From contig NZ_FQUM01000009.1 of assembly GCF_900129025.1 (NCBI RefSeq), positions 62,001 through 126,000 of the forward strand: a DNA stretch of 64,000 bases. The letters run 5' to 3'. A program made the position numbers and the translations under genes. The DNA comes from Mariniphaga anaerophila (GTDB lineage Bacteria; Bacteroidota; Bacteroidia; Bacteroidales; Prolixibacteraceae). Under the pieces are notes generated by a model that worked only from the letters and a program-made list of their open reading frames with translations, had not been told where the DNA came from and did no database searches. Each line of letters begins with the position of its first letter. Position 1 is the stretch's first letter. Shown piece after piece: positions 1-64,000 of the stretch.

Positions 1-501
1 CTAAAACAGTCGGTACAAACTCCCGAAATAATTCTGAAGCTGTCGAACTTGCTCGATTATATATTATACCAGATTGACAAACCACGAGTAAGCTTGAAGG
101 AAGAAGTGCTGCATATAAAAGAATATATCGATCTGGAAAAAATCCGCTTTAAAGATACGCTGAAAGTAATCTTCCTGTCTGATGAAATTGATGAAAGCAT
201 TGAAATTGCGCCAATGTTGCTGATTCCCTTTGTTGAGAATGCATTTAAACACGGTAATTTAGTGGATGGTTTCTTGCAGATTAAAATTGAAATCAGGCTT
301 GTAACCCGGCAACTCCGTTTTGAAATTGCAAATACCTATCTGAACCAGGAAGAAGAGAAGGGCGGCGGAATAGGATTAAAAAATACGGAAAAACGACTGG
401 AACTGAATTACAAAGGAAGGTATACTTTGAACAGCCGAACAGAGAACAACTGGTATTACAGTAAATTAATTATAACTGAACTAAGGAAGCCAACAGAATG
501 A
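1..501 (+). CDS. LytS/YehU-type sensor histidine kinase, C-terminal part
   Basis: The 5' end lies outside the window: the reading frame is open from base 1, so the TTG at 49 is internal. What is seen is the end of a His_kinase (PF06580) domain and its ATPase domain. An N-box-like PFVENAFKHG is followed by a glycine-rich GGGIGLKNTEKRL ATP-binding loop. Proteins of this family autophosphorylate on histidine and pass the phosphate to a LytTR regulator. The stop codon overlaps the start of the next gene by 4 bp (ATGA), so the two are translationally coupled and form a two-component pair. The sensory N-terminus and the phospho-histidine are not visible, so the signal cannot be guessed. Confidence 0.9.
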   Translation, partial: LKQSVQTPEIILKLSNLLDYILYQIDKPRVSLKEEVLHIKEYIDLEKIRFKDTLKVIFLSDEIDESIEIAPMLLIPFVENAFKHGNLVDGFLQIKIEIRLVTRQLRFEIANTYLNQEEEKGGGIGLKNTEKRLELNYKGRYTLNSRTENNWYYSKLIITELRKPTE

Positions 502-1211
502 CAACAAAAACCAGGTGTATAATTGTAGATGACGAACCGGTAGCGCGGGAAATCCTCGAAAGCCATATTGCCAAAATTGATACGATTGAAGTTGTGGCAA
601 GTTGTAAAAATGCGTTGGAGGCTTTCCAGGCGATCGGTACAAAACAGGTTGATCTGATTTTTCTGGACATTAATATGCCCGAAATTTCAGGATTGTCACT
701 TGCGCGCTCGATTAACAAAAACATTAAAATTATTTTTACTACTGCCTATCGCGAATATGCTGTTGAAGGCTTTGATTTGCAGGCCGTAGATTATTTGTTG
801 AAGCCAATTTCGCTGGAGCGATTGTTACAAAGTGTAAATAAATACCTGAGCGAAAATACACAGATACAAAATCCTGTTTTTGATGATGCTGAAGACGAAA
901 AAACGGAATCGTTTTTTGTGCGTTCCGAACGGAAAATGGTGAGGATTAATTTCAGTGAAATTTTGTACATCGAGAGCCTGGCAGACTACATCAAAATATA
1001 CCTTCAGGATAAAAATGTGGTCACGCGTGAAACCATAAGCAGCATTGAAGCCAAATTGCCTCGCCACGATTTTCTTCGGATTCATCGTTCATACATTGTA
1101 GCCAAAAAGTCGATCGATTCTTTTACTTCGGAATACATCGAAATAGGGAAAAAACAATTACCGATAAGCCGTGGGTACAAAGAGCAGGTAATGAAACAAA
1201 TTGAGAATTAA
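498..1211 (+). CDS. LytTR-family response regulator (LytR/AlgR type)
   Basis: This 237-residue protein has an N-terminal receiver domain (about residues 5-118) and a C-terminal LytTR DNA-binding domain (about 140-235). The acidic pair is D11/D12, the phospho-acceptor is D57 in FLDINMP, and the conserved lysine lies in YLLKPIS. LytTR landmarks are YIESLADYIKIY and FLRIHRSYIV. The start overlaps the kinase stop by 4 bp, so this is the cognate regulator of the kinase at the window edge. Known members bind paired direct repeats upstream of their targets; no target can be assigned here. A short hairpin just after the stop may end the operon. Confidence 0.93.
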   Translation: MTTKTRCIIVDDEPVAREILESHIAKIDTIEVVASCKNALEAFQAIGTKQVDLIFLDINMPEISGLSLARSINKNIKIIFTTAYREYAVEGFDLQAVDYLLKPISLERLLQSVNKYLSENTQIQNPVFDDAEDEKTESFFVRSERKMVRINFSEILYIESLADYIKIYLQDKNVVTRETISSIEAKLPRHDFLRIHRSYIVAKKSIDSFTSEYIEIGKKQLPISRGYKEQVMKQIEN

Positions 1212-1212
1212 T

Positions 1213-1234
1213 ATCATGTCAGGCATGATCTTTT
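1213..1234 (+). terminator. Possible terminator after the two-component operon
   Basis: A perfect 6-bp stem (ATCATG/CATGAT, loop TCAGG) begins 1 bp after the regulator's stop codon and is followed by CTTTT. The stem is short and the T-run has only four bases, so this is a weak candidate. Confidence 0.35.
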
Positions 1235-1253
1235 GGAAATGGCTGCCGGGTTT

Positions 1254-1308
1254 GTTTCGACTACGCTCAACATAACCCCGGATTGTCAGACTGAGCGGAG
1301 TCAAAGTC
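1254..1308. repeat. Dispersed-type inverted repeat (CGACTnCGCTCA family)
   Basis: The arm TTCGACTACGCTCA at 1256-1269 is matched in inverted orientation by TGAGCGGAGTCAAA at 1292-1305, with 12 of 14 bases paired. Motifs of the form CGACTCCGCTCAAC facing their own complement are familiar as abundant intergenic repeats in Bacteroidota genomes, which is recollection rather than a search. It sits in the 465-bp gap between the LytTR regulator and the next ORF. The rest of that gap (1309-1676) is AT-rich, and I see no gene or convincing promoter in it. Confidence 0.55.
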
Positions 1309-1676
1309 TTGACTATTTCAATTATTGAAACACAGCGATTCCAGTTCTTCCATTGTTTTTCGTTTCATCTGTATAAAATTTTTTGATTTCTGAATGTTCA
1401 AAAAATTTGAAGACATTCAGGAACTCACATAAATTTTAATCATTTCTCTTGTAAATTTTGAATGAAGAAAATTCATGTTCGTTTCATATTATGGCTTAAG
1501 CCTAAATGGTTGAGTGCTTCTTTTAGAACCTTTCGCTCACTAAACCGCAACACATTGACATATCTCAATATATTGGTTGATGTTTGAGTTCAAACAATTT
1601 ATTTGTTGAAACCGTTAAACAATTATCCAACTTATTTTTTATACATTAGCGCATTACCAAGACAAAAAGAAACGAA

Positions 1677-2021
1677 ATGTTCACAATCGGCATTTTCACC
1701 ACGCATATCCCATACATTGCTTTTGCAGTGTTCTATGCTTTCTTTTTGCTTTTTGGAGTAAACAAGGCCTCTTCGGGTGAAATCGACTGGGGAGAAAACA
1801 ACATCGTTTTCAAAGCACAGGCTGTAGATATATTTTCAGAAGCCGACACAGCAAATTTCTCCAATTTTCATTACTCACAAGGAGCCGGGCTTTTTTCTCC
1901 GGGTACCTGTTTTTTTGCTGATAAGAAGAACATTTCATATACTTCATTTTTCCCGGAAAACATCCGGAAGTGCTATTATTCACAAGCACTGTTCAATCGT
2001 CCTCCTCCGGTTTTATCATAG
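1677..2021 (+). CDS. Hypothetical small protein with an N-terminal membrane segment, upstream of hemA
   Basis: This 114-residue ORF begins with a hydrophobic stretch (about residues 8-29, ending FFLLFGVNKASSGEI) and has a polar C-terminus ending in a proline cluster. I do not recognise a named family. It lies on the same strand as the heme operon, 114 bp upstream of hemA, and its first third reads like a real membrane segment rather than random translation. The start ATG has a purine-rich leader (GAAACGA). The C-terminal half is low-information. It may be a small membrane protein cotranscribed with hemA, or a chance ORF. Confidence 0.45.
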   Translation: MFTIGIFTTHIPYIAFAVFYAFFLLFGVNKASSGEIDWGENNIVFKAQAVDIFSEADTANFSNFHYSQGAGLFSPGTCFFADKKNISYTSFFPENIRKCYYSQALFNRPPPVLS

Positions 2022-2135
2022 TTTTATTTTCTGTGCAGGCAATCGAATCTGCCCGAAATTAAGGTGTCATATTCATTCGAATTTCGCATTCTTTCTATTT
2101 CATTTTTATCCAAACCTTATCAGTAAAACACAATT

Positions 2136-3392
2136 ATGATAGGCCTTATAGGAATAAGTTACAAAACTTCAACCGTTGAAGTACGAGAACAATTTTCGCT
2201 GGCAAAAGAAGAAATCATCTCCTTTTCGGAACTTCTGCAAAAAGAAACCGGCATTTCCGACCTTGTGGTTTTATCGACCTGCAACCGCACCGAAATCTAT
2301 TTTTCGCAAGATAAATACGGGTTTCATCTGGCTGCCAAACTGGTATACAAAACGCTAAAACACTTCAAAAGAATTGAAAACAAGTACTGGCATACATTCT
2401 ACAGTTATGCCGACGACGACGCCGTAAAACATCTTTTCGAGGTTTCTTCAGGTATTGATTCCATGATTATTGGCGAGGACCAAATCATCGGGCAAATAAA
2501 AGAGGCCTACATGCTTTGCACCGAAGCTGCTCTTACTGATGCGGTTTTAATGCGACTGTTCCAAAAATCGTTTGAAGCCGGAAAACGAGTTCGCACCGAA
2601 ACCCGGATAAAAATGGGAACTACATCGGTAAGCGGAGCGGCGGTTCAAAAATGCATTAACCTGTTTAGCGACCTCTCCAACAAACGGGTACTGATGATTG
2701 GCGCTGGCGAAACAGGAAGCCTGGTTTTACAAAATTTTCACAAAAACGGAAACCCGAAAATTACCGTTACCAACCGCACCGAAGAGAAGGCGCGCAAACT
2801 TTCGGAAAAGCACAACTGCACGCTGTTACCGTTTGAACAGATGCCTGCCCATTTGTTTCTTTACGATATAATAATTGTTGCGACCGGTTCAAAAGTGCCA
2901 CTGGTAACCCGCAAAATGGTTGAGGAATCATTAAAAACAAGAAACAACGACCAACAGGTATTTATCGACATTTCGGTGCCGCGCAACATCGATAAAAAAA
3001 TTGAAGAACTGGCTCCTGTTCAACTGTTTACCATCGACGATTTTCAGAAAGTCATCAGCACCAACATGGAAAAACGAAAAGACAGCATTGACACAGCCAA
3101 CGAAATTATTGCAGAAATCAGTACCGAATTTTCCGAATGGTTAGCCAGCCGCTCGCTCAGGCCGGCCATAGAAACCATTACATACAATTTACAGAAAGTA
3201 ACCAAAGAAGAGCTTTCCGGATACAACAAAGTAAACTCGGAAGAAATTCAGTTGGCCATTGGTGAGTTTTCAAAACACATGGCGCAGAAGTACACCCGCC
3301 TGTTCATTAAAAACCTGAAAGAGATGACCGCCAACGGGAAAAAAACCGAAACACTGAAGTTAGTCAACGAACTTTTTAGCATTAGCGAATAA
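2136..3392 (+). CDS. hemA: Glutamyl-tRNA reductase
   Basis: This enzyme catalyses the first committed step of the C5 heme pathway, the NADPH-dependent reduction of glutamyl-tRNA(Glu) to glutamate-1-semialdehyde. The 418-residue protein shows the N-terminal GIS(Y/H)KT motif, the catalytic cysteine C49 in LSTCNRTEIY, and the conserved GEDQIIGQIK segment. A Rossmann glycine motif (MIGAGETGSLV, about residues 187-197) binds NADPH, and a helical dimerisation domain forms the C-terminus. It opens the hem cluster, with hemC 8 bp downstream. Length is normal for the family. Confidence 0.97.
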   Translation: MIGLIGISYKTSTVEVREQFSLAKEEIISFSELLQKETGISDLVVLSTCNRTEIYFSQDKYGFHLAAKLVYKTLKHFKRIENKYWHTFYSYADDDAVKHLFEVSSGIDSMIIGEDQIIGQIKEAYMLCTEAALTDAVLMRLFQKSFEAGKRVRTETRIKMGTTSVSGAAVQKCINLFSDLSNKRVLMIGAGETGSLVLQNFHKNGNPKITVTNRTEEKARKLSEKHNCTLLPFEQMPAHLFLYDIIIVATGSKVPLVTRKMVEESLKTRNNDQQVFIDISVPRNIDKKIEELAPVQLFTIDDFQKVISTNMEKRKDSIDTANEIIAEISTEFSEWLASRSLRPAIETITYNLQKVTKEELSGYNKVNSEEIQLAIGEFSKHMAQKYTRLFIKNLKEMTANGKKTETLKLVNELFSISE

Positions 3393-3400
3393 CTGTTTCC

Positions 3401-4330
3401 ATGAATAAAAAAACCATAAAAATTGGCACCCGGGGGAGCCAGCTTGCTCTTTTTCAAGCCAAATTAACCCAAAAAGAGTTGCACGAAAAATTCCCTAAAA
3501 TCACCGTTGAGATTGTTGTTATTAAAACCAAAGGTGACAAAATACTTGACGTGGCTCTTTCAAAAATCGGCGACAAAGGCCTTTTTACAAAAGAAATTGA
3601 AAATGCCCTACTGGCAAATGAAGTGGACATTGCCGTACACAGCCTGAAAGATCTGCCCACTACCCTTCCCGAAGGATTAACGCTCGGCGCGGTACTGAAA
3701 CGGGGTGAGTTCAGAGATGCGCTTGTTAGCAAAGACGGACGGAAGCTGAATGAACTAACAGAAAACGACGTAATTGCGACCTCAAGTTTACGCAGAAAAG
3801 CCGGCCTTTTACGCTTCAATAAAAACTTCAATATTATTGATATTCGCGGAAATGTGAATACCCGGATTCAGAAAATGGAGGAAGGATATTGCGATGCTAT
3901 GATTATGGCTGCTGCCGGGCTGCAACGGCTGGACCTCGATAAATACATTACCGAAATCGTTCATCCTGAAACGATTATCCCGGCGGCCAGCCAGGGAATT
4001 ATTGCCATCGAATCGCGAGCTGACGATGCTGCTACTAATGAATTACTAGCTGCCATCAACCATGTTCCAAGCTGGAATGCAGGCGAAGCTGAGCGCGGAT
4101 TTCTTCGTGCCATCGAAGGCGGCTGCCAGGTTCCCGTAGGATGCTATTCCCAAATAAACGGCGACACTATTACGTTAACCGGCTTTGTTGCATCGGTGGA
4201 CGGAACAGCATTCCTCACTGAAACAGAAACAGGTTTAGTTTCCAATTCGAGAGCCACCGGCGAAAAACTGGCGCAAAAACTCATTGAAAGGGGCGCTGCA
4301 AAAATATTGGACGGAATAAGGAAACAATGA
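3401..4330 (+). CDS. hemC: Porphobilinogen deaminase (hydroxymethylbilane synthase)
   Basis: It condenses four porphobilinogens into hydroxymethylbilane. The 309-residue protein carries the N-terminal GTRGSQLALFQA signature, the catalytic aspartate D84 in HSLKDLPT, the arginine-rich TSSLRRKA and IRGNVNTRIQKM substrate-binding segments, and C242 in GGCQVPVGCY, which holds the dipyrromethane cofactor. It lies between hemA and hemD and shares a 4-bp ATGA overlap with hemD, so translation is coupled. Confidence 0.97.
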   Translation: MNKKTIKIGTRGSQLALFQAKLTQKELHEKFPKITVEIVVIKTKGDKILDVALSKIGDKGLFTKEIENALLANEVDIAVHSLKDLPTTLPEGLTLGAVLKRGEFRDALVSKDGRKLNELTENDVIATSSLRRKAGLLRFNKNFNIIDIRGNVNTRIQKMEEGYCDAMIMAAAGLQRLDLDKYITEIVHPETIIPAASQGIIAIESRADDAATNELLAAINHVPSWNAGEAERGFLRAIEGGCQVPVGCYSQINGDTITLTGFVASVDGTAFLTETETGLVSNSRATGEKLAQKLIERGAAKILDGIRKQ

Positions 4331-5100
4331 ACCAACCGCTTCAAAATAAAGTATTTATTTCAACCCGACCTGCAGGCATGTCAAACGAAATAAACTGTTT
4401 ATTAACTGAAAAAGGGGCTGCAGTTTTGGAATTTCCACTCATCGAAATCAGTAAAACGCAGTTGTCTTTCACAGAAAAAAAGCAGTTTACCCGGCTGAAT
4501 CAATTTCAGTGGCTGATTTTGACAAGCTCCAACGGCGTGTGGATTTTTTTTGAAATTTTGCAGGAAATCAACGGAAACCAAAAGCTTCCTGAAAACCTTA
4601 AAATTGCTGCAATTGGCGAAAAAACAAAAGAAACCCTGGAGAGTTTCGGATACCGTGCAGCGTTTGTAAATCCCGGTGCAACGGCTGAGGATTTTTCCGA
4701 ACCATTTGCCAATCGTTTAAAAACAGAAACAACAAAACCGAAAGTACTTTTACCGGTGGGCAACCTTGCCCGCACCGTAATTCAAAGCAGCTTAAAAGAA
4801 GTTGCAAACTGCACAAGAATTAATATCTACCAGACAGAGATGCCCCTGAAAACGGATAAAAATATTGCAGAACGCATTAAAAATAACCGGTACGACATGC
4901 TTATTTTTACCAGTCCATCGGGCATCCGGAACTTTGTAAAAACATTTCCTAAATTGAAAAATATATCAATGGCATGCATTGGCGATATTACTGCCGGCGC
5001 TGCCATCAACAACGGATTCCACCCTTTGATTGTAGCAGAAAACAGCTCATCAAAAGGAATCGTTGAGTCCATATTAAATTATTATATTTCAAAAACTTAA
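4327..5100 (+). CDS. hemD: Uroporphyrinogen-III synthase
   Basis: It cyclises hydroxymethylbilane with inversion of ring D to give uroporphyrinogen III. The family is poorly conserved, so the call rests on the overall pattern and place. The 257-residue protein has the two-lobed HEM4 form, with FISTRP near the N-terminus, LILTSSNGVWIFFE, and LIFTSPSGIRNFVKTF followed by ACIGDITAGAA in the second lobe. It overlaps hemC by 4 bp and is followed by hemB after 11 bp. Confidence 0.93.
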   Translation: MNQPLQNKVFISTRPAGMSNEINCLLTEKGAAVLEFPLIEISKTQLSFTEKKQFTRLNQFQWLILTSSNGVWIFFEILQEINGNQKLPENLKIAAIGEKTKETLESFGYRAAFVNPGATAEDFSEPFANRLKTETTKPKVLLPVGNLARTVIQSSLKEVANCTRINIYQTEMPLKTDKNIAERIKNNRYDMLIFTSPSGIRNFVKTFPKLKNISMACIGDITAGAAINNGFHPLIVAENSSSKGIVESILNYYISKT

Positions 5101-5111
5101 AAAACATAATC

Positions 5112-6080
5112 ATGACATTTCCTGTAACAAGACTCCGTCGTTTGCGCAATTCAGAAGTAATACGCAACCTGGTACGCGAAACCACCCTCACCCGTAACGA
5201 TTTAATGATGCCGCTATTTGTTTGCCCCGGCAAAGGCGTTGACAATCCCATCTCTTCCATGCCCGGCAACTCGCAACTTTCGGTTGATAAACTGGTAGAA
5301 AAAGGAAAGGAATTATACGACAAAGGCGTTCAATCTGTTCTGCTGTTTGGAATTCCGGAAACAAAAGATGAAACAGGTGAAGTAGCCTGCCAGCACAACG
5401 GAATTGTACAACAGGCTGTCCGGGCGCTGAAAAAAGAGGTTCCCGGCCTGCATCTCGTGGCAGACATTTGCAACTGCGAATACACCACACACGGGCACTG
5501 CGGCACCATTGTAGACGGCGATGTACACAACGACATGACTTTGGACACGTTGGCCAGACAGTCTGTTTCTCTGGCCGAAGCCGGAGTTGACATGGTTGCC
5601 CCCAGCGACATGATGGACGGCCGTGTTCAGGCTATTCGAACTGCGCTTGACCAAAACGGTTTTTTCAACACTCCCATCATGGCATATTCTGCAAAATACG
5701 CCTCGGCATTTTACGGCCCGTTTCGCGAAGCAGCAGAAAGTGCGCCGCAGTTTGGCGACCGCAAAACTTACCAAATGGATCCGGCAAATGGAGACGAAGC
5801 CCTGCGCGAAGTAGAGCTCGACATTGAAGAGGGCGCTGACATTGTAATGGTAAAACCCGCTTTAAATTACATGGACATCATTTTCAGGGTGAAAAATACC
5901 TTTAACATGCCGGTAGCTGCATACAACGTAAGTGGCGAATTTGCCATGGTGAAAGCCGCAGCTGCCAAAGGTTGGATTGATGAAAAACGAATTGTACACG
6001 AACTGCTTACCGGACTGAAACGCGCCGGCGCCGACATCATCATTTCGTACCACACTCAGGAAATTATTCAGGATTTATAA
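5112..6080 (+). CDS. hemB: Delta-aminolevulinic acid dehydratase (porphobilinogen synthase)
   Basis: It joins two 5-aminolevulinate molecules into porphobilinogen. The 322-residue protein has the two Schiff-base lysines K195 ([16 protein letters not shown]) and K248 ([10 protein letters not shown]). Cysteines C120, C122 and C130 ([14 protein letters not shown]) indicate a zinc-type enzyme rather than the magnesium-only aspartate-rich type. It lies 11 bp after hemD and 10 bp before hemL, clearly in one transcription unit. Confidence 0.97.
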
Positions 6081-6090
6081 AAAACAAATA

Positions 6091-7386
6091 ATGATATTTG
6101 ATAAAAGCATAAAAGCATTTCACGAAGCACAAAAACACATTCCTGGAGGCGTAAATTCCCCTGTTCGATCGTTTGGCAGCGTGGGCGGAAACCCGCCTTT
6201 TATTGCCAAAGCGTCGGGTTCCAAAATTACCGATATCGACGGGAATGAATACATCGATTATGTTGGTTCGTGGGGACCAATGATTTTAGGCCACGCACAT
6301 CCAGATGTGGTAAAAGCCATTCAGGAAACAGCTGCGCTGGGAGCCAGTTTTGGGGCACCAACTGAGCTGGAAACCGAAATCGCAGTACTCATAAAAAAGC
6401 TGGTACCTTCCATTGACATGGTTAGAATGGTTAACTCCGGAACAGAGGCTACCATGAGCGCGTTGCGTCTGGCGCGGGGCTACACAGGCCGAAACCTGGT
6501 AATCAAGTTTGAAGGTTGCTACCACGGTCACAACGACAGTTTCCTGATTCAGGCCGGCTCGGGCGCTCTGACCTTCGGAACGCCCAACACGCCGGGTGTA
6601 ACACCCGGAACGGCACATGATACACTAATTGCCCAATACAATGACCTGCCCTCGGTGGAACGGCTGTTTGAAGATCACAAAAATGAAATTGCAGCTGTAA
6701 TTCTCGAACCAATCACCGGAAACATGGGCGTTATTATTCCGGACCAAATATTCATCAACGGATTGCGAAAACTTTGTGACGAAAATAAAACCGTTCTCAT
6801 TTTTGATGAAGTGATGACCGGTTTTCGCATAAAAAAAGGATGCGCACAGGAATTGCTTGGCATCACTCCGGATTTAACCACATTTGGTAAAATAATTGGC
6901 GGCGGGCTGCCCGTTGGTGCATATGGCGGCAAGCAGGAAATTATGGATATGCTGGCGCCCAAAGGCCCGGTTTACCAGGCAGGAACACTTTCCGGGAATC
7001 CGCTGGCAATGGCTGCCGGAATTACCACGTTGCGCCTGCTGGACAAAACACCCGATTTTTACGATAACCTGGAAAACACCTCTGCCTCACTGGAAGAAGG
7101 TCTGCAAAATAATATGAAAGAGCTTGGTTTTGATGGAGTAATCAACAGGGTAGGTTCCATGTTTACACTGTTTTTTACAAAAGAAAACAGCGTAAAATCT
7201 TTTGCTGATGTAAAAAAATGTGACACCACCCGTTTTGCCAACTACTTTAAAATGTCGCTGCAAAATGGAATTTACCTGGCACCATCGCAGTATGAAGCCG
7301 GCTTTATTTCGGCAGCACACACCAAAGAGGATATTCAAAAAACGGTTGAAGCCAGTTACATGGCCATGAAAAAACTGAAAGAATAA
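6091..7386 (+). CDS. hemL: Glutamate-1-semialdehyde 2,1-aminomutase
   Basis: This PLP enzyme turns glutamate-1-semialdehyde into 5-aminolevulinate, the step after HemA. The 431-residue protein shows the aminotransferase class III pattern: [16 protein letters not shown] for cofactor phosphate binding, [11 protein letters not shown] with the PLP-binding aspartate, and K267 in [14 protein letters not shown] forming the internal aldimine. The N-terminal [12 protein letters not shown] segment is typical of HemL and separates it from other class III enzymes. Gene order hemB-hemL-hemE is continuous with gaps of 10 bp or less. Confidence 0.97.
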
Positions 7387-7388
7387 TT

Positions 7389-8426
7389 ATGCAGGAACCC
7401 ATTTTATTGCAAACGTTAAAAGGAAAAGCAACTTCGCGCCCTCCGGTCTGGTTTATGCGCCAGGCAGGCAGGGTTTTGCCATCGTATCTGAAAATAAAGG
7501 AAAAATATACGTTCTGGCAAATGATGCAAAACCCGAAGGTAGCAGCAGAAGTAACCCTTCTGCCTGTTCGCGATTTGGGAGTGGATGCCGCTATTCTGTT
7601 CAGCGATATTCTGGTTATCCCCTACGCCATGGGAATGGGGCTCGATTTTACCGACGCCGGACCGGTTTTTGAAAAACCGCTTGCCCAGCGGGACAATCCG
7701 CTGGAAAGCCTGAACCCTGACCCATCGAAGCTCGACTACATTTACAACGTAATTGATGAAATTATTAAAACCCGGCCTGCAAATATTCCACTGATTGGTT
7801 TCTGCGGAGCGCCACTCACCGTGCTGCTGTTTATGTTGCAGGGACTTGGGCGAAAAGGTGATTTTCCGGATGCTGTAAAATTTATCTATCAAAATCCGGA
7901 AGCCACAAAAAAACTGGTGGATGCCATTACCGGGCTTTCTATAATTTATGCAAAAGAACAAATTAAACACGGAACAGAGGTTTTCCAACTTTTTGATACC
8001 CATGCCGGATTACTGCCTTTCGAACTGTATAAAAAGTTGTTTTTGCCTGCAACAAAACAAATTGCTACTGCTGTTCGGGAAGAAAACATTCCGTTCATCT
8101 TTTTCCCGAAAGGACTGGGAACCGGCATTGCCGAAATAACGCCTGAGCATTGCGATTTTCTGAGCATCGACTGGCAAACATCGCTGCCGGCAGCACGCAA
8201 GCTGGTGCACCCGCAAATCGGTCTGCAGGGCAACATCGATCCTCGCCTGCTGTTTGCTGAGCAAAACGAAATTAAAAACACGCTGAACAGTTACCTCGAA
8301 TTTGGAAGTAAAAACCAAAACTGGATTTTTAACCTGGGGCATGGTTTCATCCCCGGACTTCCATACGACAATGCAAAATTTTTGGCCAACTGGGTAAAAA
8401 CCGCAGATTGGAAACAAAACACATAG
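7389..8426 (+). CDS. hemE: Uroporphyrinogen decarboxylase
   Basis: It decarboxylates the four acetate side chains of uroporphyrinogen III to give coproporphyrinogen III. The 345-residue protein carries the N-terminal signature PPVWFMRQAGR, the SDILVIPYAMG segment with the catalytic aspartate region, the IGFCGAPLTVL motif, and the C-terminal NLGHGFIPG signature. It starts 2 bp after hemL. An imperfect hairpin (8433-8482) separates it from hemF. Confidence 0.97.
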   Translation: MQEPILLQTLKGKATSRPPVWFMRQAGRVLPSYLKIKEKYTFWQMMQNPKVAAEVTLLPVRDLGVDAAILFSDILVIPYAMGMGLDFTDAGPVFEKPLAQRDNPLESLNPDPSKLDYIYNVIDEIIKTRPANIPLIGFCGAPLTVLLFMLQGLGRKGDFPDAVKFIYQNPEATKKLVDAITGLSIIYAKEQIKHGTEVFQLFDTHAGLLPFELYKKLFLPATKQIATAVREENIPFIFFPKGLGTGIAEITPEHCDFLSIDWQTSLPAARKLVHPQIGLQGNIDPRLLFAEQNEIKNTLNSYLEFGSKNQNWIFNLGHGFIPGLPYDNAKFLANWVKTADWKQNT

Positions 8427-8432
8427 AAAAAG

Positions 8433-8482
8433 AAACGCCAAATCACTAAAAATTTTTAATCTTTTTCTGTGAATTGGTGTTT
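8433..8482. repeat. Imperfect inverted repeat between hemE and hemF
   Basis: AAACGCCAAATCAC at 8433-8446 faces GTGAATTGGTGTTT at 8469-8482. Twelve of 14 positions pair, and the 22-base AT-rich loop is poly-A/T. In hem operon RNA it could fold as a processing or attenuation hairpin. It has no downstream T-run, so it is not a standard intrinsic terminator. Confidence 0.5.
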
Positions 8483-8509
8483 CCATCTATTGTATGTAGA
8501 AAAGGGAAA

Positions 8510-9421
8510 ATGGACAAAATTCAACACATAGCAGAAACCTACCAGACGCTTCAACAGGAAATTTGCAACAGCCTGGAAAAAGCGGACGGAAAAGGAGTGT
8601 TCTCGCGCAACCAGTGGAAAAAAGAGATTGGCGGAGGAACCACTGCTGTTATCGAAAAAGGCAACATTATTGAAAAAGGAGCAGTTAACTTTTCGTTTGT
8701 AAAAGGAAAAATGACGCCGCAAATGGAAAACCTGCTGGGAGAAAAAGCACAAAATTACGCCGCTACCGGAATTTCATCCATTCTGCACCCCGAAAACCCG
8801 TGGATGCCAATCATCCATATGAACGTACGGTACTTTGCCGTAGACAACAATATTTCGTGGTTTGGCGGGGGAATTGATCTGACTCCACACATCGCTAATC
8901 CGGAAGACTCCGCTGCGTTTCACCTGGCATTAAAAAACACCTGCGATAAGTTTAACACCGGTTTCTACCCCGAATTTAAACTGTGGGCCGACAATTACTA
9001 CTACCTGCCTCACCGGAACGAAACCCGTGGCGTGGGCGGTATTTTTTTCGATCGATTAAAACCCGGACAGCCTGTGGAGTTTGATAAACTTTTTGAATTT
9101 ACGGTTAGCCTGGCAAAACTCTACCCGGCCGTTTATACCGGTTTCATGAAAAAATACGGCAGCCGCCCCTACTCCGAACGTCAAAAGAAATGGCAGGCAT
9201 TGCGGCGCGGCAGGTACGTGGAATTTAACCTGATTAATGACCGCGGCACAAAATTCGGACTGGAATCGGGAGGAAATACGGAATCAATCCTCACCAGCCT
9301 TCCGGCAAACGCAGCCTGGGAGTACAATTACTCCCCCGAATCCGGAAGCTTCGAGGAGGAAACATTGAACCTGTTGAAAAAAGGAATAGACTGGATTCAC
9401 TTTAAACCGGAACCCAAATGA
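8510..9421 (+). CDS. hemF: Oxygen-dependent coproporphyrinogen III oxidase
   Basis: It uses O2 to decarboxylate coproporphyrinogen III to protoporphyrinogen IX. I chose the ATG at 8510, preceded by AAAGGGAAA, over a TTG twelve codons upstream; this gives 303 residues, normal for HemF. Family marks are WFGGGIDLTPH, the FYLPHRNETRG-like YYLPHRNETRGVGGIFFD, and RRGRYVEFNLINDRGT. It follows hemE after 83 bp and overlaps the next ORF by 4 bp. Its presence implies that heme can be made aerobically. Confidence 0.96.
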   Translation: MDKIQHIAETYQTLQQEICNSLEKADGKGVFSRNQWKKEIGGGTTAVIEKGNIIEKGAVNFSFVKGKMTPQMENLLGEKAQNYAATGISSILHPENPWMPIIHMNVRYFAVDNNISWFGGGIDLTPHIANPEDSAAFHLALKNTCDKFNTGFYPEFKLWADNYYYLPHRNETRGVGGIFFDRLKPGQPVEFDKLFEFTVSLAKLYPAVYTGFMKKYGSRPYSERQKKWQALRRGRYVEFNLINDRGTKFGLESGGNTESILTSLPANAAWEYNYSPESGSFEEETLNLLKKGIDWIHFKPEPK

Positions 9422-9756
9422 GCCTCGTAGCCAACCACACCCTGTTTTTTACAAACATGCTGAGCCTCGAATGGCGAATATTTTACACCTGCGTGGCCAC
9501 TATTATTATAAATCTGCCATTTGGGTATCTGCGTGGCGGGCTTCAAAAACTGTCGCTTTGCTGGTTTATTGCCATTCACGCCCCGGTGCCGTTGGTTATT
9601 CTCATTCGCCAGTTTCACAGCCTCGAATTAACATGGTCACTGGCGCCTTTCCTTTTGGGAAGCTTTTTCATGGGGCAGTTTCTCGGTCGCAAAATATGGT
9701 CGGTTTGGCCGTACAGAAAAAGCCAGTACAGTTGCATTTTCAAAAAGAACAATTGA
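9418..9756 (+). CDS. Small multi-spanning membrane protein, last gene of the hem operon
   Basis: A 112-residue hydrophobic protein of unknown function. About three membrane helices can be seen: near residues 18-38, 48-65 and 73-95 (FFMGQFLGRKIW closes the last). A positively charged C-terminal tail follows, with a loop LRGGLQK after helix 1. The start overlaps the hemF stop by 4 bp (ATGA), so it is translationally coupled to the oxidase and probably works with it or with its membrane-bound successor step. It lacks the histidine pattern I associate with HemJ, so I do not call it that. Confidence 0.75.
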   Translation: MSLVANHTLFFTNMLSLEWRIFYTCVATIIINLPFGYLRGGLQKLSLCWFIAIHAPVPLVILIRQFHSLELTWSLAPFLLGSFFMGQFLGRKIWSVWPYRKSQYSCIFKKNN

Positions 9757-9787
9757 TTTTAATCTAGATCAAAATTTATTCTGCAGC

Positions 9788-11152
9788 TTATTTTACTACA
9801 ATTGTTTTTACATTCATAAACTCCTTGATTCCGTGAGAAGATAGTTCCCGGCCAAATCCGCTCTCTCCAATCCCGCCAAACGGCAGCCGGGGATCAGATT
9901 TTACAAAGTCGTTTACAAAGCAACATCCGGCCTGCAATTGTGTCTCTGCAATGTGTTCAGCTCGTTTCAGGTTTTTCGAAAACACAGCAGCGCCCAGGCC
10001 AAAAGCAGTATCGTTGGCCACAGAAATGGCTTCAGATTCGTCTTTTACCCGAATAACCGACGCTACCGGACCAAACAATTCTTCGTCGTATGCCGGCATA
10101 CCGGGCTTCACTTTTTCAAGAATAGTAGGTGGATAATAAGCACCTTTTCGTTCTGGCCGTGCCCCGCCAATAACCACTTCGGCGCCTTTCTTTACCGAAT
10201 CGGAAACCTGTTTGTGCAATTCATCACGCAAATCGATCCGAGCCATGGGTCCCATGGTAATGTCCGGCTCCCAGGGCTCGCCAAAGTTGGCCTTATTCAT
10301 TTCGTAGGTAAAATATTCCAGAAACTCTGAATATACTTTGTCGACCACAATAAAACGTTTAGCTCCGATACAACTCTGCCCTGCGTTTAGAAGCCTTCCG
10401 GTAGCACAAATTTTAGCAGCCGAAACCAGGTCGGCATCCTCCAGAATAAGGTAAGGATCGCTGCCCCCCAGCTCCAGAACGCATTTTTTCAACACGCTGC
10501 CGGCAACCGAAGCCACGCTTTTACCTGCCGGCGTGCTTCCGGTGAGGCTAACGCCTTTAACGGCGGGGTGCTTAATAACTGCCTCCACCAAATTGCTCCT
10601 AATAAGTAAAGTTCGAAAAACATTATCCGGAAATCCGGCTTCACGAAAAAGGTCTTCAATGGCCATTGCACATCCGGGAACATTGCTGGCATGTTTCAAA
10701 ACAGCCGTATTTCCGGCCATTAAAGTAGGCGCAGCAAACCTGAACACTTGCCAGAAAGGAAAATTCCAGGGCATTACGGCCAGTATTGTTCCCAACGGCT
10801 GGTAGCTGACATACGATTTGGAAAAGTTGGTGGCTATGGTTTCATTCTCCAGAAAGTTTTCGGAATGTGCCGCATAATATTCACAAACCCAGGCACATTT
10901 TTCAATCTCAGCAACTCCTTCGCGCAATACTTTACCCATTTCTCTGGCCATAAGCCGGGCAAGTTCTTCCTGTTTACTTTTCAGCAAGGTCGCCAGGTTT
11001 TGCATCATTTGGCTTCGTTGGAAAAACGTAGTTTTTCTCCACTGCTGCCAACACTTATCTACTGAATTAATTATTTTTTCAACCCCTTTTTCAGAATGCG
11101 CCTCAAACGCCTGAACTATCTCCCCGGTGGCAGGGTTAATCGATCTCATCAT
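9788..11152 (-). CDS. NAD(P)-dependent aldehyde dehydrogenase, succinate-semialdehyde dehydrogenase (Sad/GabD) type
   Basis: The start was set at the ATGATG around 11152 because the upstream in-frame extension (to 11257) is low-complexity and does not resemble the family; INPATGE directly after the chosen start is the usual beginning. The resulting 454 residues show PWNFPFWQ, the catalytic glutamate in LELGGSDPYLIL, the nucleophilic cysteine in NAGQSCIGAKRF, and the C-terminal PFGGIGESGFGREL. It oxidises an aldehyde to an acid, with succinate semialdehyde the best guess from the close fit to short Sad enzymes. It is the last gene of a minus-strand series after pirin. Confidence 0.9.
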   Translation of the reverse strand: MMRSINPATGEIVQAFEAHSEKGVEKIINSVDKCWQQWRKTTFFQRSQMMQNLATLLKSKQEELARLMAREMGKVLREGVAEIEKCAWVCEYYAAHSENFLENETIATNFSKSYVSYQPLGTILAVMPWNFPFWQVFRFAAPTLMAGNTAVLKHASNVPGCAMAIEDLFREAGFPDNVFRTLLIRSNLVEAVIKHPAVKGVSLTGSTPAGKSVASVAGSVLKKCVLELGGSDPYLILEDADLVSAAKICATGRLLNAGQSCIGAKRFIVVDKVYSEFLEYFTYEMNKANFGEPWEPDITMGPMARIDLRDELHKQVSDSVKKGAEVVIGGARPERKGAYYPPTILEKVKPGMPAYDEELFGPVASVIRVKDESEAISVANDTAFGLGAAVFSKNLKRAEHIAETQLQAGCCFVNDFVKSDPRLPFGGIGESGFGRELSSHGIKEFMNVKTIVVK

Positions 11153-11237
11153 AATTTCAGGATTTGAATTAGAATAAAAAACTAAATTACAAAAACTACT
11201 ACGAAAAAAGACGAACCCGGGTTGTTGAAAATGCAGA

Positions 11238-11951
11238 TTAATCCATGGGAACTTCAATTACCAGCAAACCAGAAGGCTTATTAAACCGAATTTTTAGCGA
11301 ATCATCAAATGCCCAAAAACCGGCGGCATCCCGCTTAAAAAGCTCTGTTCCTTCAACTTCTACAGCCCCGTCAACAACCATAATGTAAACTCCGTTTCCG
11401 GCAGATTTTGGTTTGTAGAAAGTTTCAGTATTTTGAGTAGAATCGAACGCCGAAATAAAGGCATTTTGGTGAATCCAAAGAGAATCGTCTGTTCCGTCAG
11501 GAGAAACCAGCAGCTGCCATTTGTTTTGCCTTTCGTCTGGAGAAAACCGTTTTTGATCGTAACGCGGCGGGTGACCATTTTTATCGGTAAAAATCCAAAT
11601 CTGAAAAAGATTTACCGGTTCAGTTTCAGAAGCATTAAATTCGGAATGAAAAACACCTGTTCCGGCAGACATCACCTGAACTTCGCCGGCAGTGATTACT
11701 GCTTCATTTCCCATGTTATCGGCATGTTTTAATGCGCCTAAAAGCGGAATGGTGATGATTTCCATATTTTCGTGCGGATGCATTCCAAATCCTCTTGATG
11801 GAGCGATAACATCGTCGTTAAATACCCTGAGCATACCAAACTGAATTTTATTTCTGTCGAAATAGTTGGCAAAACTAAACGAATGTGTGGCTTTCAGCCA
11901 GCCGTGATCAGCAAAACCTCTTTCTGAACTCCTGTGAACTATCTTTTCCAT
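11238..11951 (-). CDS. Pirin family protein
   Basis: A 237-residue bicupin. The N-terminal cupin keeps the metal-binding pattern HPHENMEIITIP and GVFHSEFNAS, preceded by the family mark GWLKATHSFSFANY. Pirins act as redox-sensing iron proteins or quercetin dioxygenases; the role here is unknown. An ATG three codons upstream (11960) is an equally possible start. It lies between yceI, with a terminator between, and the aldehyde dehydrogenase, in what looks like a redox-stress group. Confidence 0.92.
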   Translation of the reverse strand: MEKIVHRSSERGFADHGWLKATHSFSFANYFDRNKIQFGMLRVFNDDVIAPSRGFGMHPHENMEIITIPLLGALKHADNMGNEAVITAGEVQVMSAGTGVFHSEFNASETEPVNLFQIWIFTDKNGHPPRYDQKRFSPDERQNKWQLLVSPDGTDDSLWIHQNAFISAFDSTQNTETFYKPKSAGNGVYIMVVDGAVEVEGTELFKRDAAGFWAFDDSLKIRFNKPSGLLVIEVPMD

Positions 11952-11971
11952 AAAAACCATTTTAATAATAA

Positions 11972-11993
11972 AACCCCGAATTGCTCCGGGGTT
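11972..11993 (-). terminator. Intrinsic terminator after yceI
   Basis: A 7-bp GC-rich stem (AACCCCG/CGGGGTT) with an 8-base loop. Read on the minus strand it is followed by a T-rich stretch (TTTATTATT). It lies between the yceI stop and the pirin start and should separate the two units. Confidence 0.7.
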
Positions 11994-12022
11994 CAGTTCT
12001 TTTTTATTTAACGGGAATTACC

Positions 12023-12637
12023 TTATTTAATGTTTGCCATACCGGATGAGCCGGATGCAACAACATCAAAATCGAGCGTAAATGTATCGTGAATCATGTT
12101 GTCGCCCAGGCTGTCAAAAAACTTACCCGAACCATACCTGATATCATACAATGTGCGGTCGACTTCAATTTTTCCTTTTGCCTGCAAAGTTTCGTCCTGT
12201 AACGCAACCTCTGCATCAAAAGTAACGGGGTGAGTAATCCCTTTGATGGTTAAATCTCCGGAAAAGGTATGTACCTTTCCTGATTTGCTTTTTACTTTTT
12301 TCAACACCAGTGTAGAAACCGGATGTTTTTCCACTGAAAAAAAGTCGTCCGATTTAAGATGCCCCACAAGTTTCTGGTTGGTAGATTCGCTTGTAATATC
12401 CACACAAACAATACTTGTCATGTCCATTTTAAAAGTACCTGACTTAATCATTTTATCTGCCACTTCCAGGGTTCCACTTTTTAAATTGATGGTGCCGTAA
12501 TGCTCTCCCGTCACTTTCTTGCCATTCCATTTTACAGTGCTTTTCGATTTATCGACATTATAATTTGTTGCCAATACCTGCACCGAAAAGATGGCGATCA
12601 ACGCAATAATACCTGTTAATTTTCCAATTGTCTTCAT
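12023..12637 (-). CDS. Periplasmic YceI-family lipid-binding protein
   Basis: A 204-residue protein with a signal peptide (about residues 1-23, ending VQVLA) and a YceI/lipocalin-like beta-barrel. Family marks are NYNVDKSKSTVKWNGKKV at the start of the mature part, VSTLVLKKV, FSGDLTIKGITHPV in the middle, and VDRTLYDIRYGSGKFF near the end. Members bind isoprenoid or other hydrophobic ligands in the periplasm. It has its own terminator, and its upstream neighbour osmC also has one, so it is probably a single-gene unit. Confidence 0.93.
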   Translation of the reverse strand: MKTIGKLTGIIALIAIFSVQVLATNYNVDKSKSTVKWNGKKVTGEHYGTINLKSGTLEVADKMIKSGTFKMDMTSIVCVDITSESTNQKLVGHLKSDDFFSVEKHPVSTLVLKKVKSKSGKVHTFSGDLTIKGITHPVTFDAEVALQDETLQAKGKIEVDRTLYDIRYGSGKFFDSLGDNMIHDTFTLDFDVVASGSSGMANIK

Positions 12638-12704
12638 ACTTTTTCAAATTTGTAATTGTTGACAATAAAAGACAAAAAAGTCTTTATTTTGTTCAAACAT
12701 AAAA

Positions 12705-12727
12705 AAAGCAACGAAATTCGTTGCTTT
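12705..12727 (-). terminator. Intrinsic terminator after osmC
   Basis: A perfect 10-bp stem (AAAGCAACGA/TCGTTGCTTT) with loop AAT. On the minus strand it is followed by a run of Ts (TTTTTTTATG). It lies 22 bp beyond the osmC stop. Confidence 0.85.
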
Positions 12728-12749
12728 GCACCTTATAAAGTCTTTTGCC

Positions 12750-13166
12750 TTATTCTATTATCCTGATTTCAGTTTCCATTTCCATGGCCTTTTTGTACAC
12801 AGCAGCTACTCCGCAATACTTTTCTCCCGAAAGTTTAATTGCTTTTTCCAGTTTATCTTTGGGCAGGTTTTTCCCTTTAAACTGATATATAATTTTTGCT
12901 TTATAGTAATGTTTGGGATGTTCTTCTGTATCATCGGCTTCAACAATTACATTAAAAGCTTCGGGCACAACCTTCATCTTTTTCAAAATCAGAATTACAT
13001 CAATTCCGGTACAGCCGGCCAAAGCAGTCAGCATTAATTTTTTGGGTCGCGGACCTAAATCGCTACCACCAGATTCTTCTGAAGCATCGATAACAACCTT
13101 ATGTCCATCCATATCTGTTTCAAAAGCCATTTTGTCGATCCACGACATGTCAACAACTTGTTTCAT
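12750..13166 (-). CDS. OsmC/Ohr family protein
   Basis: A 138-residue OsmC-like protein (peroxide or hydroperoxide reductase family). Visible marks are the GGSDLGPRPKKLMLTALAGC segment (residues about 33-52), with the first redox cysteine in LAGCTG, and the second conserved cysteine in KYCGVAAVY near residue 119. Spacing fits the YhfA-like OsmC branch. It is divergent from the Crp/Fnr regulator with a 168-bp gap that holds a promoter box. Confidence 0.92.
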   Translation of the reverse strand: MKQVVDMSWIDKMAFETDMDGHKVVIDASEESGGSDLGPRPKKLMLTALAGCTGIDVILILKKMKVVPEAFNVIVEADDTEEHPKHYYKAKIIYQFKGKNLPKDKLEKAIKLSGEKYCGVAAVYKKAMEMETEIRIIE

Positions 13167-13206
13167 GAAATTTTTCTTTTAATGGTTTTTCAGTTAATTT
13201 GCAGTG

Positions 13207-13214
13207 CAAAGATA
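13207..13214 (-). promoter_or_regulatory. Bacteroidota -7 box for osmC
   Basis: TATCTTTG on the minus strand fits TAnnTTTG, 40 bp upstream of the osmC start. No clear -33 TTG lies 19-21 bp further up, and that stretch is almost pure A/T, so an activator may be involved. The divergent regulator beside it is a possible one. Confidence 0.45.
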
Positions 13215-13334
13215 CCATATATAATTATCTATATAAATAGTTTTTAGAATATTCATTGAAATTGTATATTTTTAGGGAGTTGTAACAGATCTGAAAACCA
13301 ATATCCAGTTAACTAAAACATATTTTGAATTAAA

Positions 13335-14036
13335 ATGAGAAGTATTTTAAAACGGCCTACCGAAGAAGAAACTGATTTAAGCGGTTTCCAACTATTTAAA
13401 AAACTTGACGACGAGGAATTTAACCGGTTGAATTACGAAAAAACCTGTTCACTATACAAAAAAGGAACTGTTATTTACCGCGAAGGCAGCAGGCTTACAG
13501 GCTTTTTTTGTGTGACCCGTGGTATTGTAAAAATTTTTAAAACCGGGATTGACGGTAAAGAACAAATCATCAGGTTTGCAAAACGCGGCGAAATTATTGC
13601 CTACCGATCGTTGCTGAGTCAGGAGCTGGCGTGCACCACAGCAAAAGTTATAGAAGAAGCTATTTTATGCCATATTCCGTATCAAACGCTGCTTTTCCTG
13701 ATAAAAAACAACTGGCAGTTTTCGCACCACATGTTGCAAATTGTTTGTCGTGAACTGCGGGAAGCCAACGATTATATTACCGATATTGCGCAAAAAACAG
13801 TTCGGGAGAGGCTTGCGGAAGTGTTGTTGCTGTTGAAAGAAAACTTTGAGCTGGATAACCAAAACACCCTGCAAATTTCGCTCACCCGCGAGGAACTTGC
13901 CAATATGGTAGGTACCGCAACCGAGTCAGTTATCAGGCTGCTTTCAGAGTTTAAACAGGACAGGATGATAGAGCTGCAAGGCCGCAAAATCAAGTTTCTG
14001 GATACGCCCGGACTGCGGCGGGTTGCCAACATTTAA
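13335..14036 (+). CDS. Crp/Fnr family transcriptional regulator
   Basis: A 233-residue regulator with an N-terminal cyclic-nucleotide-binding-type beta roll (about residues 20-135; GTVIYREGSRLTGFFCVTRG) and a C-terminal winged helix-turn-helix (LTREELANMVGTATESVIRL, about 182-201). The cysteine cluster of true FNR is absent, so it is not an obvious 4Fe-4S oxygen sensor. It is divergent from the OsmC/YceI/pirin stress group, which makes those genes plausible targets. A methyltransferase follows after 6 bp. Confidence 0.93.
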   Translation: MRSILKRPTEEETDLSGFQLFKKLDDEEFNRLNYEKTCSLYKKGTVIYREGSRLTGFFCVTRGIVKIFKTGIDGKEQIIRFAKRGEIIAYRSLLSQELACTTAKVIEEAILCHIPYQTLLFLIKNNWQFSHHMLQIVCRELREANDYITDIAQKTVRERLAEVLLLLKENFELDNQNTLQISLTREELANMVGTATESVIRLLSEFKQDRMIELQGRKIKFLDTPGLRRVANI

Positions 14037-14042
14037 AAATTC

Positions 14043-14825
14043 ATGCAGGAACGCCACAACGACAAAAAACGGTATTTCGCAGAACAGGAGCGAACCACTA
14101 AAAAATATGTTATTCCGTACTTAACCGGTTTATTAAAAATAGGGCCGGGTATCAAAGTGTTGGAAATTGGCTGTGCCGAAGCCGGAAACCTGAAACCTTT
14201 TCTGGATTTGGGTTGCAAAGCAACAGGTGTAGATATTTCGTGCGGAAGAGTTGAACTGGCCAGAGAGTTTTTTGCAGATCACCCGCAAAAACAGAACCTT
14301 CAACTCTTTTGCAGCGACATTTACCAAACAGATTTGGACGGAAAAAAATTCGATATAATTGTAATGCGCGATGTGATTGAACACATCCCAAATCAGGAAA
14401 AATTTCTGGTTTATGTGAAAAAGTTTCTGAAACCAAACGGCAAATTGTTTTTGGGATTTCCGCCGTGGCAAAACCCTTTTGGAGGACACCAGCAGGTTTG
14501 TCAAAATAAATTTTTATCAAAACTTCCGTATTTTCATCTGCTTCCAAAACCAGTTTACAGGCAGGTTTTAAAAACATTTGAAAAAAATGAGGCGCGGGTG
14601 GAAAGTTTAATGGAAATTAAAGAAACAGGAATTTCGATTGAACGTTTAGAACGAATTCTGAAAAAAGAAAACTACTCGATTGATAAACGAACATTTTTTC
14701 TGATTAACCCCAATTACGAAACTAAATTCGGATTAAAACCACGCCGGCAAATACACCTGATTTCAGCAATTCCATGGGTTCGGAATTTTTTTACCACTGC
14801 AGCTTATTATGTGGTATCAAAATAA
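14043..14825 (+). CDS. Class I SAM-dependent methyltransferase
   Basis: A 260-residue protein with motif I VLEIGCAEAGNLKPFL (about residues 39-54), the acidic GVDIS at the end of strand 2, FCSDIYQ, and IIVMRDVIEHI as motif II. This is the Methyltransf_11/23 arrangement. The substrate cannot be told. It follows the Crp/Fnr gene by 6 bp and converges on the EnvC-like gene with only 2 bp between stops. Confidence 0.88.
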   Translation: MQERHNDKKRYFAEQERTTKKYVIPYLTGLLKIGPGIKVLEIGCAEAGNLKPFLDLGCKATGVDISCGRVELAREFFADHPQKQNLQLFCSDIYQTDLDGKKFDIIVMRDVIEHIPNQEKFLVYVKKFLKPNGKLFLGFPPWQNPFGGHQQVCQNKFLSKLPYFHLLPKPVYRQVLKTFEKNEARVESLMEIKETGISIERLERILKKENYSIDKRTFFLINPNYETKFGLKPRRQIHLISAIPWVRNFFTTAAYYVVSK

Positions 14826-14827
14826 AA

Positions 14828-16018
14828 CTATCTGCTGATCCAGTCCTCAGGGTTCAATTTTTGATTTTCGCGCCAAATTTGAAACTTGAGGACTGATTTA
14901 TTACCATCTTCAAAATCGGTAAATACGGTGCCTATTTTTTGACGCGTAGTTACTTTATCGCCCTTTTTTACGGTTACCTCGCGCAAATTGGAATAAACCG
15001 TAAGATAACTCCCGTGACGAATAATAATGGCAGAATTGCCGCCTGAGATACCAAATACACGTGATACTTCTCCGTTGAAGACAGCTCTCACTCCGGCTCC
15101 AATTTCCGTCGCAATATTAATTCCGTTATTTCGTATCTGCACATTCTCCAAAACCGGATGACGATGAATACCGAACTTTTCGGTAACAATTCCCCGTTCT
15201 ACCGGCCACGGCAACCGTTGTTTATTTTGCTCAAACTTTTCGCCCACCAGCTTTTGCTCAGGCGTAAGTGCGTACTCCGGCTCTCCGGCGGCTCTGTTTT
15301 TGCGGGCTTCTTCTTCTATCATTCGTTGAATTTCCCGTTCCAGCTGCTGCTCAATCTGCCGCTGCTGTGCCAGTTGCCGGCGCAAGTCGCGCTGCTGACT
15401 TTTTAATTGCTGAATTTCCTGGTTTTGAATGGCTTTTTCCTGCGCTAGCTTCTGATTTTCGTTGCGGGTTTCTGCCAGTAGTTGTTGCCGGGTAGATTTC
15501 AGAGTTTCCAGTTTTTCAACCTTTTCATTCAACAAAGCCTGCATTGTTTTCATGGTGGCAGCCTGGTTGTTTCTGAACGAAGTATACCTTCTCATGTATA
15601 GTAACCTGCGGTAAGCCTGGTTAAAATTCTCGGCAGAAAGCAAAAATAACAACTGATTTTGGGCATTTCGGTAGAGGTACGCCATTCTGATAAGCCTGGC
15701 GTATTCTTCCTTCATCTTGTCGAGGTCTTCTGAAAGCAAATCAACAGCAAGCGTATTGTTTTGAATAAACTCCTGGTAAAGCTTTATTTCGGCGTTAAAA
15801 TTCGATATTAAAACGTTGCGCCGGTTAATGTTGCTGTTAATCAGCTGCAACCCGCTTAAAGACGCTTTTTCTTTTTGTTGAATCTGGCCTAACAAACTGG
15901 CAGTTAATTCTATTTCCTTTGCTGCTTTTTCTTTTTGTTGCTGCAAGTCAGTTAGCGACTGCGCCATTGCAGAAGCCTGTAAAAATATGAATATGCCTGC
16001 TAGTACCAGTGTCCTCAT
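14828..16018 (-). CDS. EnvC-like murein hydrolase activator (coiled coil plus degenerate M23/LytM domain)
   Basis: A 396-residue exported protein: signal peptide about 1-19 (ending SAMAQ), long coiled coil about 20-240 rich in Q/E/K, and a C-terminal LytM fold (about 275-395). Zinc-ligand positions are altered: where active enzymes have an aspartate in NNGIDI, this has NNGINI, and the HxH motif reads LKFQIW. EnvC-type proteins are inactive and instead activate amidases during cell separation, so that role is inferred. DUF4292 and TPR lipoproteins lie directly upstream on the same strand. Confidence 0.88.
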   Translation of the reverse strand: MRTLVLAGIFIFLQASAMAQSLTDLQQQKEKAAKEIELTASLLGQIQQKEKASLSGLQLINSNINRRNVLISNFNAEIKLYQEFIQNNTLAVDLLSEDLDKMKEEYARLIRMAYLYRNAQNQLLFLLSAENFNQAYRRLLYMRRYTSFRNNQAATMKTMQALLNEKVEKLETLKSTRQQLLAETRNENQKLAQEKAIQNQEIQQLKSQQRDLRRQLAQQRQIEQQLEREIQRMIEEEARKNRAAGEPEYALTPEQKLVGEKFEQNKQRLPWPVERGIVTEKFGIHRHPVLENVQIRNNGINIATEIGAGVRAVFNGEVSRVFGISGGNSAIIIRHGSYLTVYSNLREVTVKKGDKVTTRQKIGTVFTDFEDGNKSVLKFQIWRENQKLNPEDWISR

Positions 16019-16052
16019 ATCCCGATGGATTTCCGGATTTCTATATAAAACG

Positions 16053-16934
16053 CTAGCGCGCCCTGATTCGTTTGTAACTGTCAGGAATATTTAAATTAAT
16101 TGAATCGATTGTTTCGGTAGAAAAACCGTTCAACTTTATTTTCAGCTCTATTGTTTCGTCGGGCGACATCATTTTCACATTAATGGTTCCCGGGTAATCT
16201 TTCTTTTCAACGCGTTCAAAATCTCTAAAATTCGCCTCCAGGTGCCAGTCATTTTCAGGATCATCAAAAACCAGTTTTTCCAGCGTAAAATTTCGAGGAT
16301 TGAAATACATGGTCTGAACAAGACTGTTTTCTGTATTCTCTTCAGACTTTAGTTCGTGCAGGCCAAGTCCGGAAAAAAAATTCTTCAACCTCCCTGTTTT
16401 TACGCTCTGTTGCTTATTTGCCGACTGCAAAACATATTTTCCGTCTTCAATAAAAGAGTTGAATTTTTGATTTTTAGAGTGATAGGAAATCGCATTGTTG
16501 GAAATAATGGCCTGTATGGTTTCAAAAGAGAGATTGAAATTCAGCAAATTACTTAAAAACGAATAGTCTCCCTCAAAATAATTCCGGTCAATATAATTAA
16601 CGTAGGTTAACTGATCCGGAGTAAGCAGAACCTTTCCTACCGGAATATTGATTTTGCTAATGGAAGCCAGAATTTTATCGTCTTTTACGGCTTTCAGATT
16701 AGCCCTAAAACTGGTTTTTGAGTTGTTGTTTGAAAACTGCACATTTATCCTGCGAATGGTCAAATCGGAATAATCAAACGCATTTTGTTCCACCTGTTCC
16801 AGCAATCTTTCGGCTGCCAAAGGTCGTATTGCGCCGGATGAAATATCCCGGGAAGTGCGGCACGAAGAAAATGCCACAACAACCAAAAACAAAATAAAAA
16901 TACTGCTGCGCCCGGTCAAAAATAGCTTCTTCAT
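16053..16934 (-). CDS. DUF4292 lipoprotein
   Basis: A 293-residue lipoprotein: signal peptide ending in lipobox FSSC (cysteine near residue 25), then a LolB/LolA-like beta-rich domain (FRANLKAVKDDKILASI, TPDQLTYVNYIDRNYFEGD). This is the DUF4292 pattern found in Bacteroidota. The function is unproven; a role in outer-membrane lipoprotein or lipid handling is guessed from fold resemblance. Its start abuts the stop of the TPR gene (16935) with no gap, and the EnvC-like gene follows after 34 bp, so the three form an operon. Confidence 0.88.
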   Translation of the reverse strand: MKKLFLTGRSSIFILFLVVVAFSSCRTSRDISSGAIRPLAAERLLEQVEQNAFDYSDLTIRRINVQFSNNNSKTSFRANLKAVKDDKILASISKINIPVGKVLLTPDQLTYVNYIDRNYFEGDYSFLSNLLNFNLSFETIQAIISNNAISYHSKNQKFNSFIEDGKYVLQSANKQQSVKTGRLKNFFSGLGLHELKSEENTENSLVQTMYFNPRNFTLEKLVFDDPENDWHLEANFRDFERVEKKDYPGTINVKMMSPDETIELKIKLNGFSTETIDSINLNIPDSYKRIRAR

Positions 16935-18713
16935 CTACTCTTCAAAATATTTTCGTTCCCTTATTTTCTTGTCCAAAAGCTCTGAGACATCGCCCATGTT
17001 TTTGGCTTTTTCCCAGTACTTTACTGCCTCGTCAGTCTGCTCAAGCTTAAACAGAATATCTCCGTAATGCTCCAGAAGAGTAGCAGTTTGGTCTTTATCA
17101 TTTTTTATGGCAGATTCCATATAAAACTTTGCCAGTTTGTACTCGCCTTTTTTAAACAAAACCCATGCGTAGGTATCAAGATAAGTCGAATTTTCAGGAA
17201 AACGTTCGATTACTTTTCCGCTCATTCTCTCTGCTTTGTCGAGGCTGTCTCCGGTAAGCGACAAATAGTATGCGTAATTATTCAGGGCAATGTAGTTTTC
17301 CGGATCCAAATCCACTGATTTGTCAAACAAACCAAAAGCTTCTTTCATTTTCCCGGTTTTGTAAAGCGCCTCACCTTTAAGCATCAGGAACTGGCCTTCC
17401 AGCCGTTTATTGTCTACAACATACATGAGTCCTTCGTCAACAATAGAAGCTGTTTCGTCATATTTTTCGAGCTGAATACAGGCTACTGCATTGAGGAAAT
17501 AAACCTGCGGCTGGTTGGGAAACAATTCCATTGCCTGGTTGCTGTGGCTGTACAAACCTTGCCAGTCCTGCAAATCGTTGTCAATAAACAATACCCGTTC
17601 CCAAAGCGCATAATCGTTTTTTTCCATTTTGGTAGCTTCCAAAAGCTCTGAACGCGCTTCCTTCAGCTTTCCGCTTTTTAAAAGGCTTTCGGCCTTTACG
17701 GTATACACGAGGTATTCGTTTGGATGCGCCTCCTGCAAAATATCGACAAGCTCTTTTTCCTGCTCCGGTTTAATTCCCGATTGCGCAGGATTTGCGGTCA
17801 ACATCAGGTACAACTGAAGTTTGGTTTGCAAATCAACTTCGTTACTCCGAAAACCTTTTTTTGTTTCTTCAAAAGATTTTTCGGGCTGCCCGTTTTGCAG
17901 GTAATAATTAGCTAGCGAAAAATGTACAAACCCGTTTTCGGGGTCAATTTCTTTAATTTTTTTGTAGTATTTAAGCGCGTTTACAGAGTCACCCTGGCTT
18001 TGAAAAAGATCAGCCATTAACCCGTAATATTTTGGTTCTTCGGGATTACTCTCAATCAGTTTTTCAATTTCTCCGAACGCTTTTTCAACCTCTCCGTTTT
18101 TCACATAGAGTTGTTGTTTTGCAACCGAAATCTGTTCGTTTACGCCAAGTTTTTCCTCCAGCTTATTGTAAGCAACAATTGCCTCCGTATTTTTTTCTGA
18201 ACCGGCAAGCAGAGCCGCTTTCATATACAAAAACTCCAGGTTGTCGGGTTCTTTCTGCAAAAGCTTGTCATAAATAATTGCTGCATCGTTAAACCGGCGT
18301 GTTTGCTGGTAAATCTGCGCCAGTAACAAACTGTACCATTTGTTTTCCGGATTAAGCTGAATGGCTTTTTCGAGCAGCAACGAAGCGCTGGTAAAATCGT
18401 TATTGTCGGCATGTAATGTTGCCAGCTCGTACATCGCAGCCGAAGAATTGGGATCTATTTCGAGGCAGCCTGACAAAAGCTGAATGGCTTTTTGCCTGTT
18501 GCCTAAACTTTTTTCTTTGATAGCATCCACAAACAGATAATCAAACTCCATTTGTTTCTGCTCTTCTATCGGAGGTTTTTCAGTTTTTACCTGTGCCTCC
18601 GATGGCGCATCGTCTGCTTTTTCTGTTTTAACGGCTTTTTTCGTTCCCGAGCAAGCAAAAAGCAAACCTGTAAAAAGGAACAGCACAAACCACTTTATCG
18701 TTGTTTTTCTCAT
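16935..18713 (-). CDS. TPR-repeat lipoprotein
   Basis: Start taken at the ATG at 18713 (MRKTTIKWFVLFLF), giving 592 residues with a lipobox LLFACS; the 11 codons upstream look unrelated. The mature part is a chain of tetratricopeptide repeats (for example AMYELATLHADNNDFTSAS and ALNNYAYYLSLTGDSLDKA), roughly a dozen units. Such proteins are scaffolds at the outer membrane. It starts 5 bp after the dut stop and abuts DUF4292, so dut-TPR-DUF4292-EnvC-like reads as one transcription unit. Confidence 0.9.
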   Translation of the reverse strand: MRKTTIKWFVLFLFTGLLFACSGTKKAVKTEKADDAPSEAQVKTEKPPIEEQKQMEFDYLFVDAIKEKSLGNRQKAIQLLSGCLEIDPNSSAAMYELATLHADNNDFTSASLLLEKAIQLNPENKWYSLLLAQIYQQTRRFNDAAIIYDKLLQKEPDNLEFLYMKAALLAGSEKNTEAIVAYNKLEEKLGVNEQISVAKQQLYVKNGEVEKAFGEIEKLIESNPEEPKYYGLMADLFQSQGDSVNALKYYKKIKEIDPENGFVHFSLANYYLQNGQPEKSFEETKKGFRSNEVDLQTKLQLYLMLTANPAQSGIKPEQEKELVDILQEAHPNEYLVYTVKAESLLKSGKLKEARSELLEATKMEKNDYALWERVLFIDNDLQDWQGLYSHSNQAMELFPNQPQVYFLNAVACIQLEKYDETASIVDEGLMYVVDNKRLEGQFLMLKGEALYKTGKMKEAFGLFDKSVDLDPENYIALNNYAYYLSLTGDSLDKAERMSGKVIERFPENSTYLDTYAWVLFKKGEYKLAKFYMESAIKNDKDQTATLLEHYGDILFKLEQTDEAVKYWEKAKNMGDVSELLDKKIRERKYFEE

Positions 18714-18717
18714 TCTT

Positions 18718-19152
18718 CTAGTTTTTCCCGGTATGCCCAAAACCACCTGCTCCTCGTTGTGTTTCGCTTAACACTTCCACGGGTTTCCATTCCACGGTTT
18801 CGTGTGACGCAACAACCATCTGGCAAATGCGTTCGCCGCTTTCAATAATAAACTCTTCCTGCGAAAGGTTAATTACAATCACCCTTATTTCGCCCCGGTA
18901 GTCAGCATCAATTGTTCCCGGAGAATTTAATACGGTAATTCCTTTTTTGATGGCCAGTCCGCTTCGGGGTCTTATTTGCGCCTCGAAACCTTTTGGCAAT
19001 TCGATATATAGTCCTGTCGGAATCAGTTTTCTTTCCATTGGTTTCAGAGCAACCGGTTCTTCCAGATAGGCGCGTAAATCCATTCCGGCCGACATTTCTG
19101 TACTGTATTCGGGCAACGGGTTGTTCGACTCGTTTACTATTTTAATTATCAT
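18718..19152 (-). CDS. dut: dUTP diphosphatase
   Basis: It hydrolyses dUTP to dUMP and pyrophosphate. The 144-residue trimeric-type enzyme shows all five motifs: AGMDLRA (1), RPRSGLAIK (2), [11 protein letters not shown] with the catalytic aspartate (3), GERICQMVV (4) and the C-terminal glycine-rich arm [10 protein letters not shown] (5). It is first in the minus-strand run leading into the TPR lipoprotein. The 107 bp upstream hold no other gene. Confidence 0.97.
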
Positions 19153-19259
19153 TATCAGCTTTTTTTAAAGACCCGCTAAGATAGGATTTTTAGAACAGAC
19201 CCCATATTCATTAACAATATTTATCTCATTGAAATACCATTCAAACATTTGGTTAACAA

Positions 19260-20387
19260 TCAAATAATCATAAAATCGGTCATCAGGTCGTCCGAAACAA
19301 AAAGCCCGTCTCTGGTGAGGGTATAAATTCCGGAATTTTCAATCATTTTTCCGGATTGAAGAAATTTACCTGCAATGGTTTTTACCTGCTTGCCAATTTC
19401 GTTACCGAACCGTTCGCTAATCTCGCGGACAGAAATTCCCCATTTGGTCCGAATTCGAGTTAAAATATATTCGTTAAACTTATCTTTTTCAGAAAGTTGT
19501 TCTTCTTCGAACCAACCCGATTCATTTTCGACGCCACGCAAATAACCGTCTACGTGGGCAATGTTCCAACGGCGCGAAACTCCGTTGAACGAATGAGCCG
19601 ATGGCCCCAGTCCGAGGTATTTTTCGCCTGTCCAATATGCCGAATTGTGTTTGGAGTACATTCCGTTTTGTGCAAAATTGGAAATTTCGTATTGCTCAAA
19701 ACCTGCTTTGGCAGTTTCGTCGAGCAGTAAATTAAACTGATTTACACTTTCGTTTTCAGCAAGCTCTTTCAATGTACCTTTTTTCAGCCAGGTGTAGAAA
19801 GGAGTTCCTTCGTGATAGGTTAAGTGGTAAGCAGAAAGGTGTTCTACCGGAAGGCTGAACATTTGCTGCAGGCTCATTTTCCATTGCTGTTGGGTTAATC
19901 CGGGTAACCCGTAAATAAGGTCGGCACTAAGATTTGAAAACCCGGCAGACGCTGCATTTTCTATCGATTCTATTGCGTGTTCGGCATTGTGCCTGCGGTT
20001 CATTTTTTTCAGAAATTCATCCTGAAACGACTGAATTCCGATGCTCAATCTGTTTATTCCTTCATTTTTAAGTACATGAAGGTACTCTTTTGTAAGGTCA
20101 TCGGGATTTGCTTCGAAGGTGATTTCAGCATCGGGCGTAACCGAAAAATAGTAGTTCAAAAACTTCATAATAAACGACAACTGAGAGCCGGTTAACACCG
20201 AAGGCGTTCCTCCTCCGAAATAAATTGTTTTTACTTTCTCTTTTGCGATGTAAGCTTTTCGAAGCGCTGCCTCCTTTTTTAAGGCAGCAATAAAGCTATC
20301 TGTTTGAGTGACATTTACTGTTTTATAAAAATCGCAGTAGTAACACTTTTGCCGGCAAAAAGGGATATGTATATAAATTCCTGCCAT
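19260..20387 (-). CDS. hemW: HemW-type radical SAM heme chaperone
   Basis: This 375-residue radical SAM protein has the cluster cysteines C11, C15 and C18 in IPFCRQKCYYCDF. HemW differs from HemN in lacking a fourth nearby cysteine, as here. Other marks are YFGGGTPSVL, FEANPDDLT and GLGPSAHSF. HemW binds and hands on heme and is not the coproporphyrinogen dehydrogenase it was once annotated as. It lies 10 kb from the hem operon. Confidence 0.93.
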   Translation of the reverse strand: MAGIYIHIPFCRQKCYYCDFYKTVNVTQTDSFIAALKKEAALRKAYIAKEKVKTIYFGGGTPSVLTGSQLSFIMKFLNYYFSVTPDAEITFEANPDDLTKEYLHVLKNEGINRLSIGIQSFQDEFLKKMNRRHNAEHAIESIENAASAGFSNLSADLIYGLPGLTQQQWKMSLQQMFSLPVEHLSAYHLTYHEGTPFYTWLKKGTLKELAENESVNQFNLLLDETAKAGFEQYEISNFAQNGMYSKHNSAYWTGEKYLGLGPSAHSFNGVSRRWNIAHVDGYLRGVENESGWFEEEQLSEKDKFNEYILTRIRTKWGISVREISERFGNEIGKQVKTIAGKFLQSGKMIENSGIYTLTRDGLFVSDDLMTDFMII

Positions 20388-20412
20388 AGATTTTTGTTAC
20401 TTTGCAGTGTTA

Positions 20413-20805
20413 ATGAAAATACACCTGATGATATTAAGAATTTTCATAAAACCCTTAATCTGGTTAGCAATAATTTGTTACGGACTGTTTGTCCCTGCCA
20501 ACGATTTACCCAAAAAACCATTTTTAAGTATTCCCCATTTCGACAAACTTGTCCATTTTGGACTGTTCTTTATGTTTTGCCTGTTACTTTTTGTGCCTTT
20601 TAAAAAGCTAAAAACAAAATATTTGTTTTACGCACCTGCTATTTCTCTGCTTTTTGCAGCAATTCTGGAAGGAACGCAGCACATGATATCAGCATCGAGA
20701 AGCAGTAACCTGTACGATTTTATCGCAAACAGCGCCGGCATTTTCGCAGCGGCGTTTTTCTTTTACTTTTTTGTGTCGGGCAGAAAATGGGAAAAATACT
20801 TTTAA
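20413..20805 (+). CDS. VanZ-like small membrane protein
   Basis: Start set at the ATG at 20413, two codons after a GTG in frame. The 130-residue protein has about four membrane helices and a VanZ-family centre: FDKLVHFGLFFMFCLLLF, then EGTQHMISASRSSNLYDF with the conserved E and the SRSxxxxDFxAN pattern. The function of VanZ-like proteins outside glycopeptide resistance is unknown. It is divergent from hemW (25 bp) and converges on the Rrf2 gene. Confidence 0.85.
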   Translation: MKIHLMILRIFIKPLIWLAIICYGLFVPANDLPKKPFLSIPHFDKLVHFGLFFMFCLLLFVPFKKLKTKYLFYAPAISLLFAAILEGTQHMISASRSSNLYDFIANSAGIFAAAFFFYFFVSGRKWEKYF

Positions 20806-20814
20806 GTGGCGTTC

Positions 20815-21258
20815 TTAGAGTTTTACCAGGTCTTCGTACTTTTCAATGTCTTTTCCAACAATTGCCAGGGTAGTTCCATGGTAAAACTGACCTATTTCGT
20901 TACGTAAGCTATCGTACTGCGAATGCACAGGGCACAAAGGTTTGGACGGGTCGTGTGTACGACACGGCTCCAATCTGATAAGACAATTTGTAAAAAACTC
21001 CTCACCATCTACTTTAGTAACAATATCCCACAAGGTGATTTCGCTCGCTGGTTTTGCCAGAGCAAATCCGCCATTGGGACCTTTGGTTGAAACCAGCAAT
21101 TTTTGTTTTACCAGGTTTTGCAAAATTTTGCCCAGAAAAGGTGAAGACAATTTCAGGTCTTCTGAGATTTTTTTTATCCCGATCATTTTTTCCTCTTTCG
21201 AAAACTTCGCAAGATAAATCAGGGCTCTTAATGCATATTTACAAGTATTAGACAGCAT
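20815..21258 (-). CDS. Rrf2-family iron-sulfur transcriptional regulator
   Basis: A 147-residue Rrf2 protein with an N-terminal winged helix (KYALRALIYLAKFS, IKKISEDLKLSSPFLGKIL) and the wing KGPNGGFALAKP. Three cysteines, C92, C99 and C109, in the C-terminal half fit the Fe-S ligands of IscR/NsrR/RsrR-type members, so it probably senses redox, NO or Fe-S status. It lies 45 bp downstream of rpiB on the same strand. Confidence 0.92.
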   Translation of the reverse strand: MLSNTCKYALRALIYLAKFSKEEKMIGIKKISEDLKLSSPFLGKILQNLVKQKLLVSTKGPNGGFALAKPASEITLWDIVTKVDGEEFFTNCLIRLEPCRTHDPSKPLCPVHSQYDSLRNEIGQFYHGTTLAIVGKDIEKYEDLVKL

Positions 21259-21303
21259 ATCAATAATTTTAAATTCTATTCCATCAAAATGAGCATTTCT
21301 GCG

Positions 21304-21756
21304 TTACTTTTTCAAAGGAATTTTTTCAATTCTACGGGCATGTCGCCCACCTTCAAATTCAGCATTCAGAAAAGCTTTTACAATTTCTACGGCCTCTTCG
21401 TCAGTAACAAAACGAGCAGGAATTGCGCAAATATTAGCATCGTTGTGTTGTTTGGCCAATGCTCCTATTTCCGGTTTCCAGCATAACGCAGAACGTACAT
21501 TCTGATGTTTGTTTGCAGTTATATTTATTCCCTGACCGCTTCCGCAAAAGGTAATGCCAATTTCATATTCACCTTTATCGATGGCATCGCCAATACGATG
21601 GGCAAAGTCGGGGTAATCACAACTTTCATTTGAATAACAGCCAAGGTCTTTATACGAAATATTGTTTTCATTAAAAAACCTGATGATAACCTGTTTCTTG
21701 TCGAAACCTGCGTGGTCACTGGCAATGGCAATAGTCTTTCCTCTCAACTCTTTCAT
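21304..21756 (-). CDS. rpiB: Ribose-5-phosphate isomerase B
   Basis: It interconverts ribose-5-phosphate and ribulose-5-phosphate. The 150-residue RpiB/LacA fold shows IAIASDHAGFDKK at the N-terminus, YPDFAHRIGDAI, the active-site cysteine in FCGSGQGINITANK, and HNDANICAIPARF. A TAnnTTTG box lies only 6 bp before the ATG (see next entry). Confidence 0.95.
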   Translation of the reverse strand: MKELRGKTIAIASDHAGFDKKQVIIRFFNENNISYKDLGCYSNESCDYPDFAHRIGDAIDKGEYEIGITFCGSGQGINITANKHQNVRSALCWKPEIGALAKQHNDANICAIPARFVTDEEAVEIVKAFLNAEFEGGRHARRIEKIPLKK

Positions 21757-21761
21757 TCGTG

Positions 21762-21769
21762 CAAAATTA
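21762..21769 (-). promoter_or_regulatory. -7 box directly before rpiB, possible leaderless start
   Basis: TAATTTTG on the minus strand fits TAnnTTTG and ends 6 bp before the rpiB ATG, which would put transcription start at or next to the start codon. No clear TTG is found at the -33 position. Confidence 0.35.
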
Positions 21770-21792
21770 ATACTTTTTGATATTTAATTCAT

Positions 21793-23277
21793 TTATTTTG
21801 TCAGATTTCGATTAAATAATCGTTTTAACTGCTTTTTTTCCAGCTTATAAACAGCATAAACGAAAGCAAACAAAAGCAAAGTGTTCACAGAAAACTTTAA
21901 TACGGTTGGCAATGAGGCTGAGAACCACGATAAACCGTAAATGGCTACAGCAATTAAAAAATAGGTGGCAATTCGCTTTAAATCATACGGAATCGGGTAA
22001 TACTTTTGCCCAATAAAATAGGACATTATCATCATTGCCAGATAACATATAAATACTGCGATGGCCGATCCCATATACCCAAAAACAGGTATCAATAAAA
22101 AGTTTAAGGCCAGTGTAATGGCTGCACCTGTTAATGCCATATATGCGCCGTATCTCGTCATGTCTTTTAATTTGTACCACAGCGAAAGGGCAAAATAAAT
22201 TCCGAAAAAGAGGTTTGCCATCAGAATTAGGGGAACAACTTTTAACCCTTCGTGATACCCGGAGCTAATAACCAATGTAATGACATCGATAAAGAGCACC
22301 ATTCCTATAAAAATGAATAGCCCGAAAATAACAAAGTACTTCATTACAGTGGCGTAAACCTGGGGGTCGTCTTTTGATTCGCCGCGCGAAAAGAAAAACG
22401 GCTCGAAAGCATACCTGAATGCCTGAATAAACATATTCATTAAAACCGCCAGTTTATAATTGGCTCCGTAAACTCCCAACTGAAACATGGGGTTTTGATC
22501 TTCGGGCACCAAAAAAGGAATAAGTATTTTGTCGATATTTTGATTAACCATTCCGGCCAAACCAACTATTAAAATTGGAAAACCGTAACTGAGCATTTGT
22601 GCCAAAAGTTCTTTTTCGAACTTTAATGAAACCTTAAAAATTTCCGGCAAAAGCAGAATAAAGGTTATTATAGAAGCCAGCAAATTAGCAATAAAAACAT
22701 ATCCTACTCCAATTTCGGGAGAGTAAACAATTCGCACAATTGAATCGGGATTTCCTTGCAATATTTTTGGACAAACCGAAAGGAAAAACAGATTGAAACC
22801 AATATTAAATGCTATGTTAATTACCTTAACTGCAGCAAATTTAACGGGTCGATTATTCAGCCTTAACCGGGCAAAAGGAATTGCAGTAAAAGCGTCGATT
22901 CCTAAAATAATTGCCAGCCAAACCACGTATTCAGAATGCTCAGGATAATTGATAAACGAAGCAATTTCTTTACTGAACGCAGCTGCCAGCAACACAAACA
23001 TTGCTGAAGTTGAAAACACTGATATCAGTGATGTTGAGTAAACATTCTCGGGATTTTTGCTCTTGGATGCAAACCTGAAAAAGGAGGTTTCCATTCCGTA
23101 CAAAAGCAACACCAGAAAAAATGCAACATACGAATACAGGTTTGTCACTACCCCGTAAACTTCGGGTATAAAAATAAATGAGTAATACGGAACCAGCCAC
23201 CAATTTAAAAAACGGCCTACAATACTACTCATGCCGTAAATGGCCGTGTCACCCGCTAATTTTTTAAAAGGATTCAA
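21793..23277 (-). CDS. Oligosaccharide flippase / polysaccharide biosynthesis protein (MOP superfamily)
   Basis: A 494-residue integral membrane protein with about 12-14 helices and the PST/Wzx form: NPFKKLAGDTAIYGMSSIVGRFLNWWL is the usual start, and FQLGVYGANYKLAVLMNMF with FRYAFEPFFF match flippase motifs. Such proteins flip lipid-linked glycans across the inner membrane. No glycosyltransferases are near, so the substrate is unknown. Its own promoter lies upstream, back-to-back with that of the glutamine cyclotransferase gene. Confidence 0.88.
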   Translation of the reverse strand: MNPFKKLAGDTAIYGMSSIVGRFLNWWLVPYYSFIFIPEVYGVVTNLYSYVAFFLVLLLYGMETSFFRFASKSKNPENVYSTSLISVFSTSAMFVLLAAAFSKEIASFINYPEHSEYVVWLAIILGIDAFTAIPFARLRLNNRPVKFAAVKVINIAFNIGFNLFFLSVCPKILQGNPDSIVRIVYSPEIGVGYVFIANLLASIITFILLLPEIFKVSLKFEKELLAQMLSYGFPILIVGLAGMVNQNIDKILIPFLVPEDQNPMFQLGVYGANYKLAVLMNMFIQAFRYAFEPFFFSRGESKDDPQVYATVMKYFVIFGLFIFIGMVLFIDVITLVISSGYHEGLKVVPLILMANLFFGIYFALSLWYKLKDMTRYGAYMALTGAAITLALNFLLIPVFGYMGSAIAVFICYLAMMIMSYFIGQKYYPIPYDLKRIATYFLIAVAIYGLSWFSASLPTVLKFSVNTLLLFAFVYAVYKLEKKQLKRLFNRNLTK

Positions 23278-23295
23278 AAGTGTTTAATTTTGAAA

Positions 23296-23327
23296 CAAAG
23301 ATAGTATTCATTTGACATCTTCTTCAA
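23296..23327 (-). promoter_or_regulatory. Promoter of the flippase gene
   Basis: On the minus strand, TTG (23325-23327), a 21-base spacer and TATCTTTG (23296-23303) match the Bacteroidota TTG-N19/21-TAnnTTTG promoter. The flippase ATG follows 18 bp after the -7 box. Confidence 0.7.
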
Positions 23328-23357
23328 TTGCACCACTTCGTTTATTTATTAATTTTA
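23328..23357 (+). promoter_or_regulatory. Promoter of the glutamine cyclotransferase gene
   Basis: TTG at 23328-23330, a 19-base spacer and TAATTTTA at 23350-23357 match the consensus with one mismatch (final A for G). The -33 element abuts that of the divergent flippase promoter, making the palindrome CAATTG. Confidence 0.55.
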
Positions 23358-23409
23358 TGCCGAAAAAGCAGTATTTTAATCAGTTTAAAATGCGTAATTA
23401 AAAGCCGGC

Positions 23410-24483
23410 ATGAAACAATCTGTATTTCCTTTTGTACTAATTTTTAGTTTGTTTATTACCTTTTTCTCATGTTCAAACAAGCCAAAGCGTTCGCGTAAAC
23501 CTGTTAGTACAATTACCATTACTCCAAAAGCCAAAAACTATATCTACGGAAACAAAGTTGCTGTAAACGTAGAGACCAAGGTCAAAAACGGAAAAATAGA
23601 TAACATTCAGTTATTCTACCAGGGGAAGCTGTTAAAAGAAAGCAACGAGCTTAATTTTACCGTTTCGGATATAACTTTTAATGAAATAGGAGAAAACTCA
23701 CTGAATGTAGTAGCTACAAAAACCGATGGTGTGAACAATACTCGCTCGGTTGCTTTTAACGTTGTTTCTGACATTGCGCCAAAAAAATATTCTTATTCAA
23801 TACAAAAAGATTACCCGCATAACCATAAGTTTTATACCCAGGGACTTGAATTCTACAACGGGCATATTTACGAAGGAACCGGAGAAAATGGATCATCCGG
23901 ACTATTTAAAGTAAACCTGAACACCGGGGAAACAATTATGCAACACCACCTGGATGACAAATATTTTGGTGAAGGGATTACTATTTTCAACGATAAGATT
24001 TACCAGCTCACCTACCGAGCCCAAAAAGGATTTGTGTACAACCTGAGCGATTTTGCCCTGGTTGACAGTTTTTCGTACAACTCAAAAGAAGGGTGGGGCC
24101 TGACAAACGATGGCACTTATCTGATCATGAACAACGGAGGCCACGAATTAATTTGGCTGAATCCGACTGATTTTTCCGAAGTAAAAAGAGTTCAGGTAGC
24201 TAATAACAAAGGAGTTGTAAACTACCTGAACGAGATGGAATACATTGACGGAACTATTTATGCAAATGTTTATACCACCAACCTGATTGTACAAATTGAA
24301 CCGGAAACCGGAAAAGTGCTTTCTGAAATCAACCTGGAAGGCATATTAAATATGTATACCAATCAGAATGACACCGTTGACTACCTAAACGGCATTGCTT
24401 ACGATTCTGAAAACAAACGTCTTTTTGTTACCGGAAAATGGTGGCCCCGCATGTTCGAAATTGAGCTGATAGAATCAAAATAG
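23410..24483 (+). CDS. Glutaminyl-peptide cyclotransferase-like lipoprotein
   Basis: A 357-residue lipoprotein: signal peptide and lipobox FFSC (cysteine near residue 21). An Ig-like beta domain (about 35-125) comes first, then a five-bladed-propeller glutamine cyclotransferase domain (PF05096, about 135-355). Marks are [37 protein letters not shown] and [15 protein letters not shown]. The plant and bacterial type II enzymes cyclise N-terminal glutamine to pyroglutamate, and a surface or periplasmic location is implied. The last 9 bp overlap the end of ruvB on the other strand. Confidence 0.88.
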
Positions 24484-25497
24484 CGTTGGTGTTCCGCCAT
24501 AATTTATTCGTCCCAGATGTTTGTAAGCTAATTCAGTAGCTTCCCTTCCACGCGGAGTACGTTTAATAAAACCTTCTTTAATAAGAAACGGTTCGTAAAC
24601 TTCTTCGATGGTTCCGCTGTCTTCGCCCACTGCCGTTGCAATGGTAGAAATACCAACCGGGCCTCCCTTAAATTTATCAATAATGCAGAGCAAAATACGG
24701 TTGTCCATTTCGTCCAGCCCATGCTCATCAATATTCATTGCTTCTAAAGCCGTTTTGGTAATATCAATGTCAATATTTCCATTCCCTTTAACCTGGGCAA
24801 AATCACGAACGCGTCGCAACAATGAATTTACGATACGCGGTGTACCACGACTTCTTCCGGCAATTTCATCTGCAGCCTCATTGGTTATTTTCACATCCAG
24901 AATACGGGCAGAACGTTTTACTATGCCGGTAAGCACCGTATTGTCGTAATACTCCAGGTGCGAATTAATTCCAAACCTCGCTCTCAGAGGCGAAGTAAGT
25001 AATCCGGATCGGGTAGTTGCCCCGATAAGAGTAAAAGGTTGCAATTCTAACTGGATAGAACGCGCACTGGGGCCTTTATCAATCATTATATCGATTCTGA
25101 AGTCTTCCATTGCCGAATAGAGGTATTCTTCCACAATGGGCGATAAACGATGAATTTCGTCAATAAAAAGCACGTCTCGTTCTTCCAGATTGGTAAGAAG
25201 ACCTGCCAAATCTCCGGGTTTGTCCAGAACAGGCCCTGATGTAATTTTTATTCCAACTCCCAATTCACTGGCAATAATATTCGATAGTGTTGTTTTTCCA
25301 AGTCCGGGTGGGCCGTGCAACAAAACATGGTCGAGTGCTTCGTTTCTCATGGCAGCTGCCTTTACAAAAATTTTCAGGTTTTCAACAATTTGGCGCTGCC
25401 CTTTAAAATCGTTGAATGACAATGGCCGCAATTTACGGTCAAGTTCCCGTTCTGTATCCGGGTAAAAATTTCCTCTTATATCCAGTTCTTCACTCAT
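24475..25497 (-). CDS. ruvB: Holliday junction branch-migration helicase RuvB
   Basis: The AAA+ motor of RuvAB branch migration. The 340-residue protein has Walker [10 protein letters not shown] (K68), Walker [13 protein letters not shown], sensor 1 [20 protein letters not shown], and a C-terminal winged helix ending [16 protein letters not shown]. Its 5' end overlaps the stop of a response-regulator gene by 4 bp; the 3' end overlaps the cyclotransferase gene in tail-to-tail orientation. Confidence 0.97.
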
Positions 25498-25874
25498 TTA
25501 CCAGGTGTAGTAAATTGTTCAATTACAGCGTAAAGTTCATCAGGCGAAAAGGGTTTGGGTAAATACTCATTCATGCCCGCCTGCAAGCATTTGTCTTTGT
25601 CGTTATCAAGGGTATTAGCTGTAAGCGCCACAATGGGAACTCCTTGTTTAATGCCTGTGCTTTTTTCGTATTCGCGGATGTCTGCAGTTATTTCAAAGCC
25701 GTTTTTTTCCGGAAGCATTATATCCATTAATATTAAGTCTGGACGGTTGTCGGCTACTTCTTTCATTGCGTCTTTCCAATTTGTAACACCAACAACGTCG
25801 TAATCAAATTTTCTTAAATGAAAGCAGACTACTTTTTGATTTAACAGGTTATCTTCAACTAACAGTATTTTCAA
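25494..25874 (-). CDS. Single-domain response regulator
   Basis: A 126-residue CheY-like receiver with no output domain. Phosphoacceptor D51 ([13 protein letters not shown]), acidic E7/D8, T84 region ([13 protein letters not shown]) and K107 ([12 protein letters not shown]) are present. It resembles the receiver modules of hybrid kinases. The start is a TTG (TTGAAAATACTG) preceded by AGAAGAA; no ATG gives a full receiver. It overlaps ruvB by 4 bp, so expression of the two is linked. Confidence 0.88.
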
Positions 25875-26307
25875 TTTCTTCTGTATTATTAATTATATAC
25901 TTTAAATAAATAAATAATGTAAATGATAATGGCTTGTTTATAGTTGTTAATTTCTAGTTGTAATTTTTTATAAAGATAGAGTTCACTTTTTATCTTCCAA
26001 AATGTAAACAGCAACTTTGTATCTATTCAGTTTGTATTCAGCACGAAAATATTTGTTTTCAACAGGTGTTTATAACGTTGTTCAGCGGATTAAGGTTCTT
26101 TTTTACCAGTTCATTTTTTGTGGAAATATTGAAGTTATTTTTTGGCTTAAATTTTTTCTGATCTCAAAATTAATCTTATTGGATAAAATTGGGATGAATG
26201 CAAATATTGTTTTAAAAGATTATTTTTGTTTTTTCATCTGATTTTGCAACAATTACTAACAATTGATAGTTCTACCAATAGGCTGGATGAAAAGAAATTG
26301 TAAAAAA
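25875..26307. other. Non-coding gap between divergent genes
   Basis: A 433-bp AT-rich stretch. A short ORF at 26017-26241 has a biased F/I/L/K composition and no family look, and I do not accept it. A TATTTTTG box at 26221-26228 on the plus strand fits TAnnTTTG and could serve the DUF4175 gene, but lacks a well-placed -33 TTG. Confidence 0.4.
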
Positions 26308-29300
26308 ATGACAGAAAATTTCAACATACTTGTTCATAAACTTAATGCTTTTAGAACTAAGTACTATTCTTTCAAATTACTGAAAGGAATAATTATTACT
26401 TTATTCTTTTTACTTGCCTTATTTACAGTATTTTCTTTGGTTGAATACTTTGTTTACCTTTCTTCTGAAATACGTAAAATTCTCTTTTTTGGCTTTGTTA
26501 TTTTTAGTGGGTTACTAACAGTACAGTTTGTTTTTGTGCCGTTATTTAGGTTGTTGCACATATTAAAACCCATCGATGTTAAAACCAGTTCGGCTATTAT
26601 ACAGAGATATTTCCCTAAAGTGGAAGATAAATTATTGAATATCATTGAGTTATCGAATATTGAAGATACTTCGTACTCAAATGATATTGTGTTAGCAAGT
26701 ATCGACCAGAAAATTGACGAACTAAGTGTTTTCGATTTCAAACAAGCTGTACAATATAAAAATCTGAAGATAGTGTTATTCTATTTTCTTGTGAGTCTAC
26801 TAGTTACGGTCTCTGTTTTTGTTGTTAACAGGTCAGTTTTTGCCACTGCGCCGCAACGTATTATTCATTATAATACGCAGTACGTTAAACCCGCGCCTTT
26901 TGAGTTTAATCTGGTTAACCAGAGTTTGCGGGCTCGCAAAGGCGATTCGTTCACTATTAAAGTTGAAGTAAGCGGCGACGAGCTTCCCGAAATTGTATAC
27001 ATTAATATAGAAGGGAACAATTATCTGATGAAAAGTTCCGCTGCCGGGTTTTTCGAATTCGAGATGGCTTCGGTAATAAATCCGGTGAAGTTTTATTTTA
27101 CCGATTTAAAGTACAATTCCGACAGTTATTCTTTGCAGCTTTTGCCGAAACCCGGGATTAATCATTTCGATGTAATAGTTTCGCCTCCTTCGTACACCGG
27201 GCTTCCGGTTTTGGAGCACGAAAATGTAGGAGATTTACAGGTTCCACATGGAACAATAGTAAAATGGAATTTTCAGGGGATTGATATTGATACGCTTTAT
27301 TTGAATTTTTCAGACTCTGTAAATGTTGGGGCAGCGCAAAACTTATTGGGGTTTGAAGTGGAAAAGCAGTTTTTTAAAGCGTCGGCTTATCATGTTTATA
27401 TAAAAAATAATCTGACAGAGCCTGAACTGGCGTTGTCCTATGGTGTTGACGTTTTGCCTGACTTGTATCCGGAAATAAAAATCGTTCAGATTCAGGATTC
27501 GCTGAAAATGACCCGTTTCTTTTTTAAAGGAGAAATTGGAGATGATTACGGTTTTTCCGGGCTTAATTTTCATTACAATATAAATAATGCCGATTCGGCA
27601 ATTGCAATTCCTTTTGTGAAAAACCTGAATGATCAGGATTTTTATTTCAGTTTTGATTTTGCTGATTTGGAAAAGCAAACTGGCGCGGTTTCTTATTACT
27701 TTTCTGTATCAGATAACGATGTGCTGAACAAGTTTAAAACGACCACTTCTGATAATTTTGTTTTTAACATTCCGGATAAAGAAGAAGTTGCTTCCAGCGA
27801 TAAAGAGCAGTTTAAGAATTTGGAAAAAATGCTTCAGGAAAGCGAACAATTAACCCGCGATATTCAGAAAGATCTAGAAAACCTGCAGTTAAAAAATATG
27901 GATACAAATGTGTCTGACTGGGAAAAATCTCAAATGGTAAATCAGATTTTGTCCAAGCAAAGTGCACTGGAGAATTTGTACGAAAAAATTAAACAGGATA
28001 ACCAGAAGCTGAATAATTATTTGGACTCATTTAGTGAGCAAAACGAGGAAATAAAGGAAAAGCAAAAGCAAATTGAAGAGTTGTTTAACGAGGTTTTTAC
28101 GGATGAACTAAAGAAGTTGCTGGAAGAGTTTCAGAACCTGGCCGAAGAGTTCGACAATAAAAAGTTGAACGAATTAACCCGGCAAATGAATTTTACCTAC
28201 GAAGATTTGCAGAAGCAGTTGGATAAAAATCTGGAGATGTTGCGAAAAATGAAAGTGGAGCAGAAACTGCAGAATGTAATCGATGAGATGAACAGAATGG
28301 CTGAAGAAGAGAGTAAAATGGCAGAAGATGTCAGCAACAAAGCCGAACACGATAAAATTGAAGAAAAGCTTAATGAGCATAAAAAGGAGTTGGAAAATCT
28401 TAGAAACGAAATTCAGGATGCATTGCAAATGAATAAAGAGTTGGAAAAGCCCATGAATTTTGATGATTTTGACGAAGAGTTCGACGATATCCAAAAGAGT
28501 ATGGAAGAAAGTCAGAGTGATCTTCAGAAAAACAATCGAAAAAAATCGGCTTCCGGGTTTAAGGAGAATTCAGAGAAAATGCAAAATACTGCTTTTGCCA
28601 TGCAGCAGATGCTCAATTCCAATACCAAAAAGCAAAACATGGAAAACATTCAAAACCTCAGGCAAATATTAAGCAATTTGGTGTATTTGTCGTTTCAGCA
28701 GGAAAGTGTTTTAGATGATTTGTCGGATATTCATTCCATTGACCCGAAGTTGAACGAATTAAATCTGCAGCAGCGCCGGATAAAAGATCAGAGCCAGATA
28801 GTTAAAGATTCGCTTTACGCGCTTTCAAAGCGTACTCCGCAAATTACCAGCCTGGTGAATAATGAGCTAATTACAATGGAGCTTAATCTGGATAAAGCCA
28901 TGGATGAGATGACTGAAGGTTTATATCCGAAAGCCAGGGCCAGTCAGCAATTTGTTATGACTGCCTCTAATAATTTGGCATTGATGCTGGACGAAGCGTT
29001 ACAGAACCTGGAAAAGCAGATGGCAAATGCTCAGCCGGGCGATCAGCAGTGCGAAAATCCCGGGCAGGGTCAGTCCGGAATGAATTTGCTCAAACAACAA
29101 TCTGAGAGTATAAAACAACAGTTGGAGCAAATGATTCAGCAGATGAAGAATGGTTCTCCTCAAAATATGAATCAGCAAATGGGCCAGTCGCTTATGCAAC
29201 ACGAAATGATGCAGCAAATGTTGCGCGAAATCATGAACAATGGAAGCGTTGGCAGCGGTACCCGAAAAGCTCTTCAGGAAATCGATGACATGTTGGAACA

Positions 29301-29589
29301 AAATCGTCGGCAATTAGTAAACAAAAATGTACATGCCAACATGATCAATCGGCAAAACCTGATAACAACCCGATTGCTTGAAGCCGAAAAAGCAGAGTTG
29401 CAGCGTGAGTTTGAAGACGAAAGAGAGAGTAGAAGTGCCGAAGAATTTCATAGTAATCCTGCCGAGTTTTTTGAATATGAAATTCGAGATAATTCAACGT
29501 TGGAGTATCTGAATCGCGACTCTCACAGGTTGAATAATTTTTATAATAAGAAGTACAAACAATATTTAAATAATATGCAAAAAGACTAA
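26308..29589 (+). CDS. DUF4175 family membrane-anchored coiled-coil protein
   Basis: I start at the ATG at 26308 (MTENFNILVHKLN), with a second possible ATG at 26287; an in-frame TTG at 26263 is less likely. The protein has about 1093 residues. Two membrane helices lie near the N-terminus (about residues 25-50 and 55-80) and a third near 155-180. An extracytoplasmic Ig-like middle follows (about 190-500), then a very long, glutamine-, glutamate- and lysine-rich coiled coil (about 510-1080; QQMLREIMNNG, QQMKNGSPQNMNQQMGQ). This is DUF4175 architecture; function unknown. It is followed by an RsbW-like ATPase. Confidence 0.87.
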   Translation: MTENFNILVHKLNAFRTKYYSFKLLKGIIITLFFLLALFTVFSLVEYFVYLSSEIRKILFFGFVIFSGLLTVQFVFVPLFRLLHILKPIDVKTSSAIIQRYFPKVEDKLLNIIELSNIEDTSYSNDIVLASIDQKIDELSVFDFKQAVQYKNLKIVLFYFLVSLLVTVSVFVVNRSVFATAPQRIIHYNTQYVKPAPFEFNLVNQSLRARKGDSFTIKVEVSGDELPEIVYINIEGNNYLMKSSAAGFFEFEMASVINPVKFYFTDLKYNSDSYSLQLLPKPGINHFDVIVSPPSYTGLPVLEHENVGDLQVPHGTIVKWNFQGIDIDTLYLNFSDSVNVGAAQNLLGFEVEKQFFKASAYHVYIKNNLTEPELALSYGVDVLPDLYPEIKIVQIQDSLKMTRFFFKGEIGDDYGFSGLNFHYNINNADSAIAIPFVKNLNDQDFYFSFDFADLEKQTGAVSYYFSVSDNDVLNKFKTTTSDNFVFNIPDKEEVASSDKEQFKNLEKMLQESEQLTRDIQKDLENLQLKNMDTNVSDWEKSQMVNQILSKQSALENLYEKIKQDNQKLNNYLDSFSEQNEEIKEKQKQIEELFNEVFTDELKKLLEEFQNLAEEFDNKKLNELTRQMNFTYEDLQKQLDKNLEMLRKMKVEQKLQNVIDEMNRMAEEESKMAEDVSNKAEHDKIEEKLNEHKKELENLRNEIQDALQMNKELEKPMNFDDFDEEFDDIQKSMEESQSDLQKNNRKKSASGFKENSEKMQNTAFAMQQMLNSNTKKQNMENIQNLRQILSNLVYLSFQQESVLDDLSDIHSIDPKLNELNLQQRRIKDQSQIVKDSLYALSKRTPQITSLVNNELITMELNLDKAMDEMTEGLYPKARASQQFVMTASNNLALMLDEALQNLEKQMANAQPGDQQCENPGQGQSGMNLLKQQSESIKQQLEQMIQQMKNGSPQNMNQQMGQSLMQHEMMQQMLREIMNNGSVGSGTRKALQEIDDMLEQNRRQLVNKNVHANMINRQNLITTRLLEAEKAELQREFEDERESRSAEEFHSNPAEFFEYEIRDNSTLEYLNRDSHRLNNFYNKKYKQYLNNMQKD

Positions 29590-29719
29590 TATGAAACGTG
29601 CATCGATAGTTTATAGAAGTAGTTAAAATTGAGTTGTAAGTTTCTGAATGTCTTTAAATTTTTTGAAATTTTAGAAATCAAAAAATTTTATACAGATCGT
29701 AGAAAAACAATTTTATCAT

Positions 29720-30130
29720 ATGAAAAATCGCCCTGAGGTGCTTGCCATTAAATCAGATAAAAAGGAATTGGAGAAGGTAGAACAGTTTCTTCTCACTATT
29801 TTCGAAAATGAAGGGCTTCCAAAATCCTGCTTTAACAGAGTTTTGCTTTGTATTTCAGAAGCTGTGGTCAATTCAATTGAACATGGTAATAAAAATGATA
29901 CCAGCAAAGAAGTCGACATTCATATAGATTTTACTGAAGATGGTGTTATACATGTTAATGTGCATGACGAAGGCGAAGGGTTCGATTATGAGTTGGTTGA
30001 TGACCCAACCGAGTGTAATAATATTAAAAAGGAAACCGGGCGGGGAATTCACATTATGAAGTCTTTATGTGATAAAGTTGAATATAGTAATCAGGGAAAA
30101 AGTGTAGAGATAAAAATTGATTTAAAGTGA
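29720..30130 (+). CDS. RsbW-like ATP-binding protein (HATPase_c_2, anti-sigma/serine kinase fold)
   Basis: A 136-residue GHKL ATPase: N-box SEAVVNSIEHGNKND, G1 box VHDEGEGFDYELVDDP, and G2 box ETGRGIHIMKSLCDKV. Such short proteins are anti-sigma factors or serine kinases of partner-switching systems, but no anti-anti-sigma (STAS) gene is next to it. It overlaps ybeY by 4 bp (GTGA) and leads a run to mnmG. Confidence 0.9.
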   Translation: MKNRPEVLAIKSDKKELEKVEQFLLTIFENEGLPKSCFNRVLLCISEAVVNSIEHGNKNDTSKEVDIHIDFTEDGVIHVNVHDEGEGFDYELVDDPTECNNIKKETGRGIHIMKSLCDKVEYSNQGKSVEIKIDLK

Positions 30131-30549
30131 GTAAGATAGAATTCTATTTCGAAGAAATTGAACCCCTAAAACTAAATCGAAAACTAATACAACAAGCAGT
30201 AGATTTTTTAGTTGAGAATGAAGGTAAACTTCCCGGAGAAGTTTCTGTTATATTTTGTTCTGATGATTATTTGTTAAAAATAAATGAACAATACCTTCAT
30301 CACGATTACTATACTGATATAGTAACTTTTGACTATGTTGAAAATTCCGTTATTTCGGGCGATTTATTTATCAGTGTCGACAGAGTGGAAGATAACGCCG
30401 GGCAATTGGGAGTTGATTTCGATAAAGAGTTAAGCCGGGTTGTACTGCACGGGGTTTTACACTTGGTAGGCTATAAAGATAAAACCGACGAAGAGAAGGT
30501 TGTAATGAGGGGAAAGGAAGATTTTTATCTGGTGAAAGCCGGGTTTTAG
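30127..30549 (+). CDS. ybeY: Endoribonuclease YbeY (rRNA maturation)
   Basis: A 140-residue YbeY protein starting with GTG that overlaps the previous stop (GTGA). Zinc site: H108 and H112 in LHGVLHLVGYKD. The position of the usual third histidine is D118, which I recall as common in Bacteroidota versions. TDIVTFDY and SGDLFISVDRV are further family marks. It acts in 16S rRNA 3' maturation and ribosome quality control. mnmG follows after 11 bp. Confidence 0.93.
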   Translation: MSKIEFYFEEIEPLKLNRKLIQQAVDFLVENEGKLPGEVSVIFCSDDYLLKINEQYLHHDYYTDIVTFDYVENSVISGDLFISVDRVEDNAGQLGVDFDKELSRVVLHGVLHLVGYKDKTDEEKVVMRGKEDFYLVKAGF

Positions 30550-30560
30550 GAGGAGAAATA

Positions 30561-32441
30561 ATGATACCAAAATATGACGTAATTGTAGTTGGTGGTGGCC
30601 ATTCAGGATGTGAAGCCGCTGCCGCTGCCGCTAATTTAGGATCGAAAACGTTGTTGATTACAATGGACATGGGAAAGTACGCTCAGATGTCCTGTAATCC
30701 TGCTATGGGAGGAATTGCTAAGGGACAAATTGTTCGCGAAATAGATGCTTTGGGCGGATATTCCGGAATAATTGCGGATAAGTCTACCATTCAGTTTCGG
30801 ATGCTAAACCTTTCAAAGGGTCCGGCCATGTGGAGTCCCCGTGCGCAAAACGACCGAATGCGGTTTTCTGAATTGTGGAGAGAGACGTTGGAATCCATCG
30901 AAAATCTCGATTTGTGGCAGGATGCTGTTGTCGGACTAATTATTGAAGACAATCAGGTGAAAGGAGTTCGGACAAAAATTGGAGTTGATTTTCGGTCAAG
31001 TACGGTTATTTTAACCAACGGTACCTTTCTCAATGGCCTAATTCATGTCGGGTCTTCCCACATGGCCGGCGGGCGAATTGGCGAAGCCGCTTCCTATAAT
31101 ATTACCGAGCAGCTTTTCGCTGCCGGGTTTAAAACCGGCCGTTTAAAAACCGGAACTCCCGTTCGTATTGATGGGCGAACTATCGATTTTTCCCAGCTTA
31201 CTGAGCAACATGGCGACGATAATCATTATAAGTTTTCCTATTTGCCTTGTACAAAATCTAAGTTGAAACAGCGCGCTTGCTGGATTACCTATACTAATCC
31301 TGCGGTTCACAGCGAACTTGAATTAGGTTTCGAATTTTCGCCCATGTTTGATGGAACTATTCAGGGTGCTGGTCCGCGGTATTGTCCGAGCATCGAGTCA
31401 AAACTGGTAACCTTCGCCGAAAAGCAACAACATCAGCTTTTTTTGGAGCCTGAAGGGGAAACTACCGTTGAATATTATTTGAATGGGTTTTCATCTTCTT
31501 TGCCCTGGGAGGTTCAATACAAAGCAATGCGTAAAATTCCCGGATTGGAAAATGCTAAAATTTTCAGGCCGGGATATGCAATCGAGTATGACTATTTCGA
31601 ACCCACCCAACTTTATCATACGTTGGAAACGAAGTTGGTTAAGAATCTCTTTTTTGCCGGCCAGATTAATGGAACTACCGGGTACGAAGAGGCCGGAGCA
31701 CAAGGAATAATGGCTGGGATTAATGCTCATTTAAAAAGTCATAATCCTAACGACCAATTCGTTTTAAAAAGGGACGAGGCGTATATTGGGGTATTAATAG
31801 ATGATTTGGTTACAAAAGGTGTTGACGAACCGTATCGAATGTTTACGAGTAGAGCAGAATTTCGAATTTTGTTGCGGCAAGACAATGCGGATATTAGATT
31901 GACCGAAAAATCCTATGAATTGGGGTTGGCCTCTCTGGAACGCAAAAATTTGTTGGATGAAAAAAAACATTTTATTTCCGAGATAATCCAGTATGCTAAG
32001 AAATTTAGCGTGAAGCCACAGTTTGTAAATCAGTTACTTATAGATAAAGGCACAACAGAATTGAAACAAGGAGTGAAGTTGCATGACCTTATTTTACGCC
32101 CTCAGATTTCGATATTTGATTTAATCGAGGTCATCACCCCGTTTAAATCGTTTCTTGGCAGGGTTCCCGACGCTCGAAAAGAAGAAATTATTGAAGGAGC
32201 TGAGATTTTTATCAAATACGAAGGGTATATAAACAGAGAAAAAATACTTGCCGAAAAGCTTGATAAATTCGAAAATATTGCTATAGAAGATAAGTTTAAT
32301 TATAGTAAATTGAAGTCATTATCAATAGAGGCACGTCAGAAATTAGAAAAGATAAATCCTAAAACAATTGGGCAGGCAAAACGTATTTCCGGAGTTTCTC
32401 CTTCCGACATAAATGTTTTACTAATTTTGCTCGGTCGATAA
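30561..32441 (+). CDS. mnmG: tRNA uridine-5-carboxymethylaminomethyl(34) synthase MnmG (GidA)
   Basis: The FAD-binding half of the MnmE-MnmG complex that modifies U34 of tRNAs. The 626-residue protein has the N-terminal FAD loop VGGGHSGCEAA, CNPAMGGIAKG, the GidA signature GTPVRIDGRTIDFS, and AGQINGTTGYEEAGAQG. A rare strong Shine-Dalgarno (AGGAGG) precedes the ATG. In many bacteria gidA lies near oriC, in line with a parS-like site 6 bp downstream. Confidence 0.97.
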   Translation: MIPKYDVIVVGGGHSGCEAAAAAANLGSKTLLITMDMGKYAQMSCNPAMGGIAKGQIVREIDALGGYSGIIADKSTIQFRMLNLSKGPAMWSPRAQNDRMRFSELWRETLESIENLDLWQDAVVGLIIEDNQVKGVRTKIGVDFRSSTVILTNGTFLNGLIHVGSSHMAGGRIGEAASYNITEQLFAAGFKTGRLKTGTPVRIDGRTIDFSQLTEQHGDDNHYKFSYLPCTKSKLKQRACWITYTNPAVHSELELGFEFSPMFDGTIQGAGPRYCPSIESKLVTFAEKQQHQLFLEPEGETTVEYYLNGFSSSLPWEVQYKAMRKIPGLENAKIFRPGYAIEYDYFEPTQLYHTLETKLVKNLFFAGQINGTTGYEEAGAQGIMAGINAHLKSHNPNDQFVLKRDEAYIGVLIDDLVTKGVDEPYRMFTSRAEFRILLRQDNADIRLTEKSYELGLASLERKNLLDEKKHFISEIIQYAKKFSVKPQFVNQLLIDKGTTELKQGVKLHDLILRPQISIFDLIEVITPFKSFLGRVPDARKEEIIEGAEIFIKYEGYINREKILAEKLDKFENIAIEDKFNYSKLKSLSIEARQKLEKINPKTIGQAKRISGVSPSDINVLLILLGR

Positions 32442-32446
32442 CTAAT

Positions 32447-32462
32447 TGTTTCACGTGGAACA
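32447..32462. promoter_or_regulatory. parS-like ParB binding site 1
   Basis: TGTTTCACGTGGAACA differs from the widespread bacterial parS palindrome TGTTTCACGTGAAACA by one base (G at 32458). It lies in the gap between mnmG and apt. ParB/Spo0J would bind here to organise the origin region. Two weaker copies lie within 6.2 kb. Confidence 0.7.
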
Positions 32463-32478
32463 AAACCAAAAAATAAAA

Positions 32479-32997
32479 ATGAATTTAAAAACCAAAATAA
32501 GAGAGATTCAAGATTTCCCTACGAAAGGGATTAGTTTTAAAGATATCACCACTCTTTTGAAAGAAAAAGAGGCTTTTGTCTGCGTGGTTGATAATATTGT
32601 TGAGGAGTTTAAAACGAAAAACATTACCAAGGTGCTGGGGATAGAATCTCGGGGTTTTATTTTTGGAGGAGCATTGGCAAAAGAGTTAGGTGCTGGCTTT
32701 GTTCCGGTGCGAAAAAAAGGGAAATTGCCTGCTGAAACAATTGCTGAATCTTACGAATTGGAGTACGGTGTAGATACAATTGAAATGCATAAAGATGCCC
32801 TTTCTTCTGATGATGTTGTTTTGATTCATGATGATTTGCTTGCGACTGGTGGAACTGCAAATGCCGTATTTAATATTGTGAAAAAGGCAGGAGTGAAAGA
32901 AGTCTATTTTAGTTTTGTTTGTGATTTGGAATTCATTCAAACTCCGGAGAAAAGCAATATTTATAAATTGAATCCACATATTTTGGTGAAGTATTAA
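32479..32997 (+). CDS. apt: Adenine phosphoribosyltransferase
   Basis: It salvages adenine to AMP using PRPP. The ATG at 32479 is chosen; an upstream in-frame TTG would translate the parS-like site and is rejected. The 172 residues begin with the Apt-typical IREIQDFPTKGISFKDITT and carry the PRPP loop VLIHDDLLATGGTA, the GIESRGFIFGGALA hood region, and RKKGKLP. It is 9 bp upstream of uvrC. Confidence 0.96.
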   Translation: MNLKTKIREIQDFPTKGISFKDITTLLKEKEAFVCVVDNIVEEFKTKNITKVLGIESRGFIFGGALAKELGAGFVPVRKKGKLPAETIAESYELEYGVDTIEMHKDALSSDDVVLIHDDLLATGGTANAVFNIVKKAGVKEVYFSFVCDLEFIQTPEKSNIYKLNPHILVKY

Positions 32998-33006
32998 TTC
33001 TTTTTC

Positions 33007-34833
33007 GTGAAATACCAGACAAATAACGGGAATATTGATTATTTGAAGCAACTGCTTTCCGTACTCCCCGGTAAGCCGGGAATATACCAGTTTTTTGATA
33101 GTACAGGAAAGATTATTTACATAGGGAAAGCTATTAATTTAAAAAAACGCGTTTCCAGTTATTTTAATAAACAGCACGAAAATCGAAAGACGGCGCTACT
33201 TGTTCGGAATATTGCAGACATAAGGCACATGGTTGTTGAAACCGAACAAGATGCCCTTTTGCTGGAGAACAATCTCATAAAGAAGTACCAGCCGCGCTAC
33301 AATATCAGGTTAAAAGACGATAAAAGTTATCCCTGGATTTGTGTAAAAAATGAACCGTTTCCCCGCGTTTTTAAAACCAGAAATTTGTTTAAGGATGGTT
33401 CAAAGTATTTTGGTCCTTATACGTCTACCTATACCGTTCGTACATTACTTGAGTTGTTTAAGTCTGAATACAAGTTACGTACTTGTAATTACCAATTGTC
33501 CGACGAAAATATTCAGTTTGGTAAATATTCAGTTTGTTTAAAATATCATATTGGAAGTTGCGAAGGTCCTTGCGAAGGGTTGGTTTCTAAAGAGAAATAT
33601 GACCGGGGTATTGAAGATATTGTTGATATTTTGAAAGGAAATATTTCGGGCGTAATTAAGCATTTAGAGCTTCGAATGGACGAAATGGCAAGCGAAATGA
33701 ACTATGAAGGCGCTCAGGAAATCAAAGAGAAATACGATGCGTTAAAGCGTTATCAGAGTAAATCTACTGTTGTTTCGCCTACTGTTACAGATGTTGATGT
33801 GTATACAATAGAACAGGATTCGAAATTTGCTTATATAAATTATCTCAAAGTAATTAAAGGCGCCATAATCCAAACGTTTACTTTAGAGATAAAAAAAGGA
33901 TTGGATGAATCTGCTGAAGAGCTTTTAGTTGCCGGGATAATTGATATTAGACAAAAGATTTTTAGTAATGCCCGCGAAATTCTTGTTCCTTTTAGAGTAA
34001 AAGCAAACCTGGATAACGTGGGTTTTAGAGTTCCACAACGAGGAGACAAAAAGAAATTGCTCGATTTGTCGTATAGGAATGCGAAGTATTTTCGTTTGGA
34101 GAAGGATAAGCAGATGGTTTTAAAAAATCCGAAAGTAAGGGACGAGCGGATTTTGACTACAATTAAAAAAGACCTTCAGTTGACTGAACTTCCTGTTCAA
34201 ATAGAGTGTTTTGACAATAGTAATCTTCAGGGCTCAAATCCGGTAGCCGCATGTGTTGTATTTAAGAATGCCAAACCGGCAAAAAAAGAATACCGCCATT
34301 TCAATATAAAAACGGTAGAAGGTCCAAATGATTTCGCTTCGATGGAGGAAGTAGTTTACAGGCGATATAAAAGGTTGACGGAAGAGAACAAGGTTTTGCC
34401 CCAGTTGATAGTAATTGACGGTGGTAAAGGGCAGCTATCGTCTGCTGTGCAAGCGTTGGAGAAGCTTAATCTGCGAGATAAGATTTCGATAATAGGAATA
34501 GCAAAAAGGCTTGAGGAAATCTATTTTCCAGGTGATTCAGTTCCTATATATATCAATAAAAATTCTGCAACATTAAAAATAATACAGCAGTTAAGAGATG
34601 AAGCGCACCGGTTTGGGATAACGTTTCACCGGAGTAAGCGTTCGAAAAGTATTTCAACTTCTGAATTGAATCAGATTAAAGGAATTGGTGATAAAACTGC
34701 CAAAAAATTGCTTTTGGATTTTAAATCGGTAAAAAATATAAAAGAGTCTGACAAAGAAGCTATAATCAAATCTGTTGGTTTGTCAAAAGGTGACATCGTT
34801 TTTCGGTACTTCAATTCGAAAGAACAGGCATGA
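33007..34833 (+). CDS. uvrC: Excinuclease ABC subunit C
   Basis: It makes both incisions in nucleotide excision repair. The 608-residue protein begins with GTG. An N-terminal GIY-YIG nuclease domain (KPGIYQFF...IIYIGKAINLKKRV) comes first, then a cysteine-bearing linker, a UVR region (about 215-250), an RNase H-like nuclease (IECFDNSNLQGSNPVA, VIDGGKGQLSSA) and C-terminal helix-hairpin-helix (IKGIGDKTAKKLL). Its stop overlaps mnmA by 4 bp. Confidence 0.97.
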   Translation: MKYQTNNGNIDYLKQLLSVLPGKPGIYQFFDSTGKIIYIGKAINLKKRVSSYFNKQHENRKTALLVRNIADIRHMVVETEQDALLLENNLIKKYQPRYNIRLKDDKSYPWICVKNEPFPRVFKTRNLFKDGSKYFGPYTSTYTVRTLLELFKSEYKLRTCNYQLSDENIQFGKYSVCLKYHIGSCEGPCEGLVSKEKYDRGIEDIVDILKGNISGVIKHLELRMDEMASEMNYEGAQEIKEKYDALKRYQSKSTVVSPTVTDVDVYTIEQDSKFAYINYLKVIKGAIIQTFTLEIKKGLDESAEELLVAGIIDIRQKIFSNAREILVPFRVKANLDNVGFRVPQRGDKKKLLDLSYRNAKYFRLEKDKQMVLKNPKVRDERILTTIKKDLQLTELPVQIECFDNSNLQGSNPVAACVVFKNAKPAKKEYRHFNIKTVEGPNDFASMEEVVYRRYKRLTEENKVLPQLIVIDGGKGQLSSAVQALEKLNLRDKISIIGIAKRLEEIYFPGDSVPIYINKNSATLKIIQQLRDEAHRFGITFHRSKRSKSISTSELNQIKGIGDKTAKKLLLDFKSVKNIKESDKEAIIKSVGLSKGDIVFRYFNSKEQA

Positions 34834-35882
34834 AAAAGAGAGTGCTGTTGGGGATGAGTGGCGGTATTGACAGTTCTGTGGCGGCAATGATACTTCAGGA
34901 GCGCGGATTTGAAGTAATGGGCGTTACTTTTATTTTTTCCGGAGATGTAGAATCGAATTCTCACCACAGTTCTCAGGCGGCTAAATCATTGGCAGACGCA
35001 TTGGGAATTAGTCATATTGTTGTTGATTTAAGAACAGAATTTAAGGAGTTGGTAATTAATTATTTTATAAATGATTATGTGTCAGGAAAAACGCCTTTTC
35101 CTTGCGCTGTTTGTAATCCGCAATTAAAATTTAAGTTTCTTGAGAAAATAGCGTCTGATTGTTCCTGCAATTTTATTGCAACCGGTCACTACGTTCGAAT
35201 TACCGAGAAGCAGGGAATTAAGTATATCTCTTCCGGGAGAGATAGAGACAAAGACCAGGCTTTTTTCCTTTGGGGACTAAAAAAGGAGTTAATTGAAAAG
35301 CTGGTTTTCCCTTTGGGAGATTTGCTTAAACAAGATATTCGCCAGTATGCGAAAGAAAGAGGCTTTGTATCATTAAATGAAAAAAAGGAAAGCCTGGGTA
35401 TCTGTTTTATAGAAGGGAATAATTATCGTAATTTTCTGATTGATAATGGATTGACTGGTAGTCCCGGCAATTTTATTGATCTACAGGGAAATGTTTTGGG
35501 GCGACATAAGGGCATTTACTATTACACCATCGGCCAAAGGCGCGGATTAGGCCTTCAAATGAATAAACCTCTATTTGTTTCTGAGATAAGGGTGGAGTCA
35601 AATGAGGTGTTTTTATCAGATTTTGATACAATGTACCGGAACAGAATTTTTCTTGAAAATACTCATTTTGTTGAAGAAAAATTAGTGAGGTCGGATAAAA
35701 CGTATTCGGTAAAAATAAGATATCGCCTACAGGAAAATTTATGTACAATTACGTTGTTGCCCGAAAACCGGGCAATTGTTCAATTGAAAGAGCCCCTCGC
35801 AATGGTTGCAAAAGGGCAAACAGCCGTAATTTATGAGGATGACTGTGTGCTGGGCGGTGGTTTTATAGAGGGCTCAGAGTAA
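34830..35882 (+). CDS. mnmA: tRNA 2-thiouridine(34) synthase MnmA
   Basis: It thiolates U34 of tRNAs for Lys, Glu and Gln. The 350-residue protein has the PP-loop MSGGIDSSVAAM, the first catalytic cysteine in FPCAVCNPQLKF, the second in ESLGICFIEG, and TIGQRRGLGL in the central domain. It overlaps uvrC by 4 bp and ends next to the opposing rsgA stop. With mnmG in the same run, both halves of mnm5s2U34 formation are here. Confidence 0.95.
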   Translation: MKKRVLLGMSGGIDSSVAAMILQERGFEVMGVTFIFSGDVESNSHHSSQAAKSLADALGISHIVVDLRTEFKELVINYFINDYVSGKTPFPCAVCNPQLKFKFLEKIASDCSCNFIATGHYVRITEKQGIKYISSGRDRDKDQAFFLWGLKKELIEKLVFPLGDLLKQDIRQYAKERGFVSLNEKKESLGICFIEGNNYRNFLIDNGLTGSPGNFIDLQGNVLGRHKGIYYYTIGQRRGLGLQMNKPLFVSEIRVESNEVFLSDFDTMYRNRIFLENTHFVEEKLVRSDKTYSVKIRYRLQENLCTITLLPENRAIVQLKEPLAMVAKGQTAVIYEDDCVLGGGFIEGSE

Positions 35883-36833
35883 TCAGTACGGTTTTCTGTA
35901 TTTGTCGTCACCTTCCAGCAATCCCAAATAACTGTTGTATCTACTTTGAGCTATTTCAGATTCTTCTACTGCATTTTTTACGGCGCACCCCGGTTCGTGT
36001 GTGTGCGAGCAGTTATTATACTGGCATTTTTTTGAAATTTTAAATATTTCAGGAAAGTAATGTCCTATTTCCCAGGCTTCCATATTTAGCATTCCAAATC
36101 CTTTAATTCCTGGAGTATCAATAATATAACCTCCTGATGGTAGTTTGTACATTGCCGAAAATGCAGTGGTGTGCTTTCCGGTTTTGTGCATTTCGGATAT
36201 TTCAGACGTTTTCAGATTTAATCCGGGTTGAATAAGGTTTATGAGCGACGACTTCCCTACCCCACTGTGTCCGTTAATTACATTAGTTTTTCCTTTTAAT
36301 TGGCTTTTTAGCTCTTCAATTCCCATTTGTTGTTTTGCAGAAGTGTGCATGCACGGATAGCCGATTTTGGAGTACATCGAAATGAGTTTGGCCATTTTCT
36401 GTTGTTCATCCTTATTGTAAAGGTCAGTTTTATTAAAAACAATTAGAACCGGAATCCGGTACGCTTCTGCAGAGGCAAGGTAGCGGTCGATAAAGGTTGT
36501 TGTAGTTACCGGCGAGGTAACAGTTACAACCAGAACAGCAAGGTCGATGTTTGCTGCGATAATGTGTGATTGCTTTGAGAGATTGGGTGAACGCCGGACG
36601 ATGTAATTTTTTCTGTCTTCAATAGAAGTGATCCACCCGGTATTTAAATCCGAAGCCGATTTTAAATCGGTTTGGACAGTAAAAATAACCCGGTCGCCAA
36701 CAGCAACCGGGTTGGTACTTTTTATCCCTTTTATGCGGAAATTTCCTTTTACTTTGCATTCAAAAATATCTCCGTTTTCGTCTTCAACAGTAAACCAACT
36801 GCCGGTAGTTTTTATGACTAAACCTCTTTTCAC
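35883..36833 (-). CDS. rsgA: Ribosome small-subunit-dependent GTPase RsgA
   Basis: A circularly permuted GTPase acting late in 30S assembly. The 316-residue protein has an OB fold at the N-terminus, then G4 FNKTDLY, G1 GHSGVGKSSLIN, G3 IIDTPGIKGFG, and a zinc finger with C, C, H and C in KKCQYNNCSHTHEPGC. No gap separates its stop from that of mnmA on the other strand. Confidence 0.96.
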   Translation of the reverse strand: MKRGLVIKTTGSWFTVEDENGDIFECKVKGNFRIKGIKSTNPVAVGDRVIFTVQTDLKSASDLNTGWITSIEDRKNYIVRRSPNLSKQSHIIAANIDLAVLVVTVTSPVTTTTFIDRYLASAEAYRIPVLIVFNKTDLYNKDEQQKMAKLISMYSKIGYPCMHTSAKQQMGIEELKSQLKGKTNVINGHSGVGKSSLINLIQPGLNLKTSEISEMHKTGKHTTAFSAMYKLPSGGYIIDTPGIKGFGMLNMEAWEIGHYFPEIFKISKKCQYNNCSHTHEPGCAVKNAVEESEIAQSRYNSYLGLLEGDDKYRKPY

Positions 36834-36910
36834 ATCGCTAATTTTACTGCAAAAATAGTTTTTTGGAACGAAATAGAGGATATGTTGTCTTGATTGCTTG
36901 AGTCACATTC

Positions 36911-36926
36911 GTTTCCACGTGAAACA
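36911..36926. promoter_or_regulatory. parS-like site 2 (one-base insertion)
   Basis: GTTTCCACGTGAAACA contains both parS arms GTTTC and GAAAC but with five rather than four bases between (CACGT). It lies in the 101-bp gap between rsgA and tdh, 4.5 kb from site 1. As a spaced variant its binding is uncertain. Confidence 0.4.
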
Positions 36927-36934
36927 ATGCGCTT

Positions 36935-37963
36935 TTACTCCCAATCCAGTATTATTTTTCCACAATCGCCCTGTTCCATTATTTCGAATGCCTGTTGAAA
37001 ATCATCGGCAGGAAAGCGGTGTGTAATCACATGTGAAATGTCCAATCCTGACGTGAGCATCATTTCCATTTGATACCAGGTTTCGTACATTTCTCTGCCG
37101 TAAATCCCTTTTAGTGTTAACCCTTTGAAAATGACCTTATTCCAGTTTATTTGCGTTTTTTGAGGCAGAATACCAAGTAGTGAAATTTTACCGCCGTTGT
37201 ACATGTGGTTTACCATGTCGTTAAAAGCGGCAGGCGAGCCAGAGCATTCTAACCCAATATCAAAACCAGCAACCATATTATGCTTTTGCATGGCTTCTGT
37301 AATGCTTTCTTTGGTTGGGTCTATAACGCGCGTTGCCCCCAATTTTCTGGCTAGTGCACGGCGAAACGGGCTGAGGTCAGTCCCAATTACATTTCGGGCG
37401 CCGGCAAATCTGCAAATGGCTGCAGCCATTGCACCAATCGGGCCGCCAATTCCGGTAATCAATACATCTTCGCCGAGCAACGGAAATGACAAGGCTGTGT
37501 GGGTAGCGTTTCCAAACGGATCCATAATTGACATTATTTCATCCGGAATATTGGCGTCGACGTGTAGAACATTTTTTGCCGGAACCGAGATATATTCGGC
37601 AAAACCACCGTCGCGCTGAACACCAATTCCAACTGTGTTATCGCAGATGTGTTGTCTTCCCCGGCGGCAGTTTCTGCAAAAGCCGCACGATATGTGTCCT
37701 TCAACCGTAACCCTCTCCCCTACCCTAACGCGGGTCACTTCTGAACCTGTTTCTATAACAGTTCCCATGTACTCGTGGCCGATTGTTACCGGCGTTTTTA
37801 TGGTTTGTTGCGCCCATTCATCCCATTTGTAAATGTGCAAATCTGTTCCACAAATGGCTGCTTTTTTTATTTTGATGAGAACGTCGTTTGGTCCTACTTT
37901 CGGCATAGGAACTTCTTCCATCCAAATTCCTTTTTCTGCCTTGCTTTTTACCAGTGCTTTCAC
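36935..37963 (-). CDS. tdh: L-threonine 3-dehydrogenase
   Basis: A 342-residue zinc alcohol dehydrogenase-type enzyme oxidising threonine to 2-amino-3-ketobutyrate. Catalytic zinc region AAICGTDLHIYKWDEW and GHEYMG; structural zinc cysteines CGFCRNCRRGRQHIC; NTVGIGVQRDGGFAEY is a Tdh-specific segment; NAD loop GIGGPIGAMAA. A parS-like site lies directly upstream. No kbl (2-amino-3-ketobutyrate ligase) gene is adjacent. Confidence 0.94.
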   Translation of the reverse strand: MKALVKSKAEKGIWMEEVPMPKVGPNDVLIKIKKAAICGTDLHIYKWDEWAQQTIKTPVTIGHEYMGTVIETGSEVTRVRVGERVTVEGHISCGFCRNCRRGRQHICDNTVGIGVQRDGGFAEYISVPAKNVLHVDANIPDEIMSIMDPFGNATHTALSFPLLGEDVLITGIGGPIGAMAAAICRFAGARNVIGTDLSPFRRALARKLGATRVIDPTKESITEAMQKHNMVAGFDIGLECSGSPAAFNDMVNHMYNGGKISLLGILPQKTQINWNKVIFKGLTLKGIYGREMYETWYQMEMMLTSGLDISHVITHRFPADDFQQAFEIMEQGDCGKIILDWE

Positions 37964-38093
37964 GGTGTTTTTATTTGATAAGTTATTACGAAAACTGCAC
38001 GCAATTTAGTATAAAATATTGCGGTAAATGGTAATGAAACTCAGTAAACGCAAAGAAAAATAATTCTGGTTTAATGCTTTGTAAATAAGTGTT

Positions 38094-39320
38094 TTAAATG
38101 TTTTCGTTGGAGAGGAACCGGTGAGAAATAAAACGAACAGGGTACCACGAAGCAACGAACCCGATGCCTAGTACAATGCCTAGAATGAAAAGGATATCGG
38201 AAAAAACAATTTCTACCGGATAGGCTGAAATGATAAATGAGCCTGCGCCGGGCAGGGTAACAATTTCGAACCGGATTTGAAGCCAGCAGATAAAGACTCC
38301 CAATAAGGAGCCAATTACAGCTCCAAATACTGAAATTAGCCACCCTTCGAATAAAAATATTTTGCGAATAAGTTTGGAATCGGCGCCCATGCTGCGCAAA
38401 ATAAAAAGGTCTTCTTTTTTGTCAATTATCAGCATGGACAAACTCCCCAGCATGTTAAAAGACGCTACAATGAGAATGAAAACCAAGATTAAATAGGAAG
38501 CCCATTTTTCCGATTTCATGGTGCGGAAAATCAGGTCGTGCTGCTGGTATTTGTTTTTCACGTGAAACGAATCTCCCAGTATTTCCTGTATTTGATTCTG
38601 TAGCTTTTTCCCATTTGCTTTCGGATCGATACCCAATTCTACTGCCGAAACCTGGTTTCCGCTTTCAAACAGGCTGGCGGCAAAATGGTAGGGAACAATC
38701 ATGTATTTTGAATCAATTTCTTCCAACACAGAAAAAACGCCTGACGGGAAAATATAGTCGTAATTGAGAGACCGCGCCAGGTTTACAGATGTTTGCTTTC
38801 CTTTTTGGGGAACAAATATGCGAATGGGATCTACAAACGAGAGCCCCAGCCCCAGATTGTATGCAACTCCCTGCCCCACTACCGCGTAATCAATACCTTC
38901 GTCTTCCAGCATAAAAATGCCGTCAACAATTAGCGTATCGATGTTGGTGTAGCTCGAATAATTTGGCGGCACGCCCTTTACAACGGCCGGGTATTGCTGG
39001 TTTCCGTATTTCAGAAGCGCAACTTCCTCTATTACTTCTGCGTAGTGCAACACCCCGGGCAGGTTTTTTATTTTGTCGAACCGGCTGTCGGAAGCAACAA
39101 ACATTTTTCCATGAGTTGGCGTAATTTTCAGGTCGGGGTCAAAATTGCTGAAGAACGTACCGATCAGGCTGTTAAACCCATTAAAAACCGACAACACAAT
39201 TACAAGCGCCATGGTTCCTACAATAATTCCGGAAACCGATATTCCGGAAATAATATTGATGATGTTTTGTTTTTTCTTTGAAAACAAATACCGTAGCGCT
39301 ATAAAGAGTGGTAAGTTCAA
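38094..39320 (-). CDS. FtsX-like ABC transporter permease (LolC/LolE type)
   Basis: A 408-residue permease with an N-terminal helix (IVGTMALVIVLSVFNGF), a MacB-type periplasmic domain (about 50-260) and three C-terminal helices with the FtsX core (FNMLGSLSMLIIDKKEDLFILRSMG). The form matches lipoprotein-releasing LolC/LolE. The ATPase partner (LolD) is not in the window. A parS-like palindrome lies in the coding sequence. rbfA is 43 bp upstream. Confidence 0.9.
   Translation of the reverse strand: MNLPLFIALRYLFSKKKQNIINIISGISVSGIIVGTMALVIVLSVFNGFNSLIGTFFSNFDPDLKITPTHGKMFVASDSRFDKIKNLPGVLHYAEVIEEVALLKYGNQQYPAVVKGVPPNYSSYTNIDTLIVDGIFMLEDEGIDYAVVGQGVAYNLGLGLSFVDPIRIFVPQKGKQTSVNLARSLNYDYIFPSGVFSVLEEIDSKYMIVPYHFAASLFESGNQVSAVELGIDPKANGKKLQNQIQEILGDSFHVKNKYQQHDLIFRTMKSEKWASYLILVFILIVASFNMLGSLSMLIIDKKEDLFILRSMGADSKLIRKIFLFEGWLISVFGAVIGSLLGVFICWLQIRFEIVTLPGAGSFIISAYPVEIVFSDILFILGIVLGIGFVASWYPVRFISHRFLSNENI
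38554..38569. promoter_or_regulatory. parS-like site 3 (inside the permease gene)
   Basis: TTTTTCACGTGAAACG matches the canonical parS palindrome at 14 of 16 positions, with an intact TTTCACGTGAAA core. Location inside a gene is common for parS. Confidence 0.5.
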
Positions 39321-39363
39321 GCTTTTTTGCTATTAAACGGGAATTTAGATATTTTATTGAAAG

Positions 39364-39708
39364 CTATTTTTGAAGCAGCTCATCAATATGTTCAATGTAA
39401 TCGAGGCTGTCGTCAATATAAAATTCAAGTTCCGGAATAATCCGAACGCTTTTACCAATCCGGCGACCCAGCTCACCCCTCACGGCTTTGCTGTTTTGCT
39501 TTATCTCTCCGAGAATTTCTTTGGCAAATTCCGATGGAAATATACTCAGAAAAATACGTGCAATACTCATATCTTTGGTAACCCGCACAATACTAACTGT
39601 TATGAGTTTTCCGTGGTATTTCGACTTATTTAACTGTAGTAAAATATCGGCCATTTCGCGCTGAATCAGCCTTGAAATTTTATTCTGTCTGGTACTGAAT
39701 TGTTCCAT
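39364..39708 (-). CDS. rbfA: Ribosome-binding factor A
   Basis: A 114-residue KH-fold factor for 16S rRNA 5' processing. Start set at the ATG at 39708 (MEQFSTRQNKISRLIQ), as the 27 upstream codons do not look like RbfA. Marks are QREMADIL near the start, ARIFLSIFP, and the C-terminal VRIIPELEFYIDDSLDY. It lies between the STN-domain protein genes and the permease on the minus strand. Confidence 0.94.
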   Translation of the reverse strand: MEQFSTRQNKISRLIQREMADILLQLNKSKYHGKLITVSIVRVTKDMSIARIFLSIFPSEFAKEILGEIKQNSKAVRGELGRRIGKSVRIIPELEFYIDDSLDYIEHIDELLQK

Positions 39709-39785
39709 GATAAACGTTGTTTCCTGTTTCAAAATGACAAAATTACAGAAAATATTTCGATGTGTTATAATTGGAAACCGCCTCT

Positions 39786-41309
39786 TCACTTTTCTGACGA
39801 AAGGTTTTGGATGGCGTTTCGTAAATCTTCGTCGGGTTTTATAATGTTGTAGTTTTCCCAGAACTGCGAGTCGTAGCTGCCAATCATTTCAACAAAAATG
39901 TCGCGCTTGGAAAACGACTGGTCGCGTTGAAACCGTTTCAGTTTGGTGTTTTGTATGTTGGTTACAAGTAGATCGGAAACACTGTGAAACTCGGAATTGA
40001 TGTTTTCTTTTCGGCTGCGGATTTTAAATTTGATGGAAGCCTGCGCTGTTGCCAGCTGCCATTTTCCCTGGTATTGCTGGTAGTTTACTGTGTATCGGAC
40101 AAAAGACGGTCGGGCTTTTACGCCCTGCGGGGTTCGTTTAATTAATATTGGTGTTGCTTTTTTTAATCCGGTTCTGTCGAATCCAAACTGTGCGCGTACA
40201 ATCGCAAATGTTTCACGGTGAACAAACAGTTCACCAACAAAACCAGGGAAGCTGTGTCCGTTAATCGGCTCAAATTCAATAATATAAACAGGATCGTTGT
40301 TGTACCAAATTACGCGGCTGATTTTGTATTTGTAAAAGTGTTGAAAATCCGGGTCAATAAACGACTCCATGTTTTTTATTATGTCGAGCTGTGTGATGGA
40401 AAACGGTCCTCCCTGAAGTTTAAAATTCAGCCATTTAAATGGTTGAACATCCTGGCTTTGCCTGCCTTTTATTAACCGGACAATGTCATTTCTGATTGAG
40501 TTGTAGTACGGAGCTTTTAGTATTTCGATAACAGCCTCAGAAACATTAATGTAGTTCCCATCCTGTTTAACAGTTTCGCGGTAAAATGCGTTCATCAGCC
40601 TTGAGTCCGAAGAATAGTTTTCCTCGAAATTAGCACGAATATTTTCGAGCAGTTTTTCGGGCGATATCGCTGTTACTTTTATTTCCTTTATCCGGATTGA
40701 AATGGGATCCAGAAAAATTAAGTCTTCATCAAGAAGTTGGTTTGCAGGCATTTGCTTTTGTGCATAACCCATGCTCGAAACAGCAATTGTATCGTCAATA
40801 AACTGAGGATGCAATTTTAAAAGAAAATCGCCATCAGAATTGGTAATGGTGCCAACCGGTTGATTGAAAACCGAAATCGATGCATATTCAATTGGACGGA
40901 GGTGCTTTCTGTCCAGAATTTTACCGGAAAGAAAAAAATATTTAACAGGAACAGTGTCTGGTCTCGCCACAGATGACGCTTCTTTTGGAGCTTTCTTTGT
41001 GATGATAATCTGATTTTCCAGTTCTGTAAACCGGAATATTTCGGGGTTAAAAATTTTTTTCAGAACATGAAAAAGAGATTTGTCAAGGAGCTGTAAACTG
41101 AACGTTTTTTCTGTGTTGATTAAAGAGGCATCGTAAGAAAAATAAACTTTTGCCTGCCAGCTTATCTGGTCTAAAACAGCAGTTAGCGGCAGGTCTTTTA
41201 CCTGAATGGAAATACGGCGTTCCAAAACGGAGCCATCCTGTTGCTGGCCTGTAACAGGAACGCAAAACAACAGGATGGAAACAACTACCCCAATTAGTTT
41301 GATATGCAT
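39786..41309 (-). CDS. STN and carboxypeptidase-regulatory-like domain protein
   Basis: A 507-residue exported protein: signal peptide about 1-21 (ending VTGQ), an STN (secretin/TonB short N-terminal) domain about 34-103 (RRISIQVKDLPLTAVLDQIS), and a CarboxypepD_reg-like beta domain about 126-205 (LSGKILDRKHLRPIEYASIS). A large C-terminal region follows (about 215-505; FYRETVKQDGNYINVSEA and YIIEFEPINGH) that resembles DUF5686-type surface proteins but has no TonB-receptor barrel. Its ATG shares the last A of the protease stop (TAATG), so it is translationally coupled. It is the fourth gene of a sigma-FecR-protease-STN run. Confidence 0.85.
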   Translation of the reverse strand: MHIKLIGVVVSILLFCVPVTGQQQDGSVLERRISIQVKDLPLTAVLDQISWQAKVYFSYDASLINTEKTFSLQLLDKSLFHVLKKIFNPEIFRFTELENQIIITKKAPKEASSVARPDTVPVKYFFLSGKILDRKHLRPIEYASISVFNQPVGTITNSDGDFLLKLHPQFIDDTIAVSSMGYAQKQMPANQLLDEDLIFLDPISIRIKEIKVTAISPEKLLENIRANFEENYSSDSRLMNAFYRETVKQDGNYINVSEAVIEILKAPYYNSIRNDIVRLIKGRQSQDVQPFKWLNFKLQGGPFSITQLDIIKNMESFIDPDFQHFYKYKISRVIWYNNDPVYIIEFEPINGHSFPGFVGELFVHRETFAIVRAQFGFDRTGLKKATPILIKRTPQGVKARPSFVRYTVNYQQYQGKWQLATAQASIKFKIRSRKENINSEFHSVSDLLVTNIQNTKLKRFQRDQSFSKRDIFVEMIGSYDSQFWENYNIIKPDEDLRNAIQNLSSEK

Positions 41310-42871
41310 TAAAACACTTTTTTCAGTTCGAACGAGGTTTTATATTCCTCTCCGTCACGTAATACGGTAATTTTAATTTTTTTGTTTTCTCGGCTTTGCA
41401 ATAAAAGATTGATGTCATTCAGTTCAATCGATTGATGATGGTTGTTGTTTAGAGAAAGAATCTGGTCGTTTACCTGGAGGCCGGCAAAATAGGCGGGAGA
41501 ATTTTCCCTGATGTCTGTTATAGTGAAAATTGGTAATCCCGGCATCGGGTTTATTACCTCCATTCCGCTCATGTTGTAATTGAACTCTTCTTTTACCCGA
41601 TAGGTTGGCCTCAACGTCATTCTGCTGTTTCTGTAATCCATTGTAACAATAAACCTGCGTAGAATTTCTGCGCCAAGGGTTCCGTTTCTGTCGTTGGAAG
41701 AAATCAGCTGGTCTATCAACTCCGAGTTTGGAAAAGCAACAATTGGTTTGGGCAGTACCATTGGGCCTACCCAAAGACCGTCAATCCTTCCTTTGGTGCC
41801 ATACAAATCTCCATTCAGTCCTTTTCCCAAAAAAGTTTCTATGTGGTTTTGAGGAATGTCAATCCGGTCGTCCGATTTTTCGGAAAGCCATAACGCATCG
41901 CTCGCACCGGTGTCTACAAGCAGTTTTACCGGAACTTCCTGAAGATCTTCGGTCACAATACTGGTACGCACAAACGGCTTGTTCCCATCGAGATGCAGCG
42001 GCAAAATAATATCCTTTTTTCTGTCGCGGTATTTGTAGTGTTCAGGGCGGAATAGCGTTATTTTTTCGTTTGAATAATCGATTTTTACAATGTAATCTTT
42101 AAACAGGTTGAATCCGATTAATCCGTGTACCGGCAGACCGAGCATGTGTGAAATCTGGAAGTTTTCGTCGATTATCATTTGTATTTCCTGGTTCCATGCC
42201 GTGAGCCCGTTCAGTTTAATGCTGTTGTTGGCCGAGCGGTATGCTGTTAAATCATAGCCTTCGCCTAATCCCTGAATTTTTACCGGCATCAGGTAATTGA
42301 GATTTAACTTATTAACAAAAGGAAGTTCTGTAATAATCGGAAAACGCACCCCGGTGTCGAGAATGAAATTGAGTGTGTCTGACTCGTTAATGGTTACCGG
42401 TATGATAATTAGGTTACTGGCAGACTTAAATTTTATGGTAATTGATTTTTCTCGCGGATCGTCAAAAAGAAAACCGCGGTTGGCACTTAAAAAATTCTGT
42501 GAATTTTCGTATCCCATGCTTTCTTCAAGCGGAACATAATCTCTGACAACCAGAATGTTGTCTTCTATTTCGAATAGCAGATAAAAGTCTTTCATCAGTT
42601 TATCCAGCACATATTTTATGGGCCGGTTCGAAATATTGAGGTTGACTTTTTTGCCTTCTACAATACTCGAATTGTACGAATAGTCCAGATTCAAATAGTT
42701 ACAGATTTTTTCGATGATATCTGATAACGCTTCGTCTTCAGCATAAATGGAGATATTTTGGTCGAGCGCCTGGTTGTTTGGTTGTTGCGCAAGCCCAGTA
42801 GTAGAAGTTGTTAGCAACACTGCCAGCAACATTGCCACTATTAATCCGATTTTTGTTCCAATAGTTTTCAT
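41309..42871 (-). CDS. STN-domain aspartyl protease with two DTG motifs and a PDZ domain
   Basis: A 520-residue exported protein. Order: signal peptide about 1-29; STN domain about 38-110 (ISIYAEDEALSDIIEKIC); first pepsin/retropepsin-like lobe with D172-T-G (FILDTGVRFPII) closing with VHGLIGFNLFKDYIVKIDY; second lobe with D320-T-G (KLLVDTGASDALWL) closing with LGAEILRRFIVTMDY; C-terminal PDZ about 435-518 (GLPIFTITDIRENSPAYFAGLQ). Two catalytic motifs in one chain predict a single-chain active protease. An STN domain is normally the signalling arm of a TonB receptor, here fused to a protease beside FecR. Likely periplasmic or outer-membrane associated. Confidence 0.87.
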   Translation of the reverse strand: MKTIGTKIGLIVAMLLAVLLTTSTTGLAQQPNNQALDQNISIYAEDEALSDIIEKICNYLNLDYSYNSSIVEGKKVNLNISNRPIKYVLDKLMKDFYLLFEIEDNILVVRDYVPLEESMGYENSQNFLSANRGFLFDDPREKSITIKFKSASNLIIIPVTINESDTLNFILDTGVRFPIITELPFVNKLNLNYLMPVKIQGLGEGYDLTAYRSANNSIKLNGLTAWNQEIQMIIDENFQISHMLGLPVHGLIGFNLFKDYIVKIDYSNEKITLFRPEHYKYRDRKKDIILPLHLDGNKPFVRTSIVTEDLQEVPVKLLVDTGASDALWLSEKSDDRIDIPQNHIETFLGKGLNGDLYGTKGRIDGLWVGPMVLPKPIVAFPNSELIDQLISSNDRNGTLGAEILRRFIVTMDYRNSRMTLRPTYRVKEEFNYNMSGMEVINPMPGLPIFTITDIRENSPAYFAGLQVNDQILSLNNNHHQSIELNDINLLLQSRENKKIKITVLRDGEEYKTSFELKKVF

Positions 42872-42963
42872 CGTGTAATTTTTTAGTTTTTACTGGTTAT
42901 TGAATCACTGATGCGATGCGCCGGCTTACGGTGGCTTTCTATTGTTTTTCATGGCTTTGAGTA

Positions 42964-44007
42964 TTACTTGTTTATTGCTCTGTTTTCTGATAAAATGTAG
43001 GTATTGTTTTCTTTTTCCAATTTCAAATCGAATGTTAACCGGATAACGTTCAGAACGAATTCAACAGGTTTTTTGTCGAACTGGGCCGTGAGGATTAAAT
43101 CGTTTAAATATTCTTCTTTTAATTGAATATCAGTGTGATATGTTTCGTTTAAATAGAAGATTACTTCGCTAAGAGGAGTGTTGTTGAAAAGCAGAATCCG
43201 GGTTTTCCAGGCCAGATAGTTTTGATTGGCATTGGTTGACTTTTCCAACTTTCCGATTGAATTGATAAATGTGCCTTTCTCTCCCGGTTTTAGTGTAATC
43301 TCTTTTAAGTCGGAAATATTTGTGTTTTTATTGCCTGTTACTTTTACTGTTCCGGTTTTAACAACTACTTCAACGGTTTTGCTTTCAGGATACGCATTTA
43401 CATTAAACGACGTTCCTAAAACCTGTACCCGGGCATTTCCGGCATTGATAATGAATGGTGTTTCGGGGTTGTGTGCAACATCAAAAAATGCTTCTCCGGT
43501 AATTGTTACTTCCCGCACATTGTTATTAAATTTTGTGGGAAATTCGAGTTTCGAATTGCTGTTTAATGTAACCAGTGTTCCGTCAGGAAGAACATATTCG
43601 TTAACAACCTGATTTTTGTCCGAAATGATTTCACTGTAATTTACTGAACCCTGGTTTTTTTGTGCGAAGTAGAAGGCGGCGCTGCCTGCAAGTATTGCTA
43701 CAACAATAACTGCAGCGTACCTGTAAAATTTTGAAATGATAGTTCTGCGTGTTAAAGCAGGAGTTATTTTAGGCTGAATACGCTGTTTCGTTTTCTTCCA
43801 GGCCGCATCAGAATTGAATTTGTTGAGTAGAAAATAATCGTCTGTTTTTTCCAACAAAACTTTTATTTCTTCCAGCTCATCTTTGTTTTGTTCCGATTGG
43901 GATGCCCAGTTTTCTACTGCTTCTTTTTCTACGATGTTTGCCTGGTGGCAACAATATTTTTGCAGCAGTTCGTACTTTGGTTTTTCTATGGAATTATTTG
44001 TTTTCAT
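42964..44007 (-). CDS. FecR-family anti-sigma factor
   Basis: Start taken at the ATG at 44007, not the TTG five codons upstream; 347 residues. N-terminal cytoplasmic sigma-binding part (about 1-85), one membrane helix (about 96-116, AAVIVVAILAGSAAFYF), FecR domain (about 130-225, VLPDGTLVTLNSNSKLEF, GEAFFDVAHN) and a C-terminal DUF4974/STN-like domain (about 270-345, TPLSEVIFYLNETYHTDIQL). It would hold its sigma factor until signalled through the periplasm. Gene order sigma-FecR-STN protease suggests the downstream STN proteins are its partners. Confidence 0.92.
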   Translation of the reverse strand: MKTNNSIEKPKYELLQKYCCHQANIVEKEAVENWASQSEQNKDELEEIKVLLEKTDDYFLLNKFNSDAAWKKTKQRIQPKITPALTRRTIISKFYRYAAVIVVAILAGSAAFYFAQKNQGSVNYSEIISDKNQVVNEYVLPDGTLVTLNSNSKLEFPTKFNNNVREVTITGEAFFDVAHNPETPFIINAGNARVQVLGTSFNVNAYPESKTVEVVVKTGTVKVTGNKNTNISDLKEITLKPGEKGTFINSIGKLEKSTNANQNYLAWKTRILLFNNTPLSEVIFYLNETYHTDIQLKEEYLNDLILTAQFDKKPVEFVLNVIRLTFDLKLEKENNTYILSENRAINK

Positions 44008-44063
44008 CTGTAATGAAGACAAATGATCTGAGTTTTACCCTGAATGTAGTTTGAAAAAATTAA

Positions 44064-44612
44064 TCAGAAAATTAAAAAATGGCGCAATTTTTTACGTAAA
44101 GTGCTAATTGCGAGTCCTATTTGGGTTTCTACTGTTTTTACTGAAATGTTCAATTTTAGGGCAATTTCATTATATTTCAATCCTTCTTCCCTGCTCATTC
44201 TGAAAATCTTTTGTCGTTTTTCCGGCAGCTCAGAAATGCTTTCCTCAATTTTTTGAAACAGTTCTTGTTGGGTGTCAATGTTTTCTCCGGAATAGAATTT
44301 CTCAGTTTGGGCCAACACTTTTTTAGAATGTTCGTTTACGATTTGGTTGTGTTTGATGTAATTCAGGCAATGGTTTTTTACAGCTCTGAACAGATAGTTT
44401 TGTAGAGACGATTCAATTTTAGTTTTCTTCCGGTTTTCCCAAAGGAGAACAAACAGCTCCTGAACTATTTCTTCTGCTGCAGACGGGTTTTTTAATACTT
44501 TAGTGGTATACAGGCATAAATGGGGGTAATATTGTCTAAAAAGCGCTTCAAACGCTTTCTTATCGCCTCCCCTGATTTTTGCAAGAAGAATATTTTCCCT
44601 TTGCTTGTCCAT
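44064..44612 (-). CDS. ECF RNA polymerase sigma factor (FecI-like)
   Basis: A 182-residue sigma-70 of the Bacteroidota ECF type. Region 2 (FEALFRQYYPHLCLYTTKVL, AAEEIVQELFVLLWENR) and region 4 (LPEKRQKIFRMSREEGLKYNEIALKL, SVKTVETQIGLAISTLRKKL) are complete. It is first in a minus-strand run with FecR, protease and STN genes. The 210 bp between its start and the tRNA promoter hold nothing I can name. Confidence 0.93.
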   Translation of the reverse strand: MDKQRENILLAKIRGGDKKAFEALFRQYYPHLCLYTTKVLKNPSAAEEIVQELFVLLWENRKKTKIESSLQNYLFRAVKNHCLNYIKHNQIVNEHSKKVLAQTEKFYSGENIDTQQELFQKIEESISELPEKRQKIFRMSREEGLKYNEIALKLNISVKTVETQIGLAISTLRKKLRHFLIF

Positions 44613-44822
44613 TAATTACGCCTGTTAAAACTGCCTGACTAATTTAGTAAAAACGATGTTATTTCCTGAAAACAAAAGTATTGAATGAAATAAACATGTT
44701 TTTTTATCCAGGTATTGCAATCAGTAATGCTGAAATTTTCGCTAAAATCATGAATCTCTTCCGGTTTTTTGAACGCTTAGAAATCAAAAAAACTAAAACA
44801 GATGAAATTTAGGAGTAAGATT

Positions 44823-44852
44823 TTGTCAGTTCCGGTTAAATAATTAGTTTTG
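44823..44852 (+). promoter_or_regulatory. Promoter of tRNA-Leu
   Basis: TTG (44823-44825), a 19-base spacer and TAGTTTTG (44845-44852) match the Bacteroidota consensus perfectly, 26 bp before the tRNA. Confidence 0.85.
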
Positions 44853-44878
44853 CACACCAATTTTCCGCAAAGGGAAAT

Positions 44879-44962
44879 GCCCGGGTGGCGGAATTGGTAG
44901 ACGCGCTGGATTCAAAATCCAGTTCTGGCAACAGAGTGCGGGTTCGATTCCCGCCCCGGGTA
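44879..44962 (+). tRNA. tRNA-Leu (anticodon CAA)
   Basis: An 84-base class II tRNA. Acceptor GCCCGGG pairs with CCCGGGT (one G-U), with discriminator A. The anticodon stem CTGGA/TCCAG carries loop TTCAAAA, giving CAA, which reads UUG. A long variable arm (TCTGG/CAGAG type) and T-arm GCGGG-TTCGATT-CCCGC complete the fold. CCA is not encoded. A terminator follows, and an accessory region begins just downstream. Confidence 0.97.
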
Positions 44963-44971
44963 CAAAAAAAG

Positions 44972-45002
44972 CCTGATTATCGATTGATAGTCGGGTTTTT
45001 TT
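44972..45002 (+). terminator. Terminator of tRNA-Leu
   Basis: A 10-bp stem with G-U pairs (CCTGATTATC/GATAGTCGGG, loop GATT) followed by seven Ts. The T-run is also the start of the 42-bp direct repeat copied at 60453. Confidence 0.85.
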
Positions 45003-45037
45003 ATCGCTTTAAACGAAGTGTTGTTTTGCAACAGAAA
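44996..45037 (+). repeat. Direct repeat, left copy
   Basis: The 42 bases starting at the tRNA-Leu terminator T-run recur at 60453-60494 with 38 identities. Mismatches are at 45006, 45014, 45030 and 45034. The non-T core AAGTGTTGTTTTGC is exact in both. The pair brackets the carbohydrate-utilisation region and may be ancient attachment sites or an insertion duplication. Confidence 0.75.
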
Positions 45038-45080
45038 GTGCCCCTGTTATTGAAAATATTTTAACATTAATGTGTGTGAA

Positions 45081-46442
45081 ATGAAAATTACAGTTTATAT
45101 ATTTCTAGCCTTAGTTATTCTCATTATAAATTTTTGTTCAGCATCAAATGATGTAGATTCGATACCTGATATTGAAGAGGGGCTTGCAATGGAGACTTAT
45201 CCAAATCCGGATATTGAAAATAATCCAATTGTCGATTACTCAAAGTGGAAAATCAAAAATGGAAAATTTTATATGAATGGTAAATGGAAATTTCTAAAGA
45301 TTGCCAAACCATTGAGAAATTTTGCGAATCAAGGTGAGGTTGATAAACTAATTGCAGACCTTGACACGTTAAGAAGTAAGTTTTATAATACAATAGAAAT
45401 AAATTGTTATTGGCATCATTTTGATACTAATGGTGATGGTGAAATTGATAAATCATTAGCTCCCCTTAATAATCTCATTAATGCTATATATCAGAGAGGA
45501 ATGTATCCTTGCCTGTCTGTTGAAACTTATTCTGTAGGAGGAGGTCAGATACCAAGTGGGTTTTGGGATATTTATCCTGATGCATGCGCTATTGACGACA
45601 AGGGCCAAGAGGTAAGAGATACGGAGTATGGTTTTAATAACGCAGTGGTTTCTATTTTTCATAAAGGATATCGCGAAACAACTCGTAAATTTATTAAAAA
45701 TCTTGCGAGTGGTATTGACACAAAAAAGATTCTATATTTTGAAACAACTGTTGAGCCCCAATATATGGGAGATGTTAGGTTGTGCTATAGCGAGGCTGCA
45801 AAGACTGCCTATGTAAATTGGAGGAAGGCAAATAATATTACAGACCAAGCTTCTGAGATGCCTACAGGTTTTCCTGTTTCATCAAAATTTGTTAATAATT
45901 CTATCTGGAATAAATTTCGAGCTCAGTTTTTGGCGAAATGGGTTAATGGGGATGCTCAGGCTTATCGGGAAATTGCAGGTGCATCAGCATATGTTGCAGT
46001 AGATTACTTAGATGCAAGTGAAGAAGTACAGAAGTTTAGGGATGGTGATCCTATTGAATTTTTAACCCACCTTACGTCGGTTAATATTATCCAGGTTAAC
46101 TGGCACTGGCATCTTGGGAATAATGCCCCTAACCAAAAGGCATATGATAGAGTTTGGCAAGTTAAAAATAATGAAGGGAAAGACTGGGCAATTACTGAGC
46201 ACATGACATTAAATGGCAGTGATTTCTTGTCACATTCAGACAGTGGTATTGAAAAAATTCTTGAAAATGCGCTAAAGCAAGGAACACGTTTTGGTTTTGA
46301 GTTTACCAATGTGATAAATAATAGTAATAGCACTTTTGGCCTTTATAACAATGACTGGGAACCAAAAAATGTAATTCGAATTGTTGACCAGTATTGGGGA
46401 TGGTGGCTTTACAGAGCAAATACTATTGAAAAAGAGAACTAA
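45081..46442 (+). CDS. Putative glycoside-hydrolase-like lipoprotein (TIM-barrel type, family not assigned)
   Basis: The ATG at 45081 is chosen over a GTG three codons earlier; 453 residues. Signal peptide with lipobox-like INFC (about residue 19). The rest reads like a clan GH-A barrel: PDACAIDDKGQEVRDT and ETTVEPQYMGD (E221/E225, possible acid/base) recall GH42-type enzymes, and a WAITEHMTLNG segment could hold the nucleophile. NGDGEIDKS looks like a calcium-type D-rich loop. I do not assign a family or substrate. The DNA looks richer in A/T than neighbouring genes. It lies first inside the direct repeats and is followed directly by a transposase remnant. Confidence 0.65.
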   Translation: MKITVYIFLALVILIINFCSASNDVDSIPDIEEGLAMETYPNPDIENNPIVDYSKWKIKNGKFYMNGKWKFLKIAKPLRNFANQGEVDKLIADLDTLRSKFYNTIEINCYWHHFDTNGDGEIDKSLAPLNNLINAIYQRGMYPCLSVETYSVGGGQIPSGFWDIYPDACAIDDKGQEVRDTEYGFNNAVVSIFHKGYRETTRKFIKNLASGIDTKKILYFETTVEPQYMGDVRLCYSEAAKTAYVNWRKANNITDQASEMPTGFPVSSKFVNNSIWNKFRAQFLAKWVNGDAQAYREIAGASAYVAVDYLDASEEVQKFRDGDPIEFLTHLTSVNIIQVNWHWHLGNNAPNQKAYDRVWQVKNNEGKDWAITEHMTLNGSDFLSHSDSGIEKILENALKQGTRFGFEFTNVINNSNSTFGLYNNDWEPKNVIRIVDQYWGWWLYRANTIEKEN

Positions 46443-46449
46443 TTTTTAA

Positions 46450-46689
46450 TACGATAAGCAAATCCGCAGGCTCATTTACACAACCAATTCTGTGGAAGGA
46501 TTTCACCGTCAGGTACGAAAAGTAACCAAAACAAAAGGTGCTTTTTCCAACGATATGGCTTTGCTGAAGCTGATTTATCTGACAACCGAACATATCTCAA
46601 AAAAATGGACACAGCCGCTCCAGAACTGGGGCCTTACTGCACAGCAGTTGAAAATAAAGTTTGGAGACCGAATGAAACTTGACCTCTGA
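46450..46689 (+). pseudogene. IS256-family (mutator type) transposase, C-terminal remnant
   Basis: The frame encodes about 79 residues after a TAA at 46447. It includes IRRLIYTTNSVEGFHRQVRK, TKTKGAFSNDMALLKLIYL and ISKKWTQPLQNWG, which match the last part of IS256-type DDE transposases (the end of the catalytic core). The catalytic N-terminal four-fifths are missing; 8 bp upstream is the stop of the hydrolase-like gene. It is therefore a relic marking past insertion and deletion. Confidence 0.87.
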
Positions 46690-46729
46690 TTTTAATCTCT
46701 AAAAGCAAAGTAAAAACAGGATTTAAAAC

Positions 46730-46777
46730 CTGTCAAGGGTATATAAATGGCTTCGCATACTCAGCCGCCCCTGACAG
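46730..46777. repeat. Inverted repeat near the end of the IS remnant
   Basis: CTGTCAAGGG (46730-46739) faces CCCCTGACAG (46768-46777), pairing 9 of 10. It lies 40 bp after the transposase stop, so it may belong to the right end of the element. It could also act as a hairpin. Confidence 0.45.
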
Positions 46778-47240
46778 AACTCAAATCCCGTTCAAAAAAG
46801 CTTTTACGATTAAAAATCCAGAAAATGAATTAATTTTGATTGATAGAAAATTACCAGACAGAGTTTAGATTACACTCCCTTAACAATAATTTTAAAATGT
46901 AAAAAGTATCTTAGGTTTATAGAGAAATTTGTTCAACAGGTTTAGACGTTAAACAATATCCTCTCACAATAGTTTTGAGTATTAGACAAACATGTTTCGT
47001 TTTGTGTTCAATTACAATTGCCTTTGAAGCCCAGGAAATGATTATTTTGAAATTCAAATATAGCGGTCTCGATAGCCAATACGATTCTAATTTGGAATTA
47101 TTAAAAATGACATACCCAGACGATTCCATAGACTGCTTAATTGGTCTTTTTACTATTTTTCATAAACGGTAAATCAAGTCCGTTAAACTAACTCTTAATG
47201 AAAAAAACATTCAAACGTAGCTAACGATAAATCAATAATT
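46778..47240. other. Gap without a gene
   Basis: About 460 bp of AT-rich DNA. A 65-codon ORF at 46975-47172 shows no family likeness, signal or coupling and is not called. No promoter could be defined for the downstream hydrolase gene. Confidence 0.4.
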
Positions 47241-49682
47241 ATGAAGACTTTGAAACTTTTAATCTTGTTCTGCAGTATCGCACTGTACTCCCAGTCACAA
47301 ACGGTTTCTGTTGGAGAAAACGAAGCCATTTTAGAAAATCAAAAAATTAAAATCGAATTTAACCTTGAGGCTGGAACTTACTCCGGAGTCTGTAAAGCTG
47401 ACGGTACATTTATGTTTTCTGATGCAACATTTTTGCTCGACCGTGGTCAGAAAATGTGGAACTTGCCACCACTGCTTATTAAAGCAGAAGAAATAAGTAC
47501 TGCCATTGGCAAAAAACTTCGGGTATGGTACATTCCAGAAAAGGGTTACGATCCGATTCGCTTCCTAGATATCTGCCTGTTCGACAACAGCCCGAAAATT
47601 ATTTTTAGATGGGGAGTAAAGAATGATTTCGACTATGAGGTACGAGTACGCCAAGCTGATGTTTTATACGAAGGCAGGCTTTTCGACGGACAGCACCCCA
47701 CCAATGCCAAAGTATTGAGGGGCGGTGCAGGCGCCGAACCAAATTTCGTGGAAGAAACATGGAAAATAGACGCACTGAACAGCACAATGCTTACTTACAA
47801 CGATTCATTGTCGGAAAGTAAAAGAAGAACAATTGTGGCAGGAGGTTATAAATATGCCGAGTTCTACCGGGAGATAGAAATTTATGCGGGTCGCAAAACA
47901 GGCACTTCCGATGGTGAATTCAGCTACCAGGGCAAGCAACCGTACATCACTTTTTCAATTACCGATCCACAGGGAAAGCGCATTGCCCCACATACAACAT
48001 GGGTTTCAGAAGACAGTTATTATCTTGATTTTATTACTGAAGATCCTTTTATTTCACTGGAGCAATACGGAAAGGAACTGGCCAAAGTAAACCATGCCAA
48101 TCCAAACAGATATAACTTTCCGACACTTTGTGGCTGGATGGTTTCTACCAAAAGCCTCGGCGAAGGAAAGCCAATCAACAATTCACCGGCTTTGGTCGAC
48201 CAAATGGAGTTGGCACGGGAAAGAGGCTTGAACAAATACACTTCGTTAGCTGTGCGCCTCGAACCCGATTTTTATTGCTATGGAGATTTTGGAAATACGC
48301 AGCAAGGTTGGTGGGACGATGAGCATTGGGCAAAATTCGGTTCGCTGAAAGCGCCTTACGAAACCTTTTCAAAATTCAGCTCGGGTGTTCAGGAAAAAGG
48401 AGGACGGGTTTTTACCTATTTTCAGAGTTCTATGCCAAGCAACGATTTTGCTGTTGCACATCCCGATTGGATGTTGAATAAAGATATATCCCTGTTACAC
48501 ACCGATCATTACCACCACCGCCCTTTAGTGCGATACGACTATTCAAATCACGATTTTCAGAAATACATGCTTGCAATGTGGTCGCGACTGGGCAACGATG
48601 GAGTAAAAGGCATTAAATTCGATTACCCGGAAACAGCCTGGGCATCGGGGGGTGGCTTCGACGATAAATCATTCACAACCACTTCTGCTTACCGCGAAGT
48701 TTTTAAACTCTGCCGCGAGGGCATGGGCAAAGAAGCATTTATTCATGAAAGAAACCTGGGAGGAAAGACTCATGAAAATGCGCCGCGGTTAGATTGCACT
48801 GTTGGCATTGTTGATTTACAGCGTGTTTGGGGCGATGCCAGCCACTTCGAGCCGGAGATGGCTTCCCGAATGGGACTTAGATGGTACAAACAGGGAGTGG
48901 CATATCGCTATTACCCCGATGGGAAAAGTTTCTACCTAAAGGGTGTTGCACTCAGCGCCAAAGACCGCAGGACTTTCCTTACACTGGTAGGGTTACTGTC
49001 AGGCCGCATTGAACTGGGAACCAGCATTGGGTCGATGACCGACAGTATGTTCTACGACCTTACCCGCATGTTCCCTACCCTCCCGAATGGCAAATCTTTT
49101 CGCCCGGTGGATTGTTTTCTCGGGAACGAACACCCTTCTGTATATGTATATGATGTTGTTCCAGGGTGGAAACAGTTGATCATGGTTAACAACGACACGA
49201 AGAATGCTCAGGATATTTCGGCACCTTTTTCGGGCGATCAGGTAGCCACCGGATCAATGGGATGCAATGCAGAGAGAAAATATGTTGTATTTGATTTTTG
49301 GAACAGCAAAAGCTTGGGAGTCTATTCGGGGAACGACACATTTGTCCGCCATCTCGATAAGGGTGAAGCTCTTATTTATTCAGTAAAAGAATTAAAAGCA
49401 TATCCTCAGATTATTGGCACAAACCGTCATGTAATGTGCGGGATGTTTGAAGTTGAGAATGAGGAATGGAACAAGAATCGACGGGAGCTATCGTTTGTAA
49501 CAAAGCTGATCGGCGGCGAGCCAATGAAGATATTTGTGCATGTGCCGGATGGATTAAAAGTGAAAGAAGTAAAATCGGAAGCAACTGCTACAATTGATTT
49601 AAATGGAAATGATATGACAATCACCCTAACTGCCTCAGACAAAAACGCCAACCTTCCGATCAACATATATTTTTCTAACTAA
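47241..49682 (+). CDS. Secreted glycoside hydrolase, alpha-galactosidase-like (GH-D-type barrel)
   Basis: An 813-residue protein with signal peptide about 1-19 (ending YSQSQ). It has an N-terminal beta domain (about 20-270), then a TIM barrel (about 290-620) and a C-terminal beta region. In the barrel, VKGIKFDYPETAW (D461) looks like the KxD nucleophile strand of clan GH-D (GH27/31/36). HERNLGGKTHENAPRLDC and VDLQRVWGDAS lie where the acid/base strand would be. Exact family and substrate are not assigned. It is followed by a GH29 fucosidase after 17 bp, so the two probably act on one glycan. Confidence 0.65.
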   Translation: MKTLKLLILFCSIALYSQSQTVSVGENEAILENQKIKIEFNLEAGTYSGVCKADGTFMFSDATFLLDRGQKMWNLPPLLIKAEEISTAIGKKLRVWYIPEKGYDPIRFLDICLFDNSPKIIFRWGVKNDFDYEVRVRQADVLYEGRLFDGQHPTNAKVLRGGAGAEPNFVEETWKIDALNSTMLTYNDSLSESKRRTIVAGGYKYAEFYREIEIYAGRKTGTSDGEFSYQGKQPYITFSITDPQGKRIAPHTTWVSEDSYYLDFITEDPFISLEQYGKELAKVNHANPNRYNFPTLCGWMVSTKSLGEGKPINNSPALVDQMELARERGLNKYTSLAVRLEPDFYCYGDFGNTQQGWWDDEHWAKFGSLKAPYETFSKFSSGVQEKGGRVFTYFQSSMPSNDFAVAHPDWMLNKDISLLHTDHYHHRPLVRYDYSNHDFQKYMLAMWSRLGNDGVKGIKFDYPETAWASGGGFDDKSFTTTSAYREVFKLCREGMGKEAFIHERNLGGKTHENAPRLDCTVGIVDLQRVWGDASHFEPEMASRMGLRWYKQGVAYRYYPDGKSFYLKGVALSAKDRRTFLTLVGLLSGRIELGTSIGSMTDSMFYDLTRMFPTLPNGKSFRPVDCFLGNEHPSVYVYDVVPGWKQLIMVNNDTKNAQDISAPFSGDQVATGSMGCNAERKYVVFDFWNSKSLGVYSGNDTFVRHLDKGEALIYSVKELKAYPQIIGTNRHVMCGMFEVENEEWNKNRRELSFVTKLIGGEPMKIFVHVPDGLKVKEVKSEATATIDLNGNDMTITLTASDKNANLPINIYFSN

Positions 49683-49699
49683 ACTGAACTTAAATCCTT

Positions 49700-51301
49700 A
49701 TGAAAAAAAATCAGATTCTCCTCCTAATTCAATATGCAGGACTTATTACATTGGCTGTACTATTTATTACCTGCAAAGAACAAAGAAAACCGCAAATCAA
49801 ATACGAGCCAACGCTCGAATCATTAGGACAGCACCAGTGCCCGGAATGGTTTAGAGATGCTAAATTTGGCATATTCATGCACTGGGGGGTAATGAGTGTT
49901 GTAGAAGGTAATAGCGGATGGTATGGCCGCCATATGTACATGCAGGTTAATAACGAATGGGGGCAAGACTATCAAAAACATTTGGAGCGCTATGAACATC
50001 CTTCAGAATCGGGATACAAAGACCTTATCCCTCTTTGGAAAGCAAGGAAGTGGAATCCTGACAAAATAGTGAAACTGTATAAGGAAATTGGAGCAAGATA
50101 TATCGTTCCGGTGGCAGTTCACCACGACAACTTCGACTTATTCAATTCTTCCTACCAACCATGGAATTCTGTTAATATGGGGCCGAAACGTGATGTTATC
50201 GGAGAATGGGCTGAGGCAGCAAAAAAATACGGACTTCGCTTCGGGGTTTCGTCTCATAACGACCGCAGCTGGACCTGGTTAGAACCCGCATTCGGAAGCG
50301 ATGTAAGCGGCCCAATGAAAGGAGTAAAATACGATGGATGGGATACAAAAGAAGATGGCAAAGGACTTTGGTGGGAAGGATACGACCCTGCTGACCTATA
50401 TACAACGCCACACGATTCGTCGGCCACATTTACGAAAGAATACTGCGAAAAATGGTACAACCGCACCATTGAACTGATAGACAAGTATCACCCTGACTTG
50501 ATTTATTTCGATGGGCCACTCCCAATTATGGGAACCACCGAAGCTTGCGCCAAATCGAGGTCATGGACAAAAGAATACGGGTTACGAATGGCAGCTCACT
50601 ATTTCAATGAAAACCCTACCTGGAACAACGGAAAAAATGATGCTGTAATTGCAATTAAAGAATGGAAAGGTTTCCCGATACCCAACAAAAAAGCATTTAC
50701 CGCCGACTTTGAGAAAAGCGGGAATACGGATACTCAGAAGTTCCCCTGGCAAACCGATACGTCCTTATCTGGCACATGGTTTTGGAACGGGAACCCTCAT
50801 AACGAAATCAGCGACACTGTCATTATCCACAACCTGTGTGATGTGGTTAGCAAAAACGGAAATTACCTGCTGAATGTAGGCCTGACTGCTGATGGAGAAA
50901 TTCCGGAGTATGAAATGACAAGCCTCGAAAATATCGGAGCATGGCTAAAAGTAAACGGAGAAGCAATTTTTGACACCCGCCCTTGGGAGAAATTTGGAGA
51001 AGGCCCGTCAATAGTGCCGGAAGGAGAATTTCAGCAAAACAAAAAGCCATTTACCAGTGAAGATATTCGGTTTACAAAAAAACAGGATGCTTTGTATGCT
51101 ATTTTTATGGACTGGCCAAAGAATAATGTTGTTAACATAAAATCGTTATCTAAAGCATTATACGGCGAAACTCCGATTATAAGTATTGAAGTTTTGGGTA
51201 GCACGCAAAAAATCAAATGGGAACAAAACGATGATGAGCTAAAAGTTGAATTACCAGAGCAGAAGCCTTGTAGTTATGCCTATGTCTTAAAGATTCAATA
51301 A
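49700..51301 (+). CDS. Alpha-L-fucosidase, GH29
   Basis: A 533-residue lipoprotein (lipobox FITC, C25). GH29 marks: CPEWFRDAKFGIFMHWG (residues about 47-63), AVHHDNFDLFNSSYQPWN, and HPDLIYFDGPLP with the likely nucleophile D271. A C-terminal beta domain follows. It releases terminal alpha-L-fucose from glycans in the periplasm or at the cell surface. It sits 17 bp after the GH-D-like gene, with a broken GH95 fucosidase downstream. Confidence 0.93.
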   Translation: MKKNQILLLIQYAGLITLAVLFITCKEQRKPQIKYEPTLESLGQHQCPEWFRDAKFGIFMHWGVMSVVEGNSGWYGRHMYMQVNNEWGQDYQKHLERYEHPSESGYKDLIPLWKARKWNPDKIVKLYKEIGARYIVPVAVHHDNFDLFNSSYQPWNSVNMGPKRDVIGEWAEAAKKYGLRFGVSSHNDRSWTWLEPAFGSDVSGPMKGVKYDGWDTKEDGKGLWWEGYDPADLYTTPHDSSATFTKEYCEKWYNRTIELIDKYHPDLIYFDGPLPIMGTTEACAKSRSWTKEYGLRMAAHYFNENPTWNNGKNDAVIAIKEWKGFPIPNKKAFTADFEKSGNTDTQKFPWQTDTSLSGTWFWNGNPHNEISDTVIIHNLCDVVSKNGNYLLNVGLTADGEIPEYEMTSLENIGAWLKVNGEAIFDTRPWEKFGEGPSIVPEGEFQQNKKPFTSEDIRFTKKQDALYAIFMDWPKNNVVNIKSLSKALYGETPIISIEVLGSTQKIKWEQNDDELKVELPEQKPCSYAYVLKIQ

Positions 51302-51509
51302 TATAAAATGAAGAGTTAATGGTCAAAGTTTGCTTTGATTAAGCATTTTTGAAAGAAGATAAATGAATACAAAGTCAACGTATTTAATCTTTTGATGGAT
51401 GCGTTGATTTTATTTTACGCAGACAGCCAAAAACCGATTTATATGGGTTCGTAACATAGTAAGAATTGTACAGTCAAAATTAAGCCCTAATAAACAATTA
51501 ATTCAAACT

Positions 51510-51876
51510 ATGAATACCAAAAGCGGTTACATCACTTTTCTTTTATTATTTGTAGCAGAACCTGCTTTTTGCTAGGGTGGACATGACAATAAGCTGTGGT
51601 ACGAAAACCCACCTGAACATTGGGGTGAAAACCCTTCCTCCTAGGAAAGGGAGGCTTGGCGCCATGGTGTTTGGATGAATTGAAAAAGAACATATCCAGT
51701 TTAATGAAGAAACTCTGTGGAGCTGACAACCGCATAACTACTCAAATCCAGAAGCTTATCAAAATATTGATGCTATGAGAACTCTCATCTGGGAAGGAAA
51801 AGCATGGAAAGCAGAAAAAATTGGAACTGAATATTTTATGAAATCTGTAAAAGTAGAATTAGAGACTGTAAAATAA
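51510..51876 (+). pseudogene. GH95 alpha-L-fucosidase, N-terminal remnant
   Basis: An ATG at 51510 opens a signal-peptide-like run (FLLLFVAEPAFC) that meets TAG at 51573. Beyond it NKLWYENPPEHWGEN is read, then after a frameshift KGRLGAMVFG, IEKEHIQFNEETLWS and QPHNYSNPEAYQNIDAMR. These match the start of GH95 enzymes. In-frame TGA codons at 51676 and 51724 stand where the family has glycines. Only about 110 of some 780 residues remain; the rest is gone where an inverted repeat (51861-51928) begins. The 208 bp before it hold no gene. Confidence 0.85.
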
Positions 51877-51928
51877 ACTCCGTCCAACAGTATTAATTTT
51901 GTAAGACAGAGTTCATTTTACAGCCTCT
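51861..51928. repeat. IS-end-like inverted repeat (possible MITE or fused IS termini)
   Basis: The 24-base arm at 51861-51884 (starting AGAGACTGTAAAATAAAC) and its inverse at 51905-51928 pair at 21 of 24 positions around a 20-base spacer. The GAGnCTGTAAAA tips resemble insertion-sequence ends. It lies exactly where the GH95 remnant stops. There is no T-run on either side, so a terminator role is less likely. Confidence 0.55.
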
Positions 51929-52002
51929 TTGTTGCAAGTCTAAAATAGAGTGTATCAATGATTTGAAATACTCTATCTATTTAATTAGTATTAACTCAGA
52001 TA

Positions 52003-52686
52003 CTACATTTCAATTTTAACAATCTTTGTAAAATTATATCGTTTTTGTGCATTATCTGTTCTTGCCCCAATTCTTACATAGTAAATAGAATTGGACTCGA
52101 AGTTACTAATTGACTCATTGAATGTGGTTTGCAGAATCTCTTCATCGGAGATATTTTGCAAATCAACCATTGGGCTGATTTCTGAGCTGAAAACGTTGTT
52201 TCCAACACTTGGATTTTTTGATATAAACACTCTTGTATCGATAATCTTATCTCCCGCCTGTTGCCGTTTTAGGCGATAAGAAACGTTAAGCGAATTCCCC
52301 GACTTTGTAATATCTACATTCTCAAATTCAAGATAAGGTATAACTGTAAAATCGATGTTTTTTGTCCCTTTAATTTCCGTTTCAACAGCATCTACCGGGA
52401 AAAATGCTCCTTCTACGGGTTGTACTTTGTATGTCGCTGCAAATAGTCTGGTATTTCTGAAGGTGCCATCAGCTTTTCCCCAGAAATACTGAGGTTCTGG
52501 ATTATCTGACCAACTTGTTTCAAGCAATTTAATCCTATATGCGTTGGGTTGCTCTGATACAAAGTTTTCATCCGACCCTTTTACTTTTAGTGTACCTGTA
52601 AGTGTGTGGTTCGGCTCATCGTAGTTGTCCACTTGACAGGCAGTAAGCAGAATTAGTAAGCCTAATATCAATTTATGAATCTTCAT
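52003..52686 (-). CDS. DUF3823 lipoprotein (SusE-position surface glycan-binding protein)
   Basis: A 227-residue lipoprotein (lipobox LTAC, near residue 16). It has the DUF3823 pattern: an N-terminal carboxypeptidase-like beta domain (TGTLKVKGSDENF, ADGTFRNTRLFAATYKVQP) and a C-terminal Ig-like domain. Such proteins occupy the SusE/F place after susC-susD and probably bind glycan at the surface. It lies 18 bp after susD. Confidence 0.9.
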   Translation of the reverse strand: MKIHKLILGLLILLTACQVDNYDEPNHTLTGTLKVKGSDENFVSEQPNAYRIKLLETSWSDNPEPQYFWGKADGTFRNTRLFAATYKVQPVEGAFFPVDAVETEIKGTKNIDFTVIPYLEFENVDITKSGNSLNVSYRLKRQQAGDKIIDTRVFISKNPSVGNNVFSSEISPMVDLQNISDEEILQTTFNESISNFESNSIYYVRIGARTDNAQKRYNFTKIVKIEM

Positions 52687-52704
52687 TGCTAATGTTTTTT
52701 ATAA

Positions 52705-54474
52705 TTAATAACCTGGATTCTGTATTAAGTTTGGATTTTTGCTAATTTCTTCTCCTGGTATTTTTACGTAGTAGTTCTTTGGTTGAAATGTAAGATTTCC
52801 TCCGATTTTTTCCTTGGTGAAGATATACTTATTTTCGTCCTCAACATAATATGGGCAAAGAGACGTGAATTGCTTATTATTGATCTCAGAATCAGCAATT
52901 CTCCACCGCCGAATATCCCAGAAATTTTGGCTCTCTAGCGCTAGTTCCATTCTTCGCTCACGTCTTATATTATCTACTGTTAACTCGTCCATCGTGAGTA
53001 ATTTCGCTCCGGCCCGATCGCGAATTTTGTTAATTGCAATGAGTGCTTCATTTTTCTTGTCGTCAATGTTAAATGCAGCTTCTGCTTCATTTAGAAGAAC
53101 TTCTCCATAACGGAACAATATAAAGTTGTTTTCACTATTTTCAAGTAATACTTCTGCTTTTGATAAACTTGGATTTTGGTATTTTCTATTAAAGAAGCCG
53201 GTGGCAGTCATTTCATTATGCCCAATTCCGCTGGCACCAATAATTGGTCTTCCGTTATGTAATATATTGTGATCAGAAGCAACAAGTTTTTCTCCATTTG
53301 GATAACTGGTGAAAATACCTTTCTGAACATCAATGATTTCTCCTTTGAATTTGTCCCCAGGAAGCATTACAGTTGCCCTAAGCCTGGGTTGAACATTTGC
53401 AAATAAATCTGAGATTTGGTCAAATCTTAACGGATTCCCATTGTCATCATTTACTTTAAGTACTCCACTGTTTCCATTAATGTCGTCATACTTTTCCACA
53501 AGTTCAAGAGTCGGGCACCATCTGCTGGAGTACCCTTGAGGTCCCCGCATTTGATAAGGAATCGTTATTGCCTGAAAACTATGGGCATTGTCAGGATATT
53601 TATAATATGAAATAAAAATATTTTCCGGACTGTTTTCATCCAAGAACATATTCAAAAAGTTTTCATATTTATCAGAATATTTGTTATATAAAGAGAATTT
53701 CTCTTTAAGTGCAACAGATGCATCATAACTTGAATTGTAAAAATATTCAGCTTCGTTATTGGGTATTCCAATCAATCCATTGAGTTGTACGGTTCCATAT
53801 TTTGCGATTGAACCAGCGTAAAGCATCGCTCTTGATTTTAATGCAAGCGCTACATTTTTATTAGCTCTGCCATTTGCAACAGTTCCTTCATCTAGTAGGC
53901 TTATTGCGTCAACAAGATCTTTCTCAATAAACTTATAAACCTCTGACTCTGTATTGCGGGGTACCTGAAGCTCTTCAATACTTTGCTCCGGATAGTTTTG
54001 AACTTCGGTGATTATTGGTACTCCTCCATAGCGTTTTACTATAGAAAAGTATATAAATGCCCTAAGGAACAAAGCTTCTCCTTTCAACTTATTTGCAACT
54101 TCATTTGAATAATTTTCAGCATAATTAGGGAGTGTTGCCAAAAAATAATTAACGTCCCTTATGCTTGAATATGCCTGTGCCCAATAGGTGAAATCTTCAT
54201 CACGTAGGTAATCATAGAGCAAGTCACTAGGGCATGCCGTTATTTCTCCGGAAAAAGTATTAGTACCATGGTTACAATACCATGATTGTGGGTCATCGCG
54301 GGTAAAGGTAAAATCTTCATAAGGGAGTTCTTTATAGATGCCTGCCATGTATGCATCTATTCCAGATTCGTTTGCAAATGTAGCGTCATCCTGTACAATA
54401 TTTATTGGCGGTACATCAAGGGTGTTGCATCCAGCAATAAAGAACATTATTATTATTAGTGCTTTATATTTCAT
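52705..54474 (-). CDS. SusD-like nutrient-binding lipoprotein (RagB/SusD)
   Basis: A 589-residue lipoprotein (lipobox IAGC, C16). SusD marks: N-terminal helical TPR region (YAQAYSSIRDVNYFLATLP, KGEALFLRAFIYFSIVKRYGGVP) and C-terminal RFGEVLLNEAEA-like LFRYGEVLLNEAEAAFNI and RRERRMELALESQNFWDIRRW. It forms the lid on the SusC transporter and binds the incoming oligosaccharide. It follows susC by 12 bp. Confidence 0.96.
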   Translation of the reverse strand: MKYKALIIIMFFIAGCNTLDVPPINIVQDDATFANESGIDAYMAGIYKELPYEDFTFTRDDPQSWYCNHGTNTFSGEITACPSDLLYDYLRDEDFTYWAQAYSSIRDVNYFLATLPNYAENYSNEVANKLKGEALFLRAFIYFSIVKRYGGVPIITEVQNYPEQSIEELQVPRNTESEVYKFIEKDLVDAISLLDEGTVANGRANKNVALALKSRAMLYAGSIAKYGTVQLNGLIGIPNNEAEYFYNSSYDASVALKEKFSLYNKYSDKYENFLNMFLDENSPENIFISYYKYPDNAHSFQAITIPYQMRGPQGYSSRWCPTLELVEKYDDINGNSGVLKVNDDNGNPLRFDQISDLFANVQPRLRATVMLPGDKFKGEIIDVQKGIFTSYPNGEKLVASDHNILHNGRPIIGASGIGHNEMTATGFFNRKYQNPSLSKAEVLLENSENNFILFRYGEVLLNEAEAAFNIDDKKNEALIAINKIRDRAGAKLLTMDELTVDNIRRERRMELALESQNFWDIRRWRIADSEINNKQFTSLCPYYVEDENKYIFTKEKIGGNLTFQPKNYYVKIPGEEISKNPNLIQNPGY

Positions 54475-54486
54475 GATAATAGTGAT

Positions 54487-57400
54487 TTAGAATGTTACGT
54501 TTATACCAAAATTGTAGGTTTTAACCAAGGGATAGAGATAGCCGTAGGTATCACTTGGATGCTCCGGGTCAAGGTATTTAATTCCAGTCCACGTATAAAG
54601 GTTATAGCCCGATACATAAAGTCTTACTTTTTGGATTCCTGCTTTTGTCAGTATTTTATCAGGTAAAGAATAGCCAATTTCTAGGCTTTTAAGTCTTAGG
54701 TATGACGCATCTTGAACATATCTTTCTGACCCCCAGTAATTAGTTGTCCATTTGGTATTGGTAGATGGATAATAGCCAGATATCCATTCACTGTTGGGAT
54801 CATTAGGATCAGTTAAATGCCATCTGTCGGTAAATTGATTCAATGCATTTCTATCCCAGTATAAAGGTTGTTTTAGTTGTTCTGGGTAGTCAACATTACT
54901 CATCGCATTGCCTTGGAATAGCGCATTAATATCGAATCCTTTCCACTCGGCATTTAATGTTAATCCAAAGCTTAACATAGGATACCCAGATGTGGCAACC
55001 GGATAGTAATCTAAACCATCAATTACTCCATCTTCATTCCAGTCGACATACTTGTAATCTCCTGGATTGATAATATCGTTTCCTCTATTATCCTGAATTG
55101 GGGAGTTATAAGCATCTTCGAAAGATTGAAATTGTCCTTCATAGCCATAAGCCCACCAGATATTATTGTATCGATCAGTATAGTTATTTCTCCAGTTGTT
55201 ATAAGAATTCGTTTGATTGGCAATTTCTTTATATTGCCATTTTGTTCTGGTGTAAGAAATATTCCCTGATACCATGTAATTAAAATCGCCTACATTGTTT
55301 CTATGGCTAACTACCAGATCAATTCCCTTGGTAAAATCCCCTTCTAAGTTTTCTTGTGGCAAAGCAGCTCCCACTGTTCCTGGTAAGCTCAAAAGTCTTG
55401 AGGCTAAAAGTCCATCTCTGTCACGGCTAAAAACATCAATTTGTAAGCCGAATAGTCCTTCCCACATTTGGGCATCCAACCCCAGGTTAAGAGTTTTGGC
55501 TGTATACCATGTAATATTTGGGTTGCTCATTCCACGCGAACTTACAGCATTAACAAAATTGTCTCCAAACACAAAGCCTCCGTCAGGATAGTTAAATCCT
55601 GTAAGAAATTGGTAGGAAGAAGCATTGTCATCTCCCATAACCCCGTATGAAGTTCTTAGCTTCAAGTTGTCTATAGAAGGTAGATTGTTTTTTATAAATG
55701 GTTCCTCAGACATTCTCCATCCAACTGATACTGCCGGGAAAAAGCCCCATTGGTTATCCTTTTCAAATTTAGAAGAGCCATCGTAGCGAAAGCTAATTTC
55801 AGCAAGGTACTTCGATTTATAATTGTAATTGAACTTTCCAACTAACCCTTTATTGGCAATCTCCCATAAGTCATCTACATCCATCGACCCCTGTTGGTTT
55901 GTACTGTTCCCTGCAAAAAGTTGATCAACTGCATCCATGCTGAATTCGCGCAATGCATAGAAATTATCCATTTTCCCTGTGCTTTCCTCATATAGTAGCA
56001 GTGCGCTTACATTATGAGATTCCTTAAAGACATTAGAATAAGATAACGATAGTTGCATTAGAGTGTTTTCCCTTTCTGTCAAACTCCGTTGTATTGTTGA
56101 CGGTGACTGATTGATGTGTTCGTTATAGCTACTGGTGCTTTCATCGTAGGTGTAAAGCGTGTATGCTTTTTTGTATGCTTTTTCAGTATCGGAAATATAA
56201 TCATAACTATACAGGCCTTTTGCCGTTAACCCTTCAACGAAAGGAATATCGTAACTTAAGCTAAAGGAGCTTTGGAATATTCTTTTGTTAAATTTTTTAT
56301 ATCCGCTTATATCTGCATCGGTAATTGCCAGCGGGTGGTCACCATCGGCGGCACTATACAAATAGTTGGGATTATCATTTGCATAAATTGGCCACAGAGG
56401 TACTTGGGTCCAGGTTGATTTGTACACTAGCCAAGAGTCGTGATATGGCTGGTTTTTATTATCTTTCATGCCACCAATAAGAAATTCTGCTTTCAGTCTT
56501 TTGGTTAACTGGGCAGATACATTAGATCTTATATTGAAACGGTCGTAATTCAAATCTCCGCTTTTCCACAGCCCATCTTGCTTGAGATAACCAAAATTTA
56601 AAAAATAGTCAACTTTTTCTGTCCCGCCCGAAGCGCTGATATTGTGCTGTGTTTGTGGTGCAAACTCGTCAATGGCAACTCCTGGCCAGTCGGAACTCTT
56701 TTTTGTTCCGTTCAGGTATGCATTTATTTCGTCCTGGCTGTAAATGGGGTCTTGCCCGTTATTGATGTTATTCTCATTCATAAGGGTCATGTATCCTACA
56801 GCATCGGCACTTTCCGGAAGACCAGTTCCCTGTTGCCAACCATAGGAGCCATTATACCCCATTGTAACTTCACCTTTAGCCCCTTTCTTTGTTGTGACAA
56901 GAACTACCCCGTTTGCAGCTCTAACCCCATAAATGCTAGCAGAAGCATCTTTTAAGACAGAAACACTTTCTATCTCATTCGGATCAAGTCGGTTCATGTT
57001 CTCCCGAGGTATTCCATCAATAATAACTAATGGTGTACCCATTCCTCGAATTTGAAAATTGGTATTGTATGCTCCTGGTTCGCCAGTTTTTTGAACCACA
57101 CGTACACCGGCAATTTTTCCAGCTAACATGTTTTCAACATTTTCGTTTTTGGTGGCAATAATGTCGTCAGCATTCACTGATGCAATAGAGCCTGTGAGGT
57201 TAACTTTCTTTTGAACTCCATAACCAACGGCAACAACTTCCTCCAATCCAATGGTTTCTGGTGTTAATTCAATGTTAATGGTTTGTTGGCCTGTGTAATT
57301 TACTTCCTGTGCTTTCATGCCAACAAAAGAGTATTGAAGTGTCGCATTATTGGGGATATTTGCTAATGTATATTTTCCATCAGCATTAGTTACAGTCCCA

Positions 57401-57864
57401 TTGGTTGTACCTTTTATTATGACGGTAACTCCAGGTAGCGGCTGTTTATTTTGGTCGGTTACTATACCCGAAACCGGTTTTTGCTGTTGCTCACCTTTGG
57501 ACTCAGCCAGGTTTTTAGAAACGGCGATGTACCGGTCAATAATTTTATATCCGTAATCGGTATCTTTCAGTAGCTGGTCAAGAACATCAGTTATTAAAGC
57601 ATTTTTACAGTTTATGTTCACTTTTGTATCAAGAATATCCTTGTCGGCCCTCAACATAAAGTAAAACTCGGTTTTGTTTTCGATGGTGTTTATCACGTCT
57701 TCAATGGTGGCGTTTTCCATCGATAAATTAAGTCTTGTTGATTGTGCATAAGAACTGGCAAAAGACTGGATCGTAAAGACAAAAACTAGCATTGCTGTTA
57801 TCTTCACAATCCTAAATAATTTTAAATACCTCTGAATATCAGAAGCAGAGTTGCTTTTTTTCAT
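54487..57864 (-). CDS. SusC-like TonB-dependent transporter with STN signalling domain
   Basis: An 1125-residue outer-membrane transporter. Signal peptide about 1-40 (ending SSYAQ), STN domain about 44-115 (LNLSMENATIEDVINTIE), CarboxypepD_reg domain about 127-205 (VSGIVTDQNKQPLPGV), TonB box EEVVAVGYG, plug about 215-330 (NVENMLAGKIAGVRV), and a barrel ending in NFGINVTF. The STN domain marks it as the sensor of the neighbouring FecR/ECF pair: substrate import would release the sigma factor. Fucosidases nearby suggest a fucosylated glycan. Confidence 0.96.
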   Translation of the reverse strand: MKKSNSASDIQRYLKLFRIVKITAMLVFVFTIQSFASSYAQSTRLNLSMENATIEDVINTIENKTEFYFMLRADKDILDTKVNINCKNALITDVLDQLLKDTDYGYKIIDRYIAVSKNLAESKGEQQQKPVSGIVTDQNKQPLPGVTVIIKGTTNGTVTNADGKYTLANIPNNATLQYSFVGMKAQEVNYTGQQTINIELTPETIGLEEVVAVGYGVQKKVNLTGSIASVNADDIIATKNENVENMLAGKIAGVRVVQKTGEPGAYNTNFQIRGMGTPLVIIDGIPRENMNRLDPNEIESVSVLKDASASIYGVRAANGVVLVTTKKGAKGEVTMGYNGSYGWQQGTGLPESADAVGYMTLMNENNINNGQDPIYSQDEINAYLNGTKKSSDWPGVAIDEFAPQTQHNISASGGTEKVDYFLNFGYLKQDGLWKSGDLNYDRFNIRSNVSAQLTKRLKAEFLIGGMKDNKNQPYHDSWLVYKSTWTQVPLWPIYANDNPNYLYSAADGDHPLAITDADISGYKKFNKRIFQSSFSLSYDIPFVEGLTAKGLYSYDYISDTEKAYKKAYTLYTYDESTSSYNEHINQSPSTIQRSLTERENTLMQLSLSYSNVFKESHNVSALLLYEESTGKMDNFYALREFSMDAVDQLFAGNSTNQQGSMDVDDLWEIANKGLVGKFNYNYKSKYLAEISFRYDGSSKFEKDNQWGFFPAVSVGWRMSEEPFIKNNLPSIDNLKLRTSYGVMGDDNASSYQFLTGFNYPDGGFVFGDNFVNAVSSRGMSNPNITWYTAKTLNLGLDAQMWEGLFGLQIDVFSRDRDGLLASRLLSLPGTVGAALPQENLEGDFTKGIDLVVSHRNNVGDFNYMVSGNISYTRTKWQYKEIANQTNSYNNWRNNYTDRYNNIWWAYGYEGQFQSFEDAYNSPIQDNRGNDIINPGDYKYVDWNEDGVIDGLDYYPVATSGYPMLSFGLTLNAEWKGFDINALFQGNAMSNVDYPEQLKQPLYWDRNALNQFTDRWHLTDPNDPNSEWISGYYPSTNTKWTTNYWGSERYVQDASYLRLKSLEIGYSLPDKILTKAGIQKVRLYVSGYNLYTWTGIKYLDPEHPSDTYGYLYPLVKTYNFGINVTF

Positions 57865-57946
57865 AAATTTGTTTTTAGTTAAATGATTTGCTTGCCAAAG
57901 AGTTATTCATTAAACGATTGCTTGAGGTATAAACACAAGCATTTTT

Positions 57947-57987
57947 ACAGACTGAAAATATTGTCCGTATTTTCGGTCTGTTTTTTT
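57947..57987 (+). terminator. Strong terminator facing plus, antisense to the susC leader
   Basis: A 14-bp stem (ACAGACTGAAAATA/TATTTTCGGTCTGT, one G-T pair, loop TTGTCCG) followed by seven Ts on the plus strand. All flanking genes are on the minus strand, where the hairpin is followed by As rather than Ts. It lies between fecR and susC. Confidence 0.8.
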
Positions 57988-58054
57988 AGGATGAGTTGTT
58001 TTTTTTCATAAAGTTTGATTTTTTCAGTTATTAAATAATTGCCTTTGTTAGTTT

Positions 58055-59041
58055 TTAATCCCAGTATATTAAAGTTGGTTCATTTGCACGTGGAACAATT
58101 TCGTATTTGAGGGAGGTTGTAAGCTTGAATACTTCCAGTATTTGGTCTATCGGTTTGTTTTTTAAAATTGTTCCAAAATATAGTTCTTTGCCCAATTGTT
58201 TATTTCTGATAACGATTTCAACATTATACCAGCGTTCAATTTTTTTTGCAATATCCTCTAATTTTTCATTTCGAAAGGTTATCAATCCCTTTTTCCAGGA
58301 AACGAACATGTCTGTATTCACTTCGCTTACAATCAGCTTGTTGTCGGTCGCTGTATAGCGGGCTTTTTCTCCGGGTACCAATTTTGTAAGTTCCAAACCA
58401 TCTTTGTTTAAAACACTAATGCTTCCATCCACAAGGGTAGCACTAATGCTGTTATCTTCCGGATAAGCTTCAATATTAAAAGAGGTTCCGTAAACTTTGA
58501 TGTCGAGTAATGGAGATTTTACGATAAATGGGTGTTCCTGATCTTTTTGTACATCGAAAAAAGCTTCACCATTGAGAGTAACTTCCCTCTTACCATGGCT
58601 AAAATCGTTATCATAGCTAATTGTACTTCTCGAGTTAAGCATTACCAACGTCCCGTCTGGCAGTTCCACGTTTGTCATCTGCCCCTGCGGTGCTGTTACA
58701 GTATAATTTGATGCATAGATTTCGTTTTCGCTTACTTTGTCTGAACTTAAAACGAACCAACTGAGAATTCCACCAATACCAATTAGGAGGATATATATGG
58801 CAGCCTGTTTTAGTGCTTTGAATAATAGGGATTTATTGTTGTGTTTTTTTGCTGAATTATGAAAAAGGGCAAGCGCGGTACTTTCGTCTTCGTCTGTTTT
58901 TTCCGTAAGCGCCCAAATTTTTTTTAGCTCTAAAAACTCGTTTTTATTTTCAGGATTTTCTTCAATCCAGGCGAAGAATTGCTGCTTTTCCTCGGAAGAT
59001 GAAGTACCGTTTAAGTATTTAATGATGATGTCAAAATTCAT
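58055..59041 (-). CDS. FecR-family anti-sigma factor of the carbohydrate locus
   Basis: A 328-residue protein: N-terminal DUF4880-like sigma-binding part (YLNGTSSSEEKQQFFAWIEEN), a membrane helix about 84-104 (AIYILLIGIGGILSWFVL), FecR domain (VELPDGTLVMLNSRSTISY, GEAFFDVQKDQEHPF), and C-terminal DUF4974 (EKLEDIAKKIERWYNVEIVI). It would sense the SusC STN domain in the periplasm and control the ECF factor encoded 68 bp upstream. Confidence 0.94.
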   Translation of the reverse strand: MNFDIIIKYLNGTSSSEEKQQFFAWIEENPENKNEFLELKKIWALTEKTDEDESTALALFHNSAKKHNNKSLLFKALKQAAIYILLIGIGGILSWFVLSSDKVSENEIYASNYTVTAPQGQMTNVELPDGTLVMLNSRSTISYDNDFSHGKREVTLNGEAFFDVQKDQEHPFIVKSPLLDIKVYGTSFNIEAYPEDNSISATLVDGSISVLNKDGLELTKLVPGEKARYTATDNKLIVSEVNTDMFVSWKKGLITFRNEKLEDIAKKIERWYNVEIVIRNKQLGKELYFGTILKNKPIDQILEVFKLTTSLKYEIVPRANEPTLIYWD

Positions 59042-59109
59042 ATGATTATGCTATTGAATTAATGTACACCTAAGATTGAGGATACCCTGTATTGAATCCT
59101 AATTTTTTA

Positions 59110-59712
59110 TCAAAATCCAAGTATCAATACAATTAATACTGTTAGAAATTCGGCCAGACGTTTGCGTAGAATTTTCAAAGCACGGGTCATGTTGGTTTCA
59201 ACCGATTTAACTGCAATGCCAAGTTCTTCGGCTATTTCGCGGTTTTTTTTGCCTTCAGACCTGCTTTTCAGAAATACCTCCCTACACCGGTCTGGGAGTT
59301 CTTCAATGGCTTTTTGAATTGCCTTCTCCAGCTCGGTAAAATGGATTTCATCAAAATTGAACGACTTTATAATATCATGTGTCAGCAGGTATTCTTTTTC
59401 TTCGATACTTTTTTGTAAATATTTTTTTTCAATTTTTTTATGTCGCAGGTAATTCAAACATTCTGTTTTTGCTGCCGTGTAAAGGAAGGAGTAGATTCCG
59501 TTTTCAGTCTGTACTTTGTCGCGGTTTAACCAAAGTTTCAGAAAGGCTTCCTGGGTTATACTCTTCGACTTGTCCAAATCGAAAATAAACTGGTTACAGA
59601 ATCCGGTAACTTTGTTGTAGTTTATCCTGAATATTTTATCAAATACCTTTTCATTTCCTGCTTTAAAAAGCAGAAATTCGGGAGAAATGGTATCTGAATT
59701 TTTTTTAAGCAA
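59110..59712 (-). CDS. ECF RNA polymerase sigma factor of the carbohydrate locus
   Basis: A 200-residue Bacteroidota ECF sigma. Region 2 FDKIFRINYNKVTGFCNQFI and SKSITQEAFLKLWLNRD; region 4 ELPDRCREVFLKSRSEGKKNREIAEEL and SVETNMTRALKILRKRL. A hydrophobic tail (LTVLIVLILGF) is unusual in length but seen in relatives. The start is a TTG at 59712, since no ATG precedes region 2. With FecR and SusC (STN) it forms a cell-surface signalling triad. Confidence 0.9.
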   Translation of the reverse strand: MLKKNSDTISPEFLLFKAGNEKVFDKIFRINYNKVTGFCNQFIFDLDKSKSITQEAFLKLWLNRDKVQTENGIYSFLYTAAKTECLNYLRHKKIEKKYLQKSIEEKEYLLTHDIIKSFNFDEIHFTELEKAIQKAIEELPDRCREVFLKSRSEGKKNREIAEELGIAVKSVETNMTRALKILRKRLAEFLTVLIVLILGF

Positions 59713-59763
59713 AAGCAGTTTTTTTTAATTGTGAATGGAAATAAAAAAGTGTATGATTTTGTG

Positions 59764-59961
59764 TTATTGCATCGAGTTTACTCCTGGTATTGTGGCTGGC
59801 ATTTTAGTAAATGCTGGTCGAATATAATGATTTCGTTTTGCGTCTCCATGCCCCGGCAGATAAATCCCAACAATTTCGGCTTTGTAATTCCAAATATCTA
59901 TAACAGGTTTTATAACTCTTGAAGAACTCGAGTTTTCGTGAATGAAGATAATGTTTTTCAT
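59764..59961 (-). pseudogene. Alpha/beta hydrolase N-terminal fragment
   Basis: From the ATG at 59961 the frame reads KNIIFIHENSSSSRVIKP and then VGIYLPGHGDAKRN, matching the first two strands of alpha/beta hydrolases (IIFIHGNSSSS, DLPGHGDS). The oxyanion-region glycine is E, likeness is lost after about 45 residues, and no nucleophile elbow is present. It is a decayed start of a gene; the open frame extends further upstream without likeness. Confidence 0.55.
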
Positions 59962-60452
59962 AAGTGTTGGATTCTGAGGATGAAAATAATCATAATAATC
60001 AACACTAAATTTTTGAGAAAGTTTAATTCCTGCGGGGATTATCCGGGTCCGTTTTTTTCTTCCTGAAAAAATCAATTTTATTCAGGTACTTCCATGTTTT
60101 AGTAGTGAAAATGGCGAATATTTTTTCGTTTCTGATGGCTTTACTAATAAATGAAGCCGTAACCTACATTAAGAGAGTATCATCCGTAACCGAAATGCTT
60201 TTATGAACCTTTACTTTTGAGTGATTAAACCCGGACGCAGACACACGATAGCCCGTGGTTTCCGAGAATGGTTTCATTGCTTTCCCTCAAATCGAGATTT
60301 TCAAGATTATCTCGTAATAAATTCAAGGTGGCTTAGTTTCTATAGTGTCTCTCTTTTTGAGCCTGGAATTCATAATAAAAACTGTATGGATACAAAAGGT
60401 ACCGCAAGTTAATTCACGTTTATTCCTGTTAGCGATCCCTGATAATCATGAT
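59962..60452. other. Gap without a gene, debris zone
   Basis: About 490 bp between the hydrolase fragment and the right direct repeat. Short frames only, none with recognisable domains, and no tRNA or terminator. A CCTGATAATC at 60438-60447 echoes the 5' arm of the tRNA-Leu terminator, so the right repeat may once have been longer. Confidence 0.4.
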
Positions 60453-60494
60453 TTTTTTTATCACTTTAAAGGAAGTGTTGTTTTGCTACAAAAA
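60453..60494 (+). repeat. Direct repeat, right copy
   Basis: It matches 44996-45037 at 38 of 42 positions in the same orientation, 15457 bp away. No tRNA part is included. The arsenic-type operon begins about 45 bp downstream. Confidence 0.75.
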
Positions 60495-60538
60495 CGATCT
60501 TTTTTCCTTTTCAAGTCAGAATTTTAAATCAGAATGAA

Positions 60539-60562
60539 TATCTTTGTTCGTAATATTACGAA
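60539..60562 (+). promoter_or_regulatory. arsR promoter box and ArsR-like operator
   Basis: TATCTTTG (60539-60546) fits TAnnTTTG and is followed at once by a perfect 16-bp palindrome TTCGTAATATTACGAA (60547-60562), covering the expected transcription start. This is the usual layout for ArsR autorepression. A -33 TTG is not clear. Confidence 0.75.
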
Positions 60563-60567
60563 TGATA

Positions 60568-60867
60568 ATGGCAGAAGAAACAGTTTTTACAGAAAAGCAA
60601 CAAAAAGCAGCCCGGTACGCCAAGGCAATGGGGCATCCGGTGCGGATGTATGTTTTGGAATTGCTTTCCAATCAGAGTTGCTGTTACAGCGGTAATTTAA
60701 GCGACGAACTCCCCATTGCCAAATCAACGCTTTCGCAACATTTGAAAGAATTGAAAGACGCCGGGTTGATCCAGGGAGAAATAGAAGCGCCCAGGGTTAA
60801 GTATTGTATAAACAGGGCAAACTGGAAAGAAGCACAACTGCTGTTTAAAGAGTTTCTGAAAATTTAA
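60568..60867 (+). CDS. arsR: ArsR/SmtB-family repressor
   Basis: The ATG at 60568 (MAEETVFTEKQQ) is used; 60562 is possible but lies on the operator, and a TTG at 60544 is unlikely. The 99-residue winged-helix protein has ELLSNQSCCYSGNLSDEL, with a cysteine pair where arsenic- or metal-sensing members have their ligands, and recognition helix PIAKSTLSQHLKELKDAG. It should repress the genes downstream until arsenite or a thiol-reactive compound binds. Confidence 0.92.
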   Translation: MAEETVFTEKQQKAARYAKAMGHPVRMYVLELLSNQSCCYSGNLSDELPIAKSTLSQHLKELKDAGLIQGEIEAPRVKYCINRANWKEAQLLFKEFLKI

Positions 60868-60885
60868 AAAATTTTGAATAAATAG

Positions 60886-60901
60886 TTCGTTATTCTACGA
60901 A
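60886..60901 (+). promoter_or_regulatory. Second ArsR-like operator
   Basis: TTCGTTATTCTACGAA shares the arms TTCGT/ACGAA with the first operator (three centre bases differ). It lies between arsR and the thioredoxin gene, so the downstream genes may be separately controlled. Confidence 0.6.
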
Positions 60902-60918
60902 CACCGAACAATAAAATT

Positions 60919-61182
60919 ATGGATTACAAAGATTTGAAACCCGGTAAAATGGAACTTCTCGTTTTAGGAACCGGTTGTCCGAAGTGCAAAGCGCTCGACA
61001 AAGCAGTTAACGAATTGGTAGCTGAATTGGATTTGCAGGCCAATGTTCGTAAGGTAGAAGATATTATGGAGATTATGCAATTTGGCGTAATGCGAACTCC
61101 TGCCCTGGTTGTTAACGGAAAAGTTGTTGTAAGTGGCAGAATTCCGAACAAAACCGAGTTAACTTCATTCTTAACACGGTAA
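60919..61182 (+). CDS. Small thioredoxin-fold protein (redox-active disulfide type)
   Basis: An 87-residue thioredoxin-like protein with GTGCPKC redox motif (CPKC near residues 20-23), the cis-proline VMRTPALVVNGKVV, and GRIPNKTEL. Such proteins (thioredoxin_3 family) often lie next to DUF318 permeases and ars genes. It may recycle the arsenate reductase or deliver arsenicals to the permease; that is inference. Confidence 0.92.
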   Translation: MDYKDLKPGKMELLVLGTGCPKCKALDKAVNELVAELDLQANVRKVEDIMEIMQFGVMRTPALVVNGKVVVSGRIPNKTELTSFLTR

Positions 61183-61240
61183 TTGAAAATGATGCCAGTC
61201 AAATTCAACACTAAGGTTCTGCTTTTTTAAATTACAGAGT

Positions 61241-62326
61241 ATGTCGCTTGTAAAAACACCACTATTGTCGGCTTCAGACGTTTTGAAAAAAAACAAACGA
61301 ATCAGGTTAATTGCAGCTATCTCATTGGTGCTGCCGGCTTTGCTGTTGCTGTATTATTTTCTGGTGCCCATTGCCGATTTTTTTATTTACGAACTATTTG
61401 GTTTGACTTCGGGAACACATCTGGCCGAATCACTGCATTTTTTCATCTACGATACACTGAAAATTTTAATACTTCTTTTTCTTATCAGTTCGTTGATGGG
61501 AGTGGTAAACGCATATTTTCCCGTAGAACGGCTTCGGGTTTATCTTGCCACAAAAAAAATGTACGGCCTGCAATACTTGTTTGCCTCGTTTTTTGGCGCG
61601 GTTACTCCTTTTTGCTCATGCTCGTCTATTCCGCTGTTTATTGGTTTTGTAAATGGCGGCATTCCTCTGGGGGTAACTTTTTCTTTTTTAATCACCTCTC
61701 CCCTTGTAAACGAAGTGGCTGTTGCCATGTTTCTGGGATTATTCGGAGTTAAAGCTACGCTTATTTATGCAGGAAGTGGTATTCTGCTTGGCGCGTTAGG
61801 TGGCTTTTTTCTGGGAAAACTGAAGCTCGACCGGTATCTGAGCGATTGGGTGAAGCAAATTCAGACCAATTCGGCGCAGGTTTCGCAACAATGGGAAGCC
61901 GAAAAAACAGCCTTTATCGACCGTCTTCCTGGAATTATCAGCGAGGGGTGGAACATCGTGCGGAAGGTGTTGGTGTATGTGCTTATTGGCATTGCCATAG
62001 GCGCGGCTATGCATGGTTTTGTTCCCGAAAACTTTTTTACCGGCTACCTTTCGGCCGACAAATGGTATGCGGTTCCTCTGGCAGTAATACTTGCCGTGCC
62101 CATGTATGCCAACGCTGCCGGAATTGTCCCGGTAATACAGGTGTTTGTGGCAAAGGGCGTTCCTCTCGGAACAGCAATCGCTTTTATGATGGCCGTTGTT
62201 GGCCTCTCTTTGCCCGAAGCCACCTTGTTGAAAAAGGTAATGACATGGAAACTAATTGGTATTTTTTTCGGAACCATAAGTGTTTTTATTGTTCTGCTGG
62301 GGTATTTATTTAACCTGATTTTGTAA
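61241..62326 (+). CDS. DUF318/PF03773 permease (ArsP-like)
   Basis: A 361-residue membrane protein with about 8 helices. The signature FFGAVTPFCSCSSIPLFIG, with two close cysteines, and ITSPLVNEVAVAMFLGLFG are typical of the PF03773 family. ArsP members export trivalent methyl- and aromatic arsenicals using such cysteines. The thioredoxin before and arsC/acr3 after support an arsenical role. Substrate unproven. Confidence 0.9.
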   Translation: MSLVKTPLLSASDVLKKNKRIRLIAAISLVLPALLLLYYFLVPIADFFIYELFGLTSGTHLAESLHFFIYDTLKILILLFLISSLMGVVNAYFPVERLRVYLATKKMYGLQYLFASFFGAVTPFCSCSSIPLFIGFVNGGIPLGVTFSFLITSPLVNEVAVAMFLGLFGVKATLIYAGSGILLGALGGFFLGKLKLDRYLSDWVKQIQTNSAQVSQQWEAEKTAFIDRLPGIISEGWNIVRKVLVYVLIGIAIGAAMHGFVPENFFTGYLSADKWYAVPLAVILAVPMYANAAGIVPVIQVFVAKGVPLGTAIAFMMAVVGLSLPEATLLKKVMTWKLIGIFFGTISVFIVLLGYLFNLIL

Positions 62327-62361
62327 ACAGAAAAAGTTCGAAAACTATAATTTTTACACGT

Positions 62362-62787
62362 ATGAAAGTTTTGATTTTGTGCACCGGAAACAGTTGTCGA
62401 AGCCAAATGGCGCATGGTTTTATGCAGTCGTTTGACAAACGGATAGAAGTGGCTTCGGCAGGAACAGAAGCTTCAGGAAAGTTAAACCATAAAGCGGTGG
62501 AAGTGATGAAAGAAATCGGAATCGATATCAGTCATCATTCTTCTGATTCTGTTGATTTGTACCTGGACAAACAATGGGATTACGTAATTACCGTTTGCGG
62601 TGGCGCCAACGAAAATTGCCCCGCTTTTCTGGGAGATGTGAAACATAGGCTGCACATTGGTTTCGATGATCCGTCGCATGCGACCGGCACACCTGAGTTT
62701 ATTCAAAATGAATATTACCGTGTGCGGGACGAAATAAAAGAGGCCTTTTACAAATTGTACAAAGAAGAAATTTTGCCGCAGTTATGA
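62362..62787 (+). CDS. arsC: Arsenate reductase, thioredoxin-coupled (low-molecular-weight phosphatase fold)
   Basis: A 141-residue protein with the P-loop LCTGNSCRSQMA (nucleophile C8 or so, with the second cysteine C13) and the resolving pair region VCGGANENCPAF; DPSHATG carries the general acid aspartate. It reduces arsenate to arsenite with electrons from thioredoxin. The stop overlaps acr3 by 4 bp (ATGA). Confidence 0.93.
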   Translation: MKVLILCTGNSCRSQMAHGFMQSFDKRIEVASAGTEASGKLNHKAVEVMKEIGIDISHHSSDSVDLYLDKQWDYVITVCGGANENCPAFLGDVKHRLHIGFDDPSHATGTPEFIQNEYYRVRDEIKEAFYKLYKEEILPQL

Positions 62788-63815
62788 CAAGCACGAAAAA
62801 GCGAATTGGTTTTTTCGAAAAGTACCTTACTCTTTGGGTTGCCATTTGCATTGCAGTAGGTATTGGTATCGGAAATTTTGCAGGAGACAGCATTCAGATA
62901 TTAAGTAATATGGAAATTTACAACGTTAATATTCCTGTTGCCATTTTAATCTGGATGATGATTTATCCCATGATGCTTCAGGTTGATTTCTCCAGTATAA
63001 AAAACGTGGGGAAACGTCCTAAAGGGCTAATTCTGACAGTTATTATTAACTGGTTGGTTAAGCCATTTACCATGGCATTTTTTGCCTGGATATTTTTCAC
63101 TAAAATTTACGCCGCTTTTATTTCGCCTGAACAGGCCGGAGAGTATATTGCCGGTGCTATATTGCTGGGGGCGGCGCCTTGCACGGCAATGGTTTTTGTG
63201 TGGAGCTATTTAACCGATGGCGACCCGAATTACACCCTGGTACAGGTTTCTGTTAACGACCTGATTATTCTCATAGCTTTCATTCCAATTGTAGGGTTTC
63301 TTTTGGGAATCACAAATATTTCAATTCCTTACGATACCCTGATTGCAAGCATTATTGTATTTGTGGTAGTACCTCTTTTGGCCGGATATTTCACACATAA
63401 AATTCTGATAAAAAGAAAAGGCGAAGATTGGTTTAAAGGGCATTTTCTCCCTCGGTTTAAACCGGTTTCTATTGTTGCCTTGTTGCTTACTTTAATACTG
63501 CTGTTTGCTTTTCAGGGAGATATTATTGTGGAAAACCCGTTAATTATTCTGTTAGTGGCTATTCCCTTGGTTATTCAGACCTACTTCATATTTTTTATTG
63601 CCTGGTTTGGCGGACGGAAATTGAAACTCCCACACTCCATTTGTTCCCCGGCGGCAATGATTGGAGCCAGCAATTTTTTTGAGCTGGCTGTTGCTGTTGC
63701 CATCGCATTATTCGGGTTACAATCACCGGCAGCGTTGGTAACGGTGGTTGGCGTTTTGGTAGAAGTGCCGGTTATGCTGTCTTTGGTGGCACTGTCTAAC
63801 AAATGGAAGTATTAG
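62784..63815 (+). CDS. acr3: Arsenite efflux transporter Acr3
   Basis: A 343-residue bile-acid:sodium-symporter-superfamily transporter with 10 helices. MMIYPMMLQVDFSSIKNV, LLGAAPCTAMVFVWS (the conserved thiolate cysteine), LVQVSVNDLIILIAF and AAMIGASNFFELAVAVAIALFG are Acr3 signatures. It exports arsenite made by ArsC. It ends the operon; a terminator follows about 110 bp later. Confidence 0.96.
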   Translation: MTSTKKRIGFFEKYLTLWVAICIAVGIGIGNFAGDSIQILSNMEIYNVNIPVAILIWMMIYPMMLQVDFSSIKNVGKRPKGLILTVIINWLVKPFTMAFFAWIFFTKIYAAFISPEQAGEYIAGAILLGAAPCTAMVFVWSYLTDGDPNYTLVQVSVNDLIILIAFIPIVGFLLGITNISIPYDTLIASIIVFVVVPLLAGYFTHKILIKRKGEDWFKGHFLPRFKPVSIVALLLTLILLFAFQGDIIVENPLIILLVAIPLVIQTYFIFFIAWFGGRKLKLPHSICSPAAMIGASNFFELAVAVAIALFGLQSPAALVTVVGVLVEVPVMLSLVALSNKWKY

Positions 63816-63927
63816 TTGTTGAATGTGTCTCACATTCTGTTATTGCGTTTCAGTATTTGCATTAAATTCTGAATTCGAGTTTTGAAAATAGACTATTAAA
63901 GTTCTGATTTAAATTATATTATAAAAG

Positions 63928-63958
63928 AGCGCCCGGAATGTCCCAGGCGCTTTTTTTT
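63928..63958 (+). terminator. Terminator of the arsenic operon
   Basis: A GC-rich stem AGCGCC/GGCGCT with loop CGGAATGTCCCA, which can pair further inside, is followed by eight Ts. Confidence 0.9.
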
Positions 63959-64000
63959 AAACTGTTGTGTTAGCTACAAGAGAGAAGTATTGGTGTGTTG

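What the first reader, a model, noticed from the sequence alone, without database searches (positions are those of the whole stretch)
39786..44612. ECF sigma / FecR operon feeding two STN-domain proteins, one an aspartyl protease, with no TonB receptor
Seen: genes for an ECF sigma and a FecR anti-sigma, then a secreted protein with STN + two DTG motifs (D172, D320) + PDZ, then a TAATG-coupled STN + carboxypeptidase-regulatory-like protein. Known: in Fec/Sus-type signalling the STN domain of a TonB-dependent transporter contacts FecR. Inferred: here the STN domains sit on a protease and a non-barrel partner, so the periplasmic signal may be a proteolytic or surface event rather than nutrient import, with the protease possibly acting on FecR itself. 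The FecR C-terminal DUF4974 domain resembles STN, giving three related modules in one operon.
Basis: partly seen in the sequence, partly recalled or inferred. Interest (0 to 1): 0.75.

Follow-up and report, generated by a model that had tools for sequence, protein, structure and literature searches.

The report
Receptor-free FecR operon with STN protease
A family of Bacteroidota carries a conserved gene switch in which the usual outer-membrane import receptor is replaced by two exported proteins, one of them a protease, that carry the receptor's docking domain; this may offer a way into the open question of what first cuts such switches.

Summary
The reading is right: ECF sigma, FecR, STN+two-lobe aspartic protease+PDZ (PROT) and an STN+carboxypeptidase-like protein (CPR) form an operon (39786-44612, minus strand) without a TonB receptor. 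In 80 named loci, mostly Prolixibacteraceae, 73 have the full order, 4 are cut by contig ends, 3 lack sigma, FecR and CPR.

New: (1) CPR's C-terminal domain models as LolA-like, the fold of RseB/MucB, which guard anti-sigma factors; support is moderate. (2) The core is sigma-FecR-CPR: it occurs without PROT in two genera of the family and in two other families. (3) PROT is an old stand-alone protease: 47 of 47 orthologs examined from other families lack the STN and have no ECF-sigma or FecR in the fetched stretch. PROT's STN profile is closest to CPR's. (4) PROT's STN stays conserved where FecR is absent (3 genomes) and where a catalytic Asp is lost (3 of 77 proteins, operon intact).

So "barrel-free signalling" is supported; "protease cleaves FecR" is possible but not the obligatory core step. 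Best model: a TonB-receptor-free cell-surface signalling module with an STN-LolA-like transducer, to which an STN-bearing protease was added. It is a new variant of a known kind; every interaction is inferred.

The parts
44064..44612 (-). SIG: ECF sigma factor, 182 aa (TIGR02985)
42964..44022 (-). FECR: FecR-type anti-sigma, 352 aa as called from TTG; likely true start ATG at 44007; hydrophobic stretch near residues 99-122 (by eye)
42994..43194 (-). FECR C-terminal FecR_C (DUF4974, STN-like) domain, residues 277-343
41309..42871 (-). PROT: signal peptide (by eye) + STN + two-lobe aspartic protease + PDZ, 520 aa
42518..42766 (-). STN domain of PROT, residues 36-118
42356..42358 (-). codon of catalytic D172 (first DTG)
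41912..41914 (-). codon of catalytic D320 (second DTG)
41333..41527 (-). PDZ domain of PROT, residues 449-513
39786..41309 (-). CPR: signal peptide (by eye) + STN + CarboxypepD_reg + LolA-like domain, 507 aa
40986..41222 (-). STN domain of CPR, residues 30-108
40743..40931 (-). CarboxypepD_reg (NTE-like) domain of CPR, residues 127-189
39930..40667 (-). LolA-like domain of CPR, about residues 215-460 (structure-based inference)

Best explanation
This is an ECF-sigma/FecR cell-surface signalling module in which the TonB-dependent transducer is replaced by an exported, barrel-less one. CPR is the transducer. Its STN docks on FecR's C-terminal STN-like domain, as the STN of PupB or FoxA docks on PupR or FoxR (inferred), and its LolA-like domain senses an envelope signal such as a mis-sorted lipid, lipoprotein or LPS intermediate (inferred from fold). 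When the signal displaces CPR, FecR becomes cleavable and the sigma is released (inferred). PROT is an old stand-alone PDZ aspartic protease that entered this operon and gained an STN, probably related to CPR's (shown: gene order, domain gain, profile similarity). PROT most likely works at the same STN hub, as a binding competitor or scaffold and, where its Asp pair is intact, also as a quality-control or FecR-trimming protease (inferred). Proteolysis by PROT is an added step, not the obligatory core.
For: SIG-FECR-PROT-CPR in 73 of 80 named loci, 4 more cut by contig ends (one search scores 70; L086, L113 and L129 are read). FECR next to STN-bearing CPR without PROT in 16 of 16 loci fetched from genera g8 and g15 (of 18 candidates; SIG visible in 15), and SIG-FECR-CPR in 3 loci of two other families: CPR is the constant FecR partner. 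STN-less protease orthologs: 47 of 47 (of 67 non-family genomes with a match) have no STN and no ECF sigma or FecR anywhere in the fetched stretch; 3 of these stretches are under 1.5 kb on one side. STN profiles: PROT-CPR 98.7% (E 4e-16), PROT-TBDT 97.0%, PROT-FECR 90.0%. CPR C-terminal fold: Foldseek ranks LolA-superfamily 3bk5 and 3buu first and second, MucB:MucA 6in9 third, LolA3 9tp6 fifth, RseB 2p4b ninth; profile match to LolA_like 34% (E 4e-4, 57 columns) against 0.1-3.2% in four controls. The STN outlives FecR and catalysis. Precedents: FoxA's STN protects FoxR from proteolysis (PMC11637429); PupB STN:PupR complex (PMC7186176); MucB protects MucA from the PDZ protease AlgW and lipids release it (PMC7400510).
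Against: No interaction was tested. Rate covariation gave no CPR-STN/FECR-STN or PROT-STN/FECR-STN signal (-0.16, -0.07). The LolA-like assignment is weak in numbers: target-normalised TM 0.38-0.43 and rmsd about 10-12 A for the LolA hits, and only 0.26 with rmsd 17-20 A for MucB and RseB (full-length query); 1 of 40 members touches a LolA Pfam model (E 0.016). CPR-STN resembles FECR-STN weakly (38%) and TBDT-STN almost as much as PROT-STN (98.5%). The STN-sigma link is not strict for CPR: three STN-less CPR copies (L301-L303) sit directly beside SIG-FECR, and one STN-bearing CPR (L299) has no SIG/FECR neighbour. The regulon is unknown; the element upstream of SIG looks housekeeping-like.
Confidence: 0.5

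Rival explanations
1. PROT is the dedicated site-1 protease of this FecR: its STN brings it to FecR's STN-like end, its PDZ reads a C-terminus, and its Asp pair makes the first cut, with CPR as the guard. This is DegS/AlgW plus RseB/MucB logic built from FecIR parts.
For: PROT sits directly between FECR and CPR, median ORF gaps 19 and 0 nt; PDZ plus protease architecture; the 47 orthologs examined outside this operon have no STN; both catalytic Asp kept in 74 of 77. The site-1 protease of FoxR and of FecR is stated to be unknown (PMC11637429 introduction, PMC8144685 passages).
Against: FecR-CPR operons without PROT exist; a catalytic Asp is lost in 3 of 77 with intact operon, in two lineages; PROT-STN is conserved in 3 genomes without this FecR; no rate covariation.
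Confidence: 0.25
2. PROT is only an output of the operon: an envelope proteostasis protease whose STN binds a conserved partner other than FecR (for example another STN protein or its own protease lobes). The sigma simply controls its level.
For: PROT evolves about 2-5 times more slowly than FECR and CPR (tree lengths 6.9-11.0 for its three domains against 18.7-37.8 for their six; 67 loci). PROT-STN and the protease domain share rate changes (0.33). STN retained without SIG/FECR/CPR, with STN/protease branch ratios 0.34, 0.37 and 0.71 against a median of 0.78 in 56 others. STN-less ortholog beside a clpB-like gene in 5 of 47 loci.
Against: No STN was seen on the 47 orthologs examined outside this operon; the STN resembles that of the FecR partner CPR most; a pure protease output does not explain Asp-less copies kept in the operon.
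Confidence: 0.2
3. Conventional Fec/Sus-type signalling: FECR is contacted by a TonB receptor encoded elsewhere, and CPR and PROT are target genes only.
For: The genome has 28 STN-matching frames of 1085 aa or more, receptor-sized; CPR-STN also resembles TBDT-STN (98.5%).
Against: No TonB receptor found on the operon strand near the operon; the receptor set in this window has its own sigma-FecR (52705-59712); the STN of both operon proteins would be unexplained.
Confidence: 0.05

Closest known systems
FecI-FecR-FecA / FoxI-FoxR-FoxA cell-surface signalling
   Same: ECF sigma, FecR-type anti-sigma with STN-like C-terminus, STN-bearing partner in the same operon
   Different: no TonB-dependent receptor; the STNs sit on two exported non-barrel proteins, one a protease
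RpoE-RseA-RseB-DegS / AlgU-MucA-MucB-AlgW envelope stress response
   Same: parts list: ECF sigma, membrane anti-sigma, LolA-like periplasmic protein, PDZ protease
   Different: anti-sigma is FecR, not RseA/MucA; the protease is aspartic, not HtrA-type; docking would be by STN; the RseB-like role is inferred from a moderately supported fold
ECF sigma-FecR-SusC/SusD loci of Bacteroidota
   Same: same sigma class and FecR family; an example lies in this window at 52705-59712
   Different: no SusC or SusD in the operon
Bacterial clan AA proteases (retropepsin-like RloA; PMC12239564, passages)
   Same: DTG motifs; gag-asp_proteas and Asp_protease_2 profiles
   Different: two lobes in one chain with pepsin-like overall fold, plus STN and PDZ

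Membership tests
FecIR-type cell-surface signalling | ECF sigma gene next to FecR with FecR and FecR_C domains | tested here: met
FecIR-type cell-surface signalling | STN-bearing TonB-dependent receptor in the operon | tested here: not met
   none in the operon; 7 receptors among 34 large frames scanned within 8 kb, all opposite strand, no STN
FecIR-type cell-surface signalling | physical contact of partner STN with FecR C-terminus | not testable with these tools
   no complex prediction; rate covariation gave no signal
RseA/RseB/DegS (MucA/MucB/AlgW) stress response | LolA-fold protein in the sigma/anti-sigma operon | tested here: inconclusive
   Foldseek top ranks LolA superfamily, MucB, RseB but low TM; profile 34% against controls 0.1-3.2%; LolA Pfam model in 1 of 40, E 0.016
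RseA/RseB/DegS (MucA/MucB/AlgW) stress response | RseA/MucA-type anti-sigma | tested here: not met
   anti-sigma is FecR
RseA/RseB/DegS (MucA/MucB/AlgW) stress response | PDZ serine protease (HtrA type) as site-1 protease | tested here: not met
   the PDZ protease here is aspartic
Clan AA aspartic protease | two D[TS]G motifs in a two-lobe fold | tested here: met
   for the window protein; an Asp is lost in 3 of 77 of its family
Clan AA aspartic protease | pepstatin-type proteolytic activity | not tested
   needs purified protein

The most novel reading that the evidence does not exclude
A bacterial lineage rebuilt the RseA-RseB-DegS circuit out of FecIR parts. STN domains act as a shared plug: FecR's STN-like end is guarded by an STN-tagged RseB-like sensor and attacked by an STN-tagged aspartic site-1 protease, and in some lineages the protease has become a catalytically dead STN competitor (pseudoprotease).
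Probability: 0.2. Interest if true: 0.85.

Novelty: new variant of a known kind. Interest (0 to 1): 0.6.

Why it matters
Papers seen here state that the site-1 protease of FoxR and of FecR is unknown, and that a transducer STN may protect its anti-sigma from proteolysis rather than activate it. This operon encodes a possible guard and a possible cutter, both STN-tagged and neither a barrel, so the question can be tested without a membrane receptor or TonB. It also shows the STN moving as a portable docking tag between unrelated proteins under one sigma/anti-sigma pair, with natural knock-outs (no protease; protease without FecR; Asp-less protease) to compare.

Tried and rejected
Rejected: chance juxtaposition (synteny). 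Rejected: a TonB receptor normally in the operon. Tried without result: rate covariation between STN domains and FECR; the largest positive value between genes was 0.21 (PROT-PDZ with the CPR LolA-like domain). Search for paired four-letter words upstream of SIG: only a TAnnTTAG-like element read by eye in close relatives. Word pairs exceeded the shuffles (26 against 9), but the shuffles were mononucleotide and the sequences are related, so I draw nothing from it.

Weak points. In one search the TonB-receptor STN set was wrong for 4 of 8 (wrong strand); it was redone with 9 sequences and only one search is used. Profile sets differ in depth, so the ranking of STN similarities is soft. The PROT model has low confidence over its STN, so I claim no STN structure for PROT. 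In one search the three FecR-less ratios were computed without the small pseudocount used for the 56 comparators; the tree is one FastTree run read without support values, and terminal branches include time before the losses. L097/L099 dN/dS (0.10 STN, 0.14 protease, 0.05 PDZ) is one pair, with two to three close comparator pairs near or below 0.035. G174 changes also occur in L102 (DTD) and L135 (DTS). Family membership of the 80 named loci is taken from record titles, some of which carry other labels. Literature: no paper; no paper; no paper on an STN-protease in a FecR operon was seen in these listings (open-licence PMC only).

Selections and dropped rows. A1 uses 24 of the 25 relatives listed (L059 left out) plus the window protein; A2 has 22 rows; A4 43 of 77 PROT proteins; A5 40 of 72 CPR proteins. 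Of 67 non-family genomes with a protease match, 47 were examined. Four weaker paralogs fetched (L064-L067, 21-58 bits to PROT) were left out of the 47; two of them, L064 and L066, have a sigma-FecR pair a few genes away. Of 18 FECR-CPR candidates in genera g8 and g15, 16 were fetched. STN-less CPR copies viewed: 11, of which 8 have no SIG/FECR neighbour (L250-L253, L300, L304-L306) and 3 do (L301-L303).
Full report
OBSERVATION. The window lies in a 5.05 Mb genome whose nearest named relatives are Mariniphaga; most named relatives are titled Prolixibacteraceae or genera I recall as belonging there. The four genes are as described. SIG matches TIGR02985. FECR has FecR and FecR_C. PROT has two Asp_protease_2 stretches and a PDZ. 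CPR has a sub-threshold STN and a CarbopepD_reg_2. The PROT STN is missed by Pfam in the window protein, but 42 of 43 members of A4 match FecR_C and 31 of 43 match STN at E<=0.1. rbfA (39364-39708) and a MacB/FtsX-type permease, LolC/E-like by my reading (38094-39320), follow on the same strand.

CONSERVATION. Of 40 genomes searched with PROT (own included), 30 match at E<=0.001, some through STN or PDZ alone. Full-length STN-bearing PROT is in the window genome and in 18 of the 23 other same-family genomes there. In 140 family genomes PROT is found in 107 at E<=1e-50. Among 80 named loci, 70 score as SIG-FECR-PROT-CPR by script; L086, L113 and L129 have the order but failed my gap limits; L083, L101, L132 and L145 are cut by contig ends; L071, L079 and L102 lack SIG, FECR and CPR. 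A further gene, PLUG, follows CPR in 34 of 80 (36 without, 10 not seen). The two PLUG proteins scanned have an MG2 domain and a carboxypeptidase-regulatory-like domain, the latter over cut-off in one; the tail looks to me like a TonB plug without barrel (by eye, no Pfam hit).

NO RECEPTOR. Within 8 kb of PROT in the 80 loci there are 35 frames of at least 780 aa besides PLUG. Pfam on 34 (all but one in L131) gives 7 TonB receptors (L103, L112, L116, L123, L127, L130, L133), all on the opposite strand and without an STN at E<=1e-5. Shorter receptors would be seen only through the SusC/SusD profile, whose one further hit is a weak SusD-like one in L069.

CORE AND ADD-ON. Genera g8 and g15 have no PROT at E<=1e-50 (13 genomes without a match are not listed there) but have FECR next to an STN-bearing CPR: 16 of 16 loci fetched (of 18 candidates), SIG visible in 15, PLUG in 9, PROT in 0. 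In 295 genomes of the class, CPR-like proteins at E<=1e-45 are in 11, own genome included. Three of these, in families f60 and f105, have STN-less CPR - SIG - FECR - STN-CPR (L301-L303), and one (L299) has an STN-CPR with no SIG/FECR. So sigma-FecR-CPR is wider than PROT's presence in it. STN-less CPR copies: 8 of 11 viewed have no SIG/FECR beside them, and the 3 in L301-L303 do.

PROT'S ORIGIN. In 295 genomes of the order, 71 have the protease at E<=1e-12, 67 of them outside the family. I examined 47 of the 67. None has an STN match and none has an ECF sigma or FecR in the stretch fetched; three weak sigma hits of 20-22 bits on 288-aa proteins are not ECF-sized, and three stretches have under 1.5 kb on one side. 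Four weaker paralogs were left out; two of these have a sigma-FecR pair a few genes away. STN profiles: PROT-CPR 98.7%, PROT-TBDT 97.0%, PROT-FECR 90.0%, CPR-TBDT 98.5%, CPR-FECR 38%, FECR-TBDT 14%. Gain of the STN thus goes with entry into the operon, and copying from CPR is the simplest source (inference).

NATURAL KNOCK-OUTS. L071, L079 and L102 fall in three places in the PROT tree, and whole-genome searches found no close match to this FECR or CPR in them: best FECR hits 93-120 bits, and best CPR hits of 34, 176 and 23 bits, the 176 one without STN. Their STN is not relaxed: STN/protease terminal branch ratios 0.34, 0.37 and 0.71, against a median of 0.78 and a 5-95% range of 0.25-1.69 for 56 others. 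Conversely, L087 (DNS/NTG) and L097 and L099 (NTG/DMG) have lost a catalytic Asp while SIG, FECR and CPR are present, with the STN almost unchanged. L097 and L099 are separate assemblies of close relatives, so this is two lineages. L097 against L099, both with the changed motifs, shows dN/dS of 0.10, 0.14 and 0.05 for STN, protease and PDZ, low but above active comparators. The STN therefore seems to matter apart from both FecR and catalysis. All three, and the three FecR-less ones, are MAGs.

STRUCTURES. CPR's model has mean pLDDT 84.7. Foldseek's first PDB hits are 3bk5 and 3buu (LolA superfamily), 6in9 (MucB with MucA), 4z48 (DUF1329) and 9tp6 (LolA3), with RseB ninth; TM-scores are low (0.38-0.43 of the target for the LolA hits, 0.26 for MucB and RseB), partly because the whole protein was the query. 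The CarboxypepD domain matches the SusC NTE (9hfj, TMt 0.88). A profile comparison with 26 LolA_like proteins of the order gave 34%, E 4e-4, over 57 columns; four controls gave 0.1-3.2%. PROT's protease part matches pepsin/renin-type aspartic proteases over about 350-380 alignment columns; its STN is modelled with low confidence.

MECHANISM. FoxA's STN binds FoxR without signal and protects it from proteolysis, and the site-1 protease is unknown (PMC11637429: abstract, introduction, first part of discussion). PupB STN binds PupR, whose C-terminus is an STN (PMC7186176, passages). FecR's site-1 protease is unknown (PMC8144685, passages). MucB protects MucA from the PDZ protease AlgW, and lipids antagonise MucA-MucB binding (PMC7400510: abstract, introduction, one results section). 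STN domains of SusC proteins in sigma-controlled loci are described as signalling parts (PMC7782687, passages). From these and the anatomy I infer a guard (CPR), a switch (FECR) and an added STN-docked protease (PROT). Shown here: gene order, domain gain, moderate fold similarity, natural losses. Inferred: every interaction, the signal, and the cut. Against: no rate covariation between the STN domains and FECR, and the PROT-less and Asp-less versions, which argue that PROT is not the obligatory cutter. A Leptospira FecR-like system is also discussed in print as lacking an STN-extended receptor (PMC12155086, passages), so receptor-less FecR is not itself unheard of.

VERDICT. It is a new variant of cell-surface signalling with envelope-stress features.

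Noticed in passing
window 52003-59712: A separate classical set: ECF sigma, FecR, SusC with STN, SusD and a DUF3823 protein, the ordinary arrangement and a useful control.
   Followed up: partly
L087, L097, L099 (PROT genes): A catalytic Asp of the STN-protease is replaced by Asn while the operon is present; L135 and L102 have other changes in the first motif.
   Followed up: partly
L301, L302, L303: In two other families an STN-less CPR copy lies directly before SIG-FECR-CPR(STN), hinting that the STN form arose by local duplication and STN gain.
   Followed up: partly
L093:13106-15730, L103:13140-15695 and 32 other loci: A gene after CPR encodes MG2 + a carboxypeptidase-regulatory-like domain (two scanned) and, by eye, a plug-like tail without barrel: parts of a TonB receptor spread over non-barrel proteins.
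   Followed up: partly
window 38094-39708 and many relatives: rbfA and a LolC/E-like permease follow the operon in one clade, and lie inverted beside it in L129; a possible link of the LolA-like CPR to lipoprotein sorting.
   Followed up: no
L057, L060, L194, L195, L200: The STN-less protease ortholog lies next to a clpB-like gene (named from the L057 sequence, recalled; one has a 61-aa frame between) in 5 of 47 loci, hinting at a proteostasis role.
   Followed up: partly
window 44613-44660: Upstream of SIG a TAnnTTAG-like element, resembling the housekeeping Bacteroidota -7 box (recalled), recurs in close relatives by eye; no sign of sigma autoregulation.
   Followed up: partly
window 45072-51301: Three genes next to the operon on the plus strand look like a glycan-degradation set (the last resembles an alpha-L-fucosidase, recalled); not scanned.
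   Followed up: no
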